Shown here: positions 1 through 64,000 of the stretch, piece after piece
Layout: the number at the start of each line of letters is the position of its first letter
Position numbering within the stretch: the first letter of the stretch is position 1
IMG/VR virus record: IMGVR_UViG_3300008050_000037
Span: 1-64,000 of that record
Direction: 5' to 3' (one strand)
From: a virus
DNA: 64,000 bases
Translations under genes and position numbers: made by a program
Notes under the pieces: generated by a model
The model's database searches: none
Told to the model about the DNA's origin: nothing
Seen by the model: the letters and a program-made list of their open reading frames with translations, nothing else

Positions 1-384
1 ACGCCAACCTGCTGCGCTAACTGACTGTTCAGCGGCGCCGTCGATTTCTCGTCGCTTCGCGTGTGAGGCAAAAACTTCAGTGCCATCCGGCATACGAATG
101 AGGTACTGCGAGCCTCTAATGTGTTCAAGCACAAGGGCGCCCTCAAAACTTTTCTGTGTGATTAAGGAGCCTTCGAGTGCTCGACGTTCGCGAGCAAACT
201 GTGCTCGGTCTTCTGGCGAGAGCCGTTTCTTTTCGTAGTTCTTACCCATAATGTCTTCCTTTTCGAACGGAGACCAGTATTCGTTGAGATTCTTGTCGAG
301 ATATTCTGACTTGTAGTTATCAGTGTTGAACTTGAAGTCTTTGAGATACCTAGAGATATCATCGTTCCACTTGAGTTTCTTCAA
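1..384 (-). CDS. Hypothetical protein, cut by window edge
   Basis: An open frame runs from a TTG start at 384 to the left edge (128 codons with no stop). The TTG follows a GGAG-type ribosome site and begins one base after the TAA of the upstream gene, which supports translational coupling. The product begins LKKLKWNDDISRYL, is rich in Lys, Arg, Asp and Glu, and has a charged middle part (RLSPEDRAQFARERR). I do not recognise a family. The C-terminus is missing because the window ends. A frame in the other register at 162-362 is a shadow of this gene. Confidence 0.6.
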   Translation of the reverse strand, partial: MKKLKWNDDISRYLKDFKFNTDNYKSEYLDKNLNEYWSPFEKEDIMGKNYEKKRLSPEDRAQFARERRALEGSLITQKSFEGALVLEHIRGSQYLIRMPDGTEVFASHAKRREIDGAAEQSVSAAGWR

Positions 385-385
385 G

Positions 386-616
386 TTACTTCTCCTTCCA
401 AAAATCAGCTATAGCTATCCAGTCGACGTTGGTCAAACTGAAGCCGTCAGGCGTCTTATCTTTCCAGAGATAGTAGCAGAAGTTCTCAAACTGAGATGGA
501 TCCGTCATTTTCAGCGATTGGGCGAGGCTTCGAGCATGCTCGTTATTTGTCAGTTGGGCTGCAACAGCCCATGTAGCCTGGTTTGCCCAGCCTTTATGTT
601 TTCCCTCGTCTATCAC
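386..616 (-). CDS. Small conserved phage protein with WANQ motif
   Basis: 76 residues from a GTG start. The motif WANQATW near the N-terminus, followed by a run of aromatic residues (FENFCYYLW), resembles small proteins of unknown function that are common in T4-like and other large phages, where the motif is usually WANQETW. No catalytic signature is visible. The gene sits 13 bases after the preceding stop and one base before the next start, so it is part of a tight operon. The family link is from memory of the motif. The function is unknown. Confidence 0.6.
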   Translation of the reverse strand: MIDEGKHKGWANQATWAVAAQLTNNEHARSLAQSLKMTDPSQFENFCYYLWKDKTPDGFSLTNVDWIAIADFWKEK

Positions 617-629
617 GCTTCAACTATAA

Positions 630-830
630 TCACGAGTCTTCAGCAGTAAAGGTCGGAGATGGATTATTCAGCACATTTCCTGCAAACCCTATAGGTTGCT
701 TGGCTTCTGGCGTATTTCGTACTGCCATTACTACTGCGGCTTTATGAGCCTGTTTAATCGTTTCAAAGGTCAGACAGGCTTGTTCCAGACCGGCAGCACA
801 GGAATATAGAATGTTGATTAGCCTTTTCAT
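630..830 (-). CDS. Hypothetical small protein
   Basis: 66 residues starting MKRLINILYSCAAGLEQ. The ATG lies three bases beyond the upstream TAG, so translation is probably coupled; no strong ribosome site is seen. The N-terminal third is mildly hydrophobic and amphipathic (LINILYSCAAGLEQACLTF), and the rest is polar with no motif I recognise. It was accepted because it fills the operon exactly between two better-supported genes. Confidence 0.45.
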   Translation of the reverse strand: MKRLINILYSCAAGLEQACLTFETIKQAHKAAVVMAVRNTPEAKQPIGFAGNVLNNPSPTFTAEDS

Positions 831-833
831 TGA

Positions 834-1010
834 CTAAATCCAGTCAGGGTCATAATCGACCGAGCCGGTTGTCTCGAATCGTCTAGCCCAATCGTCATCA
901 CCGTAATATGAATCAAGATAGGCAAAATCCAAGTCATCATACTCATAATGTTCTTCTGCACTTGGACCGTCCTTTTCTGGATATGTATCTTCGTTGGTTA
1001 AATCAACCAT
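834..1010 (-). CDS. Hypothetical small acidic protein
   Basis: 58 residues, MVDLTNEDTYPEKDG onward. I chose the ATG at 1010 because GAGGAG lies just upstream; the longer frame to 1073 runs into the VWA gene. The product is strongly acidic and rich in Asp and Tyr (YEYDDLDFAYLDSYYGDDDW). It could be a protein-binding or DNA-mimic type polypeptide, but that is only suggested by composition. Confidence 0.55.
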   Translation of the reverse strand: MVDLTNEDTYPEKDGPSAEEHYEYDDLDFAYLDSYYGDDDWARRFETTGSVDYDPDWI

Positions 1011-1020
1011 ATCATCTCCT

Positions 1021-2253
1021 CTACTTGTCAATGATAACAACACGTTCATTGGTTTTGAAATATGGATTGGCACCGTTACGGGAATCAGTCATCCACATAC
1101 GCGGGCATTTGCTCGGCTTTGGCTTTGGCGCACACATATCAGTCAGACAAATGTGACCGTCGTACTTACCCTTATTGACAAACTTAGTCGGCGCATTGAA
1201 ACACGTACCACCGTAGAGCACCCGCTCTTTCTTGCGGCGCTCGCCCTTTTTCCAAACGTAAACCTTATCCTCGGCAACCTTTGTGTCGAAAGGAATCACA
1301 GTAAATGTAGCAACGTCAGCCAGCTTGTTAAGCTCAGAATAAAACGCTGCCAGCATTTCATCGGAGACGGAACCAGACTGGTCAATGCTGATTGCGATAT
1401 TGGCAACACGCTCGACCTTGCGGCCGGGATGAATGTAGGCGTAACGCTTATTCAGACGTCGCGGGGTGCTGCGCTTATTGGACCGCTGAGAGCACTTGAC
1501 AAACCATCGAAGCACCTTGCGCCAGTCGACCTTCGTCGACAACTTGTCCATGATTTCTCTACGCACAGACGAAGACACGGAGCCCCATGAGTTAGACTTT
1601 GCAGCCTCGTTGGCGGCATCCTTCATCGCCTCCTTCAAACGCTCTTTCGCTATTTCTTTGGTAGCCTCGTCGCAGGCGTCGCCGCCCCACTGACCATGGC
1701 TGTCAAACTGACCGGCATTATCAGGGTCGAAACCTTCGCCCTTCTCACCGTCGTCACCTCCACCATTCTGGTCGTCATCAGCCTTTTGCTTCAACTGCTC
1801 GTAATACCATTCGCCAGTCCGATCGGGAGGCAAATCCTCAAAGGGTCCAGAGCCGGGAAAGCAGCACATTTCTGGCAACTTATCCTTGCCAATCAAACAG
1901 TTGATTGAAAGGTCAGTTGCGATATTCCACAACTTGAAAAGCTGCATCTTGTCTTTCGGCACATTACCATTGTTGGTAAAAACACCAGCAAGCTCATCGG
2001 GCAGTCGTCCGGTGACGTGCTCAAAAATCAGATGATAAAACTCGTGGACAAGCACACCAGACCTTTGAGCGTCAGTCAGACCTTCAAAGAAGTCTGGATT
2101 ATACATCATCTCGAAATATCCGGTGTCGGGATTAACACGTACACCGGCAGTCGGGATGCCCTTGAACTCCTTCTTCTCGATACGACGAGAAAGCGCAGCA
2201 AAGAAAGGCTCACGCTGTAGGAGTCGGAAGATGTGGTCGTTTAGAACAAACAT
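1021..2253 (-). CDS. VWA-domain putative metallopeptidase (MoxR partner)
   Basis: 410 residues. The N-terminal part carries HEFYHLIFEH, an HExxH zinc site of the DUF2201 type. A Glu/Gly/Asp-rich linker follows (about residues 175-210). The C-terminal part has a von Willebrand A fold with a MIDAS set: DQSGS, then GGT, then LTDM. Proteins with this layout work with MoxR AAA+ ATPases, and the ATPase gene is the next one upstream. The start was set at 2253 (MFVLNDHIF) because GGAGG precedes it and a promoter-like GTTCCTATAGTT lies about 20 bases before; the longer frame to 2334 would cross both. The pair probably assembles or remodels a protein complex; the target is unknown. Confidence 0.85.
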   Translation of the reverse strand: MFVLNDHIFRLLQREPFFAALSRRIEKKEFKGIPTAGVRVNPDTGYFEMMYNPDFFEGLTDAQRSGVLVHEFYHLIFEHVTGRLPDELAGVFTNNGNVPKDKMQLFKLWNIATDLSINCLIGKDKLPEMCCFPGSGPFEDLPPDRTGEWYYEQLKQKADDDQNGGGDDGEKGEGFDPDNAGQFDSHGQWGGDACDEATKEIAKERLKEAMKDAANEAAKSNSWGSVSSSVRREIMDKLSTKVDWRKVLRWFVKCSQRSNKRSTPRRLNKRYAYIHPGRKVERVANIAISIDQSGSVSDEMLAAFYSELNKLADVATFTVIPFDTKVAEDKVYVWKKGERRKKERVLYGGTCFNAPTKFVNKGKYDGHICLTDMCAPKPKPSKCPRMWMTDSRNGANPYFKTNERVVIIDK

Positions 2254-2273
2254 TGTGACCTCCGTTACGCTAT

Positions 2274-2285
2274 AACTATAGGAAC
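2274..2285 (-). promoter_or_regulatory. Promoter-like GTTCCTATAGTT motif (copy 1)
   Basis: On the minus strand the sequence reads GTTCCTATAGTT, 20-30 bases before the VWA gene start. Near-identical words occur at 3889, 4785, 5420 and 7072, each just ahead of a gene or tRNA, with a weaker one at 9918. TATAGT could serve as a -10 element; no consistent -35 is seen. Confidence 0.55.
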
Positions 2286-2309
2286 GGCTAAAAGATGGTA
2301 AAGAAAAAT

Positions 2310-2431
2310 GATGACAGGGGGGCTGTTTACTCACAGTGCAGCCTTGCTATCTAGTTTTTTGATTTATGGGATCGATCCCTCCGCCGAAACTAGCAAAGTG
2401 GCGGGTTTAGTTAATAAACTCCCCTGTCATC
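2310..2431 (-). ncRNA. Candidate structured RNA with pseudoknot
   Basis: The 191-base gap between the MoxR and VWA genes is closed by a perfect 11-bp inverted repeat (2310-2320 with 2421-2431, GATGACAGGGG). Inside are stems at 2321-2325/2339-2343, 2368-2371/2376-2379, 2381-2385/2400-2404 and 2405-2409/2415-2419. The loop of the fourth stem (2387-2396) can pair with 2344-2357 (7 bp plus a bulged 5 bp), which would form a pseudoknot. The first inner stem abuts the closing helix and could stack on it. No known RNA class was recognised. The strand is inferred from gene direction; the fold is by eye, not by energy calculation. Confidence 0.5.
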
Positions 2432-2444
2432 GCCTCACAAAACT

Positions 2445-3512
2445 CTAAGAATCCTTGCCCGTGAGCATTTGAACCATTCGCGCCGAGACCTTTGTTCCGT
2501 CCGTCGCAGAAGCCTTATGCAGGCCAATCACGTTAGCGTTGTCACCCTTACCGAGTACGGTCCACAACTTCATCGCGGCCTCGGATGGCAGAATCACGAA
2601 GTAGTTTGCCAGGTTTTGAATCTGGTTATCCTGAAGTTCGCTGGCAAACGTGTCGCTAGCTTCCATCTTTTCGATGAGAGCACAGTGCTCGTTGATACCA
2701 AAGTCCTCTGTCTTGGCGACCTGTCCATCATCGAGAATCATCGGGATGGTCACTTGGCGCTCGTAGTTCTGTGCAAAGTCATTGAACGCGACGGCGGCTT
2801 CCATGCCAACGAAGGCGGCAGACAAATGATAAACGCTAGCATCACCCTTGGTATCTGGCGTGAGAAATCCAGCACTAGCCAGACAATCATTCAGACGCTT
2901 CCAAGAGCGACGGGACGGGTAAACCTTGTTAGGCTCGTAATCCTCGGCATGCTCCAGATGTGAACGATTCTGATTGATGAAGTCCCAAACGAGACCATCG
3001 ACATTATCCTTTGCCCAATCAAGCCAATCCTCGACGGTGGGCTCAACGTCAAACACGGTCCAGCGGTCAAGCTCGGCAGGGTCCATTTCTCCAACCTGAT
3101 ACTGCGAACCATGCTCGCCACCATTGACAGCGGCAACGATAACGGTATCGGGATGGATGGGCTTGCCAAACAACTTGCGAGAATCCGTAAGCTCGAAGAG
3201 GCCTTGGCGTACCTCGTTGACGGCTCGGTCAACCTCATCGAAGAAGAGGACCACGGGCTTGTCACAAGCCTCCTGAAACCAGTCAGGAGGACAGAAAGAA
3301 GTGACATCGCCGTCAGTCTTAGGAAGGCCAATGAGATCGCCCTCAGTCATCTGAGATGCGCGTCGTTCGACGACGGGCAGATCGAGATCTGTAGCAATCT
3401 GATATACGACCTCGGACTTGCCAACACCGTGGCGTCCGCGAAGCAGCACAGGCTTGCGTACCGCGATAACGTGCGGGGCAACATTTCGGAATGTCTTGAA
3501 ATCAACAGCCAT
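2445..3512 (-). CDS. MoxR-type AAA+ ATPase
   Basis: 355 residues. Walker A is GRHGVGKSE (about residues 25-33), Walker B is VVLFFDEVD, and a sensor-like segment with PAELDRW follows; this is the usual MoxR order. The ribosome site AGGAG lies close to the ATG. MoxR ATPases act as chaperones that load or activate VWA-domain partners and are nearly always encoded beside one, as here. The arrangement (MoxR first, VWA-metallopeptidase second) matches bacterial operons, so the two proteins very likely act together in the infected cell's cytoplasm. The C-terminal half (about 150-355) is less recognisable. Confidence 0.88.
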   Translation of the reverse strand: MAVDFKTFRNVAPHVIAVRKPVLLRGRHGVGKSEVVYQIATDLDLPVVERRASQMTEGDLIGLPKTDGDVTSFCPPDWFQEACDKPVVLFFDEVDRAVNEVRQGLFELTDSRKLFGKPIHPDTVIVAAVNGGEHGSQYQVGEMDPAELDRWTVFDVEPTVEDWLDWAKDNVDGLVWDFINQNRSHLEHAEDYEPNKVYPSRRSWKRLNDCLASAGFLTPDTKGDASVYHLSAAFVGMEAAVAFNDFAQNYERQVTIPMILDDGQVAKTEDFGINEHCALIEKMEASDTFASELQDNQIQNLANYFVILPSEAAMKLWTVLGKGDNANVIGLHKASATDGTKVSARMVQMLTGKDS

Positions 3513-3589
3513 TGTATTCTCCTATACTAAATAGTGGCTCGTCTTACACAACAAAGATAAGAACAGTTGAAAGGGAGTAAAGAAGTTTT

Positions 3590-3673
3590 TTACACAGGCT
3601 TCACAAGGACCGCATGGCCCAAAGTAATGCCGGTAAAAACAGCGTAACAAACAGTCAAAGTAACAAAATCCAT
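3590..3673 (-). CDS. Tiny hydrophobic peptide, 27 residues
   Basis: ATG at 3673 follows a very good ribosome site (AGGAGGG, 6 bases away) and opens a 27-codon frame, MDFVTLTVCYAVFTGITLGH and on to a TAA at 3590. Almost the whole peptide is hydrophobic and could be one membrane-spanning helix. It sits between the Arg tRNA gene and the MoxR gene. Short membrane peptides of phages often modify host membrane enzymes or help lysis; nothing here says which. Confidence 0.5.
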   Translation of the reverse strand: MDFVTLTVCYAVFTGITLGHAVLVKPV

Positions 3674-3714
3674 AATACCCTCCTATAAGTCTATGGAAAT
3701 AGTGGTTTTTTCAG

Positions 3715-3788
3715 TACATCCGACAGGACTCGAACCTGTGACCCTCGGCTTAGAAGGCCGATGCTCTGTCCAACTGAGCTACGGACGC
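3715..3788 (-). tRNA. tRNA-Arg (anticodon TCT)
   Basis: Complete cloverleaf: acceptor stem GCGTCCG/CGGATGT (two G-T pairs), D stem GCTC/GAGC, anticodon stem TCGGC/GCCGA with loop CTTCTAA, and a T arm with GGTTCGAGTCC. The anticodon TCT reads AGA. No CCA is encoded. Confidence 0.95.
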
Positions 3789-3795
3789 TTAATGG

Positions 3796-3878
3796 TAGCA
3801 TCGGAGGGACTCGAACCCTCAATCCCAAAGGGCGACGGATTTTAAGTCCGTTGCGTATACCAGTTCCGCCACGATGCC
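3796..3878 (-). tRNA. tRNA-Leu (anticodon TAA)
   Basis: Acceptor stem GGCATCG/CGATGCT, a long variable arm typical of tRNA-Leu, anticodon stem ACGGA/TCCGT with loop CTTAAAA. The anticodon TAA reads UUA. It lies 7 bases from the Arg tRNA gene, probably on the same transcript, with a promoter-like motif just upstream. Confidence 0.95.
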
Positions 3879-3888
3879 TCAACACCCA

Positions 3889-3900
3889 AACTATAAGAAC
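3889..3900 (-). promoter_or_regulatory. Promoter-like GTTCTTATAGTT motif (copy 2)
   Basis: Minus-strand GTTCTTATAGTT lies 11 bases before the Leu tRNA 5' end, placed to drive the Leu-Arg tRNA pair. It differs by one base from the copy at 2274. Confidence 0.55.
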
Positions 3901-3921
3901 CAGTTTGGACAAGTAAAGCTA

Positions 3922-4089
3922 CTAATCCGTGGCCCACTCGTATCGGATGATGCGACTGCTGCCACAAGCCACGCAGTTAGCGTCGCAAGCAGGACGGGAG
4001 GAGCCTGGCTTTCTGTAGTATTTACAGCCACATGAGCCACAGTAGTAGTTGTGGGGCTTCTCTTTCTTCTTAGGGGGTGGCTTAAACAT
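3922..4089 (-). CDS. Small zinc-ribbon protein
   Basis: 55 residues found by hand, in a different frame from a longer spurious frame. It begins MFKPPPKKKEKPHNYYCGSC. Cysteine pairs CGSC (with a further C two residues later) and CVACG are spaced like a zinc ribbon. The N-terminus is Lys/Pro-rich and could touch nucleic acid. The ATG at 4089 begins one base after the TAA of the upstream gene, with AAGGA before it. A role in nucleic-acid or protein binding is inferred from the fold only. Confidence 0.7.
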   Translation of the reverse strand: MFKPPPKKKEKPHNYYCGSCGCKYYRKPGSSRPACDANCVACGSSRIIRYEWATD

Positions 4090-4090
4090 A

Positions 4091-4756
4091 TTAAATCCTT
4101 GCCTTCTTTAGCCATCGAACCTCGGTCTCGATAGTTTCAGAATCACCAACCGGCAGTACAATCACAGGTACTGCACCTTTTGCGGCACCAGCAACTTTGT
4201 CGGGATAGTCAATAATCATCACCATTTTATCGCGGTGATTTCTCATCTTGTGCCCGGTCACTACCGTTCGGACGCGGGCTATCGTTCCCACAGGAAAAGT
4301 AGGAACGGAAGCCATATTATCAAGCACCTTGGCAACATACTTGTTTTCAACCATTGCGCGATACTGCTTCTCAGTTGGAACAAGGCTGTCATCGCCCAAA
4401 ACACGATGAGCAAGATCCGCAAAGTACGGAGGATTATTCAAGTAATAGCGAGCAGCGACGCGCATCTTATCGCGCATCTCCTCGGAAAAACTATCATTCC
4501 AAGCCTTTCGGGCAGCTTGAACGTCAGGGTCTAGCTTCTTTTCAACACGTTGAAGAATCGACTCCTGCTTGCCAGTCAGACTTCCGTAGCGCTTAACACC
4601 ATCCTTAATAGATGAAAGAAAATCTCTTTCCCAGACGGAAAGACCAGAATCATTGGCAAGAATCTTGTCAATACGAACAATAAGTTCAGGATTTGCCTTT
4701 TCTCTGCGTTGTCGCATAACAGTCTCTCGTCGGTGTGCGCCAGAGTTCCAACCCAT
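4091..4756 (-). CDS. Hypothetical protein, 221 residues
   Basis: The ATG at 4756 has GGAGAG upstream. The N-terminal half is helical and charged, with LTGKQESILQRVEKKL and VPTEKQYRAMVENKYV segments. The last third looks like a small beta-barrel (VGTIARVRTVVTGH, then KMVMIIDYPD and GAVPVIVLPVGD). I do not recognise a family. The barrel-like end recalls the SH3-like small proteins encoded further right, but that is only a visual likeness. Confidence 0.65.
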   Translation of the reverse strand: MGWNSGAHRRETVMRQRREKANPELIVRIDKILANDSGLSVWERDFLSSIKDGVKRYGSLTGKQESILQRVEKKLDPDVQAARKAWNDSFSEEMRDKMRVAARYYLNNPPYFADLAHRVLGDDSLVPTEKQYRAMVENKYVAKVLDNMASVPTFPVGTIARVRTVVTGHKMRNHRDKMVMIIDYPDKVAGAAKGAVPVIVLPVGDSETIETEVRWLKKARI

Positions 4757-4784
4757 TTTTCTCTCCGTGTCCTGGGTACGCTTA

Positions 4785-4796
4785 AACTATAAGTAC
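4785..4796 (-). promoter_or_regulatory. Promoter-like GTACTTATAGTT motif (copy 3)
   Basis: Minus-strand GTACTTATAGTT lies about 30 bases before the ATG at 4756. It keeps the TATAGTT core of the group and differs from the main word at two positions. Confidence 0.5.
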
Positions 4797-4809
4797 GATT
4801 CTTTTTAAG

Positions 4810-5100
4810 TTAAGAAGTTACGTGAGAAACAACCATTAGTTCCCAACTTTCACGCACTTGCAGGCGTTCGATTGGCCCCTTCCATGAGGCGCGCGGGACG
4901 AGGGGCTCCCTACAAAGCCAATGAACAACAATATCATAGCGTTCTTCTTTCCACTGAGATAAGAGTTTGGCATGATGTTTTTCTTTAATATGCTTTTTAC
5001 CAATCACTATGCCATGGATGGGGTGACCCCAGCTATCCGGTCGATATGCCTCGCGAACAATGGCACCGGTCTTGAGTTTTCGAGCGGCTCTAATATCCAT
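4810..5100 (-). CDS. Hypothetical SH3-like small protein
   Basis: 96 residues. The pattern GAIVREAY, then GIVIGKK, then YDIVVHWL is the same beta-strand rhythm (turn, GIV strand, V-x-W strand) as the MKVGDLV family at 7-12 kb, but with a divergent N-terminus (MDIRAARKLKTG). It may be a distant member with longer loops. Its ATG overlaps the stop of the upstream gene (TAATG), so the two are translationally coupled. Confidence 0.6.
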   Translation of the reverse strand: MDIRAARKLKTGAIVREAYRPDSWGHPIHGIVIGKKHIKEKHHAKLLSQWKEERYDIVVHWLCREPLVPRASWKGPIERLQVRESWELMVVSHVTS

Positions 5101-5402
5101 TAGCGGCGCCGTCCTTCAATAAAATCAGCCTTGTCACGAGAAAAACTATCCTCCCACGAACGACGTTTATCCGCATTATCGCTCATTTGATCGGCAGTTA
5201 AAGGCTTAACATCATTATTGAAAATAGCCTTTTCGGCCTGAAAAACTGCTTCTGCCAACTGTTTCCGATTGTTGTTCTGAAGTGTAACCTCGGTACGCTC
5301 AATAGCTTCCGGTGCAGTACCGGAAGTACGGTCGAGAATACGATTTGCAACAGAAAGAAAAGCCTCAAGTGATTCGCGAGGAATCGTGATTGAATCGTCC
5401 AT
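5100..5402 (-). CDS. Hypothetical protein, 100 residues
   Basis: Starts MDDSITIPRESLEAFLSVAN with GGAG upstream. It looks mostly helical and ends in a basic tail (FIEGRRR). No family was recognised. It is coupled to the next gene by a TAATG overlap and is preceded by a promoter-like motif at 5420, so it heads a two-gene unit. Confidence 0.6.
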   Translation of the reverse strand: MDDSITIPRESLEAFLSVANRILDRTSGTAPEAIERTEVTLQNNNRKQLAEAVFQAEKAIFNNDVKPLTADQMSDNADKRRSWEDSFSRDKADFIEGRRR

Positions 5403-5419
5403 TAAAATCTCCGTGAAAA

Positions 5420-5431
5420 AACTATAGGAAC
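5420..5431 (-). promoter_or_regulatory. Promoter-like GTTCCTATAGTT motif (copy 4)
   Basis: Exact minus-strand GTTCCTATAGTT, about 18 bases before the ATG at 5402, identical to the copies at 2274 and 7072. Confidence 0.6.
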
Positions 5432-5449
5432 GAGACCCCGAGAGTAAAA

Positions 5450-6244
5450 CTATTCGTCATCGTATTCGATACCATGGTAATCATACGGACGCTCTTTCTC
5501 GAACAGACCACGCTCCACAGCGGCGACGAGACAGCCTGCCATAGTCAGAAAATCATCGGGAAACGAAGTCTCGACGGGCGAAATAACTTCAAAGCCTCGT
5601 TCCTTGTTTCGCGACCGAGCGCTATCCTCAACGTCGTTGATATTGATCAACTCTGGCTTGAGCATGTTTGAGAACCTTTCGCCGTCGGGGTAGTGCTCAT
5701 CTGGCGTAATGTTCGTGGCATAGATGATCTCATTGCATTGCAGATTTTCGCCCAAAGCACACTCATGGGTAAGCCTAGCCCAATCGATTCTATCGACCAT
5801 CGCCAAAACACTATTGTCACCTGTGCGCCAAGAATGTGCGTGACCGAGAGCGCCGACACCCAATCCGGCTTCGGCAAATCGCTCGGCAAACTTCTCGCGC
5901 GCCGCAAGAGCCTTGGTGGCAAAGTCATTCATATCATTCTTCTTATACCCGCAAGAGCGACGATTGTGTCCATATCCAGTGCAGTAAGAACACTTGCGAT
6001 TCTTGCCACGATTGGCTACCTTGTTCAACTCAGCCTTGTGGCGATCGAGATAGCGCTGTGCTGACCTGCGTTCCCAATCCTCTGTGAAGTTATCTTCTGC
6101 AAGTTGGTGTTCATATTCAGCAATCTGGTCCAGGTGATTCTGCTTCTTCGCCTTGCACGAACCCTTGTTGTGACCCTTTTCATAGCAGTAGCCACAAGTT
6201 ACAGTGCGCTTCCAGTTTCCATTTTCATCAGTATAATACGACAT
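5450..6244 (-). CDS. Protein with two CCHC zinc knuckles
   Basis: 264 residues, with a strong GGAGG ribosome site. Two classical CX2CX4HX4C zinc knuckles are present: CGYCYEKGHNKGSC (about residues 17-30) and CSYCTGYGHNRRSC (about 85-98). They are separated by a charged helical stretch. The C-terminal 150 residues have no motif I know. CCHC knuckles bind single-stranded nucleic acid in retroviral Gag and eukaryotic RNA-binding proteins and are uncommon in phages. The protein probably binds RNA or ssDNA; the partner is unknown. Confidence 0.75.
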   Translation of the reverse strand: MSYYTDENGNWKRTVTCGYCYEKGHNKGSCKAKKQNHLDQIAEYEHQLAEDNFTEDWERRSAQRYLDRHKAELNKVANRGKNRKCSYCTGYGHNRRSCGYKKNDMNDFATKALAAREKFAERFAEAGLGVGALGHAHSWRTGDNSVLAMVDRIDWARLTHECALGENLQCNEIIYATNITPDEHYPDGERFSNMLKPELININDVEDSARSRNKERGFEVISPVETSFPDDFLTMAGCLVAAVERGLFEKERPYDYHGIEYDDE

Positions 6245-6282
6245 TTCAACCCTCCGTTGTGTCGTTTACAGTATAAGTATAG

Positions 6283-6762
6283 TTACGCAGCTTGAAGAGT
6301 CAAGAGCGCATCGAGCATATTAACAGTTTTTGGGGATCCGCCGCCCACTGGATGGACCCAACACTTTGAGCCCCACGGACTATAAATGTTTGTACCCTTT
6401 TCGCACAGGGCAGCTAAGACTTGGCAGATATCAACATCTTCCAAAATATATTCTGGGGTTTCGTCGTCGAAGGCTTCGGGGTTGTTAAAGGCCACTCCAG
6501 CTTCAACCAGCAAAATCATCATATGCTCGGTTAGTTCTTCTCCAGAGATGGGCGCGTCAGACCAACAGTTCTCCGTAAAATACTCATGGCACGAGGAATC
6601 TTCGATGACGGCCTGCATTTCAACGTAGCCGTTTTTAATCTCGATGAGTTGCATATCAACTCCATTGTCATACCAGTTAAGATATCTGTGAGTAAAGCAG
6701 TTAATCACTTTCTCGTAGATATCCTTGCCATACTTGGGCTTAAAGATCCAAGATGATTGCAT
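6283..6762 (-). CDS. Hypothetical protein, 159 residues
   Basis: Begins MQSSWIFKPKYGKDIYEK. Acidic overall, with several Cys and Trp residues and a C-terminal segment (KTVNMLDALLTLQAA) that looks helical. No family was recognised. It follows the small secreted-protein gene at 6775 by 12 bases. Confidence 0.6.
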   Translation of the reverse strand: MQSSWIFKPKYGKDIYEKVINCFTHRYLNWYDNGVDMQLIEIKNGYVEMQAVIEDSSCHEYFTENCWSDAPISGEELTEHMMILLVEAGVAFNNPEAFDDETPEYILEDVDICQVLAALCEKGTNIYSPWGSKCWVHPVGGGSPKTVNMLDALLTLQAA

Positions 6763-6774
6763 GTTTTTTACCCG

Positions 6775-6945
6775 CTATTTTGTGTAGGTTTTAGTGTGAG
6801 TGCATCGCACTTCACCAGTTGAGCCAATATGCTTGCATGTTTCTTGATGATGCGCGCGAGTGGGTTTAATGCCAACTGACGGCATTGGAACATAACAACC
6901 GTAAGTTAAAACTGAGTATATCAAAACAAAAATAATCTTCTTCAT
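6775..6945 (-). CDS. Small exported protein, lipoprotein-like
   Basis: 56 residues read by hand. The N-terminus MKKIIFVLIYSVLTYGC is a signal-peptide-like segment (two Lys, then a hydrophobic core) ending in a Cys that could be lipidated, although the box LTYGC is not canonical. The rest is short and polar, with two more Cys. A similar signal ending in YGC occurs in the gene at 13199. It probably sits in the cell envelope; the function is unknown. Confidence 0.6.
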   Translation of the reverse strand: MKKIIFVLIYSVLTYGCYVPMPSVGIKPTRAHHQETCKHIGSTGEVRCTHTKTYTK

Positions 6946-6976
6946 TATTTTCCCTATGTGTGTGAGTAAAAAAATA

Positions 6977-7053
6977 TGGTTGACCCGGTGGGACTTGAAC
7001 CCACGACTCCCACCTTATAAGGATGACGCTCTAACCTACTGAGCTACGGGTCA
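6977..7053 (-). tRNA. tRNA-Ile (anticodon TAT), CCA encoded
   Basis: Acceptor stem TGACCCG/CGGGTCA, D stem GCTC/GAGC, anticodon stem TCATC/GGTGG with loop CTTATAA, and a T arm with GGTTCAAGTCC. The 3' end includes ACCA. The anticodon TAT reads AUA. Most bacteria instead read AUA with a CAU anticodon modified to lysidine, so this is an alternative solution. A promoter-like motif lies just upstream. Confidence 0.9.
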
Positions 7054-7071
7054 GTAATCTGTCTACGCCCC

Positions 7072-7083
7072 AACTATAGGAAC
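7072..7083 (-). promoter_or_regulatory. Promoter-like GTTCCTATAGTT motif (copy 5)
   Basis: Exact minus-strand GTTCCTATAGTT, about 20 bases before the Ile tRNA 5' end and just after the last gene of the MKVGDLV array. Confidence 0.6.
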
Positions 7084-7096
7084 CAAAAGATCCTGG

Positions 7097-7279
7097 TCAA
7101 GACTCAGAAATAAGAAGTAGTGTTTCTTCTCGTCGACTGTGCTCTTCGCCTTCAAGTATATATAATCTAACAGATTTTCCATCTCGTTCGCTTTCAATGA
7201 CCTCTACAATCATTTTGGCCGGATAGATTTCTTTGTAGTTTGAATAGCTTGAAGGTATTACTAAATCACCGACTTTCAC
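7097..7279 (-). CDS. MKVGDLV-family protein 1
   Basis: 60 residues from a GTG start inside the end of the previous gene. The N-terminal signature is followed by a short loop (SSYSNYKEIYP) and a MIVEVIES strand. The usual V-x-W strand is replaced by VRLYILEGE. This is the last member of the array in transcription order. Confidence 0.7.
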   Translation of the reverse strand: MKVGDLVIPSSYSNYKEIYPAKMIVEVIESERDGKSVRLYILEGEEHSRREETLLLISES

Positions 7280-7466
7280 TGATCAGCTCCAGCTCTTCGA
7301 CGCGGAATACGCACCTGCCGCCAGTGCTAGTCAGCATTACCTCTACGCGGTGGATCCAGTTAGCGGGTGATGGTTGGAAGATGTTTGTCACCAGTCCCTT
7401 AGTACGACCGTAGTTTCCTATTGTGGAATATGCTTCGCTCGCCATAACCAAATCACCGACTTTCAC
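7266..7466 (-). CDS. MKVGDLV-family protein 2
   Basis: 66 residues with a GTG start. Signature, then GLVTNIF and a VEVMLTS strand; it ends ELELISESR, whose last codons are the start region of protein 1. The overlap with its neighbours is 14 bases on both sides. Confidence 0.75.
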   Translation of the reverse strand: MKVGDLVMASEAYSTIGNYGRTKGLVTNIFQPSPANWIHRVEVMLTSTGGRCVFRVEELELISESR

Positions 7467-7641
7467 TGAAATACTCCTTTAAGACTTCTTCCATCGCATC
7501 GTGGACTCGCCTCTCAAGATCGATAGCTCGTAGCTTGTCCAAATCTAAGTCGAATGGAATATCTACTCGGCACTCAACAACACTTGGTCCGATTGAAATA
7601 TGGTAGTGTGCGCCAGGAGTCTGGCATTTATGTTCCCTCAC
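7453..7641 (-). CDS. Non-family protein embedded in the array
   Basis: 62 residues from GTG (MREHKCQTPGAHYHISIGPS). It lacks the MKVGDLV signature. A beta-like first half is followed by a helical half (LDKLRAIDLERRVHDAMEEVL). It still ends SESR because its stop lies in the start region of the next gene, and it overlaps the gene before it. It is evidence that unrelated genes have been dropped into the chain. No function was recognised. Confidence 0.6.
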   Translation of the reverse strand: MREHKCQTPGAHYHISIGPSVVECRVDIPFDLDLDKLRAIDLERRVHDAMEEVLKEYFSESR

Positions 7642-7822
7642 CTACAACCTCGATAAACTTTTCGTCCATTGGACCTCCGTAATGGAAGTTCGCGGACGGG
7701 AGTGGGTGCAAGTCCCAGTAAGCTGTTCGTCCAACATAATCGTCATCCATCTTTGCCCTACCAAGAACAATATAGTAACCAACTTTCGCTGGTAAAACTT
7801 GTACTAGGTCACCCACTTTCAT
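7628..7822 (-). CDS. MKVGDLV-family protein 3
   Basis: 64 residues with the start set at the ATG at 7822, where MKVGDLV begins; a longer frame to 7846 would overlap the upstream gene more deeply. Signature, YYIVLGRAK strand, YWDLHPL; it ends EVVGEGT. Confidence 0.75.
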   Translation of the reverse strand: MKVGDLVQVLPAKVGYYIVLGRAKMDDDYVGRTAYWDLHPLPSANFHYGGPMDEKFIEVVGEGT

Positions 7823-7988
7823 TAACCAACACCATGCGAGGCTCAACCGTCCACACGGGATCCTCTCCTTCGATAGTCAAAGATTGAATCTTCCACCAAC
7901 GATTGCCAAACTTGCAGCCTCTATCTCTCTCGACCAAAATGTAATAACCATCTTTTTCAAGTAAAGTAACTAAATCACCCGCCTTCAT
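7809..7988 (-). CDS. MKAGDLV-family protein 4
   Basis: 59 residues, too short for a 60-residue cut-off. MKAGDLVTLLEKDGYYILVE, then RWWKIQSLTIEG; it ends LVNESG with the stop inside the next gene's start. A 17-base duplication of its own start lies directly upstream. Confidence 0.75.
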   Translation of the reverse strand: MKAGDLVTLLEKDGYYILVERDRGCKFGNRWWKIQSLTIEGEDPVWTVEPRMVLVNESG

Positions 7989-8005
7989 AAATCACCCGCC
8001 TTCAT
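7972..8005 (-). repeat. 17-bp tandem duplication of a gene start
   Basis: The word AAATCACCCGCCTTCAT (plus strand) occurs twice back to back at 7972-7988 and 7989-8005. On the minus strand the first copy makes a six-codon frame MKAGDL ending in TGA (TTATGA) that overlaps the real ATG of protein 4. It looks like a recent slip or duplication of the MK-GD start module. Confidence 0.85.
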
Positions 8006-8241
8006 TTTATATACATATACGTGATCATATCGTCGGCTTCTTCGATAATATCACCCGAAGGGAACCACTTAACTTCGTAAGATTCCTCTTCAAAATCACC
8101 GTCGGCCGATGGCACGCGGCGCAGAACTATTCCAACATTCCATTCGTATATTTCTGCTGCTGAATATCCAATACCACTGATCAGATTTTTCTTCTCGCTT
8201 GGAGAAAGTTTAACTAAATCGCCAACTTCAAACTTTGTCAC
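8002..8241 (-). CDS. MKVGDLV-family protein 5, long form
   Basis: 79 residues with the start set at GTG 8241 (MTKFEVGDLVKLSPSEKK), 8 bases after a GAGGTT site. It has a longer first loop with an SPSEKKNL helix, then NVGIVLRR and YEVKWFPSGD. It closely resembles the protein at 13532 (KFKVGDLVTLSSSERK, VRWFPSGE), so these two form a subfamily. Confidence 0.75.
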   Translation of the reverse strand: MTKFEVGDLVKLSPSEKKNLISGIGYSAAEIYEWNVGIVLRRVPSADGDFEEESYEVKWFPSGDIIEEADDMITYMYIK

Positions 8242-8434
8242 AAATAACCTCAACGCAATGCGATGGTGTCCAGGCTTCTTGTGGACCGTATTCGTCGGAA
8301 AACCAATAAATCCAAGCGCCTGGGCAGCTGCCTTCTCCATGTTCGATATCGTGCAAGTTTAAGACAATCCCTGTATGACCAACAAAATATGCACGGCCAG
8401 GGTTAGACCATCTTACTAAATCACCGACTTTCAC
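8228..8434 (-). CDS. MKVGDLV-family protein 6
   Basis: 68 residues with a GTG start that overlaps the upstream TAG (TAGTG). Signature, GHTGIVLNL, WIYWFSDEYG, and an end different from the ESR form (VEVICDKV) because the next gene starts differently. Confidence 0.78.
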   Translation of the reverse strand: MKVGDLVRWSNPGRAYFVGHTGIVLNLHDIEHGEGSCPGAWIYWFSDEYGPQEAWTPSHCVEVICDKV

Positions 8435-8637
8435 TATGGATTCCCCATAGTATTTTCGTCTTCTTCTGGTTCGGGCGTGTGTCTCAAGTCTTCGATACTG
8501 TGATATTCATTAAAGTTTCGATCGCCAAATCGCACAACGGCTTCCGGGGGACAGGTGTCGACGCGCATAACAAGTCCCGGCACAGCACAATCGTCACGAA
8601 TGTCATCGGCATGCCAGACCAAATCACCTACTTTCAC
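8434..8637 (-). CDS. MKVGDLV-family protein 7
   Basis: 67 residues with a GTG start. Signature, PGLVMRVD, AVVRFGDRN, then an acidic tail (EPEEDENTMGNP) instead of the usual ending. Confidence 0.75.
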   Translation of the reverse strand: MKVGDLVWHADDIRDDCAVPGLVMRVDTCPPEAVVRFGDRNFNEYHSIEDLRHTPEPEEDENTMGNP

Positions 8638-8801
8638 TTACAGCCCTCGCACCTACCTTTAAGATAGTCCGCGACTATATCACCAATGACATCCATCACG
8701 GCTTCAAAATCATCTTCATCGTCAAGGCAGCGCGACGAACATCTCTCAGCTAGAGCATCGCGTATAGAATCTTTAAGATTAAAAAAATCACCCGGCTTCA
8801 T
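8634..8801 (-). CDS. Small helical protein with MKPGD start
   Basis: 55 residues read by hand. It starts MKPGDFFNLKDSIRDALAER, keeping the family's first residues, but the rest is helical and acidic with four Cys (ERCSSRC and GRCEGC) instead of an SH3-like pattern. It may be a chimera in which the start module was joined to another gene. The cysteines could bind metal. Confidence 0.6.
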   Translation of the reverse strand: MKPGDFFNLKDSIRDALAERCSSRCLDDEDDFEAVMDVIGDIVADYLKGRCEGCK

Positions 8802-9006
8802 TTAGAACCTCCAGCCAACCAGCGAGCATACAATCTCGGCCCCCACCTTCTTCTGCTAAGTGTGCCGGTGAAACCCAACGAACCCACCAGCGATGTACAC
8901 GCCGCTTGTGTTGCCGGTATACAATGCCGATCGGGTAGTATTGCTCGCCTCCAATATCGTCTGGTCCCCAAGGGTCAGCACTTTTTACCAAGTTACCGAT
9001 TTTCAT
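8788..9006 (-). CDS. MKIGNLV-family protein 8
   Basis: 72 residues with the start set at ATG 9006 after a GGAG site. MKIGNLVKSADPWGPDD, PIGIVYRQH, WWVRWVSP; it ends LEVLNEAG inside the next gene's start. Confidence 0.78.
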   Translation of the reverse strand: MKIGNLVKSADPWGPDDIGGEQYYPIGIVYRQHKRRVHRWWVRWVSPAHLAEEGGGRDCMLAGWLEVLNEAG

Positions 9007-9188
9007 ATTTTCTCCAGCCATCTGTAACTGTTCCAAGATTCTTGTGGACAGCCCCTTGGAGGGTTACACCAGTATACGAAATATCCGCATCTGTCCTCCG
9101 CGATCGCGTTTAAGTCTACCTCAACTATAATCCCCAAGCCGCTGCGGTCAAGGGCATGCGTATTATTTACCAAGTCACCGACTTTCAT
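9003..9188 (-). CDS. MKVGDLV-family protein 9
   Basis: 61 residues. Signature, GLGIIVEVD, YFVYWCNPP, end YRWLEKI. Its TGA overlaps the next ATG (ATGA). Confidence 0.78.
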   Translation of the reverse strand: MKVGDLVNNTHALDRSGLGIIVEVDLNAIAEDRCGYFVYWCNPPRGCPQESWNSYRWLEKI

Positions 9189-9372
9189 CGAATGGTCTCA
9201 ACTCGTTGGGCATATAACCATAAACTGTACGTGGAGTGTCACCGCCGAAAAGAGACCAATGCACATCGATGAGTGTTATCCCATTGTGCTTTGACACCCT
9301 TACAACAATACCAGTCGACGTGCGCGTGTAGCCGGGTCGATCGCGATGGCGCACCAAATCACCGATTTTCAC
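9175..9372 (-). CDS. MKIGDLV-family protein 10
   Basis: 65 residues with a GTG start. Signature, STGIVVRVS, IDVHWSLFG; ends ELRPFDESR from the overlap with protein 9. Confidence 0.78.
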   Translation of the reverse strand: MKIGDLVRHRDRPGYTRTSTGIVVRVSKHNGITLIDVHWSLFGGDTPRTVYGYMPNELRPFDESR

Positions 9373-9541
9373 TTAACATCTCCAAAAGTTCGTGGTCGAG
9401 AGGATACAGCCCACTGTGTTCGGATTTGCCAAACCAGTGAATGATAGCCTGACCTCCCCACTTATCCTCGTCTATTTCTATAATGATGCCGACGTCTTTC
9501 GCGTGTGGGTGTATCCACTTAACCAGATCACCGACTTTCAT
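9359..9541 (-). CDS. MKVGDLV-family protein 11
   Basis: 60 residues. Signature, DVGIIIEID, AIIHWFGK; ends MLSENR because the next gene starts with an AAAATC codon pair rather than AAAGTC. Confidence 0.78.
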   Translation of the reverse strand: MKVGDLVKWIHPHAKDVGIIIEIDEDKWGGQAIIHWFGKSEHSGLYPLDHELLEMLSENR

Positions 9542-9722
9542 TGATAACCTCTATTTCGTTCTCAGTAAAAGGATAGGGACTAGACCAGCCTTGGTAAAGC
9601 ACTAAATAGTTAGTTGACCAAGCACCGGCAGGCACGTATTGCACATCTTTGATTCCAGTGATCACGCCGATTTTACCAGCGTTGTGATTTTTGGTAATAC
9701 GAACCAAGTCACCGACTTTCAT
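9528..9722 (-). CDS. MKVGDLV-family protein 12
   Basis: 64 residues with the start set at ATG 9722 behind GGAGGTTATCA; the longer frame is overlap with the upstream gene. Signature, KIGVITGIK, YLVLYQGW, ends IEVINESR. Confidence 0.78.
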   Translation of the reverse strand: MKVGDLVRITKNHNAGKIGVITGIKDVQYVPAGAWSTNYLVLYQGWSSPYPFTENEIEVINESR

Positions 9723-9912
9723 TGATAACCTCCAGTATACACAACTGATAATGACCAGCCGCCGTGTATTTGCAAGCCCACTCAACATAGGCAGAGCCCT
9801 GACAAGGCTGCGAAGGGTGCGGCGGCTCAGGTAAATCCTTAAAGCGCAATACAATACCGAAAGGGCCACTGACCCTGTGGCCTGTAAACTTTACCAAATC
9901 ACCGACTTTCAT
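9709..9912 (-). CDS. MKVGDLV-family protein 13
   Basis: 67 residues. Signature, GPFGIVLRF, AYVEWACKY, ends LEVINESR. It is preceded by the variant promoter-like motif at 9918 and a 31-base gap, so it heads the left half of the array. Confidence 0.8.
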   Translation of the reverse strand: MKVGDLVKFTGHRVSGPFGIVLRFKDLPEPPHPSQPCQGSAYVEWACKYTAAGHYQLCILEVINESR

Positions 9913-9917
9913 ACTAC

Positions 9918-9929
9918 AACCATAGAAAC
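9918..9929 (-). promoter_or_regulatory. Variant promoter-like motif GTTTCTATGGTT
   Basis: Minus-strand GTTTCTATGGTT differs from the main word at two positions. It sits about 6 bases from the ATG of protein 13, which is very close for a promoter of a normally led message, so this call is weaker. Confidence 0.35.
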
Positions 9930-9943
9930 CAAAAAATTAAAGT

Positions 9944-10165
9944 CTAGGCTTTTTGGATTATTGTTACTAAGCCTTCAGCCAAGGCATCTTCGCCAAGGTC
10001 ACAGACGTAGGAAATACTCGGCCACTTTATCTTCCACGAGGGCATCACACCATCTGGGTATTCCGCAAGTTCGCCGACTACGCCCACTTCATAGCCAGAA
10101 CCAACGGACACAACAAGGCCTATCTCACCGTCATGCGTATCTTGAACCAAATCACCGACCTTCAC
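9944..10165 (-). CDS. MKVGDLV-family protein 14
   Basis: 73 residues with the start set at GTG 10165, where VKVGDLV begins after GAGGTCATCA. Signature, EIGLVVSVG, WKIKWPSIS, with a longer C-terminus (GEDALAEGLVTIIQKA) and no overlap downstream. Confidence 0.75.
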   Translation of the reverse strand: MKVGDLVQDTHDGEIGLVVSVGSGYEVGVVGELAEYPDGVMPSWKIKWPSISYVCDLGEDALAEGLVTIIQKA

Positions 10166-10328
10166 TGATGACCTCAATATTCGCCTTGAAAGGGAGCGTG
10201 ACTTTCCCGTCGGGCCACAGTACCTCACACGCTTCACTACTATGTGACCATGCCTTTACGATAATCCCATAGACCTTTTCAATACCAGGGATGGGTACAG
10301 TGCGTCTTACCAAATCACCTACTTGCAT
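10152..10328 (-). CDS. MQVGDLV-family protein 15
   Basis: 58 residues read by hand. MQVGDLVRRTVPIPG, VYGIIVKAW, CEVLWPDGK, ends IEVISEGR inside the next start. GAGGTTATCA precedes its ATG. Confidence 0.78.
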   Translation of the reverse strand: MQVGDLVRRTVPIPGIEKVYGIIVKAWSHSSEACEVLWPDGKVTLPFKANIEVISEGR

Positions 10329-10521
10329 TGATAACCTCTATACTACTTCGGTACTCAGGCATTGCATATGACACCGCCCATCTTTCGTCTGTCCATTCTG
10401 AATCGTACTTGTTCCACAATACAACAGGGTCATTATCTTCATCGTAGTCTACAATCACGCCCACATATCCATCATTTCTTCGCGGACCGTGGACTGGTAT
10501 GACCAAATCACCGACTTGCAC
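10315..10521 (-). CDS. MQVGDLV-family protein 16
   Basis: 68 residues with the start set at GTG 10521 (signature QVGDLV); a TTG two codons earlier is possible. YVGVIVDYD, PVVLWNKYD, ends IEVINASR. Confidence 0.75.
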   Translation of the reverse strand: MQVGDLVIPVHGPRRNDGYVGVIVDYDEDNDPVVLWNKYDSEWTDERWAVSYAMPEYRSSIEVINASR

Positions 10522-10693
10522 TGACAAGCTCCAAGGCGTATTTGGCGCAGCTTCCCGGCTCGCGGTCTGGCATTGTCGACCACTTGACCCGGCATCGTCT
10601 GGCCTGAGCCTCTACCGAGATAATGATTCCAATACCATACATTTGCGGTGGTGCTACGGCTGGTCTCATCTTTACCAAATCACCGACTTTCAC
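10508..10693 (-). CDS. MKVGDLV-family protein 17
   Basis: 61 residues with the start at GTG 10693. KVGDLVKMRPAVAPP, GIGIIISVE, CRVKWSTMP, ends LELVSASR from the overlap. Confidence 0.75.
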   Translation of the reverse strand: MKVGDLVKMRPAVAPPQMYGIGIIISVEAQARRCRVKWSTMPDREPGSCAKYALELVSASR

Positions 10694-10835
10694 TGACAAT
10701 CTCCAGGCCAATAGTATAGTTGTCTGCATCTTCAACTGTGCCGTCATCGAGCCATCTTATCAATGTCTCGTAGGACTCGACACAGATGACGAGAGCAAGG
10801 TATCCGTTATGCTCTACCAAATCACCTACTTTCAT
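10680..10835 (-). CDS. MKVGDLV-family protein 18, shortest
   Basis: 51 residues with the start at ATG 10835. MKVGDLVEHNGYLALVICVE, TLIRWLDDG, ends LEIVSESR. The loops are minimal, so it shows the core of the fold. Confidence 0.75.
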   Translation of the reverse strand: MKVGDLVEHNGYLALVICVESYETLIRWLDDGTVEDADNYTIGLEIVSESR

Positions 10836-10998
10836 TAACAATCTCGCAGGCTTCTTTGACATATACCTTGGTGAACCACTCGATTCTTCCGTTAGGACAC
10901 AGTATACCATATGGTGTCCGACACGTATCGTCTTTAATCGTTACCAATAAGCCCATTTCAGAATACTCACTGTCTTTTATCAAATCACCGACTTTCAT
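10822..10998 (-). CDS. MKVGDLI-family protein 19
   Basis: 58 residues with the start at ATG 10998. MKVGDLIKDSEYSEMG, GLLVTIKDD, RIEWFTKV, ends CEIVNESR. Confidence 0.75.
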   Translation of the reverse strand: MKVGDLIKDSEYSEMGLLVTIKDDTCRTPYGILCPNGRIEWFTKVYVKEACEIVNESR

Positions 10999-11164
10999 AG
11001 TGATACTCCACATCGTCAGATTCTATTCCTTCGATTTCTCCATCGGACCACAAACATTCGAGCCAAAAGTTTTGTTTCAAGGGTCCGTGACCGGCAGGTA
11101 TACCTGAAACATCTAGAATGATAGCAAACTCGCCACCACACTTTATCAAATCACCGAGTTTCAT
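10985..11164 (-). CDS. MKLGDLI-family protein 20
   Basis: 59 residues with the start at ATG 11164. MKLGDLIKCGGEFAIILDVS, LECLWSDGE, ends EYHYESR. Its start codons give the embedded pyrophosphohydrolase its NETR ending. Confidence 0.75.
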   Translation of the reverse strand: MKLGDLIKCGGEFAIILDVSGIPAGHGPLKQNFWLECLWSDGEIEGIESDDVEYHYESR

Positions 11165-11456
11165 TAACTTTCTCCAAAATAATCCGGTCATAGAAAGCGC
11201 CTCGTTTTTCTCGCTTATCCACAGCAACACTTTCAACACCTTCCATTGAAAAATGGTGTAGTGTACAAAGAGCCCTCAAGACCTCAAATATATCAGCTGC
11301 CTCTTCGTAAGAAGGATTCTCGATAAACTCTTCAAGCTCCTCTTGCATTTTCTTACACAAAAAATCTTGGTATTCGTCTAAGCCAGCGATGTGATAAACA
11401 CACGTTTTCCCACCATCTTCAATAATCTTTGGGATGCCGTCTCTAACTAGCTTCAC
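11151..11456 (-). CDS. MazG-like nucleotide pyrophosphohydrolase
   Basis: 101 residues, GTG start. KLVRDGIPKII, then the all-alpha metal-binding pattern KMQEELEEF and YEEAADIFEVLRAL, then a C-terminal RGAFYDRIIL. This matches the short MazG-like family annotated as phosphoribosyl-ATP pyrophosphohydrolase-like, which hydrolyses (d)NTPs to monophosphates and pyrophosphate. It is inserted in the SH3-like array with the same 14-base overlaps (it ends LEKVNETR). In a phage it could clean or reshape the dNTP pool. Confidence 0.85.
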   Translation of the reverse strand: MKLVRDGIPKIIEDGGKTCVYHIAGLDEYQDFLCKKMQEELEEFIENPSYEEAADIFEVLRALCTLHHFSMEGVESVAVDKREKRGAFYDRIILEKVNETR

Positions 11457-11640
11457 TTATAACCTCCAACTCATATTCGCTCCACCATCCAATCTCTTTC
11501 TTCCAGTGAACCTCAAAAAATACTATACCATAGTCATCTTCATAGGCATCTAAAACAATACCATATTTACGCTCTTCAAAATCAGCACCAAGCACATTGG
11601 TGATGCCAGGACGTAATCGAACAACATCACCGACCTTCAC
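11443..11640 (-). CDS. MKVGDVV-family protein 21
   Basis: 65 residues with a GTG start. Signature MKVGDVVRLRPG, KYGIVLDAY, FEVHWKKEI, ends LEVISEAS. Confidence 0.78.
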   Translation of the reverse strand: MKVGDVVRLRPGITNVLGADFEERKYGIVLDAYEDDYGIVFFEVHWKKEIGWWSEYELEVISEAS

Positions 11641-11818
11641 TTACGACCTCCAAAAAATCGCAGCGGGCGAACAGTGTTGGCTTGTGGCAACCAGCCCACA
11701 AGATGTAGGGGCTCCAACCCCAGGATCCGCAGCGCATAACGAGGCCGATATCATCGGGTGTTCGACCATAAGTTTTGCATACTCCCGATTCAATCCTTAC
11801 TAAATCACCGATCTTCAT
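11627..11818 (-). CDS. MKIGDLV-family protein 22
   Basis: 63 residues with an ATG overlapping the upstream stop (ATGA). MKIGDLVRIESGVCK, DIGLVMRCG, YILWAGCHK, ends LEVVSEGR. Confidence 0.78.
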   Translation of the reverse strand: MKIGDLVRIESGVCKTYGRTPDDIGLVMRCGSWGWSPYILWAGCHKPTLFARCDFLEVVSEGR

Positions 11819-12042
11819 GCCCTGCTCATAATGTGAAACATATCGTCAGCGCTCACAAAATCTTCAGCGTTCCAGGGGTCTGTCAAAGTTTTGTTAGCAA
11901 CGCTCCAGACAATTTCAACCATAAGTCGATAATCATCGAAATATGTTCTTAGCACAATACCAATATCGCCATCGGAACACCCAATCATATCGCCGGTATT
12001 CGGATATCCTGGGCCGTTATTTACGTCCATAGATATATTCAT
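11815..12042 (-). CDS. Divergent SH3-like protein of the array
   Basis: 75 residues. An N-terminal extension (MNISMDVNNGPGYPN) precedes TGDMIGCSDGDIGIVLRTYF and VEIVWSVAN, so the core pattern is kept but the start module is not. A shorter start at the second Met is possible. It overlaps both neighbours. Confidence 0.7.
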   Translation of the reverse strand: MNISMDVNNGPGYPNTGDMIGCSDGDIGIVLRTYFDDYRLMVEIVWSVANKTLTDPWNAEDFVSADDMFHIMSRA

Positions 12043-12271
12043 CTTTTTGTTTCCGTGCCAATTGCTTGAATCTGTACTCAGCCTTCTGGGCTGAAGATCG
12101 ATCTTCGAAGACTGTCTGATAAATCAACTCAACAGGTCTTCTTGTCTTCGTATATTTCGCGCCTGTAGACAAAGCGTTGTGCTCTTTAAGGCGCCGGGTA
12201 ATATCCGTTGTTACACCTGTATAATAAGTACCATCGGCGCAAAGTAAAACATAAAGGTACCAGTTTTTCAT
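12017..12271 (-). CDS. GIY-YIG nuclease-domain protein (YhbQ-like)
   Basis: 84 residues. WYLYVLLCADGTYYTGVTTD corresponds to the GIY-YIG core, followed by the conserved Arg and helix (RRLKEHN), GAKYTKTRRPVELIY and KAEYRFKQLARKQK. This is the full-length small UPF0213/YhbQ-type domain, as in bacterial YhbQ and URI proteins. Such domains cut DNA; in phages they occur in homing or repair enzymes. No DNA-binding extension is present, so a stand-alone nuclease role is likely but unproven. Confidence 0.9.
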   Translation of the reverse strand: MKNWYLYVLLCADGTYYTGVTTDITRRLKEHNALSTGAKYTKTRRPVELIYQTVFEDRSSAQKAEYRFKQLARKQKDEYIYGRK

Positions 12272-12567
12272 ACAGCACTGATAACCTTAAACAAGGGAAA
12301 GCCACTTCGACTTTTGATAGCGACGAAGCACTCACCAATATTGTCCCTACGTTCGGCGAAAATGCGATCGCCTTCGGCATTATACATAGATGGGCGCGGG
12401 CCTGTGCCATCGAGCCAAAAAACTTTCACCATCTCTGTTTCCTTGAGATGGTCGAGCCATGTGTTTTTGGCAAAGCCCAAAACCAGTGCTCGATGAGTCG
12501 ATCCACCTGAGTTGAACCAAACCAAATCGCCCGTGTTGATATTCAAAACCCACCCTTGCCCCGCCAC
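12268..12567 (-). CDS. Long SH3-like protein heading the array
   Basis: 99 residues from a GTG at 12567, or about 92 from a TTG just before NINTGDLVWF. The core is NTGDLVWFNSGG, HRALVLGFA, VKVFWLDGTG, with a longer tail (SRSGFPLFKVISAV). It is a divergent member of the family. The start is uncertain. A perfect 14-bp palindrome lies 24 bases upstream. Confidence 0.65.
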   Translation of the reverse strand: MAGQGWVLNINTGDLVWFNSGGSTHRALVLGFAKNTWLDHLKETEMVKVFWLDGTGPRPSMYNAEGDRIFAERRDNIGECFVAIKSRSGFPLFKVISAV

Positions 12568-12590
12568 TTCTCTTGTGGCTCAACACACTT

Positions 12591-12604
12591 CTACATATAT
12601 GTAG
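12591..12604. promoter_or_regulatory. Perfect 14-bp palindrome, possible operator
   Basis: CTACATATATGTAG lies in the 101-base gap (12568-12668) ahead of the array's first gene. A second, imperfect AT-rich palindrome centred on GTAC lies near 12647. Nothing else is evident in the gap. A regulator-binding role is a guess from symmetry and position. Confidence 0.35.
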
Positions 12605-12668
12605 TCACAACTTATCTAGGATCAACAGTAAAAATTAATTTGTACAATTAAAATTCTATATGTCGGCC

Positions 12669-13001
12669 TCACACATAAGTTGTCCAGGCCGTGCGCATGC
12701 GTTTTCGCCACTTGATCGAGCCGTCCAGACACTTAATATAGATATAGTCCACGCCGTCGGCTTCGGGATCATATGCGTAATCTGGTGTGTCATCAGACAA
12801 AAATTCAGACTCGTCCGTTTCGGGAGAAAAAAGACGATAGCCTCCGTGCGTACCTGCGACTACGATATGGTCATATAGCTGCTCATGGGAACAAAATTTT
12901 ATTTGCTTCAACATATGATCGGGATATCCATCATAGTGACAGTAGACACCGATGTAATCTCCGTCTTCTTTTTCAAGAAACAAAGTGCTAGACGTACCCA
13001 T
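12669..13001 (-). CDS. Conserved phage protein of the MGT-S-T family
   Basis: 110 residues starting MGTSSTLFLEKEDGDYIGVY and continuing CHYDGYPDHML. The start MGT(R/S)ST plus YCHYDGYP is typical of a small family found in many phages and plasmids with no assigned function. It is acidic, with a basic C-terminus (KWRKRMRTAW). Placement between a coiled-coil gene and the array gives no clue to its role. Confidence 0.75.
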   Translation of the reverse strand: MGTSSTLFLEKEDGDYIGVYCHYDGYPDHMLKQIKFCSHEQLYDHIVVAGTHGGYRLFSPETDESEFLSDDTPDYAYDPEADGVDYIYIKCLDGSIKWRKRMRTAWTTYV

Positions 13002-13184
13002 TTAGGCCGCGCTCGTCGAATCTAGTTTTTCAGATATTTCAACCAGAAGCCTTCTGATATCGTCGATTCTCTTTTCTAGTTTTTCTTGTTTTTCGGTCTG
13101 AATAGCAGTTCTGAGAAGATAGAGTTGCTTCTTCGCTTCCGTTAGTTTGTCATCGACCGGATTTGGAACATAAATTCTAGGCAT
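13002..13184 (-). CDS. Small coiled-coil protein
   Basis: 60 residues with an AGGAGG ribosome site. After a short N-terminus (MPRIYVPNPVDD), the rest is one long charged heptad-like helix (LRTAIQTEKQEKLEKRIDDI). Its stop lies directly against the start of the next gene. It is likely to oligomerise; function unknown. Confidence 0.65.
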   Translation of the reverse strand: MPRIYVPNPVDDKLTEAKKQLYLLRTAIQTEKQEKLEKRIDDIRRLLVEISEKLDSTSAA

Positions 13185-13198
13185 CTTAAAGTGTCCTC

Positions 13199-13486
13199 CT
13201 AATGTATACAGTAGTCTCCATCGTACTCCCAGGAACAGCTATCGCCCCAGATACACCATTCTTCTACACAATCCCATCCTACATCCCATGTGCAGCAGTC
13301 TATGCCGTATTGGGGGCTCGACGCGCAAGTTTGCGGGAGATAATTATATGGTTGAGAATATTCACATATATGGTAATCCATATATAAGGGTGGATAAATA
13401 GGTGTCTCGTACCCAAGTGAATCTGGCATACTGGTGTCGATGCACCCGTACATAAACAAAAATACAATAAAAAATAAATAACGCAT
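13199..13486 (-). CDS. Cys-rich small lipoprotein-like protein
   Basis: 95 residues. MRYLFFIVFLFMYGC is a signal-peptide-like hydrophobic segment ending in a candidate lipid-modified Cys. The mature part is rich in Cys, Tyr and Trp (CCTWDVGW, EEWCIWGDSC), suggesting a disulfide-bonded protein outside the cytoplasm. The ribosome site GGGGGG is paired in a predicted hairpin (13493-13511). Surface or superinfection-exclusion roles are known for phage lipoproteins, but nothing here is specific. Confidence 0.65.
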   Translation of the reverse strand: MRYLFFIVFLFMYGCIDTSMPDSLGYETPIYPPLYMDYHICEYSQPYNYLPQTCASSPQYGIDCCTWDVGWDCVEEWCIWGDSCSWEYDGDYCIH

Positions 13487-13492
13487 AACTTT

Positions 13493-13511
13493 CCCCCCTG
13501 TGTCCTGGGGG
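13493..13511 (-). promoter_or_regulatory. Hairpin sequestering a ribosome site
   Basis: Minus-strand CCCCC and GGGGG(G) arms with an 8-base loop. The G arm is the ribosome site of the lipoprotein gene, 6 bases from its ATG. Closing the hairpin would block translation. Confidence 0.45.
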
Positions 13512-13531
13512 CCTCGAAACTAAAATAGATA

Positions 13532-13759
13532 CTATTTCTCTTTCGTCAACAAAATAATTGAATTATTGGTTTCTTCGTGAAGCTCTCCAGAAGGAAACCA
13601 TCGTACAAGATATTGAAATAATGAAGTTTTTTGTTTTGGATGTGCTTCAATAACCAGCCCATAATTCCAGTCATCAAAGGCTGTCAGTCCGGCGTCTTCT
13701 TTCAATATCTTTCTTTCAGAAGACGACAGGGTTACCAAATCGCCAACTTTAAATTTCAT
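13532..13759 (-). CDS. MKVGDLV-family paralogue outside the array
   Basis: 75 residues, MKFKVGDLVTLSSSERKILK, NYGLVIEAH, YLVRWFPSGELHEE. It is closest to array protein 5 at 8002 (shared first-loop helix and WFPSG). Its ATG overlaps the upstream stop (ATGA). It lies about 1 kb from the array, so the family has dispersed. Confidence 0.75.
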   Translation of the reverse strand: MKFKVGDLVTLSSSERKILKEDAGLTAFDDWNYGLVIEAHPKQKTSLFQYLVRWFPSGELHEETNNSIILLTKEK

Positions 13760-13974
13760 TTCTTCTTTTTTCCAGAAAGCAAATTTGCCAATTTAAGTCG
13801 CTCGTGCATTTTCAAATTTTCAGAAAGCATTTCCTGAAATTCTTCAGACAACTTAATCAATATATTCATAGCACTAACATCAAGAGTAAAGACATTTCTT
13901 TTTTGCATAGCAGCAACCTTGTTTCTCGCCTCGTTTAAAAGATCAAGCCGCTTTTGAAACTTTCTTTTTTCCAC
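13756..13974 (-). CDS. Small coiled-coil protein
   Basis: 72 residues from GTG with a GGAGG site. Charged and helical throughout (LDLLNEARNKVAAMQKR and LIKLSEEFQEMLSENLK), ending KKKK. No family was recognised. It is coupled to the SH3-like paralogue downstream by an ATGA overlap. Confidence 0.6.
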   Translation of the reverse strand: MEKRKFQKRLDLLNEARNKVAAMQKRNVFTLDVSAMNILIKLSEEFQEMLSENLKMHERLKLANLLSGKKKK

Positions 13975-13990
13975 TGTGCGGCCTCCATTT

Positions 13991-14980
13991 TTAAACTTTG
14001 TATTTACTGTCAGAAAAAAATATCTCTACATTTGAGAACTGTTCCTCAATGAATTCTGTAAATTGCTTTTCACCTTTAAATTCATATAACTCACCGTTAT
14101 TAAGTAGTTTCCAGGTTTCCAAATTGCGTAAAATATCAACTTTGTTCAAGACAAGCTTATTGATACCATTGATATTTATTGCACGCCGAAGGGTATTCAA
14201 CTCCAAAAAATTACATTGACGGGGGCGGCCAGTTGTGGCTCCGTATTCTTCCCCCGCCTCACGTACGCGAGCAAAAAACTCTACTTGCTCTTTTGGCTCA
14301 AATTGTTTTGAGCCAACATAAGTTTCGTATACTTTTCCTACTCCCCATACATCGCGTATCCAAGTGTGAGGAACAGCATTTAAAAGTGCCCCTGCGGTGC
14401 CGACGTGGCTAGAAGTAACAAATGGATAATCGCCCCAATCAATATCCAGGCTGAATCCCTGCGCTCCCTCACATAAAACTTTAACCGATTTGTCTCCATG
14501 AAATTCCTCATATAAATCAACTATATACGGCCTTAAAGAAGGCACGTCTTTTGCTTGTATGCCGACTCTTGCGTGCTTATCGCGGTAGGCCGGTCCATTT
14601 CCTCGTTTTGTTGTTCCAATTTTTGTCTCGTAATTCTCTTCCATAATGTGAAGGTCTGTAATCACATGTGTGTTGTGGGCAATAAAAACCTTACCATCGG
14701 TGTCAATTCCCCCTTCTTTAAGTTCTTGTAGTTCTTTAAAAAATTGTGGAGGACTCACAACACATCCAGGGCCTATAATTGATTTAATTCCATAAAATAC
14801 TCCTGCTGGGATATGGTGTGTTACGAATTTACGACCTTCGTGATAAATCGTATGGCCGGCGTTGCATCCGCCGTTAAATCTTAGTACATGCGTATAATCC
14901 TTACACTTGCATAAGTAGTGTGTTACTTTTCCTTTCGCCTCGTCTCCATGTTGTACTCCAATTACCACATCTGCTAACAC
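13991..14980 (-). CDS. purA: Short PurA-like adenylosuccinate synthetase
   Basis: 329 residues against about 430 for bacterial PurA, near the length of archaeal PurA and phage PurZ. Seen motifs: QHGDEAKGK (P-loop with the catalytic Asp kept), NGGCNAGHT (catalytic His), IGTTKRGNGPAY, EGAQGFSLDIDWG, ATTGRPR and NKVDIL. PurA joins IMP and aspartate using GTP, the first step from IMP to AMP. PurZ does the equivalent with dGMP to make diaminopurine DNA and has Ser at the Asp position as I recall it, so plain PurA is the default reading. The segment after GRPR (QCNFLEL) departs from the usual GWxD. The GTG start overlaps an upstream TAG (TAGTG). Confidence 0.85.
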   Translation of the reverse strand: MLADVVIGVQHGDEAKGKVTHYLCKCKDYTHVLRFNGGCNAGHTIYHEGRKFVTHHIPAGVFYGIKSIIGPGCVVSPPQFFKELQELKEGGIDTDGKVFIAHNTHVITDLHIMEENYETKIGTTKRGNGPAYRDKHARVGIQAKDVPSLRPYIVDLYEEFHGDKSVKVLCEGAQGFSLDIDWGDYPFVTSSHVGTAGALLNAVPHTWIRDVWGVGKVYETYVGSKQFEPKEQVEFFARVREAGEEYGATTGRPRQCNFLELNTLRRAININGINKLVLNKVDILRNLETWKLLNNGELYEFKGEKQFTEFIEEQFSNVEIFFSDSKYKV

Positions 14981-15146
14981 TATACATCTCCAATGTAAAA
15001 AAACCCACCCTTTCCCGCTTCATCTGGTGAAGCCACCGCAACTCTGCCACTTACAAAATACTTACTAATGTAATATAGAATGGAACTGAAAAAAGTAAAA
15101 TCTTTTTGTAAAAATTATCGCCACTATAGCGTACATAATCATTCAT
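14980..15146 (-). pseudogene. Short gene interrupted by a frameshift
   Basis: A strong AAGGAGG site precedes ATG 15146 (MNDYVRYSGDNFYKKI), but that frame stops at 15051 after 31 codons. From a run of six T residues onward, another frame is open (ISKYFVSGRVAVASPDEAGK) up to a TAG that overlaps the purA GTG. One extra base in the run would join both into about 55 residues. This could be a true frameshift, a sequence error or programmed slippage. The family is unknown. Confidence 0.5.
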
Positions 15147-15173
15147 CTATTTATCCTCCTTGAAAATCATATT

Positions 15174-15249
15174 TGGTACCCCCTGTAGGGATCGAACCTA
15201 CGACCTGCGGATTAAGAGTCCGATGCTCTACCAACTGAGCTAAGAGGGC
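15174..15249 (-). tRNA. tRNA-Lys (anticodon CTT), CCA encoded
   Basis: Acceptor stem GCCCTCT/AGGGGGT, D stem GCTC/GAGC, anticodon loop CTCTTAA, T arm with GGTTCGATCCC, and 3' ACCA. The first pair of the anticodon stem is a T-C mismatch. The anticodon CTT reads AAG. It stands alone, two bases downstream of the dnaK stop. Confidence 0.92.
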
Positions 15250-15251
15250 AT

Positions 15252-17123
15252 TTAAGCGTACTCGGCATCAATGATATCATCATCGCCGCTTTGGGACGGC
15301 GGGACGTCTTCCTGTTGGCTTTCTTCTTTTTGTGCCTCATACAAAATCTTGCTTGCCGCATGAACCGCCTTTTCTAAGTTGGTATACGCGGCTTCGTAAG
15401 CTTCCGCATTTGAATTTTGAACTGCATTTCTTACTTCTTCCATGGACGCCTCAACCTGCTGTCTGGAGTCGTCATCTAATTGATCCTTATTCTTGATAAC
15501 ACTTTCTGCCTGAAAAATTAAAGTATTTAGCTTGTTCGTCCACTCAACCTCGTGCCTTTTCTTTTTGTCTGCCTCTTCGTTTTCTTTTGCGTCTTGTACC
15601 ATACGATCGATATCGGCATCGTTTAGCCCACTGGCATCAGCTATTGTTATATCCTGCTCTTTTCCAGTGGCTTTGTCTTTGGCAACAACACTCAAGATGC
15701 CGTCTGCGTTAATATTAAAAGTTACTTCAACTTGAGGTACGCCCCGGGGAGCCGGGGGAATTCCGTCTAGAGTAAAATTGCCCAGAGTTCTATTATCGGA
15801 AGCCATTTGGCGCTCACCCTGTAGTACATGAATAGTGACCGCTAGCTGATTGTCATCTGCCGTGGAAAAAATTTGTGACTTTTTTACCGGTACCGTTGTA
15901 TTTCTTTCAATCAAAGCCGTGCATATGCCGCCTAAAGTTTCAATACCCAGACTCAAAGGTGTTACGTCCAATAACAAAACATCACTTACATCGCCAGACA
16001 AAACACCTCCTTGTACAGCGGCGCCAAGAGCAACAACCTCATCTGGATTGACACTATGACTAGGCTCTTTCCCAAAGAAATCTGTTACTCTTTTGGCAAC
16101 CAAGGGAATTCGTGTCGAGCCTCCGACGAGAAGTACTTCGTCGATATCTCCAACTTTCTTTCCGGCATCTTTTAGCGCCTTCCTGCACGAAGTAAAAGTC
16201 TTTTTAACCAAGCCGTCGATCATCGTTTCAAATTTCGATCGCTCAATGCTAACGGTCAGGTGTTTTGGACCGGTCGCATCAGCGGTTAAGAAAGGAAGAT
16301 TGACCTCTGTTCTAACGGTAGAGCTTAGTTCCTTCTTGGCTTTTTCTGCGGCTTCTCTGAGACGCTGCATGGCCATAGGATCACCCGAAATATTAATACC
16401 AGTGTCTTTCTTAAATTCTTTAAGCAAATGCTTAATAATCTTTTCATCAACATTATCTCCTCCCAGGCGTGTATCACCAGAAGTCGATAGTACTTCAACG
16501 ATATCCTCGCCCACTTCTAAAATAGACACATCAAAGGTGCCGCCGCCAAAATCATATACAGCAATAACCTGATCGGACTTGCTTCCAAGACCATAAGCCA
16601 AAGCTGCAGCAGTCGGCTCGTTGATAATGCGCTTAACTTTCAGACCAGCAATCTTTCCAGCATCGCGCGTCGCTTGCCGTTGGCTATCATTAAAATAAGC
16701 CGGCACAGTAATAACTGCTTCTGTTACTTCGCCTCCAAGATACTTTTCAGCTGATCTCTTCAGCTTCTGCAACACTTTCGCACTCAATTCTGGCGGGCTA
16801 TATTCTTTTCCAGAAACCATAATTGAAGCCTGTCCAGAAGCGGCACGTGCCACTTCAAAGGGCATATTTTCTGCCGATTCCTTTACTTCGTCATAGCTCG
16901 AACCTATAAAACGCTTAACTGAATAAATAGTTTCCTTGGGTTTTACAACTGCTTGGCGGCGCGCGGTGGCACCCACCAAAACTTCTTCGTCGTTTCCAAA
17001 ACCAATCACTGAAGGAGTTGTTCTACTGCCTTCCTCATTTACAAGAACCTTGGGTTCTCTACCTTCCATAACGGCTACACACGAATTCGTGGTACCTAAA
17101 TCAATTCCAATAATTTTTGACAT
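15252..17123 (-). CDS. dnaK: DnaK (Hsp70) molecular chaperone
   Basis: 623 residues, full length. ATPase domain: [17 protein letters not shown], then [33 protein letters not shown] and LVGGSTRIP. Next come the linker [18 protein letters not shown] and a substrate-binding domain. The helical lid and a C-terminus [10 protein letters not shown] follow, much like the bacterial EEV(K)D-type acidic tail. It refolds proteins in the cytoplasm with DnaJ and GrpE, which are not encoded here, so host partners are likely. It is very close to bacterial DnaK, suggesting acquisition from a host. It lies in one run with the SpoU methyltransferase upstream. Confidence 0.97.
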
Positions 17124-17126
17124 ATT

Positions 17127-17693
17127 TCATTTTCTCCTGTTTTGAATCGCATATGTTTTCTGGATCCAATCATACATCGCGATTCCAGAACTCGTGCCTA
17201 CGTTTAAACTTCTGACCGAGCCATACTGCGGTATATTAACACAATAAGCACATTCTTTTAAAAGTAAAGGAGAAATTCCTTCACCTTCTTCGCCAAAAAT
17301 CATTAAAGCGTTATCAGGCCACTCAAACGTCTCCATCGGTACGCAACAATCCAAATTATTGTCAAGCCCAACAAAAACATATTTTTCCTTTAGCTTCATC
17401 AATTCTTCAAAATCGTTAAGATAATTTAAATCTACGTAATGGTGTGTACCTACAGTACCTCGTCGATCAAAGCGTTTACGACCAATGTAAAATACCTGTG
17501 AAGCATTAAAAGCATTGGCGTTTCTAATCATCGTACTGATATTAAAATCGCCCTTCCAGTGTTCCATCAAGACTGCGAACGGGTGTGCCTTTGAACGCAA
17601 ATCTTTTTTAATCTCTTCAACACTCCGCGACTTATATTCGTCGGTTACATTGTATTTCCAAGCACTTAGGCGCTCTTTATCAATTACATTCAT
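17127..17693 (-). CDS. SpoU/TrmH-family RNA methyltransferase
   Basis: 188 residues. SPOUT motif 1 is NISTMIRNANAF, motif 2 is LMIFGEEGEGIS, and motif 3 is NIPQYGSVRSLNVGTSSGIA, the knotted SAM-binding site. These enzymes 2'-O-methylate tRNA or rRNA riboses. A short N-terminus (MNVIDKERLSAWKYNV) precedes the domain; no extra RNA-binding domain is present. The start was set at ATG 17693; it overlaps the upstream gene by 14 bases. A tRNA target is plausible given the phage tRNAs but is not shown. Confidence 0.9.
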   Translation of the reverse strand: MNVIDKERLSAWKYNVTDEYKSRSVEEIKKDLRSKAHPFAVLMEHWKGDFNISTMIRNANAFNASQVFYIGRKRFDRRGTVGTHHYVDLNYLNDFEELMKLKEKYVFVGLDNNLDCCVPMETFEWPDNALMIFGEEGEGISPLLLKECAYCVNIPQYGSVRSLNVGTSSGIAMYDWIQKTYAIQNRRK

Positions 17694-17979
17694 TTTGAAA
17701 CGTATTCCTGTGAAAATCCAACATAGTTTCAGCAGCCAACTGCCGGCTAGCATGCCCATTTAGATTAGCCGAGGGATTGTTTCCAATTTTAACAATTGGA
17801 ATATATGTGACAGCATATCTTTGCCCGGGTGACATTTTTAATGATTTGTCCGCACGATAAGGCGCCCAATCAATATCTTTATTTTCCTTTAACAAAGAAA
17901 ATATTTCACCAAGAAATATTCCATCGTACCAGACGCTTAAACGGCCCGTATGTTGTTGTTTCTTAAAAACAAAATTCAT
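17680..17979 (-). CDS. Hypothetical protein, 99 residues
   Basis: MNFVFKKQQHTGRLSVWYDG, then LGEIFSLLKENKDIDWAPYR and MSPGQRYAVTYIPI. It looks like an alpha/beta domain. No family was recognised. It overlaps the start of the methyltransferase gene by 14 bases. Confidence 0.6.
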   Translation of the reverse strand: MNFVFKKQQHTGRLSVWYDGIFLGEIFSLLKENKDIDWAPYRADKSLKMSPGQRYAVTYIPIVKIGNNPSANLNGHASRQLAAETMLDFHRNTFQNECN

Positions 17980-17985
17980 TTTGCC

Positions 17986-18234
17986 TCATTTAAAATCTGG
18001 CGTAGGTATGCAAGTTTCTGGATCAATTGTGACCTCATCATTCTCGTGAGCCTCAATAAATTTTTGAGCCGCCTTCTTGTTGCGAAAATTTGTGAGATAA
18101 ATCATTTTTTCACCAGCCTGAAGAATCACTTCATAACATCCATGGCGTGGATGATTGATTTGATAATTACTGACTTCCTCATTTTCCTTAAACCTTTCAA
18201 AGTTTTTCGGTATCTTGGCTCTACGCTTTTTCAT
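17986..18234 (-). CDS. Hypothetical basic protein, 82 residues
   Basis: A basic N-terminus (MKKRRAKIPKNFERFKE) and a mixed fold: CYEVILQAGEKMIYLTNF, then NKKAAQKFIEAHEN. The latter strand-helix pattern recalls small nucleic-acid or protein binders, but I do not know the family. Its ATG overlaps the upstream TGA. Confidence 0.6.
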   Translation of the reverse strand: MKKRRAKIPKNFERFKENEEVSNYQINHPRHGCYEVILQAGEKMIYLTNFRNKKAAQKFIEAHENDEVTIDPETCIPTPDFK

Positions 18235-18377
18235 ATGTCAATTATAATAACGCCGCGATCATCGTCAAGATTTTCTTCTTCTTGCTGCTGTTCATTTTCC
18301 TTGAGCCATTGAACATATCTTTCCCGCTCTTCCTGCGGTGAGGGAACTCTAACATATAACCGTTCATATTCATTCAT
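18231..18377 (-). CDS. Small Gln/Glu-rich protein
   Basis: 48 residues read by hand: MNEYERLYVRVPSPQEERER, then a Gln/Glu run and DDDRGVIIIDI. It overlaps both neighbours by a few bases, which supports it being translated. Function unknown. Confidence 0.55.
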   Translation of the reverse strand: MNEYERLYVRVPSPQEERERYVQWLKENEQQQEEENLDDDRGVIIIDI

Positions 18378-18519
18378 TATCCAACTCCTCAATTATTTTT
18401 TTTAATTGCTCATTTTCATCACGCAACTGGTGAATCATCTCATTCATTTCGTGAACAGCTTGAATTAGAATGTCATATTTTATTCTTAATTCCTCTAAGA
18501 GCTGATCACGAGTTTTCAT
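18370..18519 (-). CDS. Small leucine-zipper-like protein
   Basis: 49 residues read by hand: MKTRDQLLEELRIKYDILIQ, then a continuous heptad helix with Leu/Ile at a and d positions (HQLRDENEQLKKIIEEL). It is likely a coiled-coil dimer. It overlaps the next gene by 8 bases and the previous one by 4. Confidence 0.6.
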   Translation of the reverse strand: MKTRDQLLEELRIKYDILIQAVHEMNEMIHQLRDENEQLKKIIEELDNE

Positions 18520-18698
18520 CTCCCTTGGCCTCTGTGTTTTCGGTTATGTCGATGCGCTCTAGAGGGGGGACTTCCGGCCCTATAGCCATGGTGAAATGTT
18601 TCTCCCCCTCCGTGCGGGCTCTTTGAATATTTTCCGCCTCCTTGCTTGGTTTTCTTCGAAACATATGTTGATCGACTTTTCGTATTGATTTTTGCCAT
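18516..18698 (-). CDS. Small basic Gly/His-rich protein
   Basis: 60 residues, strongly basic: MAKINTKSRSTYVSKKTKQG, then a Gly- and His-rich middle and an Arg-rich end (SRAHRHNRKHRGQGR). It is unlikely to be folded by itself and could bind nucleic acid. No homologue was recognised with confidence. Confidence 0.6.
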   Translation of the reverse strand: MAKINTKSRSTYVSKKTKQGGGKYSKSPHGGGETFHHGYRAGSPPSRAHRHNRKHRGQGR

Positions 18699-18700
18699 CG

Positions 18701-19144
18701 TTATTCTCCTTTCTGACGGTCATACATTGTAACGCCATTCAGATGATCTATTTCGTGTTGTACACAAACACATTCTAGGACATTTTTATCTGCACCGAAA
18801 TACAAAGTGTCTATGTGATTGTCTGCTTTGACAGCGATATTCTCATAGCGTTCGGTTAAAACATAGTCACCTGGGAATGAAAGACAAGCTTCGGTGTATG
18901 ATATTTTTTTAAATTTTCCGATGATTCTTGGATTAATCAAAATCAAAGGCTTTGTGACATTTATCACGCACACTCTCTTGTCTAGGCCAATTTGGTTAGC
19001 GGCCAGTCCGGCGCCAGATTTAATTTGACTTAAAATTTCTAGCAGCTGCTTTCCAATTGCAATTCCCTCTTCGACGTTCTTGTACGTTTTGCAGGGAGCA
19101 GAAAGAAAATCCCTATCTTGTATTATTTTGATATCCATACACAT
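18701..19144 (-). CDS. def: Peptide deformylase
   Basis: 147 residues with the three family motifs: GAGLAANQIG (motif 1), EACLSFPG (motif 2, Cys metal ligand; EGCLS in most bacteria) and QHEIDHLNG (motif 3, HExxH). It removes the formyl group from nascent proteins using Fe2+ or Zn2+. Phage versions are known from marine viruses and usually lack the bacterial C-terminal helix, as here. The gene follows the PAP2 phosphatase by two bases. Confidence 0.95.
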   Translation of the reverse strand: MCMDIKIIQDRDFLSAPCKTYKNVEEGIAIGKQLLEILSQIKSGAGLAANQIGLDKRVCVINVTKPLILINPRIIGKFKKISYTEACLSFPGDYVLTERYENIAVKADNHIDTLYFGADKNVLECVCVQHEIDHLNGVTMYDRQKGE

Positions 19145-19146
19145 AA

Positions 19147-19767
19147 TTAGTTGTCTTGAAGGCTACGTTGCTTCATTATCTTCGAAGAAAGGTAAAAACT
19201 AATTATCGCCAAAAGAACACCAGAAAAAACATCAACAATGTAATGTTGTTTTAAAGTTAGTGTTGATAAGGATATACCAACCGCCCACAAGAAATAAAGT
19301 GCGCGTAGGCCCTGCACTCGACATACGATTTTGGAATAAAAAGCGCCGAAGAACATTATCCAAGCAAATGCAACGTGGCCGGACGGAAAAGTATTGTTTG
19401 AGCCATCAATTTGGTATGTTAAATAAACCATGGCCTCTGATATAGAACTAACTTCAAATTCCGGCCGGGGATAAAAACTAGGAAAGAAAATATAAGAAAT
19501 GTTTAGTATAACCATCGCTATGACGCAAGCCCAAAATGTCGAAAGAAATATATACTTGGTTTCAACAAGTAAAAACATAGTCAAAAATATTGCAGGCAAA
19601 ATCGTATGGTATATCCATACATGTTCTGGCATAAAGGGTATGGCGGTATCAAATTCTGTTAGAAAATCAAATTTATGTGTCGTTACAAAAGCTTGCACAA
19701 ACACATAAACACCAATATAGGTAACTAACATTAATAAGATATACTTTACCTTATCAGACTTGGACAT
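19147..19767 (-). CDS. PAP2-family membrane phosphatase
   Basis: 206 residues, with about six hydrophobic segments. PAP2 motif 2 is FPSGHVAFAW and motif 3 is STLTLKQHYIVDVFSG (His and Asp charge relay). Motif 1 (KxxxxxxRP) is present only as a weak RPEF segment. Family members dephosphorylate phosphatidic acid, undecaprenyl pyrophosphate or related lipids at the membrane. The start was set at ATG 19767 with GGAGAG before it. A role in remodelling host lipids or cell-wall carriers is inferred. Confidence 0.88.
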   Translation of the reverse strand: MSKSDKVKYILLMLVTYIGVYVFVQAFVTTHKFDFLTEFDTAIPFMPEHVWIYHTILPAIFLTMFLLVETKYIFLSTFWACVIAMVILNISYIFFPSFYPRPEFEVSSISEAMVYLTYQIDGSNNTFPSGHVAFAWIMFFGAFYSKIVCRVQGLRALYFLWAVGISLSTLTLKQHYIVDVFSGVLLAIISFYLSSKIMKQRSLQDN

Positions 19768-19862
19768 ATATCTCTCCAAACGTCTTTAATCGAAGCAAAT
19801 GTAGGAACTACATCTGTTATAAATATGCAGGATTATTGCAAAAACAAAATAAAAAAATAATT

Positions 19863-20213
19863 TTAATTATACATCATAGAAACGTGATGGTGCTGCAATA
19901 GTTGAACTGTGTGAAAACGAGAAACGGTTGCGGATTCAATAAGCATCATTCTTTCTTCTGTAAAAACAATTTCTTCTTTATTTTTTTCTTTGCGAATTAG
20001 CTCGTTGTCAATAGAAAAATTTAACTCTTCTAAGACTATAGTGCTGGAGGCGTAGTAATCACACAGCAGGCGAATAACTCTTGGATTAATTATTTCCAAG
20101 TCAAGATAGTATCTTATAAATTCTTCAGTAAGCGCTATGTGTTGTTTACATTCGTCTACCAAGTCGTTTGCGTGTTTCTTTTCCAGCGAATAAAGCAGGT
20201 TGTCATCACCCAT
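19863..20213 (-). CDS. Hypothetical helical protein, 116 residues
   Basis: MGDDNLLYSLEKKHANDLVD and further amphipathic helices (ECKQHIALTEEFIRYYLDL, ERMMLIESATVSRFHTVQLL), His-rich at the end. No family was recognised. It is coupled to glutaredoxin upstream by an overlap. Confidence 0.6.
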   Translation of the reverse strand: MGDDNLLYSLEKKHANDLVDECKQHIALTEEFIRYYLDLEIINPRVIRLLCDYYASSTIVLEELNFSIDNELIRKEKNKEEIVFTEERMMLIESATVSRFHTVQLLQHHHVSMMYN

Positions 20214-20454
20214 CGAGTGGCCTCGAATATGCCTCTAGGTCTGAAAATCCCCCAATCATAACTTGAAATTTGCCTTCTTTTTTAAAAATAATCGGAACAG
20301 TTTGCCAATCGTAAATCTCCTTTAAGCTTTTCAAAATACTTGGAAATTCAGATAAATCTATAATCGAATATGGCTCTGATAGTGATTTTAGCAGATCTAT
20401 CGCTCGTATACATAAAGGACAATCTCTCTCGATGTAAAGAATATACTCATTCAT
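20206..20454 (-). CDS. Glutaredoxin-like protein
   Basis: 82 residues. The active site is CPLC near residue 12, the cis-Pro motif is WQTVPIIF and the GG motif is MIGGFSDLEAY; this is a complete thioredoxin-fold glutaredoxin. It could supply electrons to the class II ribonucleotide reductase encoded at 39865. The CPLC site differs from the common CPYC. Confidence 0.9.
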   Translation of the reverse strand: MNEYILYIERDCPLCIRAIDLLKSLSEPYSIIDLSEFPSILKSLKEIYDWQTVPIIFKKEGKFQVMIGGFSDLEAYSRPLDG

Positions 20455-20738
20455 TTCTTTCCCTTTAATTTCTCGGCGACCGTAAAGACGTCCCCTACTA
20501 CAGTTTTTGAAGATACATAATTGCCACCAGAATTAAAAATAATTTTTGTAAAAGATATTCTTTTATCTAGATCTTCTGGCCAGCCGTGGTTAATAATTTG
20601 CTGTTTAATTTTAATATTCTCTTTTAAATAAACAACATATGCCGGGTTGATGATTATTTCATCCAGGCTGTAGATCTGGCTTGACGGCAACACATCCTCT
20701 TGTTTATGTACTTCAGTTAAAACAACCAAGTTATTCAT
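20451..20738 (-). CDS. Conserved phage protein, 95 residues
   Basis: MNNLVVLTEVHKQEDVLPSS, then IIINPAYVVYLKE, ISFTKIIFNSGGN and TVVGDVFTVAEKL. This strand-rich pattern (INPAYVVYLKE followed by FTKI) recalls a small family seen in many phages. No function is assigned. It is coupled to both neighbours by overlaps. Confidence 0.65.
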   Translation of the reverse strand: MNNLVVLTEVHKQEDVLPSSQIYSLDEIIINPAYVVYLKENIKIKQQIINHGWPEDLDKRISFTKIIFNSGGNYVSSKTVVGDVFTVAEKLKGKK

Positions 20739-20946
20739 CTATCATTCCATAGGCATCTTTCTTTTTTATGTACCACACTTCGCCCTCATAAAATATCCCA
20801 ACTTTATCATCTTTGTTCTCCGCAACCAAAACATTGAGTGGCACTTTTGTCGTACGATAATCCTCAATAGCACCAGATTTAGATTTGCTAATAACAACAT
20901 TCGAAGGAATATATATTAATTCACCTATTTTAGCATCTTTAAGCAA
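20731..20946 (-). CDS. Small beta-rich protein, possibly SH3-like
   Basis: 71 residues: MLKDAKIGELIYIPSNVVIS, NVLVAENKDDKVGIFYEG, EVWYIKKKDAYGM. The KIGELIYIP start and GIFYEG strand resemble the MKVGDLV family, but the likeness is weak and the first residues differ. Function unknown. Confidence 0.6.
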   Translation of the reverse strand: MLKDAKIGELIYIPSNVVISKSKSGAIEDYRTTKVPLNVLVAENKDDKVGIFYEGEVWYIKKKDAYGMIDE

Positions 20947-21237
20947 TTATTCCTCCTCTTCCTCTTTTGAGGCCTCATCCGAAATTTCTGGTGTGCTAAT
21001 TGTGGCCTGTACGTAGCCAGAAATAATATTGTGACACTCCGCCACACAACTGTCTATACGCAGCATTCTTTCGCGAAGCTTATCAACCTCCACAACAAAC
21101 TTTTCTGGATCTTCTAAATTAATTGTTTCCGCATAGCGAGCCAATGAAGAAAGGAGTCTCTTACAGTCTCCAAATTTACGCTCTATCTCTGCTGGGATTT
21201 CTTCCAAATCCAATGCATAACTTACTCTTACTTTCAT
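20947..21237 (-). CDS. Hypothetical helical protein with acidic tail
   Basis: 96 residues: MKVRVSYALDLEEIPAEIER, a helical body with Leu/Arg repeats (VDKLRERMLRIDSCVAECHN), and a Glu-rich end. A similar plan (VSYALDLEEIP start, helical hairpin) occurs in other marine phages as far as I recall. No function is known. Confidence 0.6.
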   Translation of the reverse strand: MKVRVSYALDLEEIPAEIERKFGDCKRLLSSLARYAETINLEDPEKFVVEVDKLRERMLRIDSCVAECHNIISGYVQATISTPEISDEASKEEEEE

Positions 21238-21257
21238 AATTTCCTCTTTTACGGTGC

Positions 21258-29958: not shown

Positions 29959-32900
29959 TCAACCTAATAATTTAAAATTATGATACATTGAGCGTGTGGA
30001 GAAGCCCCACGTATCATTGTGATCTAACTTGGCCATATACGGACGGTTTAAGTGGAGTTTGTCGCTGTCTCTCACACCCCAACATCTAATCTTTGTAGCA
30101 GTCGCGGTCGTATCAATAGCGTTAACAATCCAATATGGTTTTCCATTTTTAGTTTTCTTTTTGACAACCTCTCTGGGAATGAACCAAGCAACCTTTAAGT
30201 TATTATCCCATTTTCCTAAAGGAGGCACGCAGTGCTGTTCTAGGCTAGAGATTATATCTTCGTTCATTACCAATTCAAATGGGAAAAGACCGGTTAGCTC
30301 GCTGATGTCATAAATTCTTTTTTCATTAGAAAAATCTCCCATTTTTTCATAAATTTCAATATTTTCCTTGAATCTCTTTTTATTTTTAGGACGATCATCA
30401 ACAACAGCAGCCCAAAAATGCTTAAGACCGGTAAATCTCTCATCGATTAAATCGTTCAAAGCTCCAGATCTGCACAAAGCATCCAGTCCTTTTTTGTTTA
30501 ACTTGGAATAGGTTATCTCTTCGTTGAAAAGTAGATCTTCTGGCGTGTTAAACGGTCTATGATCCATAATTTGTTTAATTGCCTTTTCTCCCAGACCTTT
30601 GATAGAGCTTAATGGTTGAATCAGAGTCTTGCTATCCTCGCTAATCTCCCACTGTAAACCCGATGTATTGATATTGACCTTTTCGATTTTAAAACCATAT
30701 TTCTTAGCTAAACTAATGGCCAATTCTTTGCGTGATTCCGGCTCTTTATCTAGAAAAGCTGCAACCCAGCATTCTGGATAATAATTTAAAAGCCAGGCAC
30801 ATTGATAAGAAAGGAGACTATAAGCGACAGCATGAGACTTATTAAACCCATACCCACTAAAATACTCAAAGTTTCTCCAGAGTGATTCTCCGGTGGCTCG
30901 ATCAATTGACTTAGTAAGGCAGCCTCTAATGAATTTTTCTCTAATTTTTTCTTTTTCTTTAACACCTTTACCTGTTCCTTTTTTCGTTAATAACTTGCGA
31001 AGTTTATTTCCTTCGTCCAGTGTTATATTTTTACCTAATTTGTGAGCCAGCAGCGCTATCTGCTCTTGAAAGATAAGAAACCCTGCAGTCTCTTCAGTAA
31101 CTTCTTTTACCAGATCATTAACGTATTGTATTTCTGAAGGATTTCGTTTTGCCTTTACGTATGATTTATCGACATTGGCGCTCAAAGGGCCCGGGCGATA
31201 AATTGATGTAATGGCAGAAATGTCAATAATACTGGTCGGTTTTGCTGATTTACAAAATCTTTGCGCGCCGTCGTTCGTAAACTGAAAGACACCGATAAAC
31301 TTACCTTTTTGAAAAATATTGGTGTATACTTGACTATCAGCAAGATCAATTTTATCTGGATGCAAGCAAGTATCATAATAATTTTTAATTTCCTGATATG
31401 AGGGATTCTCAATTCCCATATAACGTTGAAGGACATGTCCAATACAAGATTGAATCATCGCCAACGTTGAAAGGCCAAGCAAATCAAATTTAATAAACCC
31501 TAATGGCTCAAGATGTCTAACATTTTGGCCTTCGGCCCATGGAGTTTGTATTACACCCCCTCTATTGATGAGAGGCATATGTTTATCTAAATCTTCGCCG
31601 ATAACAACTCCTCCGGCATGCCGGCTGACTGAACGGACCTGTCCATATAAAGCTTCAATGTGTGTCTTAATGTGGGGATATTTCTTAAGAAATGTTTGTA
31701 GGCTATCAGAATGTTCCATTACCTCTTCAAAAGCTGGAATATATAATCCAGCCTTGATTCCTTTGGCTTGCTTCGCTTTTGGAGTGGCCTCTCTAACCAT
31801 TACATTTGTAACCTTATTAACTTCAATGAAGGGCACTTCATAAAACTTACTAATATCTTTAACCAAGGATCTCAGTTGGAGAGTGTTATAATTTGAAATA
31901 GGAACAACCGTTGTATCCCCCCATTCTTCTGCTAGAATTTCTTTCAATCCAAATGCATCGCTAACATCATAGTCAATATCAGGATAGTCAGTGGTATCGG
32001 CGCGCAAAAAACGACTGAACAACAAACCATATTTGATTGGATCAACTTGCGTAATTCCAAGCACATAGGCAACAAGGGAGCCCGCAGCAGAGCCGCGGCC
32101 CGGGCCAGAAAGCATATTATCATTCGCTTTGTCAGCAATTGCTTTCATAGTCAAAAAATATTTCGAAAAGCCACGATCCACAATTACATTCAATTCATGC
32201 TGCAGTCGCTTTGTATATTCTTCTTTTTCGCCTAGCTCCAAATTTCGAAGAGCGCCGACAGAAATTTTAAGAAGCGCTTCGTCAGCAGTTTCTCCCTCTG
32301 GTACAACAAAGTTTGGCAACCGAACAGTGTCATCTGGCATGAAGTCATCAATTCTCTCATTTGCAATATGATGGGTCTTTACAAGAGAGTCATAAATTAA
32401 ATTATCATCATATATTACACCACATTCTTCAGAGTACTTCTTGTAGGACTCCCACATCTGATCGCCATTTTTTGGATACAGTTCCATCCCCATCTCATCG
32501 ACATCGATAGGCAGCTCAGAAGTCAACCATTCTGGTTTATTAGTGCGATTAAGAAAGCCTAAGCGCCTGTATAGTTCACGATCCTTAAATGCTTCTGGAT
32601 TCGGATAATGACTGTCTGCCGTAGAAATAAGCTCTAGGCCAGTCTCTTGGTGCATTTGTATTACATATTGATTTAGCTCATGTTGCTCCGGAACATTATT
32701 CCATTGTAGCTCTCCATACCAGCGATCTCCTAAGATGCTCTGCATTTTATGCGTTGTCTCGCGCATTGCATCTAAGATTGCATCAGGTCCATCATCACGA
32801 TTGTCCCAATAATTACCAGCGTAAACACCGCCCAAACAAGCAGACGAAGCGATAATCCCTTCATTATATTTCTCTAATAAGTTATAATCGACGCGAGGGT

Positions 32901-33387
32901 AACGATAAAAGTTATCTCCTTGGTGTGTTTCCGACACAATTTTAAAAATATTGCTAAGACCTGTTTGATTTTGTGCAATCAAAACCAAATGGCGCCGGGC
33001 TTTAATAATATTATTTTTTTGCTTCGAAGCGGCTTCGTCTTCGGTGACTAATCTGCCGTCATCTTTCTCTAAATTTTTCGCCGACTTCTTGTCAGCCTTC
33101 GCTTCGTCATACGCTTCCTTCCATTTAATGATTGAGGGTACAAAATAGGCTTCGACGCCAAAAATTGGCTTAAATTCTTTACCCTCATTTTTCATCTTCT
33201 TAGCATGCATAACCTGATAAGAAGTTCCGTTCATATTGCCATGGTCTGTTAACGCCAAAGCGTTGCAACCATTCTTATATGCAAAATCCATATGGTCCTG
33301 TGGATATCCAAACCCGTCGAATGGGGATCCTACGACACTGTGTGCGTGCAGGCCCACAAATGGAATTTTGCTTTCTATTCTATTCAT
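29959..33387 (-). CDS. DNA polymerase III alpha (DnaE-like)
   Basis: 1142 residues. The N-terminus is a PHP domain (FVGLHAHSVVGSPFDGFGYP, LTDHGNMNG). The family-C palm carries GPGRGSAAGSLVAYVLGI, the acidic pair PDIDYDVSD, and the third Asp in IKFDLLGL. Fingers and helix-hairpin-helix parts follow (EKIREKFIRGC, FNKSHAVAYS, SIKGLGEKAIKQI), with a short C-terminal OB-like piece. It is close to DnaE in length. This is probably the replicative polymerase, with the family-A enzyme at 49538 as a second one. It overlaps the methyltransferase gene by 8 bases. Confidence 0.95.
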   Translation of the reverse strand: MNRIESKIPFVGLHAHSVVGSPFDGFGYPQDHMDFAYKNGCNALALTDHGNMNGTSYQVMHAKKMKNEGKEFKPIFGVEAYFVPSIIKWKEAYDEAKADKKSAKNLEKDDGRLVTEDEAASKQKNNIIKARRHLVLIAQNQTGLSNIFKIVSETHQGDNFYRYPRVDYNLLEKYNEGIIASSACLGGVYAGNYWDNRDDGPDAILDAMRETTHKMQSILGDRWYGELQWNNVPEQHELNQYVIQMHQETGLELISTADSHYPNPEAFKDRELYRRLGFLNRTNKPEWLTSELPIDVDEMGMELYPKNGDQMWESYKKYSEECGVIYDDNLIYDSLVKTHHIANERIDDFMPDDTVRLPNFVVPEGETADEALLKISVGALRNLELGEKEEYTKRLQHELNVIVDRGFSKYFLTMKAIADKANDNMLSGPGRGSAAGSLVAYVLGITQVDPIKYGLLFSRFLRADTTDYPDIDYDVSDAFGLKEILAEEWGDTTVVPISNYNTLQLRSLVKDISKFYEVPFIEVNKVTNVMVREATPKAKQAKGIKAGLYIPAFEEVMEHSDSLQTFLKKYPHIKTHIEALYGQVRSVSRHAGGVVIGEDLDKHMPLINRGGVIQTPWAEGQNVRHLEPLGFIKFDLLGLSTLAMIQSCIGHVLQRYMGIENPSYQEIKNYYDTCLHPDKIDLADSQVYTNIFQKGKFIGVFQFTNDGAQRFCKSAKPTSIIDISAITSIYRPGPLSANVDKSYVKAKRNPSEIQYVNDLVKEVTEETAGFLIFQEQIALLAHKLGKNITLDEGNKLRKLLTKKGTGKGVKEKEKIREKFIRGCLTKSIDRATGESLWRNFEYFSGYGFNKSHAVAYSLLSYQCAWLLNYYPECWVAAFLDKEPESRKELAISLAKKYGFKIEKVNINTSGLQWEISEDSKTLIQPLSSIKGLGEKAIKQIMDHRPFNTPEDLLFNEEITYSKLNKKGLDALCRSGALNDLIDERFTGLKHFWAAVVDDRPKNKKRFKENIEIYEKMGDFSNEKRIYDISELTGLFPFELVMNEDIISSLEQHCVPPLGKWDNNLKVAWFIPREVVKKKTKNGKPYWIVNAIDTTATATKIRCWGVRDSDKLHLNRPYMAKLDHNDTWGFSTRSMYHNFKLLG

Positions 33388-34105
33388 CTTTATAGTCCTC
33401 TACTCTTTCTACCATCTTATTATAGTAACCATCATCGATTTCGCAACCAATAAAGTTTCTTTTTGTGTTCAGGGCGGCAACTGCTGTTGTTCCGGATCCC
33501 AAGAAGCAGTCCAATACCGTATCTTCTTCATTAGAATGTTTAAGTATTAATTCTTCAAATAGCTTTAAGCTTTTTTGTGTTGGATGAAATCTATCTTTAC
33601 CATGGTATATCGGATACCTATAGATTCCATTGTCGTATTCGCTATTGAAAACTGGCTTTGACTTTTTAACACCAGTCAAAGCAATTTCCCGAGAATTAGT
33701 TAGATAGTTAATTTTGCTATTGATCGGTACGGGATTTGTCTTTACCCACTCAATCAATCTAATTTGTTTAAATTTTGAAGCCTCCATTATTCTCTTAAGA
33801 GACGTAATCTTCCATAAATCATAGAACATAATCATTGTACCGGAAGGCTTCAAGACCCTATATATTTGTTCTATATACGGTAATAGATTTAATTCTTTCT
33901 TATCCCATTCGCCAAAATCTAAACTGATTCCAAATCTTCTCAATGTTCTTTCTGTCTGGGGCGAGCCGTCCGGCTTGGTCAGACTATCAATAAAACCAGA
34001 TGGCCTAGATATCTCGTATGGAGGATCTGTTAGAACAAGATCAATGGAATCCTTCTCCAGCGAGCAAAGAAACTCGTATGCATCCTGTTTTCGAAGATCA
34101 ATCAT
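33380..34105 (-). CDS. DNA methyltransferase (beta class, DPPY)
   Basis: 241 residues. Motif IV DPPY comes early (LVLTDPPYEIS), and motif I LDCFLGSGTTAVA comes near the C-terminus; this beta-class order is shared by adenine-N6 and cytosine-N4 enzymes. A target-recognition region lies between. It follows the restriction-enzyme-like gene with a four-base ATGA overlap, so the two are expressed together. It could protect the phage DNA from its own nuclease and from host enzymes. The target sequence cannot be read from this. Confidence 0.92.
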   Translation of the reverse strand: MIDLRKQDAYEFLCSLEKDSIDLVLTDPPYEISRPSGFIDSLTKPDGSPQTERTLRRFGISLDFGEWDKKELNLLPYIEQIYRVLKPSGTMIMFYDLWKITSLKRIMEASKFKQIRLIEWVKTNPVPINSKINYLTNSREIALTGVKKSKPVFNSEYDNGIYRYPIYHGKDRFHPTQKSLKLFEELILKHSNEEDTVLDCFLGSGTTAVAALNTKRNFIGCEIDDGYYNKMVERVEDYKDE

Positions 34106-34650
34106 CTTATCTTTTCTCCAATTGTTGTAATTTGTTTGTTTGTTAAGGTGGCGCCTAAACGCGGATCTTTTCTAATAGATTCGCTGAAGTATTGCTTCTT
34201 AAATTTTGGCAAAAGCAAATTTAAAACGTCAGCGCCAGACGCCTTCCAGATTTCCTCAATTTCTCCACAATCACTAAACCTAGTGAAATAATGTTCTGAG
34301 TACTTTCCTATCTTCTCTTCTGTCAGGTACTTTCTTTGTTCAGGCCAAGTTTGCTGTACCGATACACCATTATAAGTCGCTTTGATCTTTTTTTCTGTTG
34401 TGCTTTTGTATTCGACTGGTCGGCCGGCTTCATTGTAGGCGTCAGCCCCAGAAAAAGTTGGCGCCATTGTGTGTCCCAACTCCAAAGCGGTCATTATCTC
34501 TTTTGACCTGGCGTAGTTATATGGATCGCCGTATCCATATTCTTTGCAAGTATATCCCAAGACTTCAAATAACTTCTTTGTTATTTTGGCCCTATCTGAT
34601 TGGGGTATGTATGGTATTTGACGCTTTAGGGTATCAATTAATTTTTCCAT
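34102..34650 (-). CDS. Type II restriction endonuclease-like protein
   Basis: 182 residues. ALELGHTMAPTFSGADAYNE, then AGRPVEYKSTTEKK, is a PD-(D/E)xK core: the acidic residue Glu in ALELG, Asp in GADAY, and Glu-Tyr-Lys. The C-terminus is basic. Its pairing with a methyltransferase in one operon, with its own strong promoter, makes a restriction-modification pair the best reading. The other option is a nuclease that degrades host DNA, as in some large viruses. Confidence 0.75.
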   Translation of the reverse strand: MEKLIDTLKRQIPYIPQSDRAKITKKLFEVLGYTCKEYGYGDPYNYARSKEIMTALELGHTMAPTFSGADAYNEAGRPVEYKSTTEKKIKATYNGVSVQQTWPEQRKYLTEEKIGKYSEHYFTRFSDCGEIEEIWKASGADVLNLLLPKFKKQYFSESIRKDPRLGATLTNKQITTIGEKIR

Positions 34651-34656
34651 ATCTTC

Positions 34657-34684
34657 ATTATAGCAACTAGCTATTCAATGTCAA
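34657..34684 (-). promoter_or_regulatory. Consensus sigma70 promoter
   Basis: Minus-strand TTGACA, 16 bases, TATAAT: both hexamers are perfect. It lies just before the endonuclease ATG (34650) and downstream of the stop of the preceding gene complex. The host's main sigma factor should recognise it, so the pair may be an early transcript. Confidence 0.75.
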
Positions 34685-34693
34685 TAATAAAAA

Positions 34694-35554
34694 CTAAAAT
34701 GTACTCATATATCTCTCGCCGCGATCACACAAAAATGTAACTGCAGCACCATTAATATTATTTTCCTCTAGCCACCGTTCTGCTCCCAAGACATTTGCTC
34801 CAGAACTGATTCCAACAAATAAGCCATCTTCCCTGGCCAAGCGTTTTGCTCTTTCTATCGCATCTTGAGTTGAAACTTTAATCTCTTCATCAATTAAATT
34901 TCTATCAACTAAAAAGTCGGCACCATCGTTAATTCCTTGAATTCCGTGAGTTTTTGCGTCTTCTGCGGGCGCAACCAGAATTGTGGACATCCCCTTGTCT
35001 AGCTTGATCAAAGCCCGTCTGACGCCCATAATCGTACCTCCTGTGCCAGATCCACATATCAATGCGGATATGTTCTTTTTTTCCTTGACAAAGAGTTGAC
35101 GGATGATTTCTTTTGCGGTTGTCATCTCATGGCACTCTATATTGTGTAAGTTTCCAAATTGGTTTGGAGACCAAAAGTTAGTATTTTCTGCCAACATTTT
35201 ATCGCGAAGCTGAATTGCCTCTTGAAAGGCACTGCAGCCTACCTCAATTATTTCAGCCCCGAACAATTCCATCATTTGCTTACGCTCAGGGCTCATGTTG
35301 CAAGGCATTATTATTTTAACCTTATAGCCCCTTACAGAACCCAACATAGCAAAAGCAATACCAGTATTTCCACTCGTGGCTTCGATGATCGTGTAGCCAC
35401 TTTTAATTTTTCCTTCTTCTTCTGCTCTCTTGAGAGTATAAAGCGCCAGTCTGTCCTTAATGCTTCCGGTGGGATTAAATGTTTCAAGCTTGGCATATAA
35501 TTTTTCTCCTAAACGAATTAACGGTGTGTTACCAATAGTATTTTCTACACTCAT
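34694..35554 (-). CDS. cysK: Cysteine synthase (O-acetylserine sulfhydrylase)
   Basis: 286 residues. PLP Lys in NPTGSIKDRLALY; phosphate and substrate loops TSGNTGIAFA, GTGGTIMG and GISSGAN; C-terminal LCDRGERYMSTF. It is slightly short (about 300-320 is usual), with the domain complete. It makes cysteine from O-acetylserine and sulfide. In a phage it would act as an auxiliary metabolic gene. CysM-like activity with thiosulfate cannot be excluded. Confidence 0.92.
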   Translation of the reverse strand: MSVENTIGNTPLIRLGEKLYAKLETFNPTGSIKDRLALYTLKRAEEEGKIKSGYTIIEATSGNTGIAFAMLGSVRGYKVKIIMPCNMSPERKQMMELFGAEIIEVGCSAFQEAIQLRDKMLAENTNFWSPNQFGNLHNIECHEMTTAKEIIRQLFVKEKKNISALICGSGTGGTIMGVRRALIKLDKGMSTILVAPAEDAKTHGIQGINDGADFLVDRNLIDEEIKVSTQDAIERAKRLAREDGLFVGISSGANVLGAERWLEENNINGAAVTFLCDRGERYMSTF

Positions 35555-35567
35555 TCAAACTCCTTAA

Positions 35568-36428
35568 CTAGTTATCAACTCCAATTTTATTCCATTCTTT
35601 ATAGGTTAAAACTGAACGTGGGATTCCTTTACATTCTACTCCCTTTTCTCCAATATATTTACAATAATCTTTCCAATTATCAATTTTATAATAATGTGGA
35701 AGTTCCTTTATATTAGATCCTTCCAAAGATAGTGTATCGAACACTTCGTTTAGTTTAAAAAAACGATATGAAAATCTTTCATTAATAGGAAGTTTTTCCT
35801 TTCTAGTTTCGTCTGTATATACTCCAGTCGATTTAATTTTAACTTCTGATACCAATTGTTTGTAGTCTTCATAGTCAAACGTAAAACCCATATATTCTCC
35901 ATCAATGATAGTTTTATTATCATACGAAAAAAAGAATTGCTTATCTGTTGATATCTCTCGTCTGTGATCTCTGGGTAACCAATGGTCATAAACACCATAT
36001 GGAAAGGCAACATAAAAGCGTCGTGGTTTGAGCCAAGTACTTAAACCGCTGGATATTTTATTTGCCATCCAGGCGCCATATAATATGCTCCACCCCAAAC
36101 AATCTCTTTTTTTTCTATCTCGTGGATGAATTGGGATATAGTGAATTGAAACTCGTTTTTGATGTGCCTTTTTATCATGCTCAAAGTGCCTGTGAGTCCA
36201 AACTGGATCATTGATATATTCACCCAAACGATATCGTATTAGCGGCTGCATATCATCATTGCAAACAACCCAGATTGTCTCACATCCTGCGTACGCACAT
36301 TCCAACACGGCTCTTTCGACAGCTAAGTAATCTTGGCCAATTGGCATCAAACAATCATGCCATGGCATATTAAAATCTAACGGCTGTCCAGCGACGGGTA
36401 CTATACCTGCTAAATGAAACCCACTCAA
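35568..36428 (-). CDS. Sugar nucleotidyltransferase-like protein
   Basis: 286 residues. The N-terminus LAGIVPVAGQPLDFNMPWHD, then CLMPIGQDYLAVERAVLECAYAG and CETIWVVCNDD, resembles the GxG-fold start of NTP_transferase enzymes (nucleotide-binding loop, then a D-x-D-like NDD). The remaining two thirds are rich in Tyr, Lys and Arg with no motif I know. It may attach or prepare a sugar; the substrate is unknown. The family is assigned from the N-terminal pattern only. Confidence 0.6.
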   Translation of the reverse strand: MSGFHLAGIVPVAGQPLDFNMPWHDCLMPIGQDYLAVERAVLECAYAGCETIWVVCNDDMQPLIRYRLGEYINDPVWTHRHFEHDKKAHQKRVSIHYIPIHPRDRKKRDCLGWSILYGAWMANKISSGLSTWLKPRRFYVAFPYGVYDHWLPRDHRREISTDKQFFFSYDNKTIIDGEYMGFTFDYEDYKQLVSEVKIKSTGVYTDETRKEKLPINERFSYRFFKLNEVFDTLSLEGSNIKELPHYYKIDNWKDYCKYIGEKGVECKGIPRSVLTYKEWNKIGVDN

Positions 36429-36468
36429 TTATACCTCGCTTTAAGACCTAAAGCTATTCGGTCTCTGG

Positions 36469-37200
36469 TCACGATTCTTCAAGTGCGGCGGGCTCTGAAG
36501 TTGTAGCCCCACTAAAACCGCCCTTAGTTTCGTCATGGGCGCCTGGTCCGCAACCGGTACCGCCATACTCTACAACGACTTCTTCTAGGTCTTTATGGTA
36601 TTGACAGGCTGCACCAGCAGAATCTTCTTCACAGGCCGGCCAACTTTTTAAAAGGCCTTCCAAGGCAGCCATTAAAGTTGCAGTGGATGCTTGGCCTTTC
36701 GCTCTCCGGAGATCCTCATCTCTATAGGGAGAGGGTGTCGGAGTGGTACCTTGGCGTGCGCGGTGTGCAGCAATATCTTTTGCCAACTGCGAATCGCGGC
36801 CTCGTTGGCCGATCTCGGCTAATGATACAATTTCCTCTTTGACAATCTGTGCTAGCTCTTCTTTTGTAATTCCCATTTCAGCTCTTCTTTTGGCCTTGCG
36901 AGCTGCTCTTTCCGCTTCTTTTCGTTGGCCAATTTCTTGCGATCTTTGATCCCGTCTTTCCTTCGCAGTCAGTCCCCACGCCGGCTCCGGCTCGGACCAC
37001 CGTGTTTTCCACGTCTCGGCTGGCTCCGTGTCGGTTTCCTCTTCAGGCGCGACTTCAGGGGTTTCTTCAGGGGCCTCTTCAGGGGTTTCTTCTTTTGATT
37101 TACCAAATGTAAACTTTGGCAATCTCGGTAATCGAAACTTAATTCTTTCATCTAATTCCTCTCTAATAATTTGTACCAATTGTTCTTTTGTAATTTTCAT
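36469..37200 (-). CDS. Protein with repeated TKEQL-type N-terminal motif
   Basis: 243 residues. MKITKEQLVQIIREELDERI at the N-terminus is repeated inside as MGITKEELAQIVKEEIVSLA (about residues 108-127). Between them is a Glu/Pro/Thr-rich linker (EETPEEAPEETPE). The C-terminus has Cys residues (CEEDSAGAACQYHKDL). The same helix begins the protein at 49191. Such N-terminal helices could be capsid or scaffold targeting sequences removed by a prohead protease; this is inferred. Confidence 0.6.
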   Translation of the reverse strand: MKITKEQLVQIIREELDERIKFRLPRLPKFTFGKSKEETPEEAPEETPEVAPEEETDTEPAETWKTRWSEPEPAWGLTAKERRDQRSQEIGQRKEAERAARKAKRRAEMGITKEELAQIVKEEIVSLAEIGQRGRDSQLAKDIAAHRARQGTTPTPSPYRDEDLRRAKGQASTATLMAALEGLLKSWPACEEDSAGAACQYHKDLEEVVVEYGGTGCGPGAHDETKGGFSGATTSEPAALEES

Positions 37201-37958
37201 ATAAAAATCCCTTCTTCCTGGTAATTAGTTGACTTAATGGGTAAAATCTCTCTTTTTTGTAGCTCTATTCTAAGGGGGAGATTATAGCCATTTCCGTGAC
37301 CCGTACCCTTAATTCCTGCATTTCTCATTATATGAAGAATCTTTAATCTAGATATAGAATCGGAATATTCTATATCATTGAGCTGTTTTTTCGTTAAAAA
37401 AGACTCTGCAACTAAATCTTTATATTGTTTATTTCCCGCAATCCGCGGCGATAAATAAAAATAAATCTTTTTTACAAACTCGGAATCGTCGTAGAAATGA
37501 TCATGATTATGTTTCATTCCTGATTTAACCGCAAACCAATCAAATACACGATACTTCTCTATTTCAAAATCTGGAAAAGGCAAGCCGTGCACGTTATCCG
37601 TATCAAAAACACGCAAATTTGAAAATCTCAAAAATTGCCTGGAAAAAATATTTGAAGATATCGACATTTCATTTTTTTCTAGATTGATGCGGACTGACTC
37701 AATGTTAGCTCCAAAAGGATGAAGACCCTTCATATTAAGCAAATAAGAAAGGCGTTTCCAAACTTCCAGCTTGGAAACGCCAGCCTCAAATTTTATATCC
37801 CCCAGATCAATTTCATGAAGGAGGGTATCGAAAGGAAATATAACAGCCATATTGTTAAAGAGTATATGGCTGCTTGTTTTGTACGCGCATATAACTGCAT
37901 CTAAATCACTACCTATTACAATGCTGGAACAATTAAATGAAAATAATTCAGCACCCAT
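37197..37958 (-). CDS. Conserved hypothetical protein, 253 residues
   Basis: The N-terminus SIVIGSDLDAVICAYKTSSH resembles the first beta-alpha-beta of a Rossmann-like domain, then IFPFDTLLHEIDLGDIKFE, VFDTDNVHGLPFPDF and further mixed segments. I have a recollection of similar phage proteins but cannot name a function. It overlaps its neighbours on both sides. Confidence 0.55.
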   Translation of the reverse strand: MGAELFSFNCSSIVIGSDLDAVICAYKTSSHILFNNMAVIFPFDTLLHEIDLGDIKFEAGVSKLEVWKRLSYLLNMKGLHPFGANIESVRINLEKNEMSISSNIFSRQFLRFSNLRVFDTDNVHGLPFPDFEIEKYRVFDWFAVKSGMKHNHDHFYDDSEFVKKIYFYLSPRIAGNKQYKDLVAESFLTKKQLNDIEYSDSISRLKILHIMRNAGIKGTGHGNGYNLPLRIELQKREILPIKSTNYQEEGIFI

Positions 37959-38568
37959 CTTCCGCTTTCGACATTATCTCTCTCGTCTTATATATATTGG
38001 CATGCCACTTCTTTAAAAGTCTGTAGTGTTTCGGCCTTTCTTTACATCGTCCGCCTATCTTTTTATAACGAATTCCGGTGACCCAAGCTGCTAGCCAAAT
38101 CCTTCCATCAGTTTTATATCTACATCGTCTCTTAACTTTTGGTATCTGATTGGCAATATGTCTCATCCAGCCGGCAGCTGCTTGCTTTGGGTCTGTTCTA
38201 TCTAGGCCAGGGAACATTTTTTCATAAATTGGCCACATCTGCAGAATACCTATGGCCATAGGAGTTTTCTTGCTCTTGCTAAACTTTCTGTCGCCCTTGG
38301 CTTTGGGATTGAAGCCCGATTCCATACAAGCTGCAGCTAAAATCATACCTCTCATTTCGGGCGGAGGATTAAAGGACTTTTCAATCTTAACCAAATGCCA
38401 CAATAAGTCAACATCCACATTAGCGCGTGACCAGCGACAGTTATCTAGTGCTTCTTTGACTAATTCGTCATAGGTAACGGGCTTTTTCAATTCAAAAGTA
38501 TTAGCTTCCACTGGTGGGGCTGAAACAGTGCCCACCACCATACTCATCATCACAATAAAACTATTCAT
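37948..38568 (-). CDS. Secreted lytic transglycosylase (SLT-type)
   Basis: 206 residues with the start at ATG 38568 after AGGAGA. A signal peptide (MNSFIVMMSMVVGTVSAPPV) is followed by the catalytic segment ILAAACMESGFNP (Glu), then PMAIGILQMWPIYEKMF and later AAAGWMRHIANQIPK, the usual order of the SLT fold. It cuts MurNAc-GlcNAc bonds to form 1,6-anhydro ends. With a signal peptide it would act in the periplasm, in entry, release or virion assembly. The C-terminus is basic. Confidence 0.85.
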   Translation of the reverse strand: MNSFIVMMSMVVGTVSAPPVEANTFELKKPVTYDELVKEALDNCRWSRANVDVDLLWHLVKIEKSFNPPPEMRGMILAAACMESGFNPKAKGDRKFSKSKKTPMAIGILQMWPIYEKMFPGLDRTDPKQAAAGWMRHIANQIPKVKRRCRYKTDGRIWLAAWVTGIRYKKIGGRCKERPKHYRLLKKWHANIYKTREIMSKAEDGC

Positions 38569-39283
38569 TTTCTCTTCTCCTGACGTCTCCATAGGAATCA
38601 ACCGCAGTCGGCCAAAGCTCTGCTATAATTTCAAGCACTGCCTTTGCAACTTTTTGGATTTCTGGCTGGGCTCCTTCATGGATTCTTAAGTCTATAAATT
38701 TAAGTAGGTTGTTAAGGTTACAAGTTCCATAATATTCTGTATACATATTTTGTGGAAGGACTCCCCTTGCTTGTTCTCTACAAACTCCTGATTTAATTAA
38801 TTTTTTGTATAGTTGTAAAGAATTTAAATGATGATGCATCACCATGTAGGAAACGCTCTGGCCTCCATGGACCGCGTCGGGATTGATTATCGGATCACCT
38901 AGATCATCGATGTTGCTGGCCTGTCTGTTGTCTGTATGCTGTGTCCTAAACACCTTGGGTTCATAAAATCTTATATCCACATCGGTATAGCGCCGGCTAA
39001 TCTCGTTATAAGACCAAGTTCTATGGCGATGATGCTGGCTTCTAACGAATAAAGGTACTGTAAATCTAAACGTAGCTACATTATGTTCAAATGTAGAAGT
39101 GTGACGATTGTGCACGAGGTATTTAATTAGTTTCTCGTCCTTCTCATCAAGGATATCTTTGTGTTTACCAAAAGATACTCTCGCTGCATTAACAATAGTC
39201 AGGTCGTTCCCCATATAATCTACTAGTTCAACCGTGCCTATTCCGTCTCCATACAAATCAATCGCAATGTTCTTTTCTTTCAT
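38561..39283 (-). CDS. thyX: FAD-dependent thymidylate synthase ThyX
   Basis: 240 residues. The ThyX signature RHRTWSYNEISRR (RHRxxSxNxxSxR) follows SQHH. N-terminal VELVDYMGNDLTIVNAARVS and HTSTFEHN are typical. It makes dTMP from dUMP using FAD and NADPH. It overlaps the GroES-like gene upstream by four bases. It completes a dUTP, dUMP, dTMP line with the dUTPase at 29169. Confidence 0.95.
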   Translation of the reverse strand: MKEKNIAIDLYGDGIGTVELVDYMGNDLTIVNAARVSFGKHKDILDEKDEKLIKYLVHNRHTSTFEHNVATFRFTVPLFVRSQHHRHRTWSYNEISRRYTDVDIRFYEPKVFRTQHTDNRQASNIDDLGDPIINPDAVHGGQSVSYMVMHHHLNSLQLYKKLIKSGVCREQARGVLPQNMYTEYYGTCNLNNLLKFIDLRIHEGAQPEIQKVAKAVLEIIAELWPTAVDSYGDVRRRENE

Positions 39284-39558
39284 TCAGCCTCTATTATACA
39301 TTGGATATAATTTTCCAGCAGCAGCGAAAATGTTTTACCATTGAGGGGGATGTTCTCTAACATTGAATTATTATAAACAATTCGATCTCCTTCTTTCACA
39401 TCAATCTTATATTCACTCGGACAAGCTAAGATTCTTGCGACGCCATATGGCGAAGCTTGTCTATAGCCTTCCGGAAGTAGTATGCTGCACTCTTCTTGTT
39501 CTTCTTCATTAGAGAGTGGTTCAACTAAAAAATAACGATTAGTCGGCTTTATTTTCAC
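39280..39558 (-). CDS. GroES-like co-chaperonin (gp31-type)
   Basis: 92 residues with the start at GTG 39558 (MKIKPTNRYFLVEPLSNEEE) after TTGGAG. The order matches GroES: IKPTNRYFLVEPL, an acidic mobile loop region, SILLPEGY, SPYGVARILAC, VKEGDRIVYNNS and a closing LLLENYIQCIIEAE. The length is that of GroES (97) and T4 gp31. The sequence identity looks low, so the call rests on pattern. It could form the lid of the GroEL-like ring encoded at 21258. The longer frame to 39612 overlaps the upstream gene. Confidence 0.7.
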   Translation of the reverse strand: MKIKPTNRYFLVEPLSNEEEQEECSILLPEGYRQASPYGVARILACPSEYKIDVKEGDRIVYNNSMLENIPLNGKTFSLLLENYIQCIIEAE

Positions 39559-39559
39559 A

Positions 39560-39817
39560 TCAGACTCCAACTTTCTTTGAAAGCTTCTCGTAGATGTCGG
39601 TAAATTGATCAAAATCCTCTCCGGACTTCATCATACGGTAAGCTCTCACGGCAAAACGTAGCTCATCCTTACTTATCCAGCCATTTTCTACATAATTCTT
39701 CTTAAGGTCGCGACGGTGCTCCTTGTACGGCTCCATCTCGTCCTCAACGGCCTTGAAAGCCTTAATAAACTCAACAATATACTCATCACTTGTCTTTTCG
39801 GTTGTCTGGTTAGACAT
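39560..39817 (-). CDS. Conserved phage protein, 85 residues
   Basis: DEYIVEFIKAFKAVEDEMEP, then KEHRRDLKKNYVENGWISKD and ELRFAVRAYRMMK. The charged helix, then a KNYxENGWxxKxELRFAVRAYR core, resembles GapR/DUF2312-like DNA-binding proteins in arrangement (basic helices that sense overwound DNA). I consider it a weak likeness. It lies upstream of the GroES-like gene with an overlap. Confidence 0.55.
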   Translation of the reverse strand: MSNQTTEKTSDEYIVEFIKAFKAVEDEMEPYKEHRRDLKKNYVENGWISKDELRFAVRAYRMMKSGEDFDQFTDIYEKLSKKVGV

Positions 39818-39864
39818 ATATAACTCCTTTTTATATTAACACAATAGTAACTCTTTTTTAAGAG

Positions 39865-41721
39865 TTAAGTAATTTCGCACGCTCCTCCCGAGCATGCTAA
39901 CTCTCCCTGGAGGTCGGTATTATCTTCAAATTCAACAACCTTTGTTAAGTCAACATCACGAAGTGAATCATATAGAACCTGATACTTTTCCTTTGAACAC
40001 TCCTCAAATGGCGGCTGCACATATGTGTGATCTTCATAAGGGAGAACAGAAAGTCCATTATAGCAATCTCTATTGTCCCACATCCACTCTCCAACGTCTG
40101 TCCATTCGTCATTTCTTATTGAAAGAGTCGCAGAAACATTATGTGTATTTTGACCTCGACGGTGGCCGGCTCGAATCCAGCCCTCGGTTACCGCCTTTAT
40201 GCGCTTTAACAGTTGAAGAGTGCTTTCTTTGCGAGTAACCGCAGACGACGGCGCGCTTTGTGGAATAGTAATTACAGCAGTATCATGGGGTCTAAAATAT
40301 TCATCTTCAATTAATTCTGGATGGTGAATCATCAAGTGCGTATAAATTGATTCATTTTTACCAACTCGGACACGACGTAAATAATATTCACTGTGCCACG
40401 GATGAATCCCGCTTGAAGTACCCAGCGCTAAAGATGTAGTACCGGCTGGCTTTACCGTAGTACATCTTGCCGCTGTCTTAACACCAATCAGTTTGGCAAC
40501 TCTAGAGTTTTCCCTCTTCACCGCTTGTGCGGCCTTCTTCATATCTAATTCTGTTACTTTACCAGATGCAATACCAGTCATAGACACCCCAATGAGTGCT
40601 TCTTTTTCAGTTTGTTTCTGCCAAATATCACGTAGATAATGAAAATCTGTATAACCGGCTTGAAGTGTGCCAATCAAAGTCGCAGCCTTAACTCTATTTT
40701 CATATTCTTCTTGCGTCTCAAGATCAGAAGTGTTAACTTCTGTCAAGTTACAGAACTGATATGGACGCAAAGCAATTTCACAACACGGATTCGTTCCCCA
40801 ATCCTTGTCGTTCGAGAAATAAAAGCCAGGTTCGCCAGAACCAGAGGCCTTTACCCTCTCCCAAAGATCCATAAAATACTCTTTTTCAATTCTATGTCTC
40901 AATAAAACTACTGAGTTGTTTGCCCGCCCTCTTTGGGGATTTTCTTCCCACCATCTTCCTGTTTTTGCAGCGAGCATTTCTTCATCGTCTGCCGAAAAAA
41001 GTGAGATAAGAGCAGCACGACGAATCCCCCCGGCAAGAACAGCATCAGCAATGTAGCAAATAATATCATGAACCTCAACAGGTCGTAGTTTGTCACCAGT
41101 TTCTTTCTCCCTTAGTATGCCCTCTATCTTTACCAGGCATTCTCGTAACGGTTGTGGCCCGGGGGCCTTGCCTCCACTAGTAACTAGTAGGGCGCCCTTG
41201 GGGCGGATATCAGAAAAATCAAATCTTATTGGAGTACCCCCAAAAAGATAACTTTTCATCAAGGCTTTGATGGCGTCGGCCCAGCCCTCTATAGAATCAC
41301 CAATCAAATATCGTTTTGTTCTTTTCGATATAGGCTTCTGAATTTCAGGAAGCTTCTCAACGTGGTGCTTCTGTACACTAAATCCAACACCAGTTCCCCC
41401 AAGAAGGAGAAACATTGTTTCACTAAAAGATAGCCAATCATCAATAGGAAGGTAGGCACAATTATAAATACGGTTAGGAGCGACCTCAATTGGCTTACCA
41501 CCGAACTGCATAGATCGCATAGATGGAAGTACTTTCTTGTCGTATACATACTTGTAGGCATTTTCAATTTCCTCCTTAAGCTTTGGGTACTTTTTAAGGT
41601 GCATATTTTTATTTCGTGTAACTAGTTCACTCCAGACTTCTCTTCTCTTCTTGCGCGGTAGAAACCGAGCATACTTCATGTAGACCGTTATATCAGACAA
41701 TATTTTATTTGACAATTCCAT
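39865..41721 (-). CDS. Class II (B12-dependent) ribonucleotide reductase
   Basis: 618 residues, monomeric RTPR/NrdJ type. VLPSMRSMQFGGKPIE, LLLGGTGVGFSVQK, the active-site pattern NPCCEIALRPYQFCNLTEVN (radical Cys and Glu), TTVKPAGTTSLALG, and a C-terminal Cys pair CSGGACEIT that takes electrons from a reductant. It reduces ribonucleotides (NTP-type in the monomer class) with adenosylcobalamin in the cytoplasm, so the host needs to have B12. The glutaredoxin at 20206 may reduce it. The gene overlaps the helicase gene start region by 17 bases. Confidence 0.95.
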   Translation of the reverse strand: MELSNKILSDITVYMKYARFLPRKKRREVWSELVTRNKNMHLKKYPKLKEEIENAYKYVYDKKVLPSMRSMQFGGKPIEVAPNRIYNCAYLPIDDWLSFSETMFLLLGGTGVGFSVQKHHVEKLPEIQKPISKRTKRYLIGDSIEGWADAIKALMKSYLFGGTPIRFDFSDIRPKGALLVTSGGKAPGPQPLRECLVKIEGILREKETGDKLRPVEVHDIICYIADAVLAGGIRRAALISLFSADDEEMLAAKTGRWWEENPQRGRANNSVVLLRHRIEKEYFMDLWERVKASGSGEPGFYFSNDKDWGTNPCCEIALRPYQFCNLTEVNTSDLETQEEYENRVKAATLIGTLQAGYTDFHYLRDIWQKQTEKEALIGVSMTGIASGKVTELDMKKAAQAVKRENSRVAKLIGVKTAARCTTVKPAGTTSLALGTSSGIHPWHSEYYLRRVRVGKNESIYTHLMIHHPELIEDEYFRPHDTAVITIPQSAPSSAVTRKESTLQLLKRIKAVTEGWIRAGHRRGQNTHNVSATLSIRNDEWTDVGEWMWDNRDCYNGLSVLPYEDHTYVQPPFEECSKEKYQVLYDSLRDVDLTKVVEFEDNTDLQGELACSGGACEIT

Positions 41722-43081
41722 TTTGTTTTTCTCCTATGAACTTTTTATATGCCTCTTTTAAGCTTTTTCGTTCTTCTTTCGCGACAGTCATCTTAATGTC
41801 TCCAATGGTTTCATCAGTCTGCTCTAATACTTTTATCTTTACATTACTGGTGTCCATAAAAATAGGAAATATAATACCATCTGGCCCATTCCTATTTTTG
41901 GCGATAAACATTCTACCGGTATTTGCATTTTTATCCCTGATCGTTCTCGATATTGTAAAAATAAAATCAGCAACGAAGCACTTATTAAATGCCTCTGAAA
42001 TAGATTCCATAGTTATAACCTCCGCATTTAAGCCCGAACGATTGGTTTGTGAAGCTGTCCAAATAGGACATTTAAATTCTTGTGCCAAAGCTCTTAATCC
42101 TTCATAAATAGACTCCAACTCTTCTCTTTTCTCCCTAAAACGCGAGGTTGTTTTGAGCAAATCAGCGTAATCTACTAGAATTAAATCGATTTCTTTGTCA
42201 GATTTTTTTAATTTTTCTAAATGTAGGCGCAAAGTATTAACAGAAGCAGATTTTGTTGGGTATTCTTTAATGATTAATTCTCCCTCAACGTCGATGCTAC
42301 TTTCGTATACCGTCTCTTTCAAGGCGTGCAAGTCTTGAAGTTTGATTCCGCTTATACAACTATCATAGCGCTGGCCAGTCCTCTCTTCCGAAAGTTCCAA
42401 AGTGTAGTGTACAACACTCTTCCCCTCTCTTAAAGCAGAGGTACCCAGGTGTGCCAAAACCATAGACTTGCCAGCACCTGTTGGAGCAATAACAACACCC
42501 AGTTCACCCTTACCCAGGCCGCTTTTGCTTATCTTATCAATTTTTTCCCATCCAGTTGTAACGGGATTTCTTGCACGCAGAAGGTACCTGGATTCGAAAT
42601 CTTTCTTAAAGTCATGACCAAAATTATTATCGCTGCCCAACTTAAGGGCACAATCAATAACATCCTTGATCTCATCAAATGAAGAATTTTGTAATAAATC
42701 TACAGACTTAATCATCGCTTCTTTTAACTTTTGCTTCTTGCAAAAGTCTAGAGATGTTTCTTTGATATAGTCACTATCATTTATTTTTCTGATACATGTT
42801 CTGGCGAAATAATCTCGTACTTGTTTTTGTGTCGTTTCATTTTCGCTAGCCAGATCAGTTCTCAAGATACTAGCTACGATATTTTTAGTTGGATGAACTC
42901 CATACTTTTTTCTATAATCAAAAACTTTACTAACAAAAACTCGCAAATACTTCAATTCAAAAAAACTAGTATCTAACACTTCTTCTATTTGATCTGAAAA
43001 AGGACGATCTTCTAGAATTAGATGTACCAGTGTTTCTTGGAAGGACTTGCCGTATTTGGAAAAACCAATTTCTTCGGTCAT
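41705..43081 (-). CDS. Replicative DNA helicase (DnaB/gp41 family)
   Basis: 458 residues. Helicase domain: APTGAGKSMVLAHLG (Walker A), LILVDYADLL (Walker B) and WTASQTNRSGLN (arginine/H3 region), with a preceding helical N-domain (about 1-160). Homohexameric 5'-3' helicase that would unwind the fork for the DnaE-type polymerase. The promoter TTGACA-17-TATATT is just upstream (43106-43134). No separate primase gene is found in the window. Confidence 0.92.
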   Translation of the reverse strand: MTEEIGFSKYGKSFQETLVHLILEDRPFSDQIEEVLDTSFFELKYLRVFVSKVFDYRKKYGVHPTKNIVASILRTDLASENETTQKQVRDYFARTCIRKINDSDYIKETSLDFCKKQKLKEAMIKSVDLLQNSSFDEIKDVIDCALKLGSDNNFGHDFKKDFESRYLLRARNPVTTGWEKIDKISKSGLGKGELGVVIAPTGAGKSMVLAHLGTSALREGKSVVHYTLELSEERTGQRYDSCISGIKLQDLHALKETVYESSIDVEGELIIKEYPTKSASVNTLRLHLEKLKKSDKEIDLILVDYADLLKTTSRFREKREELESIYEGLRALAQEFKCPIWTASQTNRSGLNAEVITMESISEAFNKCFVADFIFTISRTIRDKNANTGRMFIAKNRNGPDGIIFPIFMDTSNVKIKVLEQTDETIGDIKMTVAKEERKSLKEAYKKFIGEKQNGIVK

Positions 43082-43105
43082 CTGTGCCTCACCACTGTTT
43101 GTTAT

Positions 43106-43134
43106 AATATATTATCGAATATACTAATTGTCAA
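43106..43134 (-). promoter_or_regulatory. Sigma70-type promoter before helicase
   Basis: Minus-strand TTGACA, 17 bases, TATATT. The TTGACA lies in the last codons of the 5' nuclease gene and the -10 lies before the helicase ATG (43081). Confidence 0.6.
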
Positions 43135-44089
43135 TAACAATTCTTCTGAAACACGCTTGAAGTTCTAGCCAATCTAGATCGCCAAAGCCGTCATTTGTCA
43201 TATGTTTAATAACTTCGGTCTTGTTGAAGGTTATGTCTGCATTTTTGATTGTTTCTCGAATCGTTTTTTTAGCATCGATATTTAAACTTGGAGTATACAA
43301 CTGCATCATCTGGTAGTTTCTTTCCAAAATGTTCGTTTTGGAAACTACGTTTCGATAAACTTTTAGTTCATTTTCTCGGAGCTGATCTTTAGAGTATGTT
43401 ACGATGTCAGCTATGGTTTTGCTCTCCTCTTCAACCAGAAAAGGAAATCTTTTACTAACTGTTTTCAGGCCACAATTACCAATACCTTCTAAGTTATCAG
43501 ACTTGTCTCCTGCCATAGCTCTAGCTAGCGCAAAATTGTTTGGATGAATTCCAAATCTCTCAACAATATTTCTTTTGTTTAAAACTTCTTTTTGGATGGG
43601 ACGATACAAAACCGTTTCTCCATTCAAGAGTTGAAGAAAGTCTTTGTCGCTTGAGACTATTATCTTTTGCGATCCCTCTAACTGTGGAAGATTAGAAATA
43701 TATGCTATAATATCATCAGCCTCAACTCCACTAAAAATTAACTGTATGACCGGCATGTTGTTGAAGTATTCAACAATGCGTTGCATTTGCCAAATTTTAT
43801 TTGATTTTTCTTCATTCTCTGTAAGAGTTCTGATATCTCGATTTAAGCGCAGCGGTTTTCGGCCGGCCTTATAATCCTTTTTCATTAACTTACGTTTCTT
43901 TGATCCGCCTTCTCCATCCCAACAAATAATAATCTTATCCGGCTTAGTTTCACGACAAATCTTTTGTAAAGATTTGACGGTACCGACTAGGCCGCCAATT
44001 GGCTGGCCGTTATTTGAAAGAGACGGGTTGACGATGTAAGAACGAAAAAATAAATTTAATTGATCTATTAACAGTATTCTTTTAGGCAA
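43124..44089 (-). CDS. FEN-type 5' nuclease (T4 Rnh-like)
   Basis: 321 residues. The N-terminal LLIDQLNLFFRS, then IICWDG, VEADDIIAYISN, VSSDKDFLQLLNG and GDKSDNLEGIGNCGLKT (helix-3-turn-helix) are the acidic metal sites of the PIN-like 5' nuclease fold. It removes RNA primers and flaps at the lagging strand. Length and order match T4 RNase H. Confidence 0.92.
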   Translation of the reverse strand: MPKRILLIDQLNLFFRSYIVNPSLSNNGQPIGGLVGTVKSLQKICRETKPDKIIICWDGEGGSKKRKLMKKDYKAGRKPLRLNRDIRTLTENEEKSNKIWQMQRIVEYFNNMPVIQLIFSGVEADDIIAYISNLPQLEGSQKIIVSSDKDFLQLLNGETVLYRPIQKEVLNKRNIVERFGIHPNNFALARAMAGDKSDNLEGIGNCGLKTVSKRFPFLVEEESKTIADIVTYSKDQLRENELKVYRNVVSKTNILERNYQMMQLYTPSLNIDAKKTIRETIKNADITFNKTEVIKHMTNDGFGDLDWLELQACFRRIVIDN

Positions 44090-44100
44090 TATTATTCTCT

Positions 44101-44439
44101 TTAGTTCTCTCTAAACTCTACTTTGCTAACGGTTAGCACACGAAAAGAGTATACGCCATCAATTTTACGAGCTTGTTGGCTTATTTCTTTTAAGTCCTCG
44201 GACAAAGATTCTTTAATTCTTAAAAATTTAATACGCAGTTTAGCCTGTTCTTTATAAAGAGATAAGGGTTTCGCCGGGCCTATGACAGCAACGATCGTTA
44301 TTTTACATACCGCTCGTATTTGATCTAATATTTCTGTTAAATTCTTTTCTCTGTTGGAGTCTAACATCACAAGAGCTTCATAGAAATCTCTTTCCAAAGC
44401 TTCATAAACCAAGTCTTTAATTATTTTTTTATATTTCAT
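44101..44439 (-). CDS. Hypothetical protein, 112 residues
   Basis: MKYKKIIKDLVYEALERDFY, then ILDQIRAVCKITIVAVIGPA, KLRIKFLRIKESL and GVYSFRVLTVSKVEF. An alpha/beta domain of ferredoxin-like appearance, with the helical start of a small nucleic-acid-associated protein. I do not recognise it. It follows the deaminase gene by about 40 bases. Confidence 0.6.
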   Translation of the reverse strand: MKYKKIIKDLVYEALERDFYEALVMLDSNREKNLTEILDQIRAVCKITIVAVIGPAKPLSLYKEQAKLRIKFLRIKESLSEDLKEISQQARKIDGVYSFRVLTVSKVEFREN

Positions 44440-44481
44440 TATCGTCTCTCAGTAATTAATTAGTCAGCTTTTGCCATAAAC

Positions 44482-44934
44482 TTATAATTTGTAAGATCTT
44501 ATTTCTCTATCTCCGGCGGTGTATATCACCTTCTTTACTCCGCAGTGCTTGAGTACTTCGTGGCACATTAGACAAGGCTTGGATAATCTATACTCACCCT
44601 TCCTATTAATCCTTGTAACATAAACTGTGGCGCCACTAGTCTTCGACTTATTAACTCCCATAATGCAGCCAATTTCTGCATGATGTGTGGCGTGGCCACG
44701 ATCCGGTCGTCTGAACCTGTTACCAAGAGAATTAAACTTGTCCTTATTAAAGGATGTGTTCAATACAGAGCCTCCCTTGACCAAGACGGCGCCGTGCTTT
44801 ATCTTGCCATAGGTGCTTTGTGTTGCCATACTCTTTGCCATCTCTATAAAACGTTGTTGTCTACGAGATGGTTCAAGTAAAAAATCAGCAATATAATTCC
44901 TGTCCTTAAACGGCTTATCATCCTCCTTGTTCAT
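44482..44934 (-). CDS. Cytidine/deoxycytidylate deaminase family protein
   Basis: 150 residues with the start at ATG 44934 after GGAGAG. HHAEIGCIMGV (HAE) and SKPCLMCHEVLKHCG (PCxxC) are the zinc site; AGDREIRS ends the fold. Likely a dCMP deaminase that gives dUMP for ThyX, though the C-terminus is shorter than in T4 Cd. Other base-deaminase substrates are possible. Confidence 0.85.
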   Translation of the reverse strand: MNKEDDKPFKDRNYIADFLLEPSRRQQRFIEMAKSMATQSTYGKIKHGAVLVKGGSVLNTSFNKDKFNSLGNRFRRPDRGHATHHAEIGCIMGVNKSKTSGATVYVTRINRKGEYRLSKPCLMCHEVLKHCGVKKVIYTAGDREIRSYKL

Positions 44935-44990
44935 TGTGCTCTCCATTAATTAAAGAGTAGGCACACTACTATCATTGTAAAGATAATAAT

Positions 44991-45287
44991 CTAATATCTT
45001 ACAATAATACGACGATGGTGCCGATGATGATGATATGCTCTGTTTGGCGACCTATATATATAGTGATGAATCCGGCCGCGCTTGTTATATACTGGAATTG
45101 AATTTGGTGAAATTTGACGAGTGGCCCTGGCGTGGGAAGACCCGGGATGGCCATAGTGCGCTTGGGTTGCGCTATGGCCACCATATATATGTCCGGACGG
45201 GCGATACGAATTATAATCATCCGCGTATACATAACGCGTGCATGAAGATATCATAGCAAAACAAATTAAAATTATAAACTTATTCAT
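44991..45287 (-). CDS. His-rich lipoprotein-like protein
   Basis: 98 residues. MNKFIILICFAMISSC is a signal-like segment ending in a plausible lipobox (ISSC). The mature part is rich in His, Tyr, Ser and Gly (HIYGGHSATQAHYGHPGS) with an Arg/His tail (HHHRHHRRIIVRY), suggesting metal or surface binding. The stop of the recombinase gene overlaps its start. Function unknown. Confidence 0.65.
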   Translation of the reverse strand: MNKFIILICFAMISSCTRYVYADDYNSYRPSGHIYGGHSATQAHYGHPGSSHARATRQISPNSIPVYNKRGRIHHYIYRSPNRAYHHHRHHRRIIVRY

Positions 45288-46399
45288 TTTTCTTCCCCAT
45301 CTATATCATAATATTCTGATGCGTCACCGACACGATCCTTGAATTTCAATATAATCTCTCTATCCATAATGTCAAGTACCCTGCTCTTAAATTTCTCACT
45401 TTGAAGCTTCTCCTTCCACTTTGATGCTTGAAACTTTTCACTACTACCATCTTCATATGTTAGATTATACCAGGCGCCGGCTTGTTTTATACTTTCTGTA
45501 CCCTTTATGGCTTCAAACCAGCTTTCTTCATCTTGAATAAAAATATCTCCACCCCAAAGAATTTTGAAAGTGCATTGACGACCTTGTGTACCAAAGCGAC
45601 TTTTCTTGAGTGTACATTTAACTTCAGATCCAACCCTGAAGCCGCGGCCATCCGTTATGAAAGAAGCCTTTGCTTTACGACCCGTAAGCCATATGCGTAA
45701 TGAATAAGCATACGTTAATGCTTTTCCGCCCGGGGTCACATAAGGTGTAGTCATCGCTTCAGCTATATTATTTGTAATATTAGTCTTAAGTTGGTTTAAG
45801 ACCAAGAGCGTTGACTTGGAGTTGGCAATTGGTACCGTTAGTTTTGACATCCCTTTCGAAAGGATCCTCGCTTTGACAGCCATAGAAGATTGTGGATTAA
45901 AATCTCCCTCTATATCACTTATAGCTGGTGTGAGAGCCAAACTATCCCAAATAAATAACATTTTGTTTTCATTAGATCCAAGCAGCTCTTCTATTGTTTC
46001 TAAGACAAATTCAACACTTTGTGCTTGTACATATAAAAGCTTATCTAGATCACACCCAGCCTTCTCCAAGAAACTTGGATCAATAGCAGATTCTGAATCG
46101 AAATAAATTACATCAATATCCATTTTCTGAGCATTGGCTGCAACTTGTGCTGCCATATAAGATTTACCACTACTCTCCAGGCCAGCAATTTCAACAATTT
46201 TTCCTACTGGAACTCCAGCCAATTGTCCTCGACATATTATGCTATCAAGCCAGCGTGAACCAGTGGGAATCCAGTCTTTAACTTCAGTTGGGTTATCTTC
46301 CCTCAAATTATGTGCGACGGTCACACCCACCTTTTTGTTGATGAGGTTGCGCATTTCATTTAAGTTTAGTCTTCCAAGTTTATTCGGCTTCTTCGCCAC
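45284..46399 (-). CDS. RecA/UvsX-type recombinase
   Basis: 371 residues. GLESSGKSYMAAQVA (Walker A), MLFIWDSLAL (Walker B) and VLNQLKTNITNN (L1/L2 region) in the RecA order, with an N-terminal helical part and an acidic C-terminus. It drives homologous pairing on ssDNA and would work with the gp32-like SSB encoded upstream. It resembles phage UvsX more than bacterial RecA in the loop set. Confidence 0.92.
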   Translation of the reverse strand: MAKKPNKLGRLNLNEMRNLINKKVGVTVAHNLREDNPTEVKDWIPTGSRWLDSIICRGQLAGVPVGKIVEIAGLESSGKSYMAAQVAANAQKMDIDVIYFDSESAIDPSFLEKAGCDLDKLLYVQAQSVEFVLETIEELLGSNENKMLFIWDSLALTPAISDIEGDFNPQSSMAVKARILSKGMSKLTVPIANSKSTLLVLNQLKTNITNNIAEAMTTPYVTPGGKALTYAYSLRIWLTGRKAKASFITDGRGFRVGSEVKCTLKKSRFGTQGRQCTFKILWGGDIFIQDEESWFEAIKGTESIKQAGAWYNLTYEDGSSEKFQASKWKEKLQSEKFKSRVLDIMDREIILKFKDRVGDASEYYDIDGEEK

Positions 46400-46838
46400 T
46401 TGTCGCCTCGGTATTCTTTACTTCTACCAGCTCAACTTCAAAATTAAGATCTTTTCCAGACAATGGGTGGTTGTGATCTAGTACAACTTCGTCATCGTCA
46501 ACAGATGATATAGTTGCTAAAATAGTTTTACCGAGTGTGTTTTTTCCCATAACTCTGCCGCCGACAATAAATTCAAAATCTTTCGGAAATGCAGACTTGG
46601 GTACATTAACAACAGCTGCTTGGTTGGGATCGCCATAAGCATTCTCCAGTCTAAATGACCTAGATTCGCCGACAAGCATGCCAGTAATTTCTTCCTCAAA
46701 GCCGGGTACCATATTTCCTGCTCCCATTTTGAAATCAAGCGTTTGATCTCGTGACAGCGAATCATCAAAAACCGTTCCGTCATCAAGAGTTCCTTTGTAA
46801 TGAAGTCTTACTTCACTTCCATTTTCTACTTTACTCAT
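46380..46838 (-). CDS. SlyD-like FKBP prolyl isomerase
   Basis: 152 residues with the start at ATG 46838 after AAGGAA. GSEVRLHYKGTLDDGTVFDD, then VPGFEEEITGMLVGE, an inserted flap domain (YGDPNQAAVVNVPKSAFPKD) and DHNHPLSGKDLNFEVELVEV; this is the SlyD type (FKBP with insert-in-flap). It catalyses Pro isomerisation and can hold unfolded proteins. The tail is acidic without the Cys/His metal tail of E. coli SlyD. Confidence 0.92.
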   Translation of the reverse strand: MSKVENGSEVRLHYKGTLDDGTVFDDSLSRDQTLDFKMGAGNMVPGFEEEITGMLVGESRSFRLENAYGDPNQAAVVNVPKSAFPKDFEFIVGGRVMGKNTLGKTILATISSVDDDEVVLDHNHPLSGKDLNFEVELVEVKNTEATSGEEAE

Positions 46839-46861
46839 TATATTTTCCTTTTTTATAGAGT

Positions 46862-46885
46862 GAGGCACCTATAACCCCGTGCCTC
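46862..46885 (-). promoter_or_regulatory. Hairpin between SSB and prolyl isomerase genes
   Basis: A perfect 7-bp stem, GAGGCAC/GTGCCTC, with a 10-base loop lies between the SSB stop and the isomerase start. No T run follows, so it is not a classical terminator; it may be a processing or translation-control site. Confidence 0.4.
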
Positions 46886-46903
46886 CCTGCGGACATAAGC
46901 AAC

Positions 46904-47629
46904 CTATGAAAGAAGCTCAGCAAAAGCCTTGTCTACGGCGTTACCGCCTGATGCAGGAGCAGGGGCTTCAACCTGCGCATCCTCTCCCAGCAAAAACTCA
47001 TCAAGCATTTCTTGAACCTGTGCCGGAGTTTTACGCTCGAAGAGCGTTGTAAAATCAGGGATCGAGTCCAACAATTGTGCTGTAGTTTCAGCACTCTTTG
47101 TCATTGGCGACGGCCGACGGCGTGGCGTAATGCTGGTTTGTGGAAACTGAGCGCCGGGAGGCTTACCGTAATTAATAGTTAAATCGGTACCATCTTCGGT
47201 ATCTGTAATATCTCCGTAATCCGGATTGAGAACCAGGTTAAGTAACTCTGCATATGCAGTCTTACCAAATCCCCAAACACGCACGCCCTTCTCTTCCTCT
47301 CCTCTCACAAGGACAGGGGCAAAAAAGCGCTGGCGCGCAGAAAGATTCTTTGCCATCTTAATGCTCTCTTCCGTACCCTCATTCCAGAGTTGACGTACGA
47401 ATGAATCAAGCGGATCATCCTCTCCAAAATTCTTCTTAGGGCTAAGGAAGCCAGGGTTCTTACCTACATTGTAGTGGAACCAGTACTCCCTAAACGGATC
47501 ACCGTCCGAGGTGGGAACAATACGAATAGTTGTTTCCCCATCTTGAGGTCTCCAAAAAGTATCTCGGTTACCATTTTTGTTTTGAAGGGCTTCTGCCTTC
47601 GCTCTCATTTTGTCCATATCTAAAGCCAT
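46904..47629 (-). CDS. gp32-like single-stranded DNA-binding protein
   Basis: 241 residues. ALDMDKMRAKAEALQNKNGN, then FWRPQDGETTIRIVPTSDGD, PFREYWFHYNV and an OB-fold core with aromatic residues; the C-terminal region ends in a short acidic-hydrophobic tail (DKAFAELLS), as in other SSBs. The Cys zinc cluster of T4 gp32 is absent. It coats ssDNA for the recombinase and polymerase. Confidence 0.85.
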   Translation of the reverse strand: MALDMDKMRAKAEALQNKNGNRDTFWRPQDGETTIRIVPTSDGDPFREYWFHYNVGKNPGFLSPKKNFGEDDPLDSFVRQLWNEGTEESIKMAKNLSARQRFFAPVLVRGEEEKGVRVWGFGKTAYAELLNLVLNPDYGDITDTEDGTDLTINYGKPPGAQFPQTSITPRRRPSPMTKSAETTAQLLDSIPDFTTLFERKTPAQVQEMLDEFLLGEDAQVEAPAPASGGNAVDKAFAELLS

Positions 47630-47692
47630 TATATTCTCCTTTTTTCTTAGATAGAGTCAGTCTGATTAATCTCTCAAACTGCTGTTACATAC

Positions 47693-47720
47693 ATTATACT
47701 CACTATGAGCAAAAAGTAAA
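47693..47720 (-). promoter_or_regulatory. Sigma70-like promoter before SSB
   Basis: Minus-strand TTTACT, 16 bases, TATAAT, in the 100-base gap (47630-47729). The -35 is one of the poorer matches, but the -10 is perfect. Confidence 0.55.
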
Positions 47721-47729
47721 CATTTAAAT

Positions 47730-48569
47730 TTAAAAATTTTCTTCCTGTATCATAGTTGCGCTTGCGATAACGTAGCCGTAATTCTGCTCATAATCATTTG
47801 AATATATGCCATACGATGCTTTCGTATTTTCGCTAATGCTACTCTTGACTTGTTCTAGTGTAGTCGCAAGAAGTTGAGAGTCAATCTCTAATTGTTTTTC
47901 GCAAAAAGAATAATAAAACTTATATTCGCGCGTGTATTCTAGGGGATAAAATAATTTTCTCTCGCCGGAGTCAACATTCAGAATTCCAAACGTTGATATT
48001 TTGGCTGTCGGAATTGGGTCGGAAAAAGTATTCATTATAGAGTCTATATTATCATAGACATTTGTCATATGAACAGTGTTGACTATTAAATCATTTATTT
48101 TTTCATAATATGTGGTGATCGGTATACCACCTAATATTTTTTCTACCATTGGATTTGAAATAATGAATAGCCTTCTGAAAACGTCGGAGCGCGCATATTG
48201 TTGCAACACTTGAAAGGTGATCTTATCTTGTATTCCCTTCTTGTCCGAGATTAAAGATGCATCTGGTTTTATATAAAGAATATATATATCTCTGCTATTT
48301 AATTGTTCTAAAATTCTCAAAACAGATCCAGAAATTGTTCCGCCGCCGGCGATAATGAACAAGTAGGGAGGTTTCGCATCTTTTAAAAAATATTCCAAAG
48401 AAGGGCAAAACGACTCGTATTCTTCATGTGAGTTTTGCAGTGGTATCTGTTTAAACTTAGACATTTTATGATGGGCTGAGTCAATGCCGTATACATCATA
48501 TTGAGAATGCTGTGAAAAACTTGCAGCAATTCTGCAGCCGGCGTTTCCCAAACCAATTATTGTTTCCAA
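47730..48569 (-). CDS. Tubulin/FtsZ-superfamily GTPase-like protein
   Basis: 279 residues. IIGLGNAGCRIAASF fits the first nucleotide loop and LFIIAGGGTISGSVLRILEQ fits the tubulin signature (GGGTGxG with I-S for G-x). FIISNPMVEKILGGIPITTY follows. Known phage tubulins (PhuZ, TubZ) centre phage nuclei or plasmids. The protein is shorter than PhuZ (about 315) and the signature is degenerate, so GTPase activity and filament formation are open. A simple Rossmann enzyme is the alternative. Confidence 0.65.
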   Translation of the reverse strand: METIIGLGNAGCRIAASFSQHSQYDVYGIDSAHHKMSKFKQIPLQNSHEEYESFCPSLEYFLKDAKPPYLFIIAGGGTISGSVLRILEQLNSRDIYILYIKPDASLISDKKGIQDKITFQVLQQYARSDVFRRLFIISNPMVEKILGGIPITTYYEKINDLIVNTVHMTNVYDNIDSIMNTFSDPIPTAKISTFGILNVDSGERKLFYPLEYTREYKFYYSFCEKQLEIDSQLLATTLEQVKSSISENTKASYGIYSNDYEQNYGYVIASATMIQEENF

Positions 48570-48578
48570 TTTATTTCC

Positions 48579-49187
48579 TTACGAATTTGGGCCCACATCT
48601 TTGACCATGGTTCTTTGCTGGCCGCTAGCTTTAAGTTTGTCTTCTAGAAAGCTTGCTAGTGCCCTATTAAAGTCTGGCATCGGCGCAGTGGGGTCATGGC
48701 GAATAAGCATTTCTGTATAGCGAACTACGTTTTTATAATGATCACTTTTTAGGAACTCTACTTCGGTTTTATTATCTAAAATTCCTAGCAAAGCCGGATC
48801 TACACAAAACATATCAAAAAGTTCTTTAAATTTTCCTTCAGCAGCACTTTCGGGATCCTTTCTTGCTTTCTTTAATATGGCTATGAATATAACGGCGCCG
48901 ATGCCGACAAGGGCTGCTGTACCACCTGATGCAGCTGCGAAGGCGGAGAAGGCCGTGAACTCTCCCAAAGCTGCAGCCATGGTAAAAGCCGTACTGATAG
49001 TGGCAGTGCCATATTTAGCATATTTTGCCTGAACCTCTTTCTTACTCAATTCATTAACGGCAATATCAATCGCCATTACAAGATCTATTGCTTTTCGTAC
49101 ATTGCATGGAGGGAGACTAGCTTCGCTCAATTGAATAAATTCAGAATATCCGCGCCAGCCCTCCATTATGAACTTCATCTCAGCCAT
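48579..49187 (-). CDS. Membrane or virion protein with two helices
   Basis: 202 residues. An N-terminal MEGWRGYSEFIQLSEASLPP segment resembles short N-terminal peptides of marine-phage virion proteins. Two hydrophobic Ala/Gly-rich segments follow (AFTMAAALGEFTAFSAFAAA and GGTAALVGIGAVIFIAIL). A role in the membrane or the virion is inferred. It starts just after the stop of the preceding gene. Confidence 0.6.
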   Translation of the reverse strand: MAEMKFIMEGWRGYSEFIQLSEASLPPCNVRKAIDLVMAIDIAVNELSKKEVQAKYAKYGTATISTAFTMAAALGEFTAFSAFAAASGGTAALVGIGAVIFIAILKKARKDPESAAEGKFKELFDMFCVDPALLGILDNKTEVEFLKSDHYKNVVRYTEMLIRHDPTAPMPDFNRALASFLEDKLKASGQQRTMVKDVGPNS

Positions 49188-49190
49188 GGC

Positions 49191-49502
49191 TCATACCTCG
49201 GTCGAGGTGTCTTCTGGGCCGCTAGCTGGCAATTCAGCTTGTGCCGCTCTTTCTGAGGCGCCTTTCGCCCTTGAGAACAAGTCAACAATGCTTCCTTCGG
49301 GACGTACTAGTTTATGGATTTTTACCAGCAAGTCGGCAATTAACTGAGGATTGTTTTTTCTCTTAAGTACCTCTAGTCTGGTGCTGATAGCGGTAACACC
49401 AATCATAGCTTCGGCAATCTCCTCAGAAAGACTTGCGCCTTCAGAAATACTTTGCACCTCTTCTTTGATTAAGATTCTTAATTTTTCTTTTGTTAATTTC
49501 AT
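49191..49502 (-). CDS. Small protein with TKEKL N-terminal helix
   Basis: 103 residues. MKLTKEKLRILIKEEVQSIS closely resembles both copies of the helix in the protein at 36469. The body is helical (AEAMIGVTAISTRLEVLKRK) with an acidic end. TACTATTTA lies 25-30 bases upstream. The helix may be a targeting peptide for head or core assembly. Confidence 0.6.
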   Translation of the reverse strand: MKLTKEKLRILIKEEVQSISEGASLSEEIAEAMIGVTAISTRLEVLKRKNNPQLIADLLVKIHKLVRPEGSIVDLFSRAKGASERAAQAELPASGPEDTSTEV

Positions 49503-49526
49503 AAACTCACCCCATCAATGTAACAA

Positions 49527-49535
49527 TAAATAGTA
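49527..49535 (-). promoter_or_regulatory. Promoter-like TACTATTTA motif (copy 2)
   Basis: Minus-strand GATACTATTTATTG, before the ATG at 49502. Same core as the words at 27180 and 59362. Confidence 0.5.
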
Positions 49536-49537
49536 TC

Positions 49538-50722
49538 TTATGTTTCAATATACTTCATGTTTCCGAAATCTTTACCCATACTTAAGTTTACTTTAAATTT
49601 ACCTAGCTTGGTATTTTCAAATATTTTTACAAGTTCGGAAAATATTTCTCTATCTTCCTTTTTAAAATCCAATACGATACTATCATGTATACAAAACGCA
49701 ACGTTGCTAGCTCGGTTTTTCAAGGCATCGATAATTTTAATTGTCCTCTCTAAAACCAAATCACTTGTTACGCTCTGTATTACATAGTTTAAGGCGTGAT
49801 GATCATCTGCTTCGATGCTTCTGCCAAAACATGTTTTAACAACGTTGTCGGTGTAATATTTATTTAAAATTTTATCCTTATCGAAGACATTTTCAAGCCT
49901 AGGATTTTTTGCCCTTGGATTATAAAGCCAAGCAAAAACTTTCTTTTTAACCACTTCACGACTTAAAGGTACTTTAAAGACATTCTTTCCTATCCAGGTA
50001 TGGATATCCTCATCCGGCTGCTTGGCGCCTAAAAGACCCAAAAAAGTCCTTAATTCGGCGGCGTTATAATCAAGCTCAATAAAAAAATCATTATTTGGTT
50101 TGATCAAGGAGCGATATTCTTTTCCAAGAGTTAGAATCGGAAAACTATTTTGTGTAGTGGTAAGACGACCTGTCTTTGTACCAAAAATATTATATTCTAT
50201 CTGCGGCTTGGAACTCATTAATTTCTTTTTTAACTTTAAAGACCTGTAATTTGTCTTGCCCTCAAAAATAGAAAAATCTAAATTCAATTTTTGTTTGCTG
50301 ATCTGGCAAATCATCTTTTGTATGCTTAGTAAAAAATTATAATTTTTGGGTTTTTCAAAATTTTCAAAAACGTGCTTTGTTATTTCATTTCTAAGATCAA
50401 AGTGCTCCAGCAAAAATTGCTGTGGTGCAAGATCGTAAAAACACACATCATCTAAATTTATTTTTGCCTCATTGAAAGAGCGCAAGTATGCTTTCATCTT
50501 ATCTAAAGAAGCATTCCAGTCCTCAGAAAGATTCTCTGGACACATATCTTCATACGATTTACCATAACAGTACAGACTAGCATATTCTATGTTATTGTGG
50601 TGCGTATCCTTGCTGTACTTCCAGGTGCCAGTTAATCCTTGGGGCCATTGTTCGCGATAAAATTGTCCATTGGCGTATACCGCAACACACTCTTCTTTAT
50701 AATCTAATTTCTGAAAAATCAA
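49538..50722 (-). CDS. Short family-A DNA polymerase
   Basis: 394 residues. Motif A FIELDYNAAELRTFLGLLG (DYNAAELR), motif B KKKVFAWLYNPRA and motif C FCIHDSIVLDF. Motif C has HDS where HDE is usual; the catalytic Asp is kept. No 3'-5' exonuclease domain is obvious in this protein, and the neighbour at 50719 does not look like an exonuclease. A replicative or repair role beside the DnaE-type enzyme is possible. Length is about half that of bacterial Pol I. Confidence 0.88.
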   Translation of the reverse strand: MIFQKLDYKEECVAVYANGQFYREQWPQGLTGTWKYSKDTHHNNIEYASLYCYGKSYEDMCPENLSEDWNASLDKMKAYLRSFNEAKINLDDVCFYDLAPQQFLLEHFDLRNEITKHVFENFEKPKNYNFLLSIQKMICQISKQKLNLDFSIFEGKTNYRSLKLKKKLMSSKPQIEYNIFGTKTGRLTTTQNSFPILTLGKEYRSLIKPNNDFFIELDYNAAELRTFLGLLGAKQPDEDIHTWIGKNVFKVPLSREVVKKKVFAWLYNPRAKNPRLENVFDKDKILNKYYTDNVVKTCFGRSIEADDHHALNYVIQSVTSDLVLERTIKIIDALKNRASNVAFCIHDSIVLDFKKEDREIFSELVKIFENTKLGKFKVNLSMGKDFGNMKYIET

Positions 50723-52002
50723 AATGTTTTTACGTTAACGTTTAACTCTCTATTGATTCCTTTAATAGTCTTACTCAGACCATGCACTTTATAATACGGA
50801 ATTATATCATTTCGAAATTTTTTATTCATCTCGTAGTCATCAATAAGTTTACGTTCTTCTACCATCCTCAAATAATAGTAGACACGAAGCCAGAAAAGTT
50901 CACCATATTGTTGTGCATAATTGCTAGCCAAGTCGAGTTGTCCCTTAAAGAAGCAATCTTCTGGTTTTCTTGTAATCGTCTTAATTTTTGTTATTTTCTC
51001 AAAGGAATACGTGCTCCACTTTTTACAGGGATCTGCTACGGCCATTGTCGGCCGTTTCAAAACATAATTGTTGTACAACTCTACCATATAATGCCTCAAA
51101 ATAGAAATTTCTACATCATATGCACTTTTGTAAAATCTCTTAAAAGGTTTGTTCATTTTTTCATAACTGTAAGGAACGCCGTACTTAGACATTTTTTGTG
51201 CTATTTTTTTGTTAAGAGTCATATTGGCAACGAGGCGCCATGGCGCATTTTTATCAACAAGAAAACCAAATTGTTCAGCAGTTTTCACATAAAAGTTTAT
51301 ATCAATATCTGATAGGAAGCCACTTTTAATTGTATCATCGGAATAATCTAAATTATGTACATCAACGATTAAACCACTAATTCTAGGATTGCAATGTTTT
51401 GATCTCGTGAATGCAGATAATGTAACAGGAAGTTGTCTTGTTATACTCCGGACAAATTCAACAAATATTCTTACAAAGCTTTCAAGGTTAAGTATTTTTT
51501 TCTGTCTTTGGGGCGTTAAATAAAATTCGTTAAAGGCACTAGATAAATTTTGTAAATAATTCGAATATTCATTACTCAAAGAAACCCATCCTTTTTTAAC
51601 CTCGGGGCTGAAAAATATATTTTCTTTTTTCAATCCTCGTGCGCCGGCTTGTAATTTGTATCTAGAAACATACTCCATCATATCGTTGTAAGCATCAACA
51701 ACAAAAGCTAGCCCAAAAACAGTCTTCTTGGCTGAATATTGTTTTAAATAATGTTCATCTACATAAATCGGATCTCCATTCATATCAACCCTACCGTAGA
51801 GATTTCCACCAAATTTCCAAAAATTAATTTGTTTTGTGTCCTCAAGATAATCAGTCTGAAAGGCAAAATTTTTATAAAAATTTCTTTTTTCAAACGTCTC
51901 TTCTGCAGAAAGAAAATTATTTGCGCCTATGGTGGAGTACTCGTTAAAGCCTTTTCTAGGTTTGAGGTTTTTTTCTACTAGTTTATTTTCTTTATAAGAC
52001 AT
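50719..52002 (-). CDS. Hypothetical protein, 427 residues
   Basis: MSYKENKLVEKNLKPRKGFN, rich in Tyr, Phe and Lys with many short helices and a LSAFTRSKHCNPRISGLIVD segment. It looks like a structural protein rather than an enzyme. It lies between the polymerase and the baseplate genes and overlaps the polymerase start by four bases. I do not recognise a family with confidence. Confidence 0.55.
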   Translation of the reverse strand: MSYKENKLVEKNLKPRKGFNEYSTIGANNFLSAEETFEKRNFYKNFAFQTDYLEDTKQINFWKFGGNLYGRVDMNGDPIYVDEHYLKQYSAKKTVFGLAFVVDAYNDMMEYVSRYKLQAGARGLKKENIFFSPEVKKGWVSLSNEYSNYLQNLSSAFNEFYLTPQRQKKILNLESFVRIFVEFVRSITRQLPVTLSAFTRSKHCNPRISGLIVDVHNLDYSDDTIKSGFLSDIDINFYVKTAEQFGFLVDKNAPWRLVANMTLNKKIAQKMSKYGVPYSYEKMNKPFKRFYKSAYDVEISILRHYMVELYNNYVLKRPTMAVADPCKKWSTYSFEKITKIKTITRKPEDCFFKGQLDLASNYAQQYGELFWLRVYYYLRMVEERKLIDDYEMNKKFRNDIIPYYKVHGLSKTIKGINRELNVNVKTF

Positions 52003-52084
52003 AAATATTTACTCACTTTGTATTTTATTATATGCGTTTGTTTAATGTAGCTACCAAGTTCGATGGCCCTAGAAGCGCTTAAGC

Positions 52085-54646
52085 TCACAGGATGTCGAGG
52101 CCTCCGGGGGGGCTGAGCAGCTCGGACTTGGGGGGAGGCGGAACTTCGGCGCCGGCGTCCTGCTCGCCTTCGGGAGCGAGCAATCCTTGCTTCTCAGTCT
52201 CGGATGGCTTTTTCTCTGTGGCGGATTTCGGCGTAACATTCTCAGTTTTAGGTTCATTGCCGGAAGACGTCCATATGGCAGAAATATTAGTTGTAAAATT
52301 ACCATTCGCTAATGTACTCTCCACTTTGTCTACTTGATAATAGCCGCCTAGGCGTATACGACTAGCTACAGAATTCTGGTCGCGCGGGTCGCCTAGGCCC
52401 AGCGGCCTAGACTGTACATAAATCAACTGTCCAGGTACAAATAAGCTATTACCCACCAATTCAGCATTAAAATTATATATAGATCCTCCACCTAGATCAT
52501 TAGCTATATTATTTGTGCCTATTACTTTCGCTTCACCGAGAAATGGGGCATCATTTTTTTCAAAAGTAAGGCCTTTAATAATGCCAGAATCAGAACCCAG
52601 AGTAAAATAATATATACCTTTTCTTAAATCATCCATTCGTTGGCCGGAGAGCGCACCAGATCTATGTCCTCTCGCGTACAACAACAAAAAATCATATACC
52701 GGTGCGTCTGCAGTTTTTAACCACGCAGCTGAAACTGGCGTGATATCATCCACCTTTACACTTCCGCCGGTGAGGTTCGGCTTAAGACCAGAAAGCTGTA
52801 CGCTCATCGCCTGGGTGTTTATCGAAGTGAAAACCTTACTTTCACTATCAACACACTGCTCTCCCATTGCTGCCGGTAATAACTCTCCTATTAAATCATT
52901 AATTAAGTTCCTTAGCAAATAAGAATCTCTTTGTGGAGAAATCACTTTTTTGACAAACCAGGCTTGAAAAAGGTGCAAAGAAATAGGTATATCTGCAATG
53001 CTGATTGCAGCAGAAATAGAAAGATCACAAGGATTAACGATAGACATTGGTCCAACCAATAATCTTACTTTGGAAACAGGAGATTTCTTATAATCAGAAC
53101 TCTCATTCAGTACGTCATAGCAAGCTTCTAATAAATCACCAAAAAAGAAATACATCACCCTTACTTTTGTAGCGTCTAAGGGGCTTAAGCCAGGTTTTAG
53201 CTTTTTAAGCGCCTCGGTAGCTTTTTGCGAAGATTCCTCTCTAGTCTGATCGTCAACAACCCACTCTGTTGTTCCCTGCTTAGCGATCTGATCAACGGCC
53301 TCATCGACTTCTCCGGACCGAGTGGTCGACGTCACCATCTCCCCCTGGGTGCCCACTATTTTATTGTAGTTTGCAATCAAATCTGCGCAGTTTTTTGCTT
53401 GAGATGATTGGCTTTCGTCTCGAATTTTTTGGCTTCCTTGGGGCCCCTGTCCGGCGACGGCGGCGGCGTGCTGACCGGCGGCGGGGGTTCGGCCGTGTCG
53501 ACCAACTTGTGACAAATCAACATCCATAAAGAAAATCGTTGCGCCCTGGTCGTCCGGATCAAAAAATCTATCTAAAATCTTTCTATAGGTTTTCGCACGA
53601 AGGGTGGAATTAATTCGGTTGCGCGCCTCTTGCTGAGATTTGATGCTCTCATCTATATCTTCGGTGGACGAAGAGTCTGGATTTGTGCCCGGGCTACCGG
53701 GGGACTGGCCGGTTTGTTCTAGGCGTTTTTGTCGGTCGGTTTGCGAGCGCTCCAGGCTAGCGTTGATCTGATCTTGGCGTTTTTTATCTTCAGCATCGGG
53801 AATTAATAGATCAGTTTCCGGGGCGGATAGGGCGCCTTCGACCCACGCGTGATATTCAATCTCTAAGGAAGCAGTACCATCTATTCTAAAATCAAACGTA
53901 TGATTCTTCAAAGTTAAATTTAGAGTAGTCTGTGTGCTGTGCAAAATATCTTTTAAGTTAGTGCTTATGTCCGCTGTATTTGGCCTAGCCCAGCCAACCA
54001 TTAATTTAATACGATAATCCTCTGCATGATATCTAGTTTCATTTCCGCGGCCAGGAGGCCGGACTATCAAATCAGAATAAGTATACTCCTCGCCATCCGG
54101 AGACGTTCTTTTTTTTGTTAAAGACGTAAGATTTTGAAAAAATATTTTGAGTGTACACCTTATATTATTAGAAATCTCAGCCGGCTGTGATGCTAAAAGT
54201 TCAAAATTCACACTCTCGATTCCAACATCTTGGCCTCTGCCGCTCATATCTGCAAAAATAGAAACCGGGGAACTGCCGGCAGTAAAACTCCCTTCACTAA
54301 AAAGAAATTCAACCACCCTATCTTTTTCTGTGGACTCGCCAATTACTTTAAATAATCGTATCATCGGCTGCATATGCGCAAGTTCTTTCGATGTTATTTT
54401 GAACAGTTCTTCGGCGCCGCTAACATTTGTTATCTTGCTTACTAGTTCGTATATATCCCCCGACGGTGGCGTCTTGATTTTAAAAAAATTCTTATAAGCA
54501 CCCACGGGATTATTCACACTAAACTTTGTTCCTCCCCCGGTCAAGCCCATCGATAAATTTCTCATTAAAAAACATTGCGCCTGAAAGCGCGCTTCGTATG
54601 CCGCATCAATATCATTTTCGATCGTCTGTTTGGTGGTTGTTACCAT
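52085..54646 (-). CDS. Large baseplate/tail structural protein candidate
   Basis: 853 residues. Beta-rich segments in the N-terminal and C-terminal thirds (FFQNLTSLTKKRTS, SLQVRLLVGPMSI-like strands, YYQVDKVESTLANGNFTTNI) with a charged helical middle (about 300-350, SLERSQTDRQKRLEQT). The tail is Pro/Gln/Glu-rich. By location after gp53/LysM-like and tail genes it may be a hub or wedge protein. The GC content is higher than nearby genes at its end. The call depends on position. Confidence 0.55.
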   Translation of the reverse strand: MVTTTKQTIENDIDAAYEARFQAQCFLMRNLSMGLTGGGTKFSVNNPVGAYKNFFKIKTPPSGDIYELVSKITNVSGAEELFKITSKELAHMQPMIRLFKVIGESTEKDRVVEFLFSEGSFTAGSSPVSIFADMSGRGQDVGIESVNFELLASQPAEISNNIRCTLKIFFQNLTSLTKKRTSPDGEEYTYSDLIVRPPGRGNETRYHAEDYRIKLMVGWARPNTADISTNLKDILHSTQTTLNLTLKNHTFDFRIDGTASLEIEYHAWVEGALSAPETDLLIPDAEDKKRQDQINASLERSQTDRQKRLEQTGQSPGSPGTNPDSSSTEDIDESIKSQQEARNRINSTLRAKTYRKILDRFFDPDDQGATIFFMDVDLSQVGRHGRTPAAGQHAAAVAGQGPQGSQKIRDESQSSQAKNCADLIANYNKIVGTQGEMVTSTTRSGEVDEAVDQIAKQGTTEWVVDDQTREESSQKATEALKKLKPGLSPLDATKVRVMYFFFGDLLEACYDVLNESSDYKKSPVSKVRLLVGPMSIVNPCDLSISAAISIADIPISLHLFQAWFVKKVISPQRDSYLLRNLINDLIGELLPAAMGEQCVDSESKVFTSINTQAMSVQLSGLKPNLTGGSVKVDDITPVSAAWLKTADAPVYDFLLLYARGHRSGALSGQRMDDLRKGIYYFTLGSDSGIIKGLTFEKNDAPFLGEAKVIGTNNIANDLGGGSIYNFNAELVGNSLFVPGQLIYVQSRPLGLGDPRDQNSVASRIRLGGYYQVDKVESTLANGNFTTNISAIWTSSGNEPKTENVTPKSATEKKPSETEKQGLLAPEGEQDAGAEVPPPPKSELLSPPGGLDIL

Positions 54647-54654
54647 AATTTATT

Positions 54655-54996
54655 TTATGTCTCTAGAACAGACAACGCCTCCTCTAAATTAATAGGTATA
54701 AATATAACATCACCAATCTCGTTAGAAAAATCTCCCGGCCTTTTGTTTATCCAGGCAATCACCCACCAATATCTCGAATCTCCAAACGCTCTAAAAGCTA
54801 ATTTTTCATATCTATCTCCGACTTTCCATATATGCTGTGCCAAGTGAAGTCTGGCAACTTGTGATTGGGTTGGATATACCAGTGTCGGACTTCTATAATG
54901 ATGAATCCCGACAACACCACGAGATTTAAAAAGATCTTTATAAATTTCATTTGTATTTAGGGTCTTGTGTCTTAGCGCATATCTTGAAACTGCCAT
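54655..54996 (-). CDS. Baseplate wedge protein, LysM-like
   Basis: 113 residues with the start at ATG 54996 after AGGAGAAA. VGDRYEKLAFRAFGDSRYWW, then VIAWINKRPGDFSNEIGDVI, resembles a LysM-type repeat found in baseplate proteins (T4 gp53 group and others). The N-terminal part (MAVSRYALRHKTLNTNEIYK) is basic. It sits between tail genes. Confidence 0.75.
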   Translation of the reverse strand: MAVSRYALRHKTLNTNEIYKDLFKSRGVVGIHHYRSPTLVYPTQSQVARLHLAQHIWKVGDRYEKLAFRAFGDSRYWWVIAWINKRPGDFSNEIGDVIFIPINLEEALSVLET

Positions 54997-55009
54997 TTTT
55001 TTCTCCTAT

Positions 55010-55783
55010 TTAATCGTTTGGTGCGGTGTGGGACATCTCAAGGTCGGCCGCATTAGGATCGCCACCAAGCATATTGGACGCCTGGCCGTGGGCGACGGAT
55101 GCCGCGGCACTGTTTGGATCAGAATAATTCTTTGCAGTGTGGGCAGTCGTCATAGACAGTCTACCAGTACCATATGGATAAGTTTCGCCGGGCCCTCTAA
55201 ATACTGAATTATTATATCCCAAAGCGTGGGAGTGCAACACTGTAAACTCACAACTAATTTGTAGTGTTTTTGGAACAAACATCGAGGCTCCTCCACCAAA
55301 TAGACCTCCGCCGCCTTCAGTAAAAAAGCCGGCTTCCAGCTTTGGTTTAAACGAAAATGATTTTATAACACCATAAATAAATTCATCTCCGGACGGGTGT
55401 TGGATTAAATTACCAAAACTTAATTTAAATATAGGCGCCTCCGACAACGTTGCTACGGAGGCGTTTTCATTGTATGTCGGATACATGGAACGAATCATTA
55501 TCTGAGCCATGTCCATATTTACCATTGCTTCTTTGGTACCATATGACGGCGCGTCAAAACTAAAATTAATTGTTCTTTTAGTATTTTGATAGGTCATAAT
55601 TGGATCCATTCGAGCATAAACCTCCTGTTCATTCCATTTAGAATCAAATTTATCTTCATAAGCTGTCAAAAAAGCTTTAAATTCAGCATTTTGTTCATAC
55701 TGTCGTGCATTTTGAAAAATTATTTTTTGGCCCGCTTCAAAAAGAAAATCAGAATTATCTGCACCCTCAAATGTTCCTGCCAT
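55010..55783 (-). CDS. Putative baseplate/tail protein, 257 residues
   Basis: The middle has alternating strand patterns (RTINFSFDAPSYGTKEAMVN, IFKLSFGNLIQHPSGDEFIY, GVIKSFSFKPKLEAG) like a tail-tube-related barrel, followed by a Gly/Ser/Ala-rich tail. It lies between the tape measure and the LysM-like gene. I infer a baseplate or tail-tube initiator role from order and strand pattern; no motif proves it. Confidence 0.6.
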   Translation of the reverse strand: MAGTFEGADNSDFLFEAGQKIIFQNARQYEQNAEFKAFLTAYEDKFDSKWNEQEVYARMDPIMTYQNTKRTINFSFDAPSYGTKEAMVNMDMAQIMIRSMYPTYNENASVATLSEAPIFKLSFGNLIQHPSGDEFIYGVIKSFSFKPKLEAGFFTEGGGGLFGGGASMFVPKTLQISCEFTVLHSHALGYNNSVFRGPGETYPYGTGRLSMTTAHTAKNYSDPNSAAASVAHGQASNMLGGDPNAADLEMSHTAPND

Positions 55784-55786
55784 TTT

Positions 55787-58700
55787 TTATGACCTCCTTA
55801 CAATTGCGCTATGTTTCTTGTTGAGATATGTCTCAACAGCTTTTGCAATAACTTTTGTTCCCGCCGTATCCATTACCAAGAGGACGTCTTGACCCTTCTC
55901 TTCAACATCCGATGCACCTGTTAGCGTAGTTGTGAGATTACCAATCATCGACGAAAGGCCACCAAGAGCTGCAGCAACAACAGTACCGGTACCCATTTCG
56001 TTAATTTGAATCATCATATTTTCCAACGCTCTTACTTTTGTTTCGTCAACTCCAACTGTCGCTTTTATCGTCTCGGCAGCTGCAGTAAGTACACCAGACG
56101 CTTCTGGGCCCATTTCTGCTAGGTTTTCGAACCCTTCGGTCAATAAAGCAAATTTAAGCACAGAAGAGGTTGGCATAGCCGACATAACTTGTCCGACATC
56201 CTTCAGATTTTTTGTAACATTCATCAAGCCGGCGGATCCGGCGGCCATGGCTTCAAACATATGTGCCATAGAAAGTGCAATAACGGCGACAACAACACCC
56301 AACGCAATCAGCGGAGGTAGAGTTAACCAGGATGAAAGAGCAAAAATAACGAGCGCACCAGTAAGCATTACTATCGCTGCGGCAAACATAACCAAACCAG
56401 GAGCTGCCAGCAAAGCAAACAACCCTATTAATACCAAGCTAGCACCCAATACTACAAGAGCCGCAACAACAATAACGACGGCTATAGCGATAATAGTCAA
56501 AGCAACCGCTGCCATAAGAAGAGCGACACCAAAGCCAATAGCACCTATTCCAGCCATCAAAAATCCTGCGCCGGCCATAATAAGTGCTGCTCCGGTAAAT
56601 AACATTGCTACGCCGAAGGCCATCATTGGGCCTGTGGCGCCTCCGCCGGCAATTGCCAAGCCGATCATCAAGCCAATCAATATTGCTAATCCGATATATA
56701 GGGGAGGGGAGTGAATAGAGGCAAAAAGCGCGTATCCTATTAGCAACAGTGCCGCGGCGAGGAGGCCGACAAAAAGCGCTGCCTTGATACTACTCAAGCC
56801 AAGCACTGTTTGCGCCGCACTATATGCCCAAGTTATGGGAGTTAAGATAGCCAACCCAGCTGCAGCTGCATATATTGCCGCGGTATACGCAGCTTTAATT
56901 GGCAACAAGAGCATATATTTAGCAGCCGAAACAATGCTTGCTTGAGCATTTGTTATTTTTGCAGCCGTATTTAAACCAGTTGCTGCAGCCTCGACGCCGT
57001 CTGCAACTGTATTTGCGCCGGTAGCGGTTAATTCCGCTCCCAAGGCGACGGTTACAGAACCAGAGGCTGTGGCATTAGTTCCTTTTGCAATCGTGTTTGC
57101 TGCTATGGCTTGGCCGTTGGCTCCATATAGCAAAGTTGATGTAGATCTTCTGGCATTTGCACCTTCTTCGACGACGGTACTTTCGAGATTAGATGCGGTA
57201 TTTGCTTCAGTGGCAGCTGCCACAGTGGCCTGGGCAGCTGCCAATTGCGCGTCCATTAAAATTGCTCTTGCGGCTGCAGCTGCCTTGAGCTTCATTACAT
57301 AAGTAAGAACCGTCATGGCGGCGGCCAAAGAAAGAATACCGCCAGTGATCACTGGACCGGCAATTTTCGTCATCCAATCCAAAACAGTCTTCAATCCTGC
57401 GGCGATGGGGCCAACAAAAGCAGAAATAGATTGCATTATGCTCTCAATCGATTCTTTAAAGTTACGTGATCGATCAGCCAATTCTTGTAGTTCATCTGGA
57501 GAAAGCAAAGTCGCCTCTCCCTTATCCAGTTTATTTAATCTCGCATCTAGTCCATCAATTGACATACCAAAAAGCCTATTAGCCTCGTCCATATCAGTGA
57601 TTCCAATTGCAGCTGCAATTGCTTTTTGTTCATACTTACCCAGTGATCCAAAAGCTTTACCCTGCGCCTTGATAGATTTGTGAATTGCCCGAATTCTATC
57701 ATTTTCTGACATTTCTACCATTTTAAGGCTATTGAGATAATCACCACCTAATATGCCGTTTAAACGACCGGTCGCTTCGGCGGCGCCTCGAAAGGTATCA
57801 AATTGGCTTGTTATGTTTAATAACCTACTGGTTTCAACACCAGTTTCTTTTGCCATGGCCGACAACTCCATATAAATTCCTGTGAGTTTTTTAGCATCCC
57901 TGCTATAAGCAGCCAACGTTGGCATAGCGGCTTGTAAATCAGAACTCAATTTTGCAATCGGAATATCCATTGCGCGGGAGGCTTTAATTAATTGGCTGGT
58001 CATCGCCATCGATTTGGTCGCGCCCATACCAAGTGTTTTGTTAAAGGTATTAAGCAAAGGTACTGATATATCAGAAGATACACCTATCCTATCCATTGTG
58101 GCAACAAAGCTCCCCAACTCAATACGAGACGTCTCAGATATATCGGTAAAGCTCTGCATACCAGCATATAATGCCTTTAAGGCTTCGCTAGATCCATCAA
58201 TTGTAACGCCATACCTAGAGGTCTCATCCCTAACAGTCGTTATTATCTCACCATATTCTTCACCCGCGCCGGTCGACTTATAGAAACTAGCTTGCGCAGA
58301 GTCTAACGCTCCGATCATCATTGTTGTGCCTTCCATGACTTTCATAGACATGGAGCCTATTATATTCTGAACTCCAGCAAATGCTTTTTCGGCGGCCTTT
58401 GCCATACTGAAAGATGCTTTCTCTACGCTGCCAAGATTGCCAATCATTCCAAAGAGAGATTGATTCCAACTATCGCTTGTAAAACTTAGCGGGCCCAATC
58501 GTCCTGTTAAGCCATCAAAAGAACTACCCAGCCCGTCGGCCGCGGCTGCAGCCTCAAGATGTCTTTTTACTAACAACGAGGATGCGGCAATCTGCTTTTC
58601 AAAGTTTTCTATTTGATCTTTGTTAACTTCGGCATTTGCCTTTAGTGCCTTAACATTCTTTCTCAGCGCATCGCGGATAGCCTTTAAAGCATATGCATGC

Positions 58701-58966
58701 GCCTTCTCTTTATTAACTACCGTCTCAAGTCCATCAGATAGTTCGTCCAGATAACGCTTGTGTTTTTGTGCACCGAGAGCACCCAGCTCTTGTTTTCTAG
58801 TTGCCTCATCGAGACTAAGGCTCATTCGTCTAACTGCTTCTTCAGCAGAAAGAGCACTACCAGAAAAATCTTGTACTTCTTCTTTTAAGGCGGCGATAAG
58901 CTCTTCAGCCTCTTCGGCCTCTAGGCCAAGCTTTTCAATAAGCCTTATTGCGTCTTTTAACGCCAT
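55787..58966 (-). CDS. Tail tape-measure protein
   Basis: 1059 residues. A long helical first half, then many hydrophobic Ala/Ile/Val-rich segments in the second half (GFGVALLMAAVALTIIAIAV, ALVVLGASLVLIGLFALLAA, LIALGVVVAVIALSM), as in tape-measure proteins that cross the host membrane. The N-terminus (MALKDAIRLIEKLGLEAEEA) is a charged coiled coil. Position after the tail-tube block fits. The length sets the tail length in other phages. Confidence 0.88.
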   Translation of the reverse strand: MALKDAIRLIEKLGLEAEEAEELIAALKEEVQDFSGSALSAEEAVRRMSLSLDEATRKQELGALGAQKHKRYLDELSDGLETVVNKEKAHAYALKAIRDALRKNVKALKANAEVNKDQIENFEKQIAASSLLVKRHLEAAAAADGLGSSFDGLTGRLGPLSFTSDSWNQSLFGMIGNLGSVEKASFSMAKAAEKAFAGVQNIIGSMSMKVMEGTTMMIGALDSAQASFYKSTGAGEEYGEIITTVRDETSRYGVTIDGSSEALKALYAGMQSFTDISETSRIELGSFVATMDRIGVSSDISVPLLNTFNKTLGMGATKSMAMTSQLIKASRAMDIPIAKLSSDLQAAMPTLAAYSRDAKKLTGIYMELSAMAKETGVETSRLLNITSQFDTFRGAAEATGRLNGILGGDYLNSLKMVEMSENDRIRAIHKSIKAQGKAFGSLGKYEQKAIAAAIGITDMDEANRLFGMSIDGLDARLNKLDKGEATLLSPDELQELADRSRNFKESIESIMQSISAFVGPIAAGLKTVLDWMTKIAGPVITGGILSLAAAMTVLTYVMKLKAAAAARAILMDAQLAAAQATVAAATEANTASNLESTVVEEGANARRSTSTLLYGANGQAIAANTIAKGTNATASGSVTVALGAELTATGANTVADGVEAAATGLNTAAKITNAQASIVSAAKYMLLLPIKAAYTAAIYAAAAGLAILTPITWAYSAAQTVLGLSSIKAALFVGLLAAALLLIGYALFASIHSPPLYIGLAILIGLMIGLAIAGGGATGPMMAFGVAMLFTGAALIMAGAGFLMAGIGAIGFGVALLMAAVALTIIAIAVVIVVAALVVLGASLVLIGLFALLAAPGLVMFAAAIVMLTGALVIFALSSWLTLPPLIALGVVVAVIALSMAHMFEAMAAGSAGLMNVTKNLKDVGQVMSAMPTSSVLKFALLTEGFENLAEMGPEASGVLTAAAETIKATVGVDETKVRALENMMIQINEMGTGTVVAAALGGLSSMIGNLTTTLTGASDVEEKGQDVLLVMDTAGTKVIAKAVETYLNKKHSAIVRRS

Positions 58967-58979
58967 TTACAGTTTCCCC

Positions 58980-59327
58980 CTACTTAAATGGCCACTTAAT
59001 ACCCGTTTTTCTAAAAAATGTATTTGCTGCTTTTTCAAGTTTGAATTTATTTTTATATGTCCTGGCATCACTTAAGCCGTGATCTTGAGCCAGCCTCATA
59101 TAATCTTTCTCTTTTGCCAAGACATTCATAAAACTTTCAACTTCTGATTTTGTACCAGATATTTTAACATCAGGCACTGGGCCTCCGAACATACCACGCA
59201 AAATCCACTTTACCCAGCTGCCAAACATGCCAAGCCAAGATTCATTAAGCTTTTCTTTCCTCGCCACACCAAGATCAACAACCATTTTTGATAATTGATC
59301 TTCTGTTAAGGTCTTTTGTTCTTCCAT
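58980..59327 (-). CDS. Conserved phage protein, 115 residues
   Basis: An N-terminal helical part (MEEQKTLTEDQLSKMVVDLG), then FGSWVKWILRGMFGGPVPDV and KISGTKSEVESFMNVLAKEK, then GIKWPFK at the end. This Trp-rich pattern with a WPFK end recalls a small protein in marine T4-like phages. It has its own promoter-like element at 59352-59372. A virion role is possible. Confidence 0.6.
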   Translation of the reverse strand: MEEQKTLTEDQLSKMVVDLGVARKEKLNESWLGMFGSWVKWILRGMFGGPVPDVKISGTKSEVESFMNVLAKEKDYMRLAQDHGLSDARTYKNKFKLEKAANTFFRKTGIKWPFK

Positions 59328-59351
59328 GGAAAGTCTCCCAAGAGTAAATAT

Positions 59352-59372
59352 AATACTATTGTAAATAGTATT
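59352..59372 (-). promoter_or_regulatory. Promoter-like TACTATTTA inside inverted repeat (copy 3)
   Basis: AATACTATT, three bases, AATAGTATT: a perfect 9-bp inverted repeat containing the TACTATTTA word (59362-59370), directly downstream of the terminator at 59376 and about 35 bases before the ATG at 59327. Confidence 0.55.
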
Positions 59373-59375
59373 TTA

Positions 59376-59405
59376 TAAAAAAAGCCGAGAAGCATTTCTC
59401 GGCTT
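59376..59405 (-). terminator. Intrinsic terminator after tail-chaperone-size gene
   Basis: Minus strand: 10-bp stem AAGCCGAGAA/TTCTCGGCTT with a 4-base loop ATGC, then seven T. It ends the transcript of the tail cluster 64000-59411. Confidence 0.9.
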
Positions 59406-59410
59406 ATTTC

Positions 59411-59590
59411 TTATCGTTTTGATTTAGCCTTCCTCATAGCATCTTCTTGAGCAGCGTTTTCTTCTTCAAATTGTCTCTGCAATCTTCTAAGAAACCAAGT
59501 ACGAAGACCGACAGGCAAACTATAGGCTTCTGTAAAACTCCAACCACCATGATATTTGAGGACAAAAAACTGTTCGTAAACAGCCTCCAT
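59411..59590 (-). CDS. Small tail-assembly-associated protein
   Basis: 59 residues read by hand in a frame shifted from a longer shadow. MEAVYEQFFVLKYHGGWSFT, then EAYSLPVGLRTWFLRRLQRQ. FFxLKYHGxWSFxEAY(S/N)LPV is a pattern of small proteins encoded between the gp26-like and tape-measure genes in myoviruses, proposed to be a tail-assembly factor. It starts seven bases after the gp26-like stop and ends at the terminator. Confidence 0.8.
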   Translation of the reverse strand: MEAVYEQFFVLKYHGGWSFTEAYSLPVGLRTWFLRRLQRQFEEENAAQEDAMRKAKSKR

Positions 59591-59597
59591 ATAGTTA

Positions 59598-60461
59598 TTA
59601 CTGAGGCCAAAAAAAGTCCGCAGTAAAGGGCACCTCCATTAGTGCATCTGCACCGCAAGTGGAACAAGAAAAATCTTGTGTTAAATCTATATTGGGACTT
59701 AATTTCTTATAAATATTTCTTAAATATCTAGAGTCTGAAGCCGGTACCACATTAATAAAACTATTAAGCTGTGTTTTATCTGTTATTCCACTCACAGAAA
59801 CAATATATAGCCTCATTTGATCTGTTAGGGTTGTTTCGCCTAAACTATGTTTTCTTTTTTGTTCCATAGATTTAGTTAACCACTTTTCATCTTTTCCGCT
59901 CAAAAGACGCACCTCGACATCAACTTCCATTTTTGGCAAAGTAACAATAAATGTTCCTTTCTCTGTCTTACTAAAAGATTCTTCTTGGTCATCCGGATAA
60001 GTGAGCCCCGCTTCACTTAGAAAAAAAGTATGTTCTCCGACAGTATTACACACTGGGCAGGATACTTTGGTTGAATATTCATCACCATATGCTATGCGCC
60101 TGGTGCTAATAATAATTGCATTTTTATCACCTACAAGCAAATCATCAACTTTTATGCGTTTATCAACAATAATGCTTTGTAATAGCCTATCAATTGCAAT
60201 ACCTTTTTTTAACAAAGTTCTGGAAGTTAAAATATCTTCTTCTTTCGCCGTCATGTGGCGAACTTCAATCGATTCCTGATCACACAAAGGATGGGAAGCG
60301 GAATAGAATTGACCCCTTGAGGGCAATTCAACAAATTCCGTTGGTACCACAAAAGTTAAGCCAGTGGAACTATTGGCTGCCGGCGGCTGTATTGCAGCTG
60401 CCGGCGGATCGGAAACGTGAGTGCGTGCCGGGACGCGCTCATCATTATTTCTAACAGACAT
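59598..60461 (-). CDS. gp26-like baseplate hub protein
   Basis: 287 residues. A Pro/Ala-rich N-terminus, then FVELPSRGQFYSASHPLCDQ, RHMTAKEEDILTSRTLLKKG, IISTRRIAYGDEYSTKVSCP (Cys pair CPVC) and a second CSTC pair near the end. The order is that of gp26-type hub assembly proteins, where four Cys bind zinc. It follows the tail tube gene. The C-terminus ends ADFFWPQ. Confidence 0.82.
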   Translation of the reverse strand: MSVRNNDERVPARTHVSDPPAAAIQPPAANSSTGLTFVVPTEFVELPSRGQFYSASHPLCDQESIEVRHMTAKEEDILTSRTLLKKGIAIDRLLQSIIVDKRIKVDDLLVGDKNAIIISTRRIAYGDEYSTKVSCPVCNTVGEHTFFLSEAGLTYPDDQEESFSKTEKGTFIVTLPKMEVDVEVRLLSGKDEKWLTKSMEQKRKHSLGETTLTDQMRLYIVSVSGITDKTQLNSFINVVPASDSRYLRNIYKKLSPNIDLTQDFSCSTCGADALMEVPFTADFFWPQ

Positions 60462-60529
60462 TTCTACCTCTCTTATGTCTAACTTCGTCTATTATAGTTT
60501 ATTTTTAAAAAATTTTAAATATTTTTTTG

Positions 60530-61183
60530 CTAGGCGTCGTCGGCGCCGAGACCCTCGGGGGTACCAGGAGCGGCCGTCGTGCCAGCTGCGCCGATGATTT
60601 CCGGAGCAGGCATACCTGACACCGATACGTTGTCGTTATTAAGCTTTGCAAAATCATAACGTAATGTTAATGTAATTTCAGTCAAATCATCACTAGTATA
60701 ATCCAACTCGCCCCACTTTACATCTTTAATCCAGCAGTTATAAAGAATCCAAGATTCAACAGGATCATGTGTCTGGGCCTCGGGAGGGCTTCCCAGGACA
60801 GACGGCACAACTGTGCCTTGTGTGCCAATTTGATCAATTCTCACGCGTCCAAGAGCGGAGACAGCATCAGACTTATTAATAGTCAAGGTGTCAAACGCAT
60901 CTTCCGGTGGTGACCAGCCACTCCATCTAATAATATTATAAATTGTAGCCGTTGCATCGGGGGTTACAGGATCAACCAATGTGACATCAATTGTTTGCCA
61001 CTCCAGGCGGCCCGGGTAGTAAAACTTGTGATTTAAGTAGTCGTGGTTAATTTCTGTAATGGAAAAAGATGGTTTTGAAACTTTTTTGCATATCCAAGTG
61101 GGGATACCGCCCAAGTATAAAAGCCATCTAAAATTTCTTTTAGGCTCCGGAACTTGTGCTGAGACGTCTGACCAAAAAGGCAT
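60530..61183 (-). CDS. Tail tube protein (gp19-like)
   Basis: 217 residues. NFRWLLYLGGIPTWICKKVS, then SFSITEINHDYLNHKFYYPG, RLEWQTIDVTLVDPVTPDAT and CWIKDVKWGELDYTSDDLTE, the strand order of the gp19-type tube subunit. It follows the sheath gene, as in other T4-like phages. The C-terminus has a Pro/Gly/Ala-rich tail not typical of gp19. An AT-rich gap of 68 bases separates it from the gp26-like gene, with a TATAAT-like word near 60490. Confidence 0.85.
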   Translation of the reverse strand: MPFWSDVSAQVPEPKRNFRWLLYLGGIPTWICKKVSKPSFSITEINHDYLNHKFYYPGRLEWQTIDVTLVDPVTPDATATIYNIIRWSGWSPPEDAFDTLTINKSDAVSALGRVRIDQIGTQGTVVPSVLGSPPEAQTHDPVESWILYNCWIKDVKWGELDYTSDDLTEITLTLRYDFAKLNNDNVSVSGMPAPEIIGAAGTTAAPGTPEGLGADDA

Positions 61184-61256
61184 TGTATTAATTCTCCTGT
61201 TTTTTGTAATGCTTTAAAGCATATGTTGTATTATTAACTAGTATTAATATTTTTTT

Positions 61257-64000
61257 TTAATCCTCAAAAGAAGCACCAGTTCTTGTTACCATAAAATCAA
61301 TTGCGATATATTCGATGGCGCGGGCTGGCTTCAAGAAAATCTTAGCATATAAGATGTTTCTGTCAATCAAATCAGGCGTTGTTGTAGTTTCGTCAAGAAT
61401 AATTTTGTAATCCGCTAACCCTAAGCGTGTCTTGACACCCTTCAGGAAGGGATCAACTTGGCCAACAAATCTATTCCAAGTAACTTGTACGTTCTGGTCA
61501 AATAATACTCCCGCAGCCATTCTGGAGATATTCTTTTTAATGAAAATAAGAAGTCTTCTAACATTAATTCTGTCCAAAGCAGACGGTGTTATTTGCAAAG
61601 TCTTTTGTCCAAAAACAACAATTCCTTCCGCAGGGAATGATGCAATCGGATTAATATTGGCTTCGTAAAGCTTATCTCTGTTTTTAGCAGAGAGTTTCTC
61701 CGTGACACCAATAACTGTTAATCCGGAAGATCCAGCACTCAGGCCCCCTCTATTAAAGCCCGCGGGCGCGAACCATGGTTCTGTAGACGCCTCAGAAGAT
61801 GCCATCGTTCCTAAAGCCACCACCGAAGGAGGCACTTTTAAGTTGACGTCGGATGATGCATCCGTGATAAGAGCCCAGGGATAATATGTGCAGCCATAAC
61901 TTGAATTGATGCTACGATCTTGCAAGTTTGCCACAACTTCTCTTACATTGCCATATCTATCGTATGTGTTGGTTTTCTTAATTTCCGGAGTGGGCACAAA
62001 TACATCCGGCAAATCAATAATTGCTAAAGCATCCCCCCTCTCGGTACAAACGTCAACGAGCTTTTCTGTAAGACCGGCGTTAGTAATACCGGGCATTGTA
62101 ACAATGTTAAATTCATAATCCTCCACAGAGCTAATAATATCAATTGCCTCTTCTATCGTATTATATTCATAACTAGTTTTTGAATCGCCGGCGGCGGCTA
62201 GCAAAATTTTGTTTGTGAAGGGCTCGCGCTCTGTGATGTCCAAACCATCGAAACCGCCATGCATAGGAACAATAAAACGATTGATTCCTAGTTTCTGAAG
62301 CAAGAATCGCCAGCCGCCCGGATATAGATTGCTTTCGCCGGCGGTACCATCATTGGCTAAGCCGGCCGTCTTCGCGGTGATCGATGACCCGTTGATAGTA
62401 GATGTACCAGCGCGTGAGCCAGAGATCCACAGAACGTGATTTGCGTCGTCCGGATTTGGGCTATCAGAAGTAAATGAGCCGCTAATATCATCCAATGTAA
62501 AGTAGAATGGAGATACCGTATTGCTTCCCGCAGTATGAGTTTCGTCTTTAAGGTATTGCGGAAGAGGACGAAGTAAATCTAGCGTGCTGGGTTCAAAATC
62601 TGTATTTGACGTTGTTTTACCAGAGTAAAAGCCAAAATATGCCTTCTTGGGATCACTAAACCCACCATCAGCAGAAGATGCGCGACAAGTAATTGTCGGC
62701 CACTTGAAGGATCCGGTAAAGCCTATGGTGCCACTGATAAACGCACCGGACTTGCCGGCATATGCGATCGATTCGCCTTGCGCAAATTGCTTGGTCTCGA
62801 CGGCAGCTGCCGTCGTAGTAGATCCTTCAACGTAAGGGGTGGCGGCCTCACCAAGGATTGAGAAATTATACGGGCGCGGAGGGGCTTCGAAACCAAATGG
62901 TAGCAAAGCCGGATCCATGCCTGATTCATCTAATTCTTGATTCATTTCAACACGAAGATACTGAGATTTATTACGATATGCGCCATATGTTCTCAGGCGA
63001 CGCTGGGTTGTATCAAATCTTGTAAATTGATCTCCCAATCTAGCTGCAAGGTAATTTCTTGAAGCAGGGTTTAAACTAAGCCCACTGTAACGTTCCACAA
63101 CTTGTTGTTCTTGATCGTGATCCCTAAGTCGGCGGATAACAACCGTAAAGGTGCCAAAAGGATTGTTATCATTAGTCGATGGCATAATATCCTCAATTGC
63201 AACTTTTAGATTATGCATATCCCATTGGCCGGCCTGGTGTGAAACAAAGCGGAAAAGTTGTTGACAATCAGCAGGTTTCATAGATCCTGTTGGACCCATA
63301 TGTTGACTAAAAATCCAAGGAGATTTGGCCGGCTGAGCGTCCATTCTCATATTAGCCCATTGCTCGTCGGCGCCACCGCCGGACGACTTTGCCAGGCCCA
63401 ACACAACACCAAAAATATCACCCTCTTGAGAACCAGCGCTGGCTAAAACATGTGTTTCGACAGCTTTTTCGTATGTTTCACCTAGCCAATAATTTTTAGA
63501 ATTTGTTGTAATAAGGGAATTAATCAATGTTGGATTTGTATCAAAAACTTTTCGAATGTGTTTTGAAGATCCATCGGCAAAATCAAAGGTAACTGACTTT
63601 GTAACTTCTCCGGCATTATCGCGGATGTCGAGGACAAAGCGCGCATTGGGGCCGGCAGATTTAATCATATTTGAATTGGAAGAAGTTACAAATGACTCCC
63701 CTAGTGTAGTTTCAACGCCCAAGATGAAGACTTTTTCATCGAGAGTATCCCCATATCCCTGCACTGTCCACGCAGCGTGAGTCGGCGTAGGAACAACTGA
63801 AAGAGTCGCGCTATTTCCTGCGTTGCCGACGTCAGCGTTGTTTGTGACAGTGACTATATCACCCGCTCGAACCGCAGACCAATTAGCATGCGCGTGAATA
63901 GCATCCTTCAAGTTCTCGGCAGTCAAAGTATCAGCAGTTGCTTCAGTAAGGTGCGGGTTGACGAGAAAGCCGTAACTGCCTGTTCCATTCGCAGTAAACT
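61257..64000 (-). CDS. Tail sheath protein (gp18-like), 5' cut by window edge
   Basis: At least 914 residues, open at the right edge. The core follows the phage sheath pattern: RIRVRRLLIFIKKNISRMAA, KTRLGLADYKIILDETTTTP and AIEYIAIDFMVTRTGASFED at the C-terminus. Inserted beta-rich domains precede it. The start codon is beyond 64000, so the N-terminus is not visible. It contracts to drive the tube through the host envelope. Confidence 0.88.
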   Translation of the reverse strand, partial: FTANGTGSYGFLVNPHLTEATADTLTAENLKDAIHAHANWSAVRAGDIVTVTNNADVGNAGNSATLSVVPTPTHAAWTVQGYGDTLDEKVFILGVETTLGESFVTSSNSNMIKSAGPNARFVLDIRDNAGEVTKSVTFDFADGSSKHIRKVFDTNPTLINSLITTNSKNYWLGETYEKAVETHVLASAGSQEGDIFGVVLGLAKSSGGGADEQWANMRMDAQPAKSPWIFSQHMGPTGSMKPADCQQLFRFVSHQAGQWDMHNLKVAIEDIMPSTNDNNPFGTFTVVIRRLRDHDQEQQVVERYSGLSLNPASRNYLAARLGDQFTRFDTTQRRLRTYGAYRNKSQYLRVEMNQELDESGMDPALLPFGFEAPPRPYNFSILGEAATPYVEGSTTTAAAVETKQFAQGESIAYAGKSGAFISGTIGFTGSFKWPTITCRASSADGGFSDPKKAYFGFYSGKTTSNTDFEPSTLDLLRPLPQYLKDETHTAGSNTVSPFYFTLDDISGSFTSDSPNPDDANHVLWISGSRAGTSTINGSSITAKTAGLANDGTAGESNLYPGGWRFLLQKLGINRFIVPMHGGFDGLDITEREPFTNKILLAAAGDSKTSYEYNTIEEAIDIISSVEDYEFNIVTMPGITNAGLTEKLVDVCTERGDALAIIDLPDVFVPTPEIKKTNTYDRYGNVREVVANLQDRSINSSYGCTYYPWALITDASSDVNLKVPPSVVALGTMASSEASTEPWFAPAGFNRGGLSAGSSGLTVIGVTEKLSAKNRDKLYEANINPIASFPAEGIVVFGQKTLQITPSALDRINVRRLLIFIKKNISRMAAGVLFDQNVQVTWNRFVGQVDPFLKGVKTRLGLADYKIILDETTTTPDLIDRNILYAKIFLKPARAIEYIAIDFMVTRTGASFED

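Follow-up and report, generated by a model that had tools for sequence, protein, structure and literature searches.

A 64,000-nucleotide stretch of viral DNA (positions 1 to 64,000 of IMG/VR record IMGVR_UViG_3300008050_000037, hereafter the window) carries a run of small genes that we read, with a probability of about 0.62, as an array of exchangeable gene cassettes, each for a small SH3/KOW-like protein, found in a clade of large tailed phages. Whole cassettes have been gained, lost and relocated from phage to phage, and the breakpoints lie at a conserved sequence of roughly 32 nt (the seam) that recurs at joints along the array, a conclusion we regard as highly likely.

The array comprises 28 minus-strand genes at 7097–12546, of which 22 are clear small paralogues, two are divergent paralogues and four, interrupting the array, lie outside the family. 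The 22 clear copies (ORFs within 7097–11818) start with M-[K/Q/x]-x-G-[D/N]-[L/V/I]-[V/I] and carry the later strands; the divergent copies bring the total to 24, and one further paralogue is found outside the array at 13532–13759. All cassettes share one orientation, predicted fold and joint, and the start motif was counted 16 times on the minus strand, with no occurrence on the plus strand or for a reversed-pattern control. Exactly 14 nt are shared by 19 consecutive gene pairs; the remaining joints are overlaps of 4, 1 or 26 nt, or short gaps. Mean column identity among the window paralogues is 19%. A preliminary description of this DNA, which reported a tandem run of more than twenty small paralogues, mostly linked by 14-base overlaps and highly divergent, was thus borne out. 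Strong promoters or terminators within the array did not exceed those of shuffled sequences. The features are as follows (SH3-like refers to the predicted fold; L numbers are other stretches compared with the window):

6977–7053 (-), tRNA-Ile, conserved island edge
7097–7279 (-), SH3-like cassette 1, final gene of the transcription order, GTG start, position conserved in relatives
7266–7466 (-), SH3-like cassette 2, overlaps the next by 14 nt
7453–7641 (-), unrelated passenger gene (MREHKCQ...YFSESR), 14-nt overlaps on both sides, no match in Pfam and PHROG searches
7628–7822 (-), SH3-like cassette 3, 85% aa orthologue in L058
7809–7988 (-), SH3-like cassette 4
8002–8241 (-), SH3-like cassette 5, MTKFEVGDLV, non-canonical start yet 14-nt overlap
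8228–8434 (-), SH3-like cassette 6
8434–8637 (-), SH3-like cassette 7, downstream overlap 1 nt, without ESR tail
8634–8801 (-), unrelated helical passenger gene with MKPGDF seam leader
8788–9006 (-), SH3-like cassette 8, 91.9% nt identity to L129, flanks ∼72–83%
9003–9188 (-), SH3-like cassette 9, downstream overlap 4 nt, without ESR tail
9175–9372 (-), SH3-like cassette 10
9359–9541 (-), SH3-like cassette 11
9528–9722 (-), SH3-like cassette 12, AF2 model pLDDT 92.5, pTM 0.77
9709–9912 (-), SH3-like cassette 13
9944–10165 (-), SH3-like cassette 14, downstream gap, without ESR tail
10152–10328 (-), SH3-like cassette 15
10315–10521 (-), SH3-like cassette 16, elsewhere in the L070 array, clean edges at seams
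10508–10693 (-), SH3-like cassette 17
10670–10706 (-), example seam: Shine-Dalgarno (SD), spacer, start codon, upstream gene's +1-frame stop, MKVGDLV start
10680–10835 (-), SH3-like cassette 18
10822–10998 (-), SH3-like cassette 19
10985–11164 (-), SH3-like cassette 20, other array place in L129, 96.0% nt identity
11151–11456 (-), passenger gene (MKLVRDGIP...), MazG/PRA-PH-like by motif only, no match in a Pfam search, 14-nt overlaps at both ends
11443–11640 (-), SH3-like cassette 21, AF2 model pLDDT 87.8, pTM 0.74
11627–11818 (-), SH3-like cassette 22
11815–12042 (-), divergent SH3-like gene, orthologue in L129
12017–12271 (-), GIY-YIG nuclease-domain gene within the island, PF01541 E=1.3e-17
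12268–12546 (-), divergent SH3-like gene (NINTGDLVWF)
13991–14980 (-), adenylosuccinate-synthetase-like gene, PF00709 2.5e-83, collinear flank at the other island edge
45284–46399 (-), UvsX/RecA-like recombinase, phrog_97 E=3e-59, candidate for recombination across the seam

The cassettes are translated, as judged from coding selection across copies: pooled dN/dS is ∼0.2 and, of 109 independent orthologue pairs, 108 have pN below pS, which bears out the earlier view of these frames as coding. A search with a tandem DNA pattern found the combination of array, overlap and motif again in at least 119 IMG/VR stretches, and each of 14 large IMG/VR records holds 10–30 copies; together with pN<pS nearly everywhere, this places the array far above chance. 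The carriers are uncultured, mostly marine phages, and 775 copies fall into 516 clusters at 45% identity. The family search and copy counts proposed in the preliminary description returned a family common in IMG/VR, one that searches at the sensitivity applied did not find in Pfam, PHROGs or 50,697 annotated phage records.

The proteins are free-standing, mostly 52–74 aa in length, and very probably adopt an SH3-like small-barrel fold. Structure prediction for two divergent copies (cassettes 12 and 21) gave five-strand SH3/KOW-like barrels (pLDDT 92.5 and 87.8), each with the 3-10 turn before the last strand that is expected of small barrels, in line with the fold first proposed from strand pattern; loop lengths vary widely among copies. 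Matches to PDB folds were weak (best E 0.008) and scattered over many SH3-like families, and PHROGs returned no match at E<0.001 (best E=0.0059, 25 copies).

With respect to function, the products would form a repertoire of small binding proteins against variable host components, serving host take-over or counter-defence, and cassette exchange would change this repertoire from phage to phage. A host-targeting role for these putative binding proteins is a real possibility, at somewhat less than even odds. Purifying selection, along with nearest relatives that lie in other phages (see below), makes a panel of proteins with different putative targets plausible. A narrower form of this explanation, in which each cassette would inhibit or decoy one host defence protein, as the preliminary description suggested, is rather unlikely: such a deck should be highly diverse, under purifying selection and often traded from phage to phage, as observed here, but other accessory functions would give the same pattern, and PADLOC, which covers defence and not anti-defence proteins, yielded no meaningful match. 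Less likely again is a set of KOW-type regulators binding RNA polymerase, the ribosome or RNA, whose many copies would work together as a single dose-dependent module in transcription or translation. Profiles matched NusG KOW at E 7e-4 to 1e-3 and uL24c at 5e-4, and Spt5/NusG KOW is among the Foldseek top matches of one model. However, the profile matches to NusG/uL24 reach only 5e-4 to 4e-3, the KOW domain itself (PF00467) had no significant match (E=0.005 for one member), the second model is closer to PetP, PWWP and Tudor folds, and the extreme divergence (19–28% column identity) is unlike that of one conserved binding surface.

The seam has the consensus TGGAGGT-nATC-A[A/G]TGAAAGTCGGTGATTTGGTAAA and provides the SD and start codon of the next gene while encoding, in the +1 frame, the last residues (ESR) and TGA stop of the previous one. 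A logo over 487 junctions, the basis together with direct repeats D1 and D2 for the example at 10670–10706, shows the SD conserved at -12 to -6, although it was absent from the search pattern. The tails ESR, EGR, ASR and ENR accompany 14-nt overlaps and do not figure among the frequent tails where genes overlap by 4 nt, and the glycine codon of the start motif is GGT in 557 of 581 overlapped starts versus 194 of 287 others (p=9e-29). The shared ends, LEVISESR-stop and MKVGD, are mostly one piece of DNA read in two frames, so the constant signature noted earlier does recur but in part reflects a seam at the DNA level rather than conservation of the protein alone; likewise, the 14-base overlap is real, but its identity as a conserved exchange seam had been missed. 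We also weighed a programmed +1 frameshift that would fuse neighbours but did not retain it, since the SD-to-stop spacing is unlike that of the RF2 site.

Unrelated genes have been taken into the array and given identical joints. The 14-nt overlap is present in 113 upstream ORFs that fall outside the family regular expression, many of them clearly unrelated, and a DUF2061 protein (PF09834, residues 8–58) bears the MKVGD leader. In the window, the passenger at 8634–8801 keeps only the MKPGD leader, and similar proteins in L129, L130 and L131 differ N-terminally; the passenger at 11151–11456 recurs in L079, L130, L131 and L074. Overlap lengths before non-family downstream genes also peak at 14 nt (n=23, vs 16 at 11 and 9 at 17), which is suggestive only of selection for exactly this overlap independent of sequence.

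Exchange was seen directly in several comparisons. L013 and L015, 99.5–100% alike, are set apart by a single cassette, and the crossover lies within ATGAAAGTCGGTGATTTGGT. Cassette 16 has moved between the window and L070 (93.7% nt identity, flanks ∼80%). L129 and L130 have the same island edges as the window and other contents, the L131 island being comparable in part; cassette 1 homologues stay at the same edge (98, 92 and 70% aa in L129, L130 and L131), and island cassettes are up to 96% identical where flanks are 70–83%. One-gene cassettes are thus gained or lost as units in each of these comparisons. Identity runs at ∼0.75, rises to 0.83–0.91 over the seam, and falls to ∼0.28–0.35 from +20 on. 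High-identity tracts end at a seam in 47 of 62 cases versus 27% expected (p=9e-16), a statistic inflated by the tendency of BLAST tracts to stop in conserved seams wherever neighbours differ. Orthologous cassettes kept their neighbour in 10 and changed it in 94 of 104 cases, whereas other genes kept it in 98 and changed it in 118 (Fisher p=4e-11, for comparisons that share records and are not independent). Neighbours changed at 8 of the few (10) 4-nt joints, about as often as at 14-nt joints (94 of 104); seam-driven exchange is therefore shown by breakpoint positions only, not by rate.

These data make it improbable that the array reflects ordinary tandem duplication and divergence by local unequal crossing-over, with the joint kept for translation only. 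The single orientation and the common fold and joint are compatible with duplication, as is the double constraint on overlap codons, and it may still account for the origin of the array. Against it, 576 copies have their best non-sister relative in a different record and only 24 have it in their own, neighbours are scrambled, unrelated genes carry the same joint, and cassettes are seen to be inserted, deleted or transplanted whole. As the principal source of present-day content, local duplication is largely refuted, since nearest relatives lie in other phages.

Neither a tyrosine integrase (PF00589; control genomes positive) nor a serine resolvase (PF00239) was found in 15 related records, some of them incomplete, and the integrase was also absent from the window's own record; we therefore infer that exchange likely proceeds by homologous recombination. 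A UvsX-like recombinase is encoded within the window, and recombination across the 20–35 nt seam would be performed by the phage's own recombinase. The GIY-YIG nuclease of the island could contribute to exchange instead. An integron-like site-specific system, in which a recombinase would act on the seam, is very improbable: one-gene cassettes of fixed orientation, a conserved joint, captured foreign genes and a weak hairpin recall such a system, but both recombinase families are absent from the 15 records, the seam is coding and overlapped, and it folds at only -1.9 to -2.9 kcal/mol, with no attC-like folded site per cassette. A mosaic-assembly artefact or non-coding repeat is scarcely credible: although nearly all the related records come from metagenomes and tandem repeats can be assembled wrongly, copies share only ∼20–30 nt, which makes short-read collapse unlikely, the frames are under selection, L051 matches the window sequence at 99.98%, and L013 and L015 agree over 11 kb.

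Through the overlaps, the cassettes would be translationally coupled within a single operon. A joint needed for translation that doubles as an exchange site means that every exchange stays in register, and the array offers phages a concrete route to keep and trade many accessory genes without an integrase. More tentatively, with the odds against it, the whole may be an integrase-free cassette system in which the coding start/stop seam is both translational coupler and homologous-recombination site, with an open pool and a predicted anti-host repertoire. The pool in that reading would hold hundreds of SH3-like binding proteins, with unrelated genes captured too and rapid reshuffling. The family itself is an undescribed one of hundreds of small, putatively host-directed phage proteins in a clade common in IMG/VR.

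The earlier impression that no described phage system is like this one is supported within the databases and literature searched, where the only equivalents found were repeats of the Start-Associated Sequence type. These SAS/ESAS repeats, 13 nt long and upstream of the start of genes from many families, occur in Cluster K mycobacteriophages and Cluster EF Microbacterium phages (PMC3203893, PMC7302621). As with SAS, the seam is short, repeated and unusually well conserved, lies at the ribosome site of numerous small phage genes, and is common to unrelated genes of different families. Unlike the GGGATAGGAGCCC type of repeat upstream of the start, it is of other sequence and centred on the start codon, spanning the SD through the start into the gene and ending the upstream gene; it also joins one paralogue set, and exchange is seen directly. 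Lambdoid phages have boundary or linker sequences, short conserved gene borders that allow module swapping by recombination; these are few and different at each border, whereas here one coding seam is repeated 10–30 times per array. Integron arrays hold promoterless one-gene cassettes in one orientation, drawn from a common pool and variable in order. The present array resembles them in these traits, but its cassettes overlap in coding sequence, with no integrase found and no attC-like site. In predicted fold and in where the V-x-x-G-D motif lies, the array proteins match the KOW/SH3-like barrels of NusG, Spt5, uL24, Tudor and PetP, from which they differ in being free-standing and without a family-level match. 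Lastly, the SPO1-type host take-over module consists of very small, tightly packed early genes, mostly of unknown role. The array is a similar cluster of very small, tightly packed genes; unlike that module, which is neither paralogous nor marked by a repeated seam, its cassettes are paralogous and seam-joined.

The window covers bases 1-64000 of an IMG/VR virus record that spans 69,192 bases and encodes a tail sheath, a UvsX-like recombinase and further functions of large myoviruses. On the minus strand between positions 7097 and 12546 lie 28 genes, comprising 22 clear members of a family of small SH3-like paralogues (cassettes) that begin MKxGD[LV], 2 divergent members and 4 others. The preliminary description had reported a shared start and 14-base overlaps linking most copies, and both were borne out: the motif occurs 16 times on the array strand and neither on the other strand nor in a reversed control, and the overlap is exactly 14 nt in 19 neighbouring pairs. 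No excess of promoters or terminators was found within the array, consistent with one polycistronic message with coupled translation, as we infer.

Beyond the array, the window carries an additional family relative, an adenylosuccinate-synthetase-like gene (a MazG-like gene, 11151-11456, lies nearby within the array), an unusually full set of proteostasis genes, and candidates for a polymerase III alpha subunit and a cysteine synthase, both unusual for a phage.

Genes of the window outside the cassette array
13532-13759, additional family relative
13991-14980, minus strand, adenylosuccinate-synthetase-like gene
15252-17123, minus strand, DnaK (checked)
18701-19144, minus strand, peptide deformylase (read from sequence)
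21258-22841, minus strand, GroEL-like chaperonin (read from sequence)
25384-26055, minus strand, ClpP-like protease (read from sequence)
29959-33387, minus strand, candidate bacterial DnaE-type polymerase III alpha subunit (by eye)
34694-35554, minus strand, candidate cysteine-synthase-like gene (by eye)
46380-46868, minus strand, FKBP-like isomerase (read from sequence)

The best PHROG match of gene 13991-14980 is phrog_1211, named '2-aminooxy adenylosuccinate synthetase' (PurZ-type), and GDEAKGK is kept at its active-site loop; its product may be PurA or PurZ (modified 'Z' DNA).

Most successive cassettes are joined by a conserved coding joint of ∼32 nt, the seam. The upstream gene ends in ...CTG GAG GTT ATC A[A/G]T GAA AGT CGG TGA (LEVI[N/S]ESR and stop) and the downstream gene begins [A/G]TG AAA GTC GGT GAT TTG GT (MKVGDLV), so that a single stretch, read in two frames, supplies one gene with its Shine-Dalgarno site (SD) and start codon and its neighbour with its final residues and stop codon. 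The SD was conserved at -12 to -6 in the 487 junctions compared, drawn from 120 sequences, despite being absent from the search pattern. The 14-nt overlap was associated with an ESR-type tail (ESR itself in 295/487 junctions), which was not among the common tails of the 93 genes with a 4-nt overlap. Gly was encoded by GGT, the codon that contributes the T of the overlapping stop, in 557/581 overlapped starts versus 194/287 others (p=9e-29), and GTG starts accounted for 51% and 11%, respectively. A weak hairpin, ATCA-G-TGA-AAG-TCG-G-TGAT, recurs across the start codon in seams (e.g. 10143-10179, minus strand), with energies of -2 to -3 kcal/mol as DNA and z down to -3.0.

The seam is not bound to the cassette family. 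Terminating on it are 113 upstream ORFs outside the family regular expression, many clearly unrelated and some divergent relatives, and unrelated genes within arrays also begin on it, such as recurrent MKLVRDxIP genes and a DUF2061 membrane protein. In the latter (related stretch L046, 1751-1952, minus-strand coordinates, 0-based start) the MKVGD leader lies outside the Pfam domain; the leader of the homologue in L088 differs from this grafted one. Window gene 8634-8801 has an MKPGDF leader, and helical proteins similar to it, as judged by eye, have other N-termini in the related records L129, L130 and L131. A GIY-YIG-like gene (12017-12271, minus strand; also in L074, L130 and L131) recurs inside or beside the array, and could be a passenger or a participant in exchange.

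Exchange at seams was seen directly. Two related stretches, L013 and L015, are 99.5–100% identical except for one gene, the crossover lying anywhere within the 20-nt ATGAAAGTCGGTGATTTGGT. Window cassette 10315-10521 occupies a different array position in L070, at 93.7% identity versus ∼80% in the flanks, with clean steps at both seams. The array and its passengers form an island edged by tRNA-Lys/adenylosuccinate synthetase on one side and tRNA-Ile/gene 6283 on the other; L129 and L130 have an island with the same edges, partly rearranged in L131, with collinear flanks (∼67–86% nucleotide identity) and cassettes that differ from those of the window and are partly reordered. Cassette 10985-11164 is 96.0% identical to its counterpart in L129.

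Statistics were drawn from comparisons that have records in common. The 775 distinct copies formed 516 clusters at 45% identity, and 576 copies had their nearest non-sister relative in a different record, compared with 24 that had it in their own, which argues for a shared pool and against local duplication as the main source of copies. Orthologous cassettes (≥60% amino acid identity, non-sister records, downstream 14-nt overlap) kept an orthologous neighbour in 10/104 comparisons (3/56 in an earlier run) versus 98/216 for other genes of ≥100 aa (p=4e-11). At changed junctions mean identity was ∼0.75 upstream, 0.83–0.91 in the seam, 0.35 at +20 to +29 and ∼0.28, near chance, beyond. Within arrays, ends of ≥90%-identity tracts fell at -25 to +35 of a seam start in 47/62 cases (27% expected, p=9e-16), a set that includes one duplicate contig (L112 and L129) and in which alignments are prone to break off in conserved seams.

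Neither a tyrosine integrase nor a serine resolvase was detected in 15 related records, nor PF00589 in the window's own record, control genomes being positive, and seam folding was weak. The UvsX-like recombinase is encoded in the window, and exchange would proceed by homologous recombination across the seam. Neighbours changed as often at the few 4-nt joints (8/10) as at 14-nt joints, so the rate of exchange does not by itself point to seam homology as its driver.

Coding bias indicated that the cassette frames are translated: across 109 independent orthologue pairs (60–97% amino acid identity, seams left out), pS was 0.51, pN 0.15 and dN/dS ∼0.2, with pN<pS in 108. Choosing pairs by protein identity biases dN/dS somewhat, yet high pS with low pN excludes neutrality. 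The small-barrel fold proposed in the preliminary description was recovered, AlphaFold2 predicting five-strand barrels for two divergent copies (pLDDT 87.8 and 92.5). Interstrand loops vary in length from ∼7 to 22 residues. The family had no family-level match in Pfam, PHROGs or PADLOC. In BFVD numerous uncharacterised viral proteins whose accession numbers lie close together (A0A516L..., A0A516M...) share the fold at up to 35% identity, and are possibly from virus bins with similar arrays.

Many divergent copies under selection, variable loops, shuffling between phages and the accessory-island setting suggest that the cassettes may form a repertoire of binding proteins directed at variable components of the host. 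Our preferred, if tentative, reading of their role would be host take-over or counter-defence (probability about 0.4). A KOW-type role in transcription or translation ranks next; Spt5/NusG KOW domains are among the PDB matches of the models, with PetP, PWWP and Tudor domains, all at weak E-values, and the predicted fold appears to be a generic SH3-like barrel.

The tandem seam pattern matched at least 119 stretches in IMG/VR and only 4 contigs, all from MAGs, among 84,980 species genomes; against 50,697 annotated phage records, tblastn searches with four copies and blastn with the seam sequence gave only weak or chance-level matches. The start pattern occurred 2–33 times per record in 49 records, nearly always on a single strand (controls 0–1), and a profile search found 10–30 copies in each of 14 large records (157–293 kb). 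Replicative helicases of most of these large records were 58–67% identical to that of the window, and of two, 42–43%. No cassette copy was found in the cultured Microcystis phage Mel-JY01 (helicase 41%), and one was found in the uncultured 484-kb LR756508 (38%). The phages appear mostly marine, judging from the recognisable source of some contigs and matches rather than a systematic survey. Three consecutive seam-type starts in a WOR-3 MAG chromosome (L123, 7481-7849; CP070664.1, 2.8 Mb) may reflect a prophage, mis-binning or chance.

Among described features, the Start-Associated Sequence of Cluster K mycobacteriophages comes closest; its authors proposed a role in regulation and possibly recombination (PMC3203893), and it has also been reported from Microbacterium phages (PMC7302621). 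The seam differs from it in sequence, in spanning both the start codon and the stop of the upstream gene, and in linking an array of paralogues.
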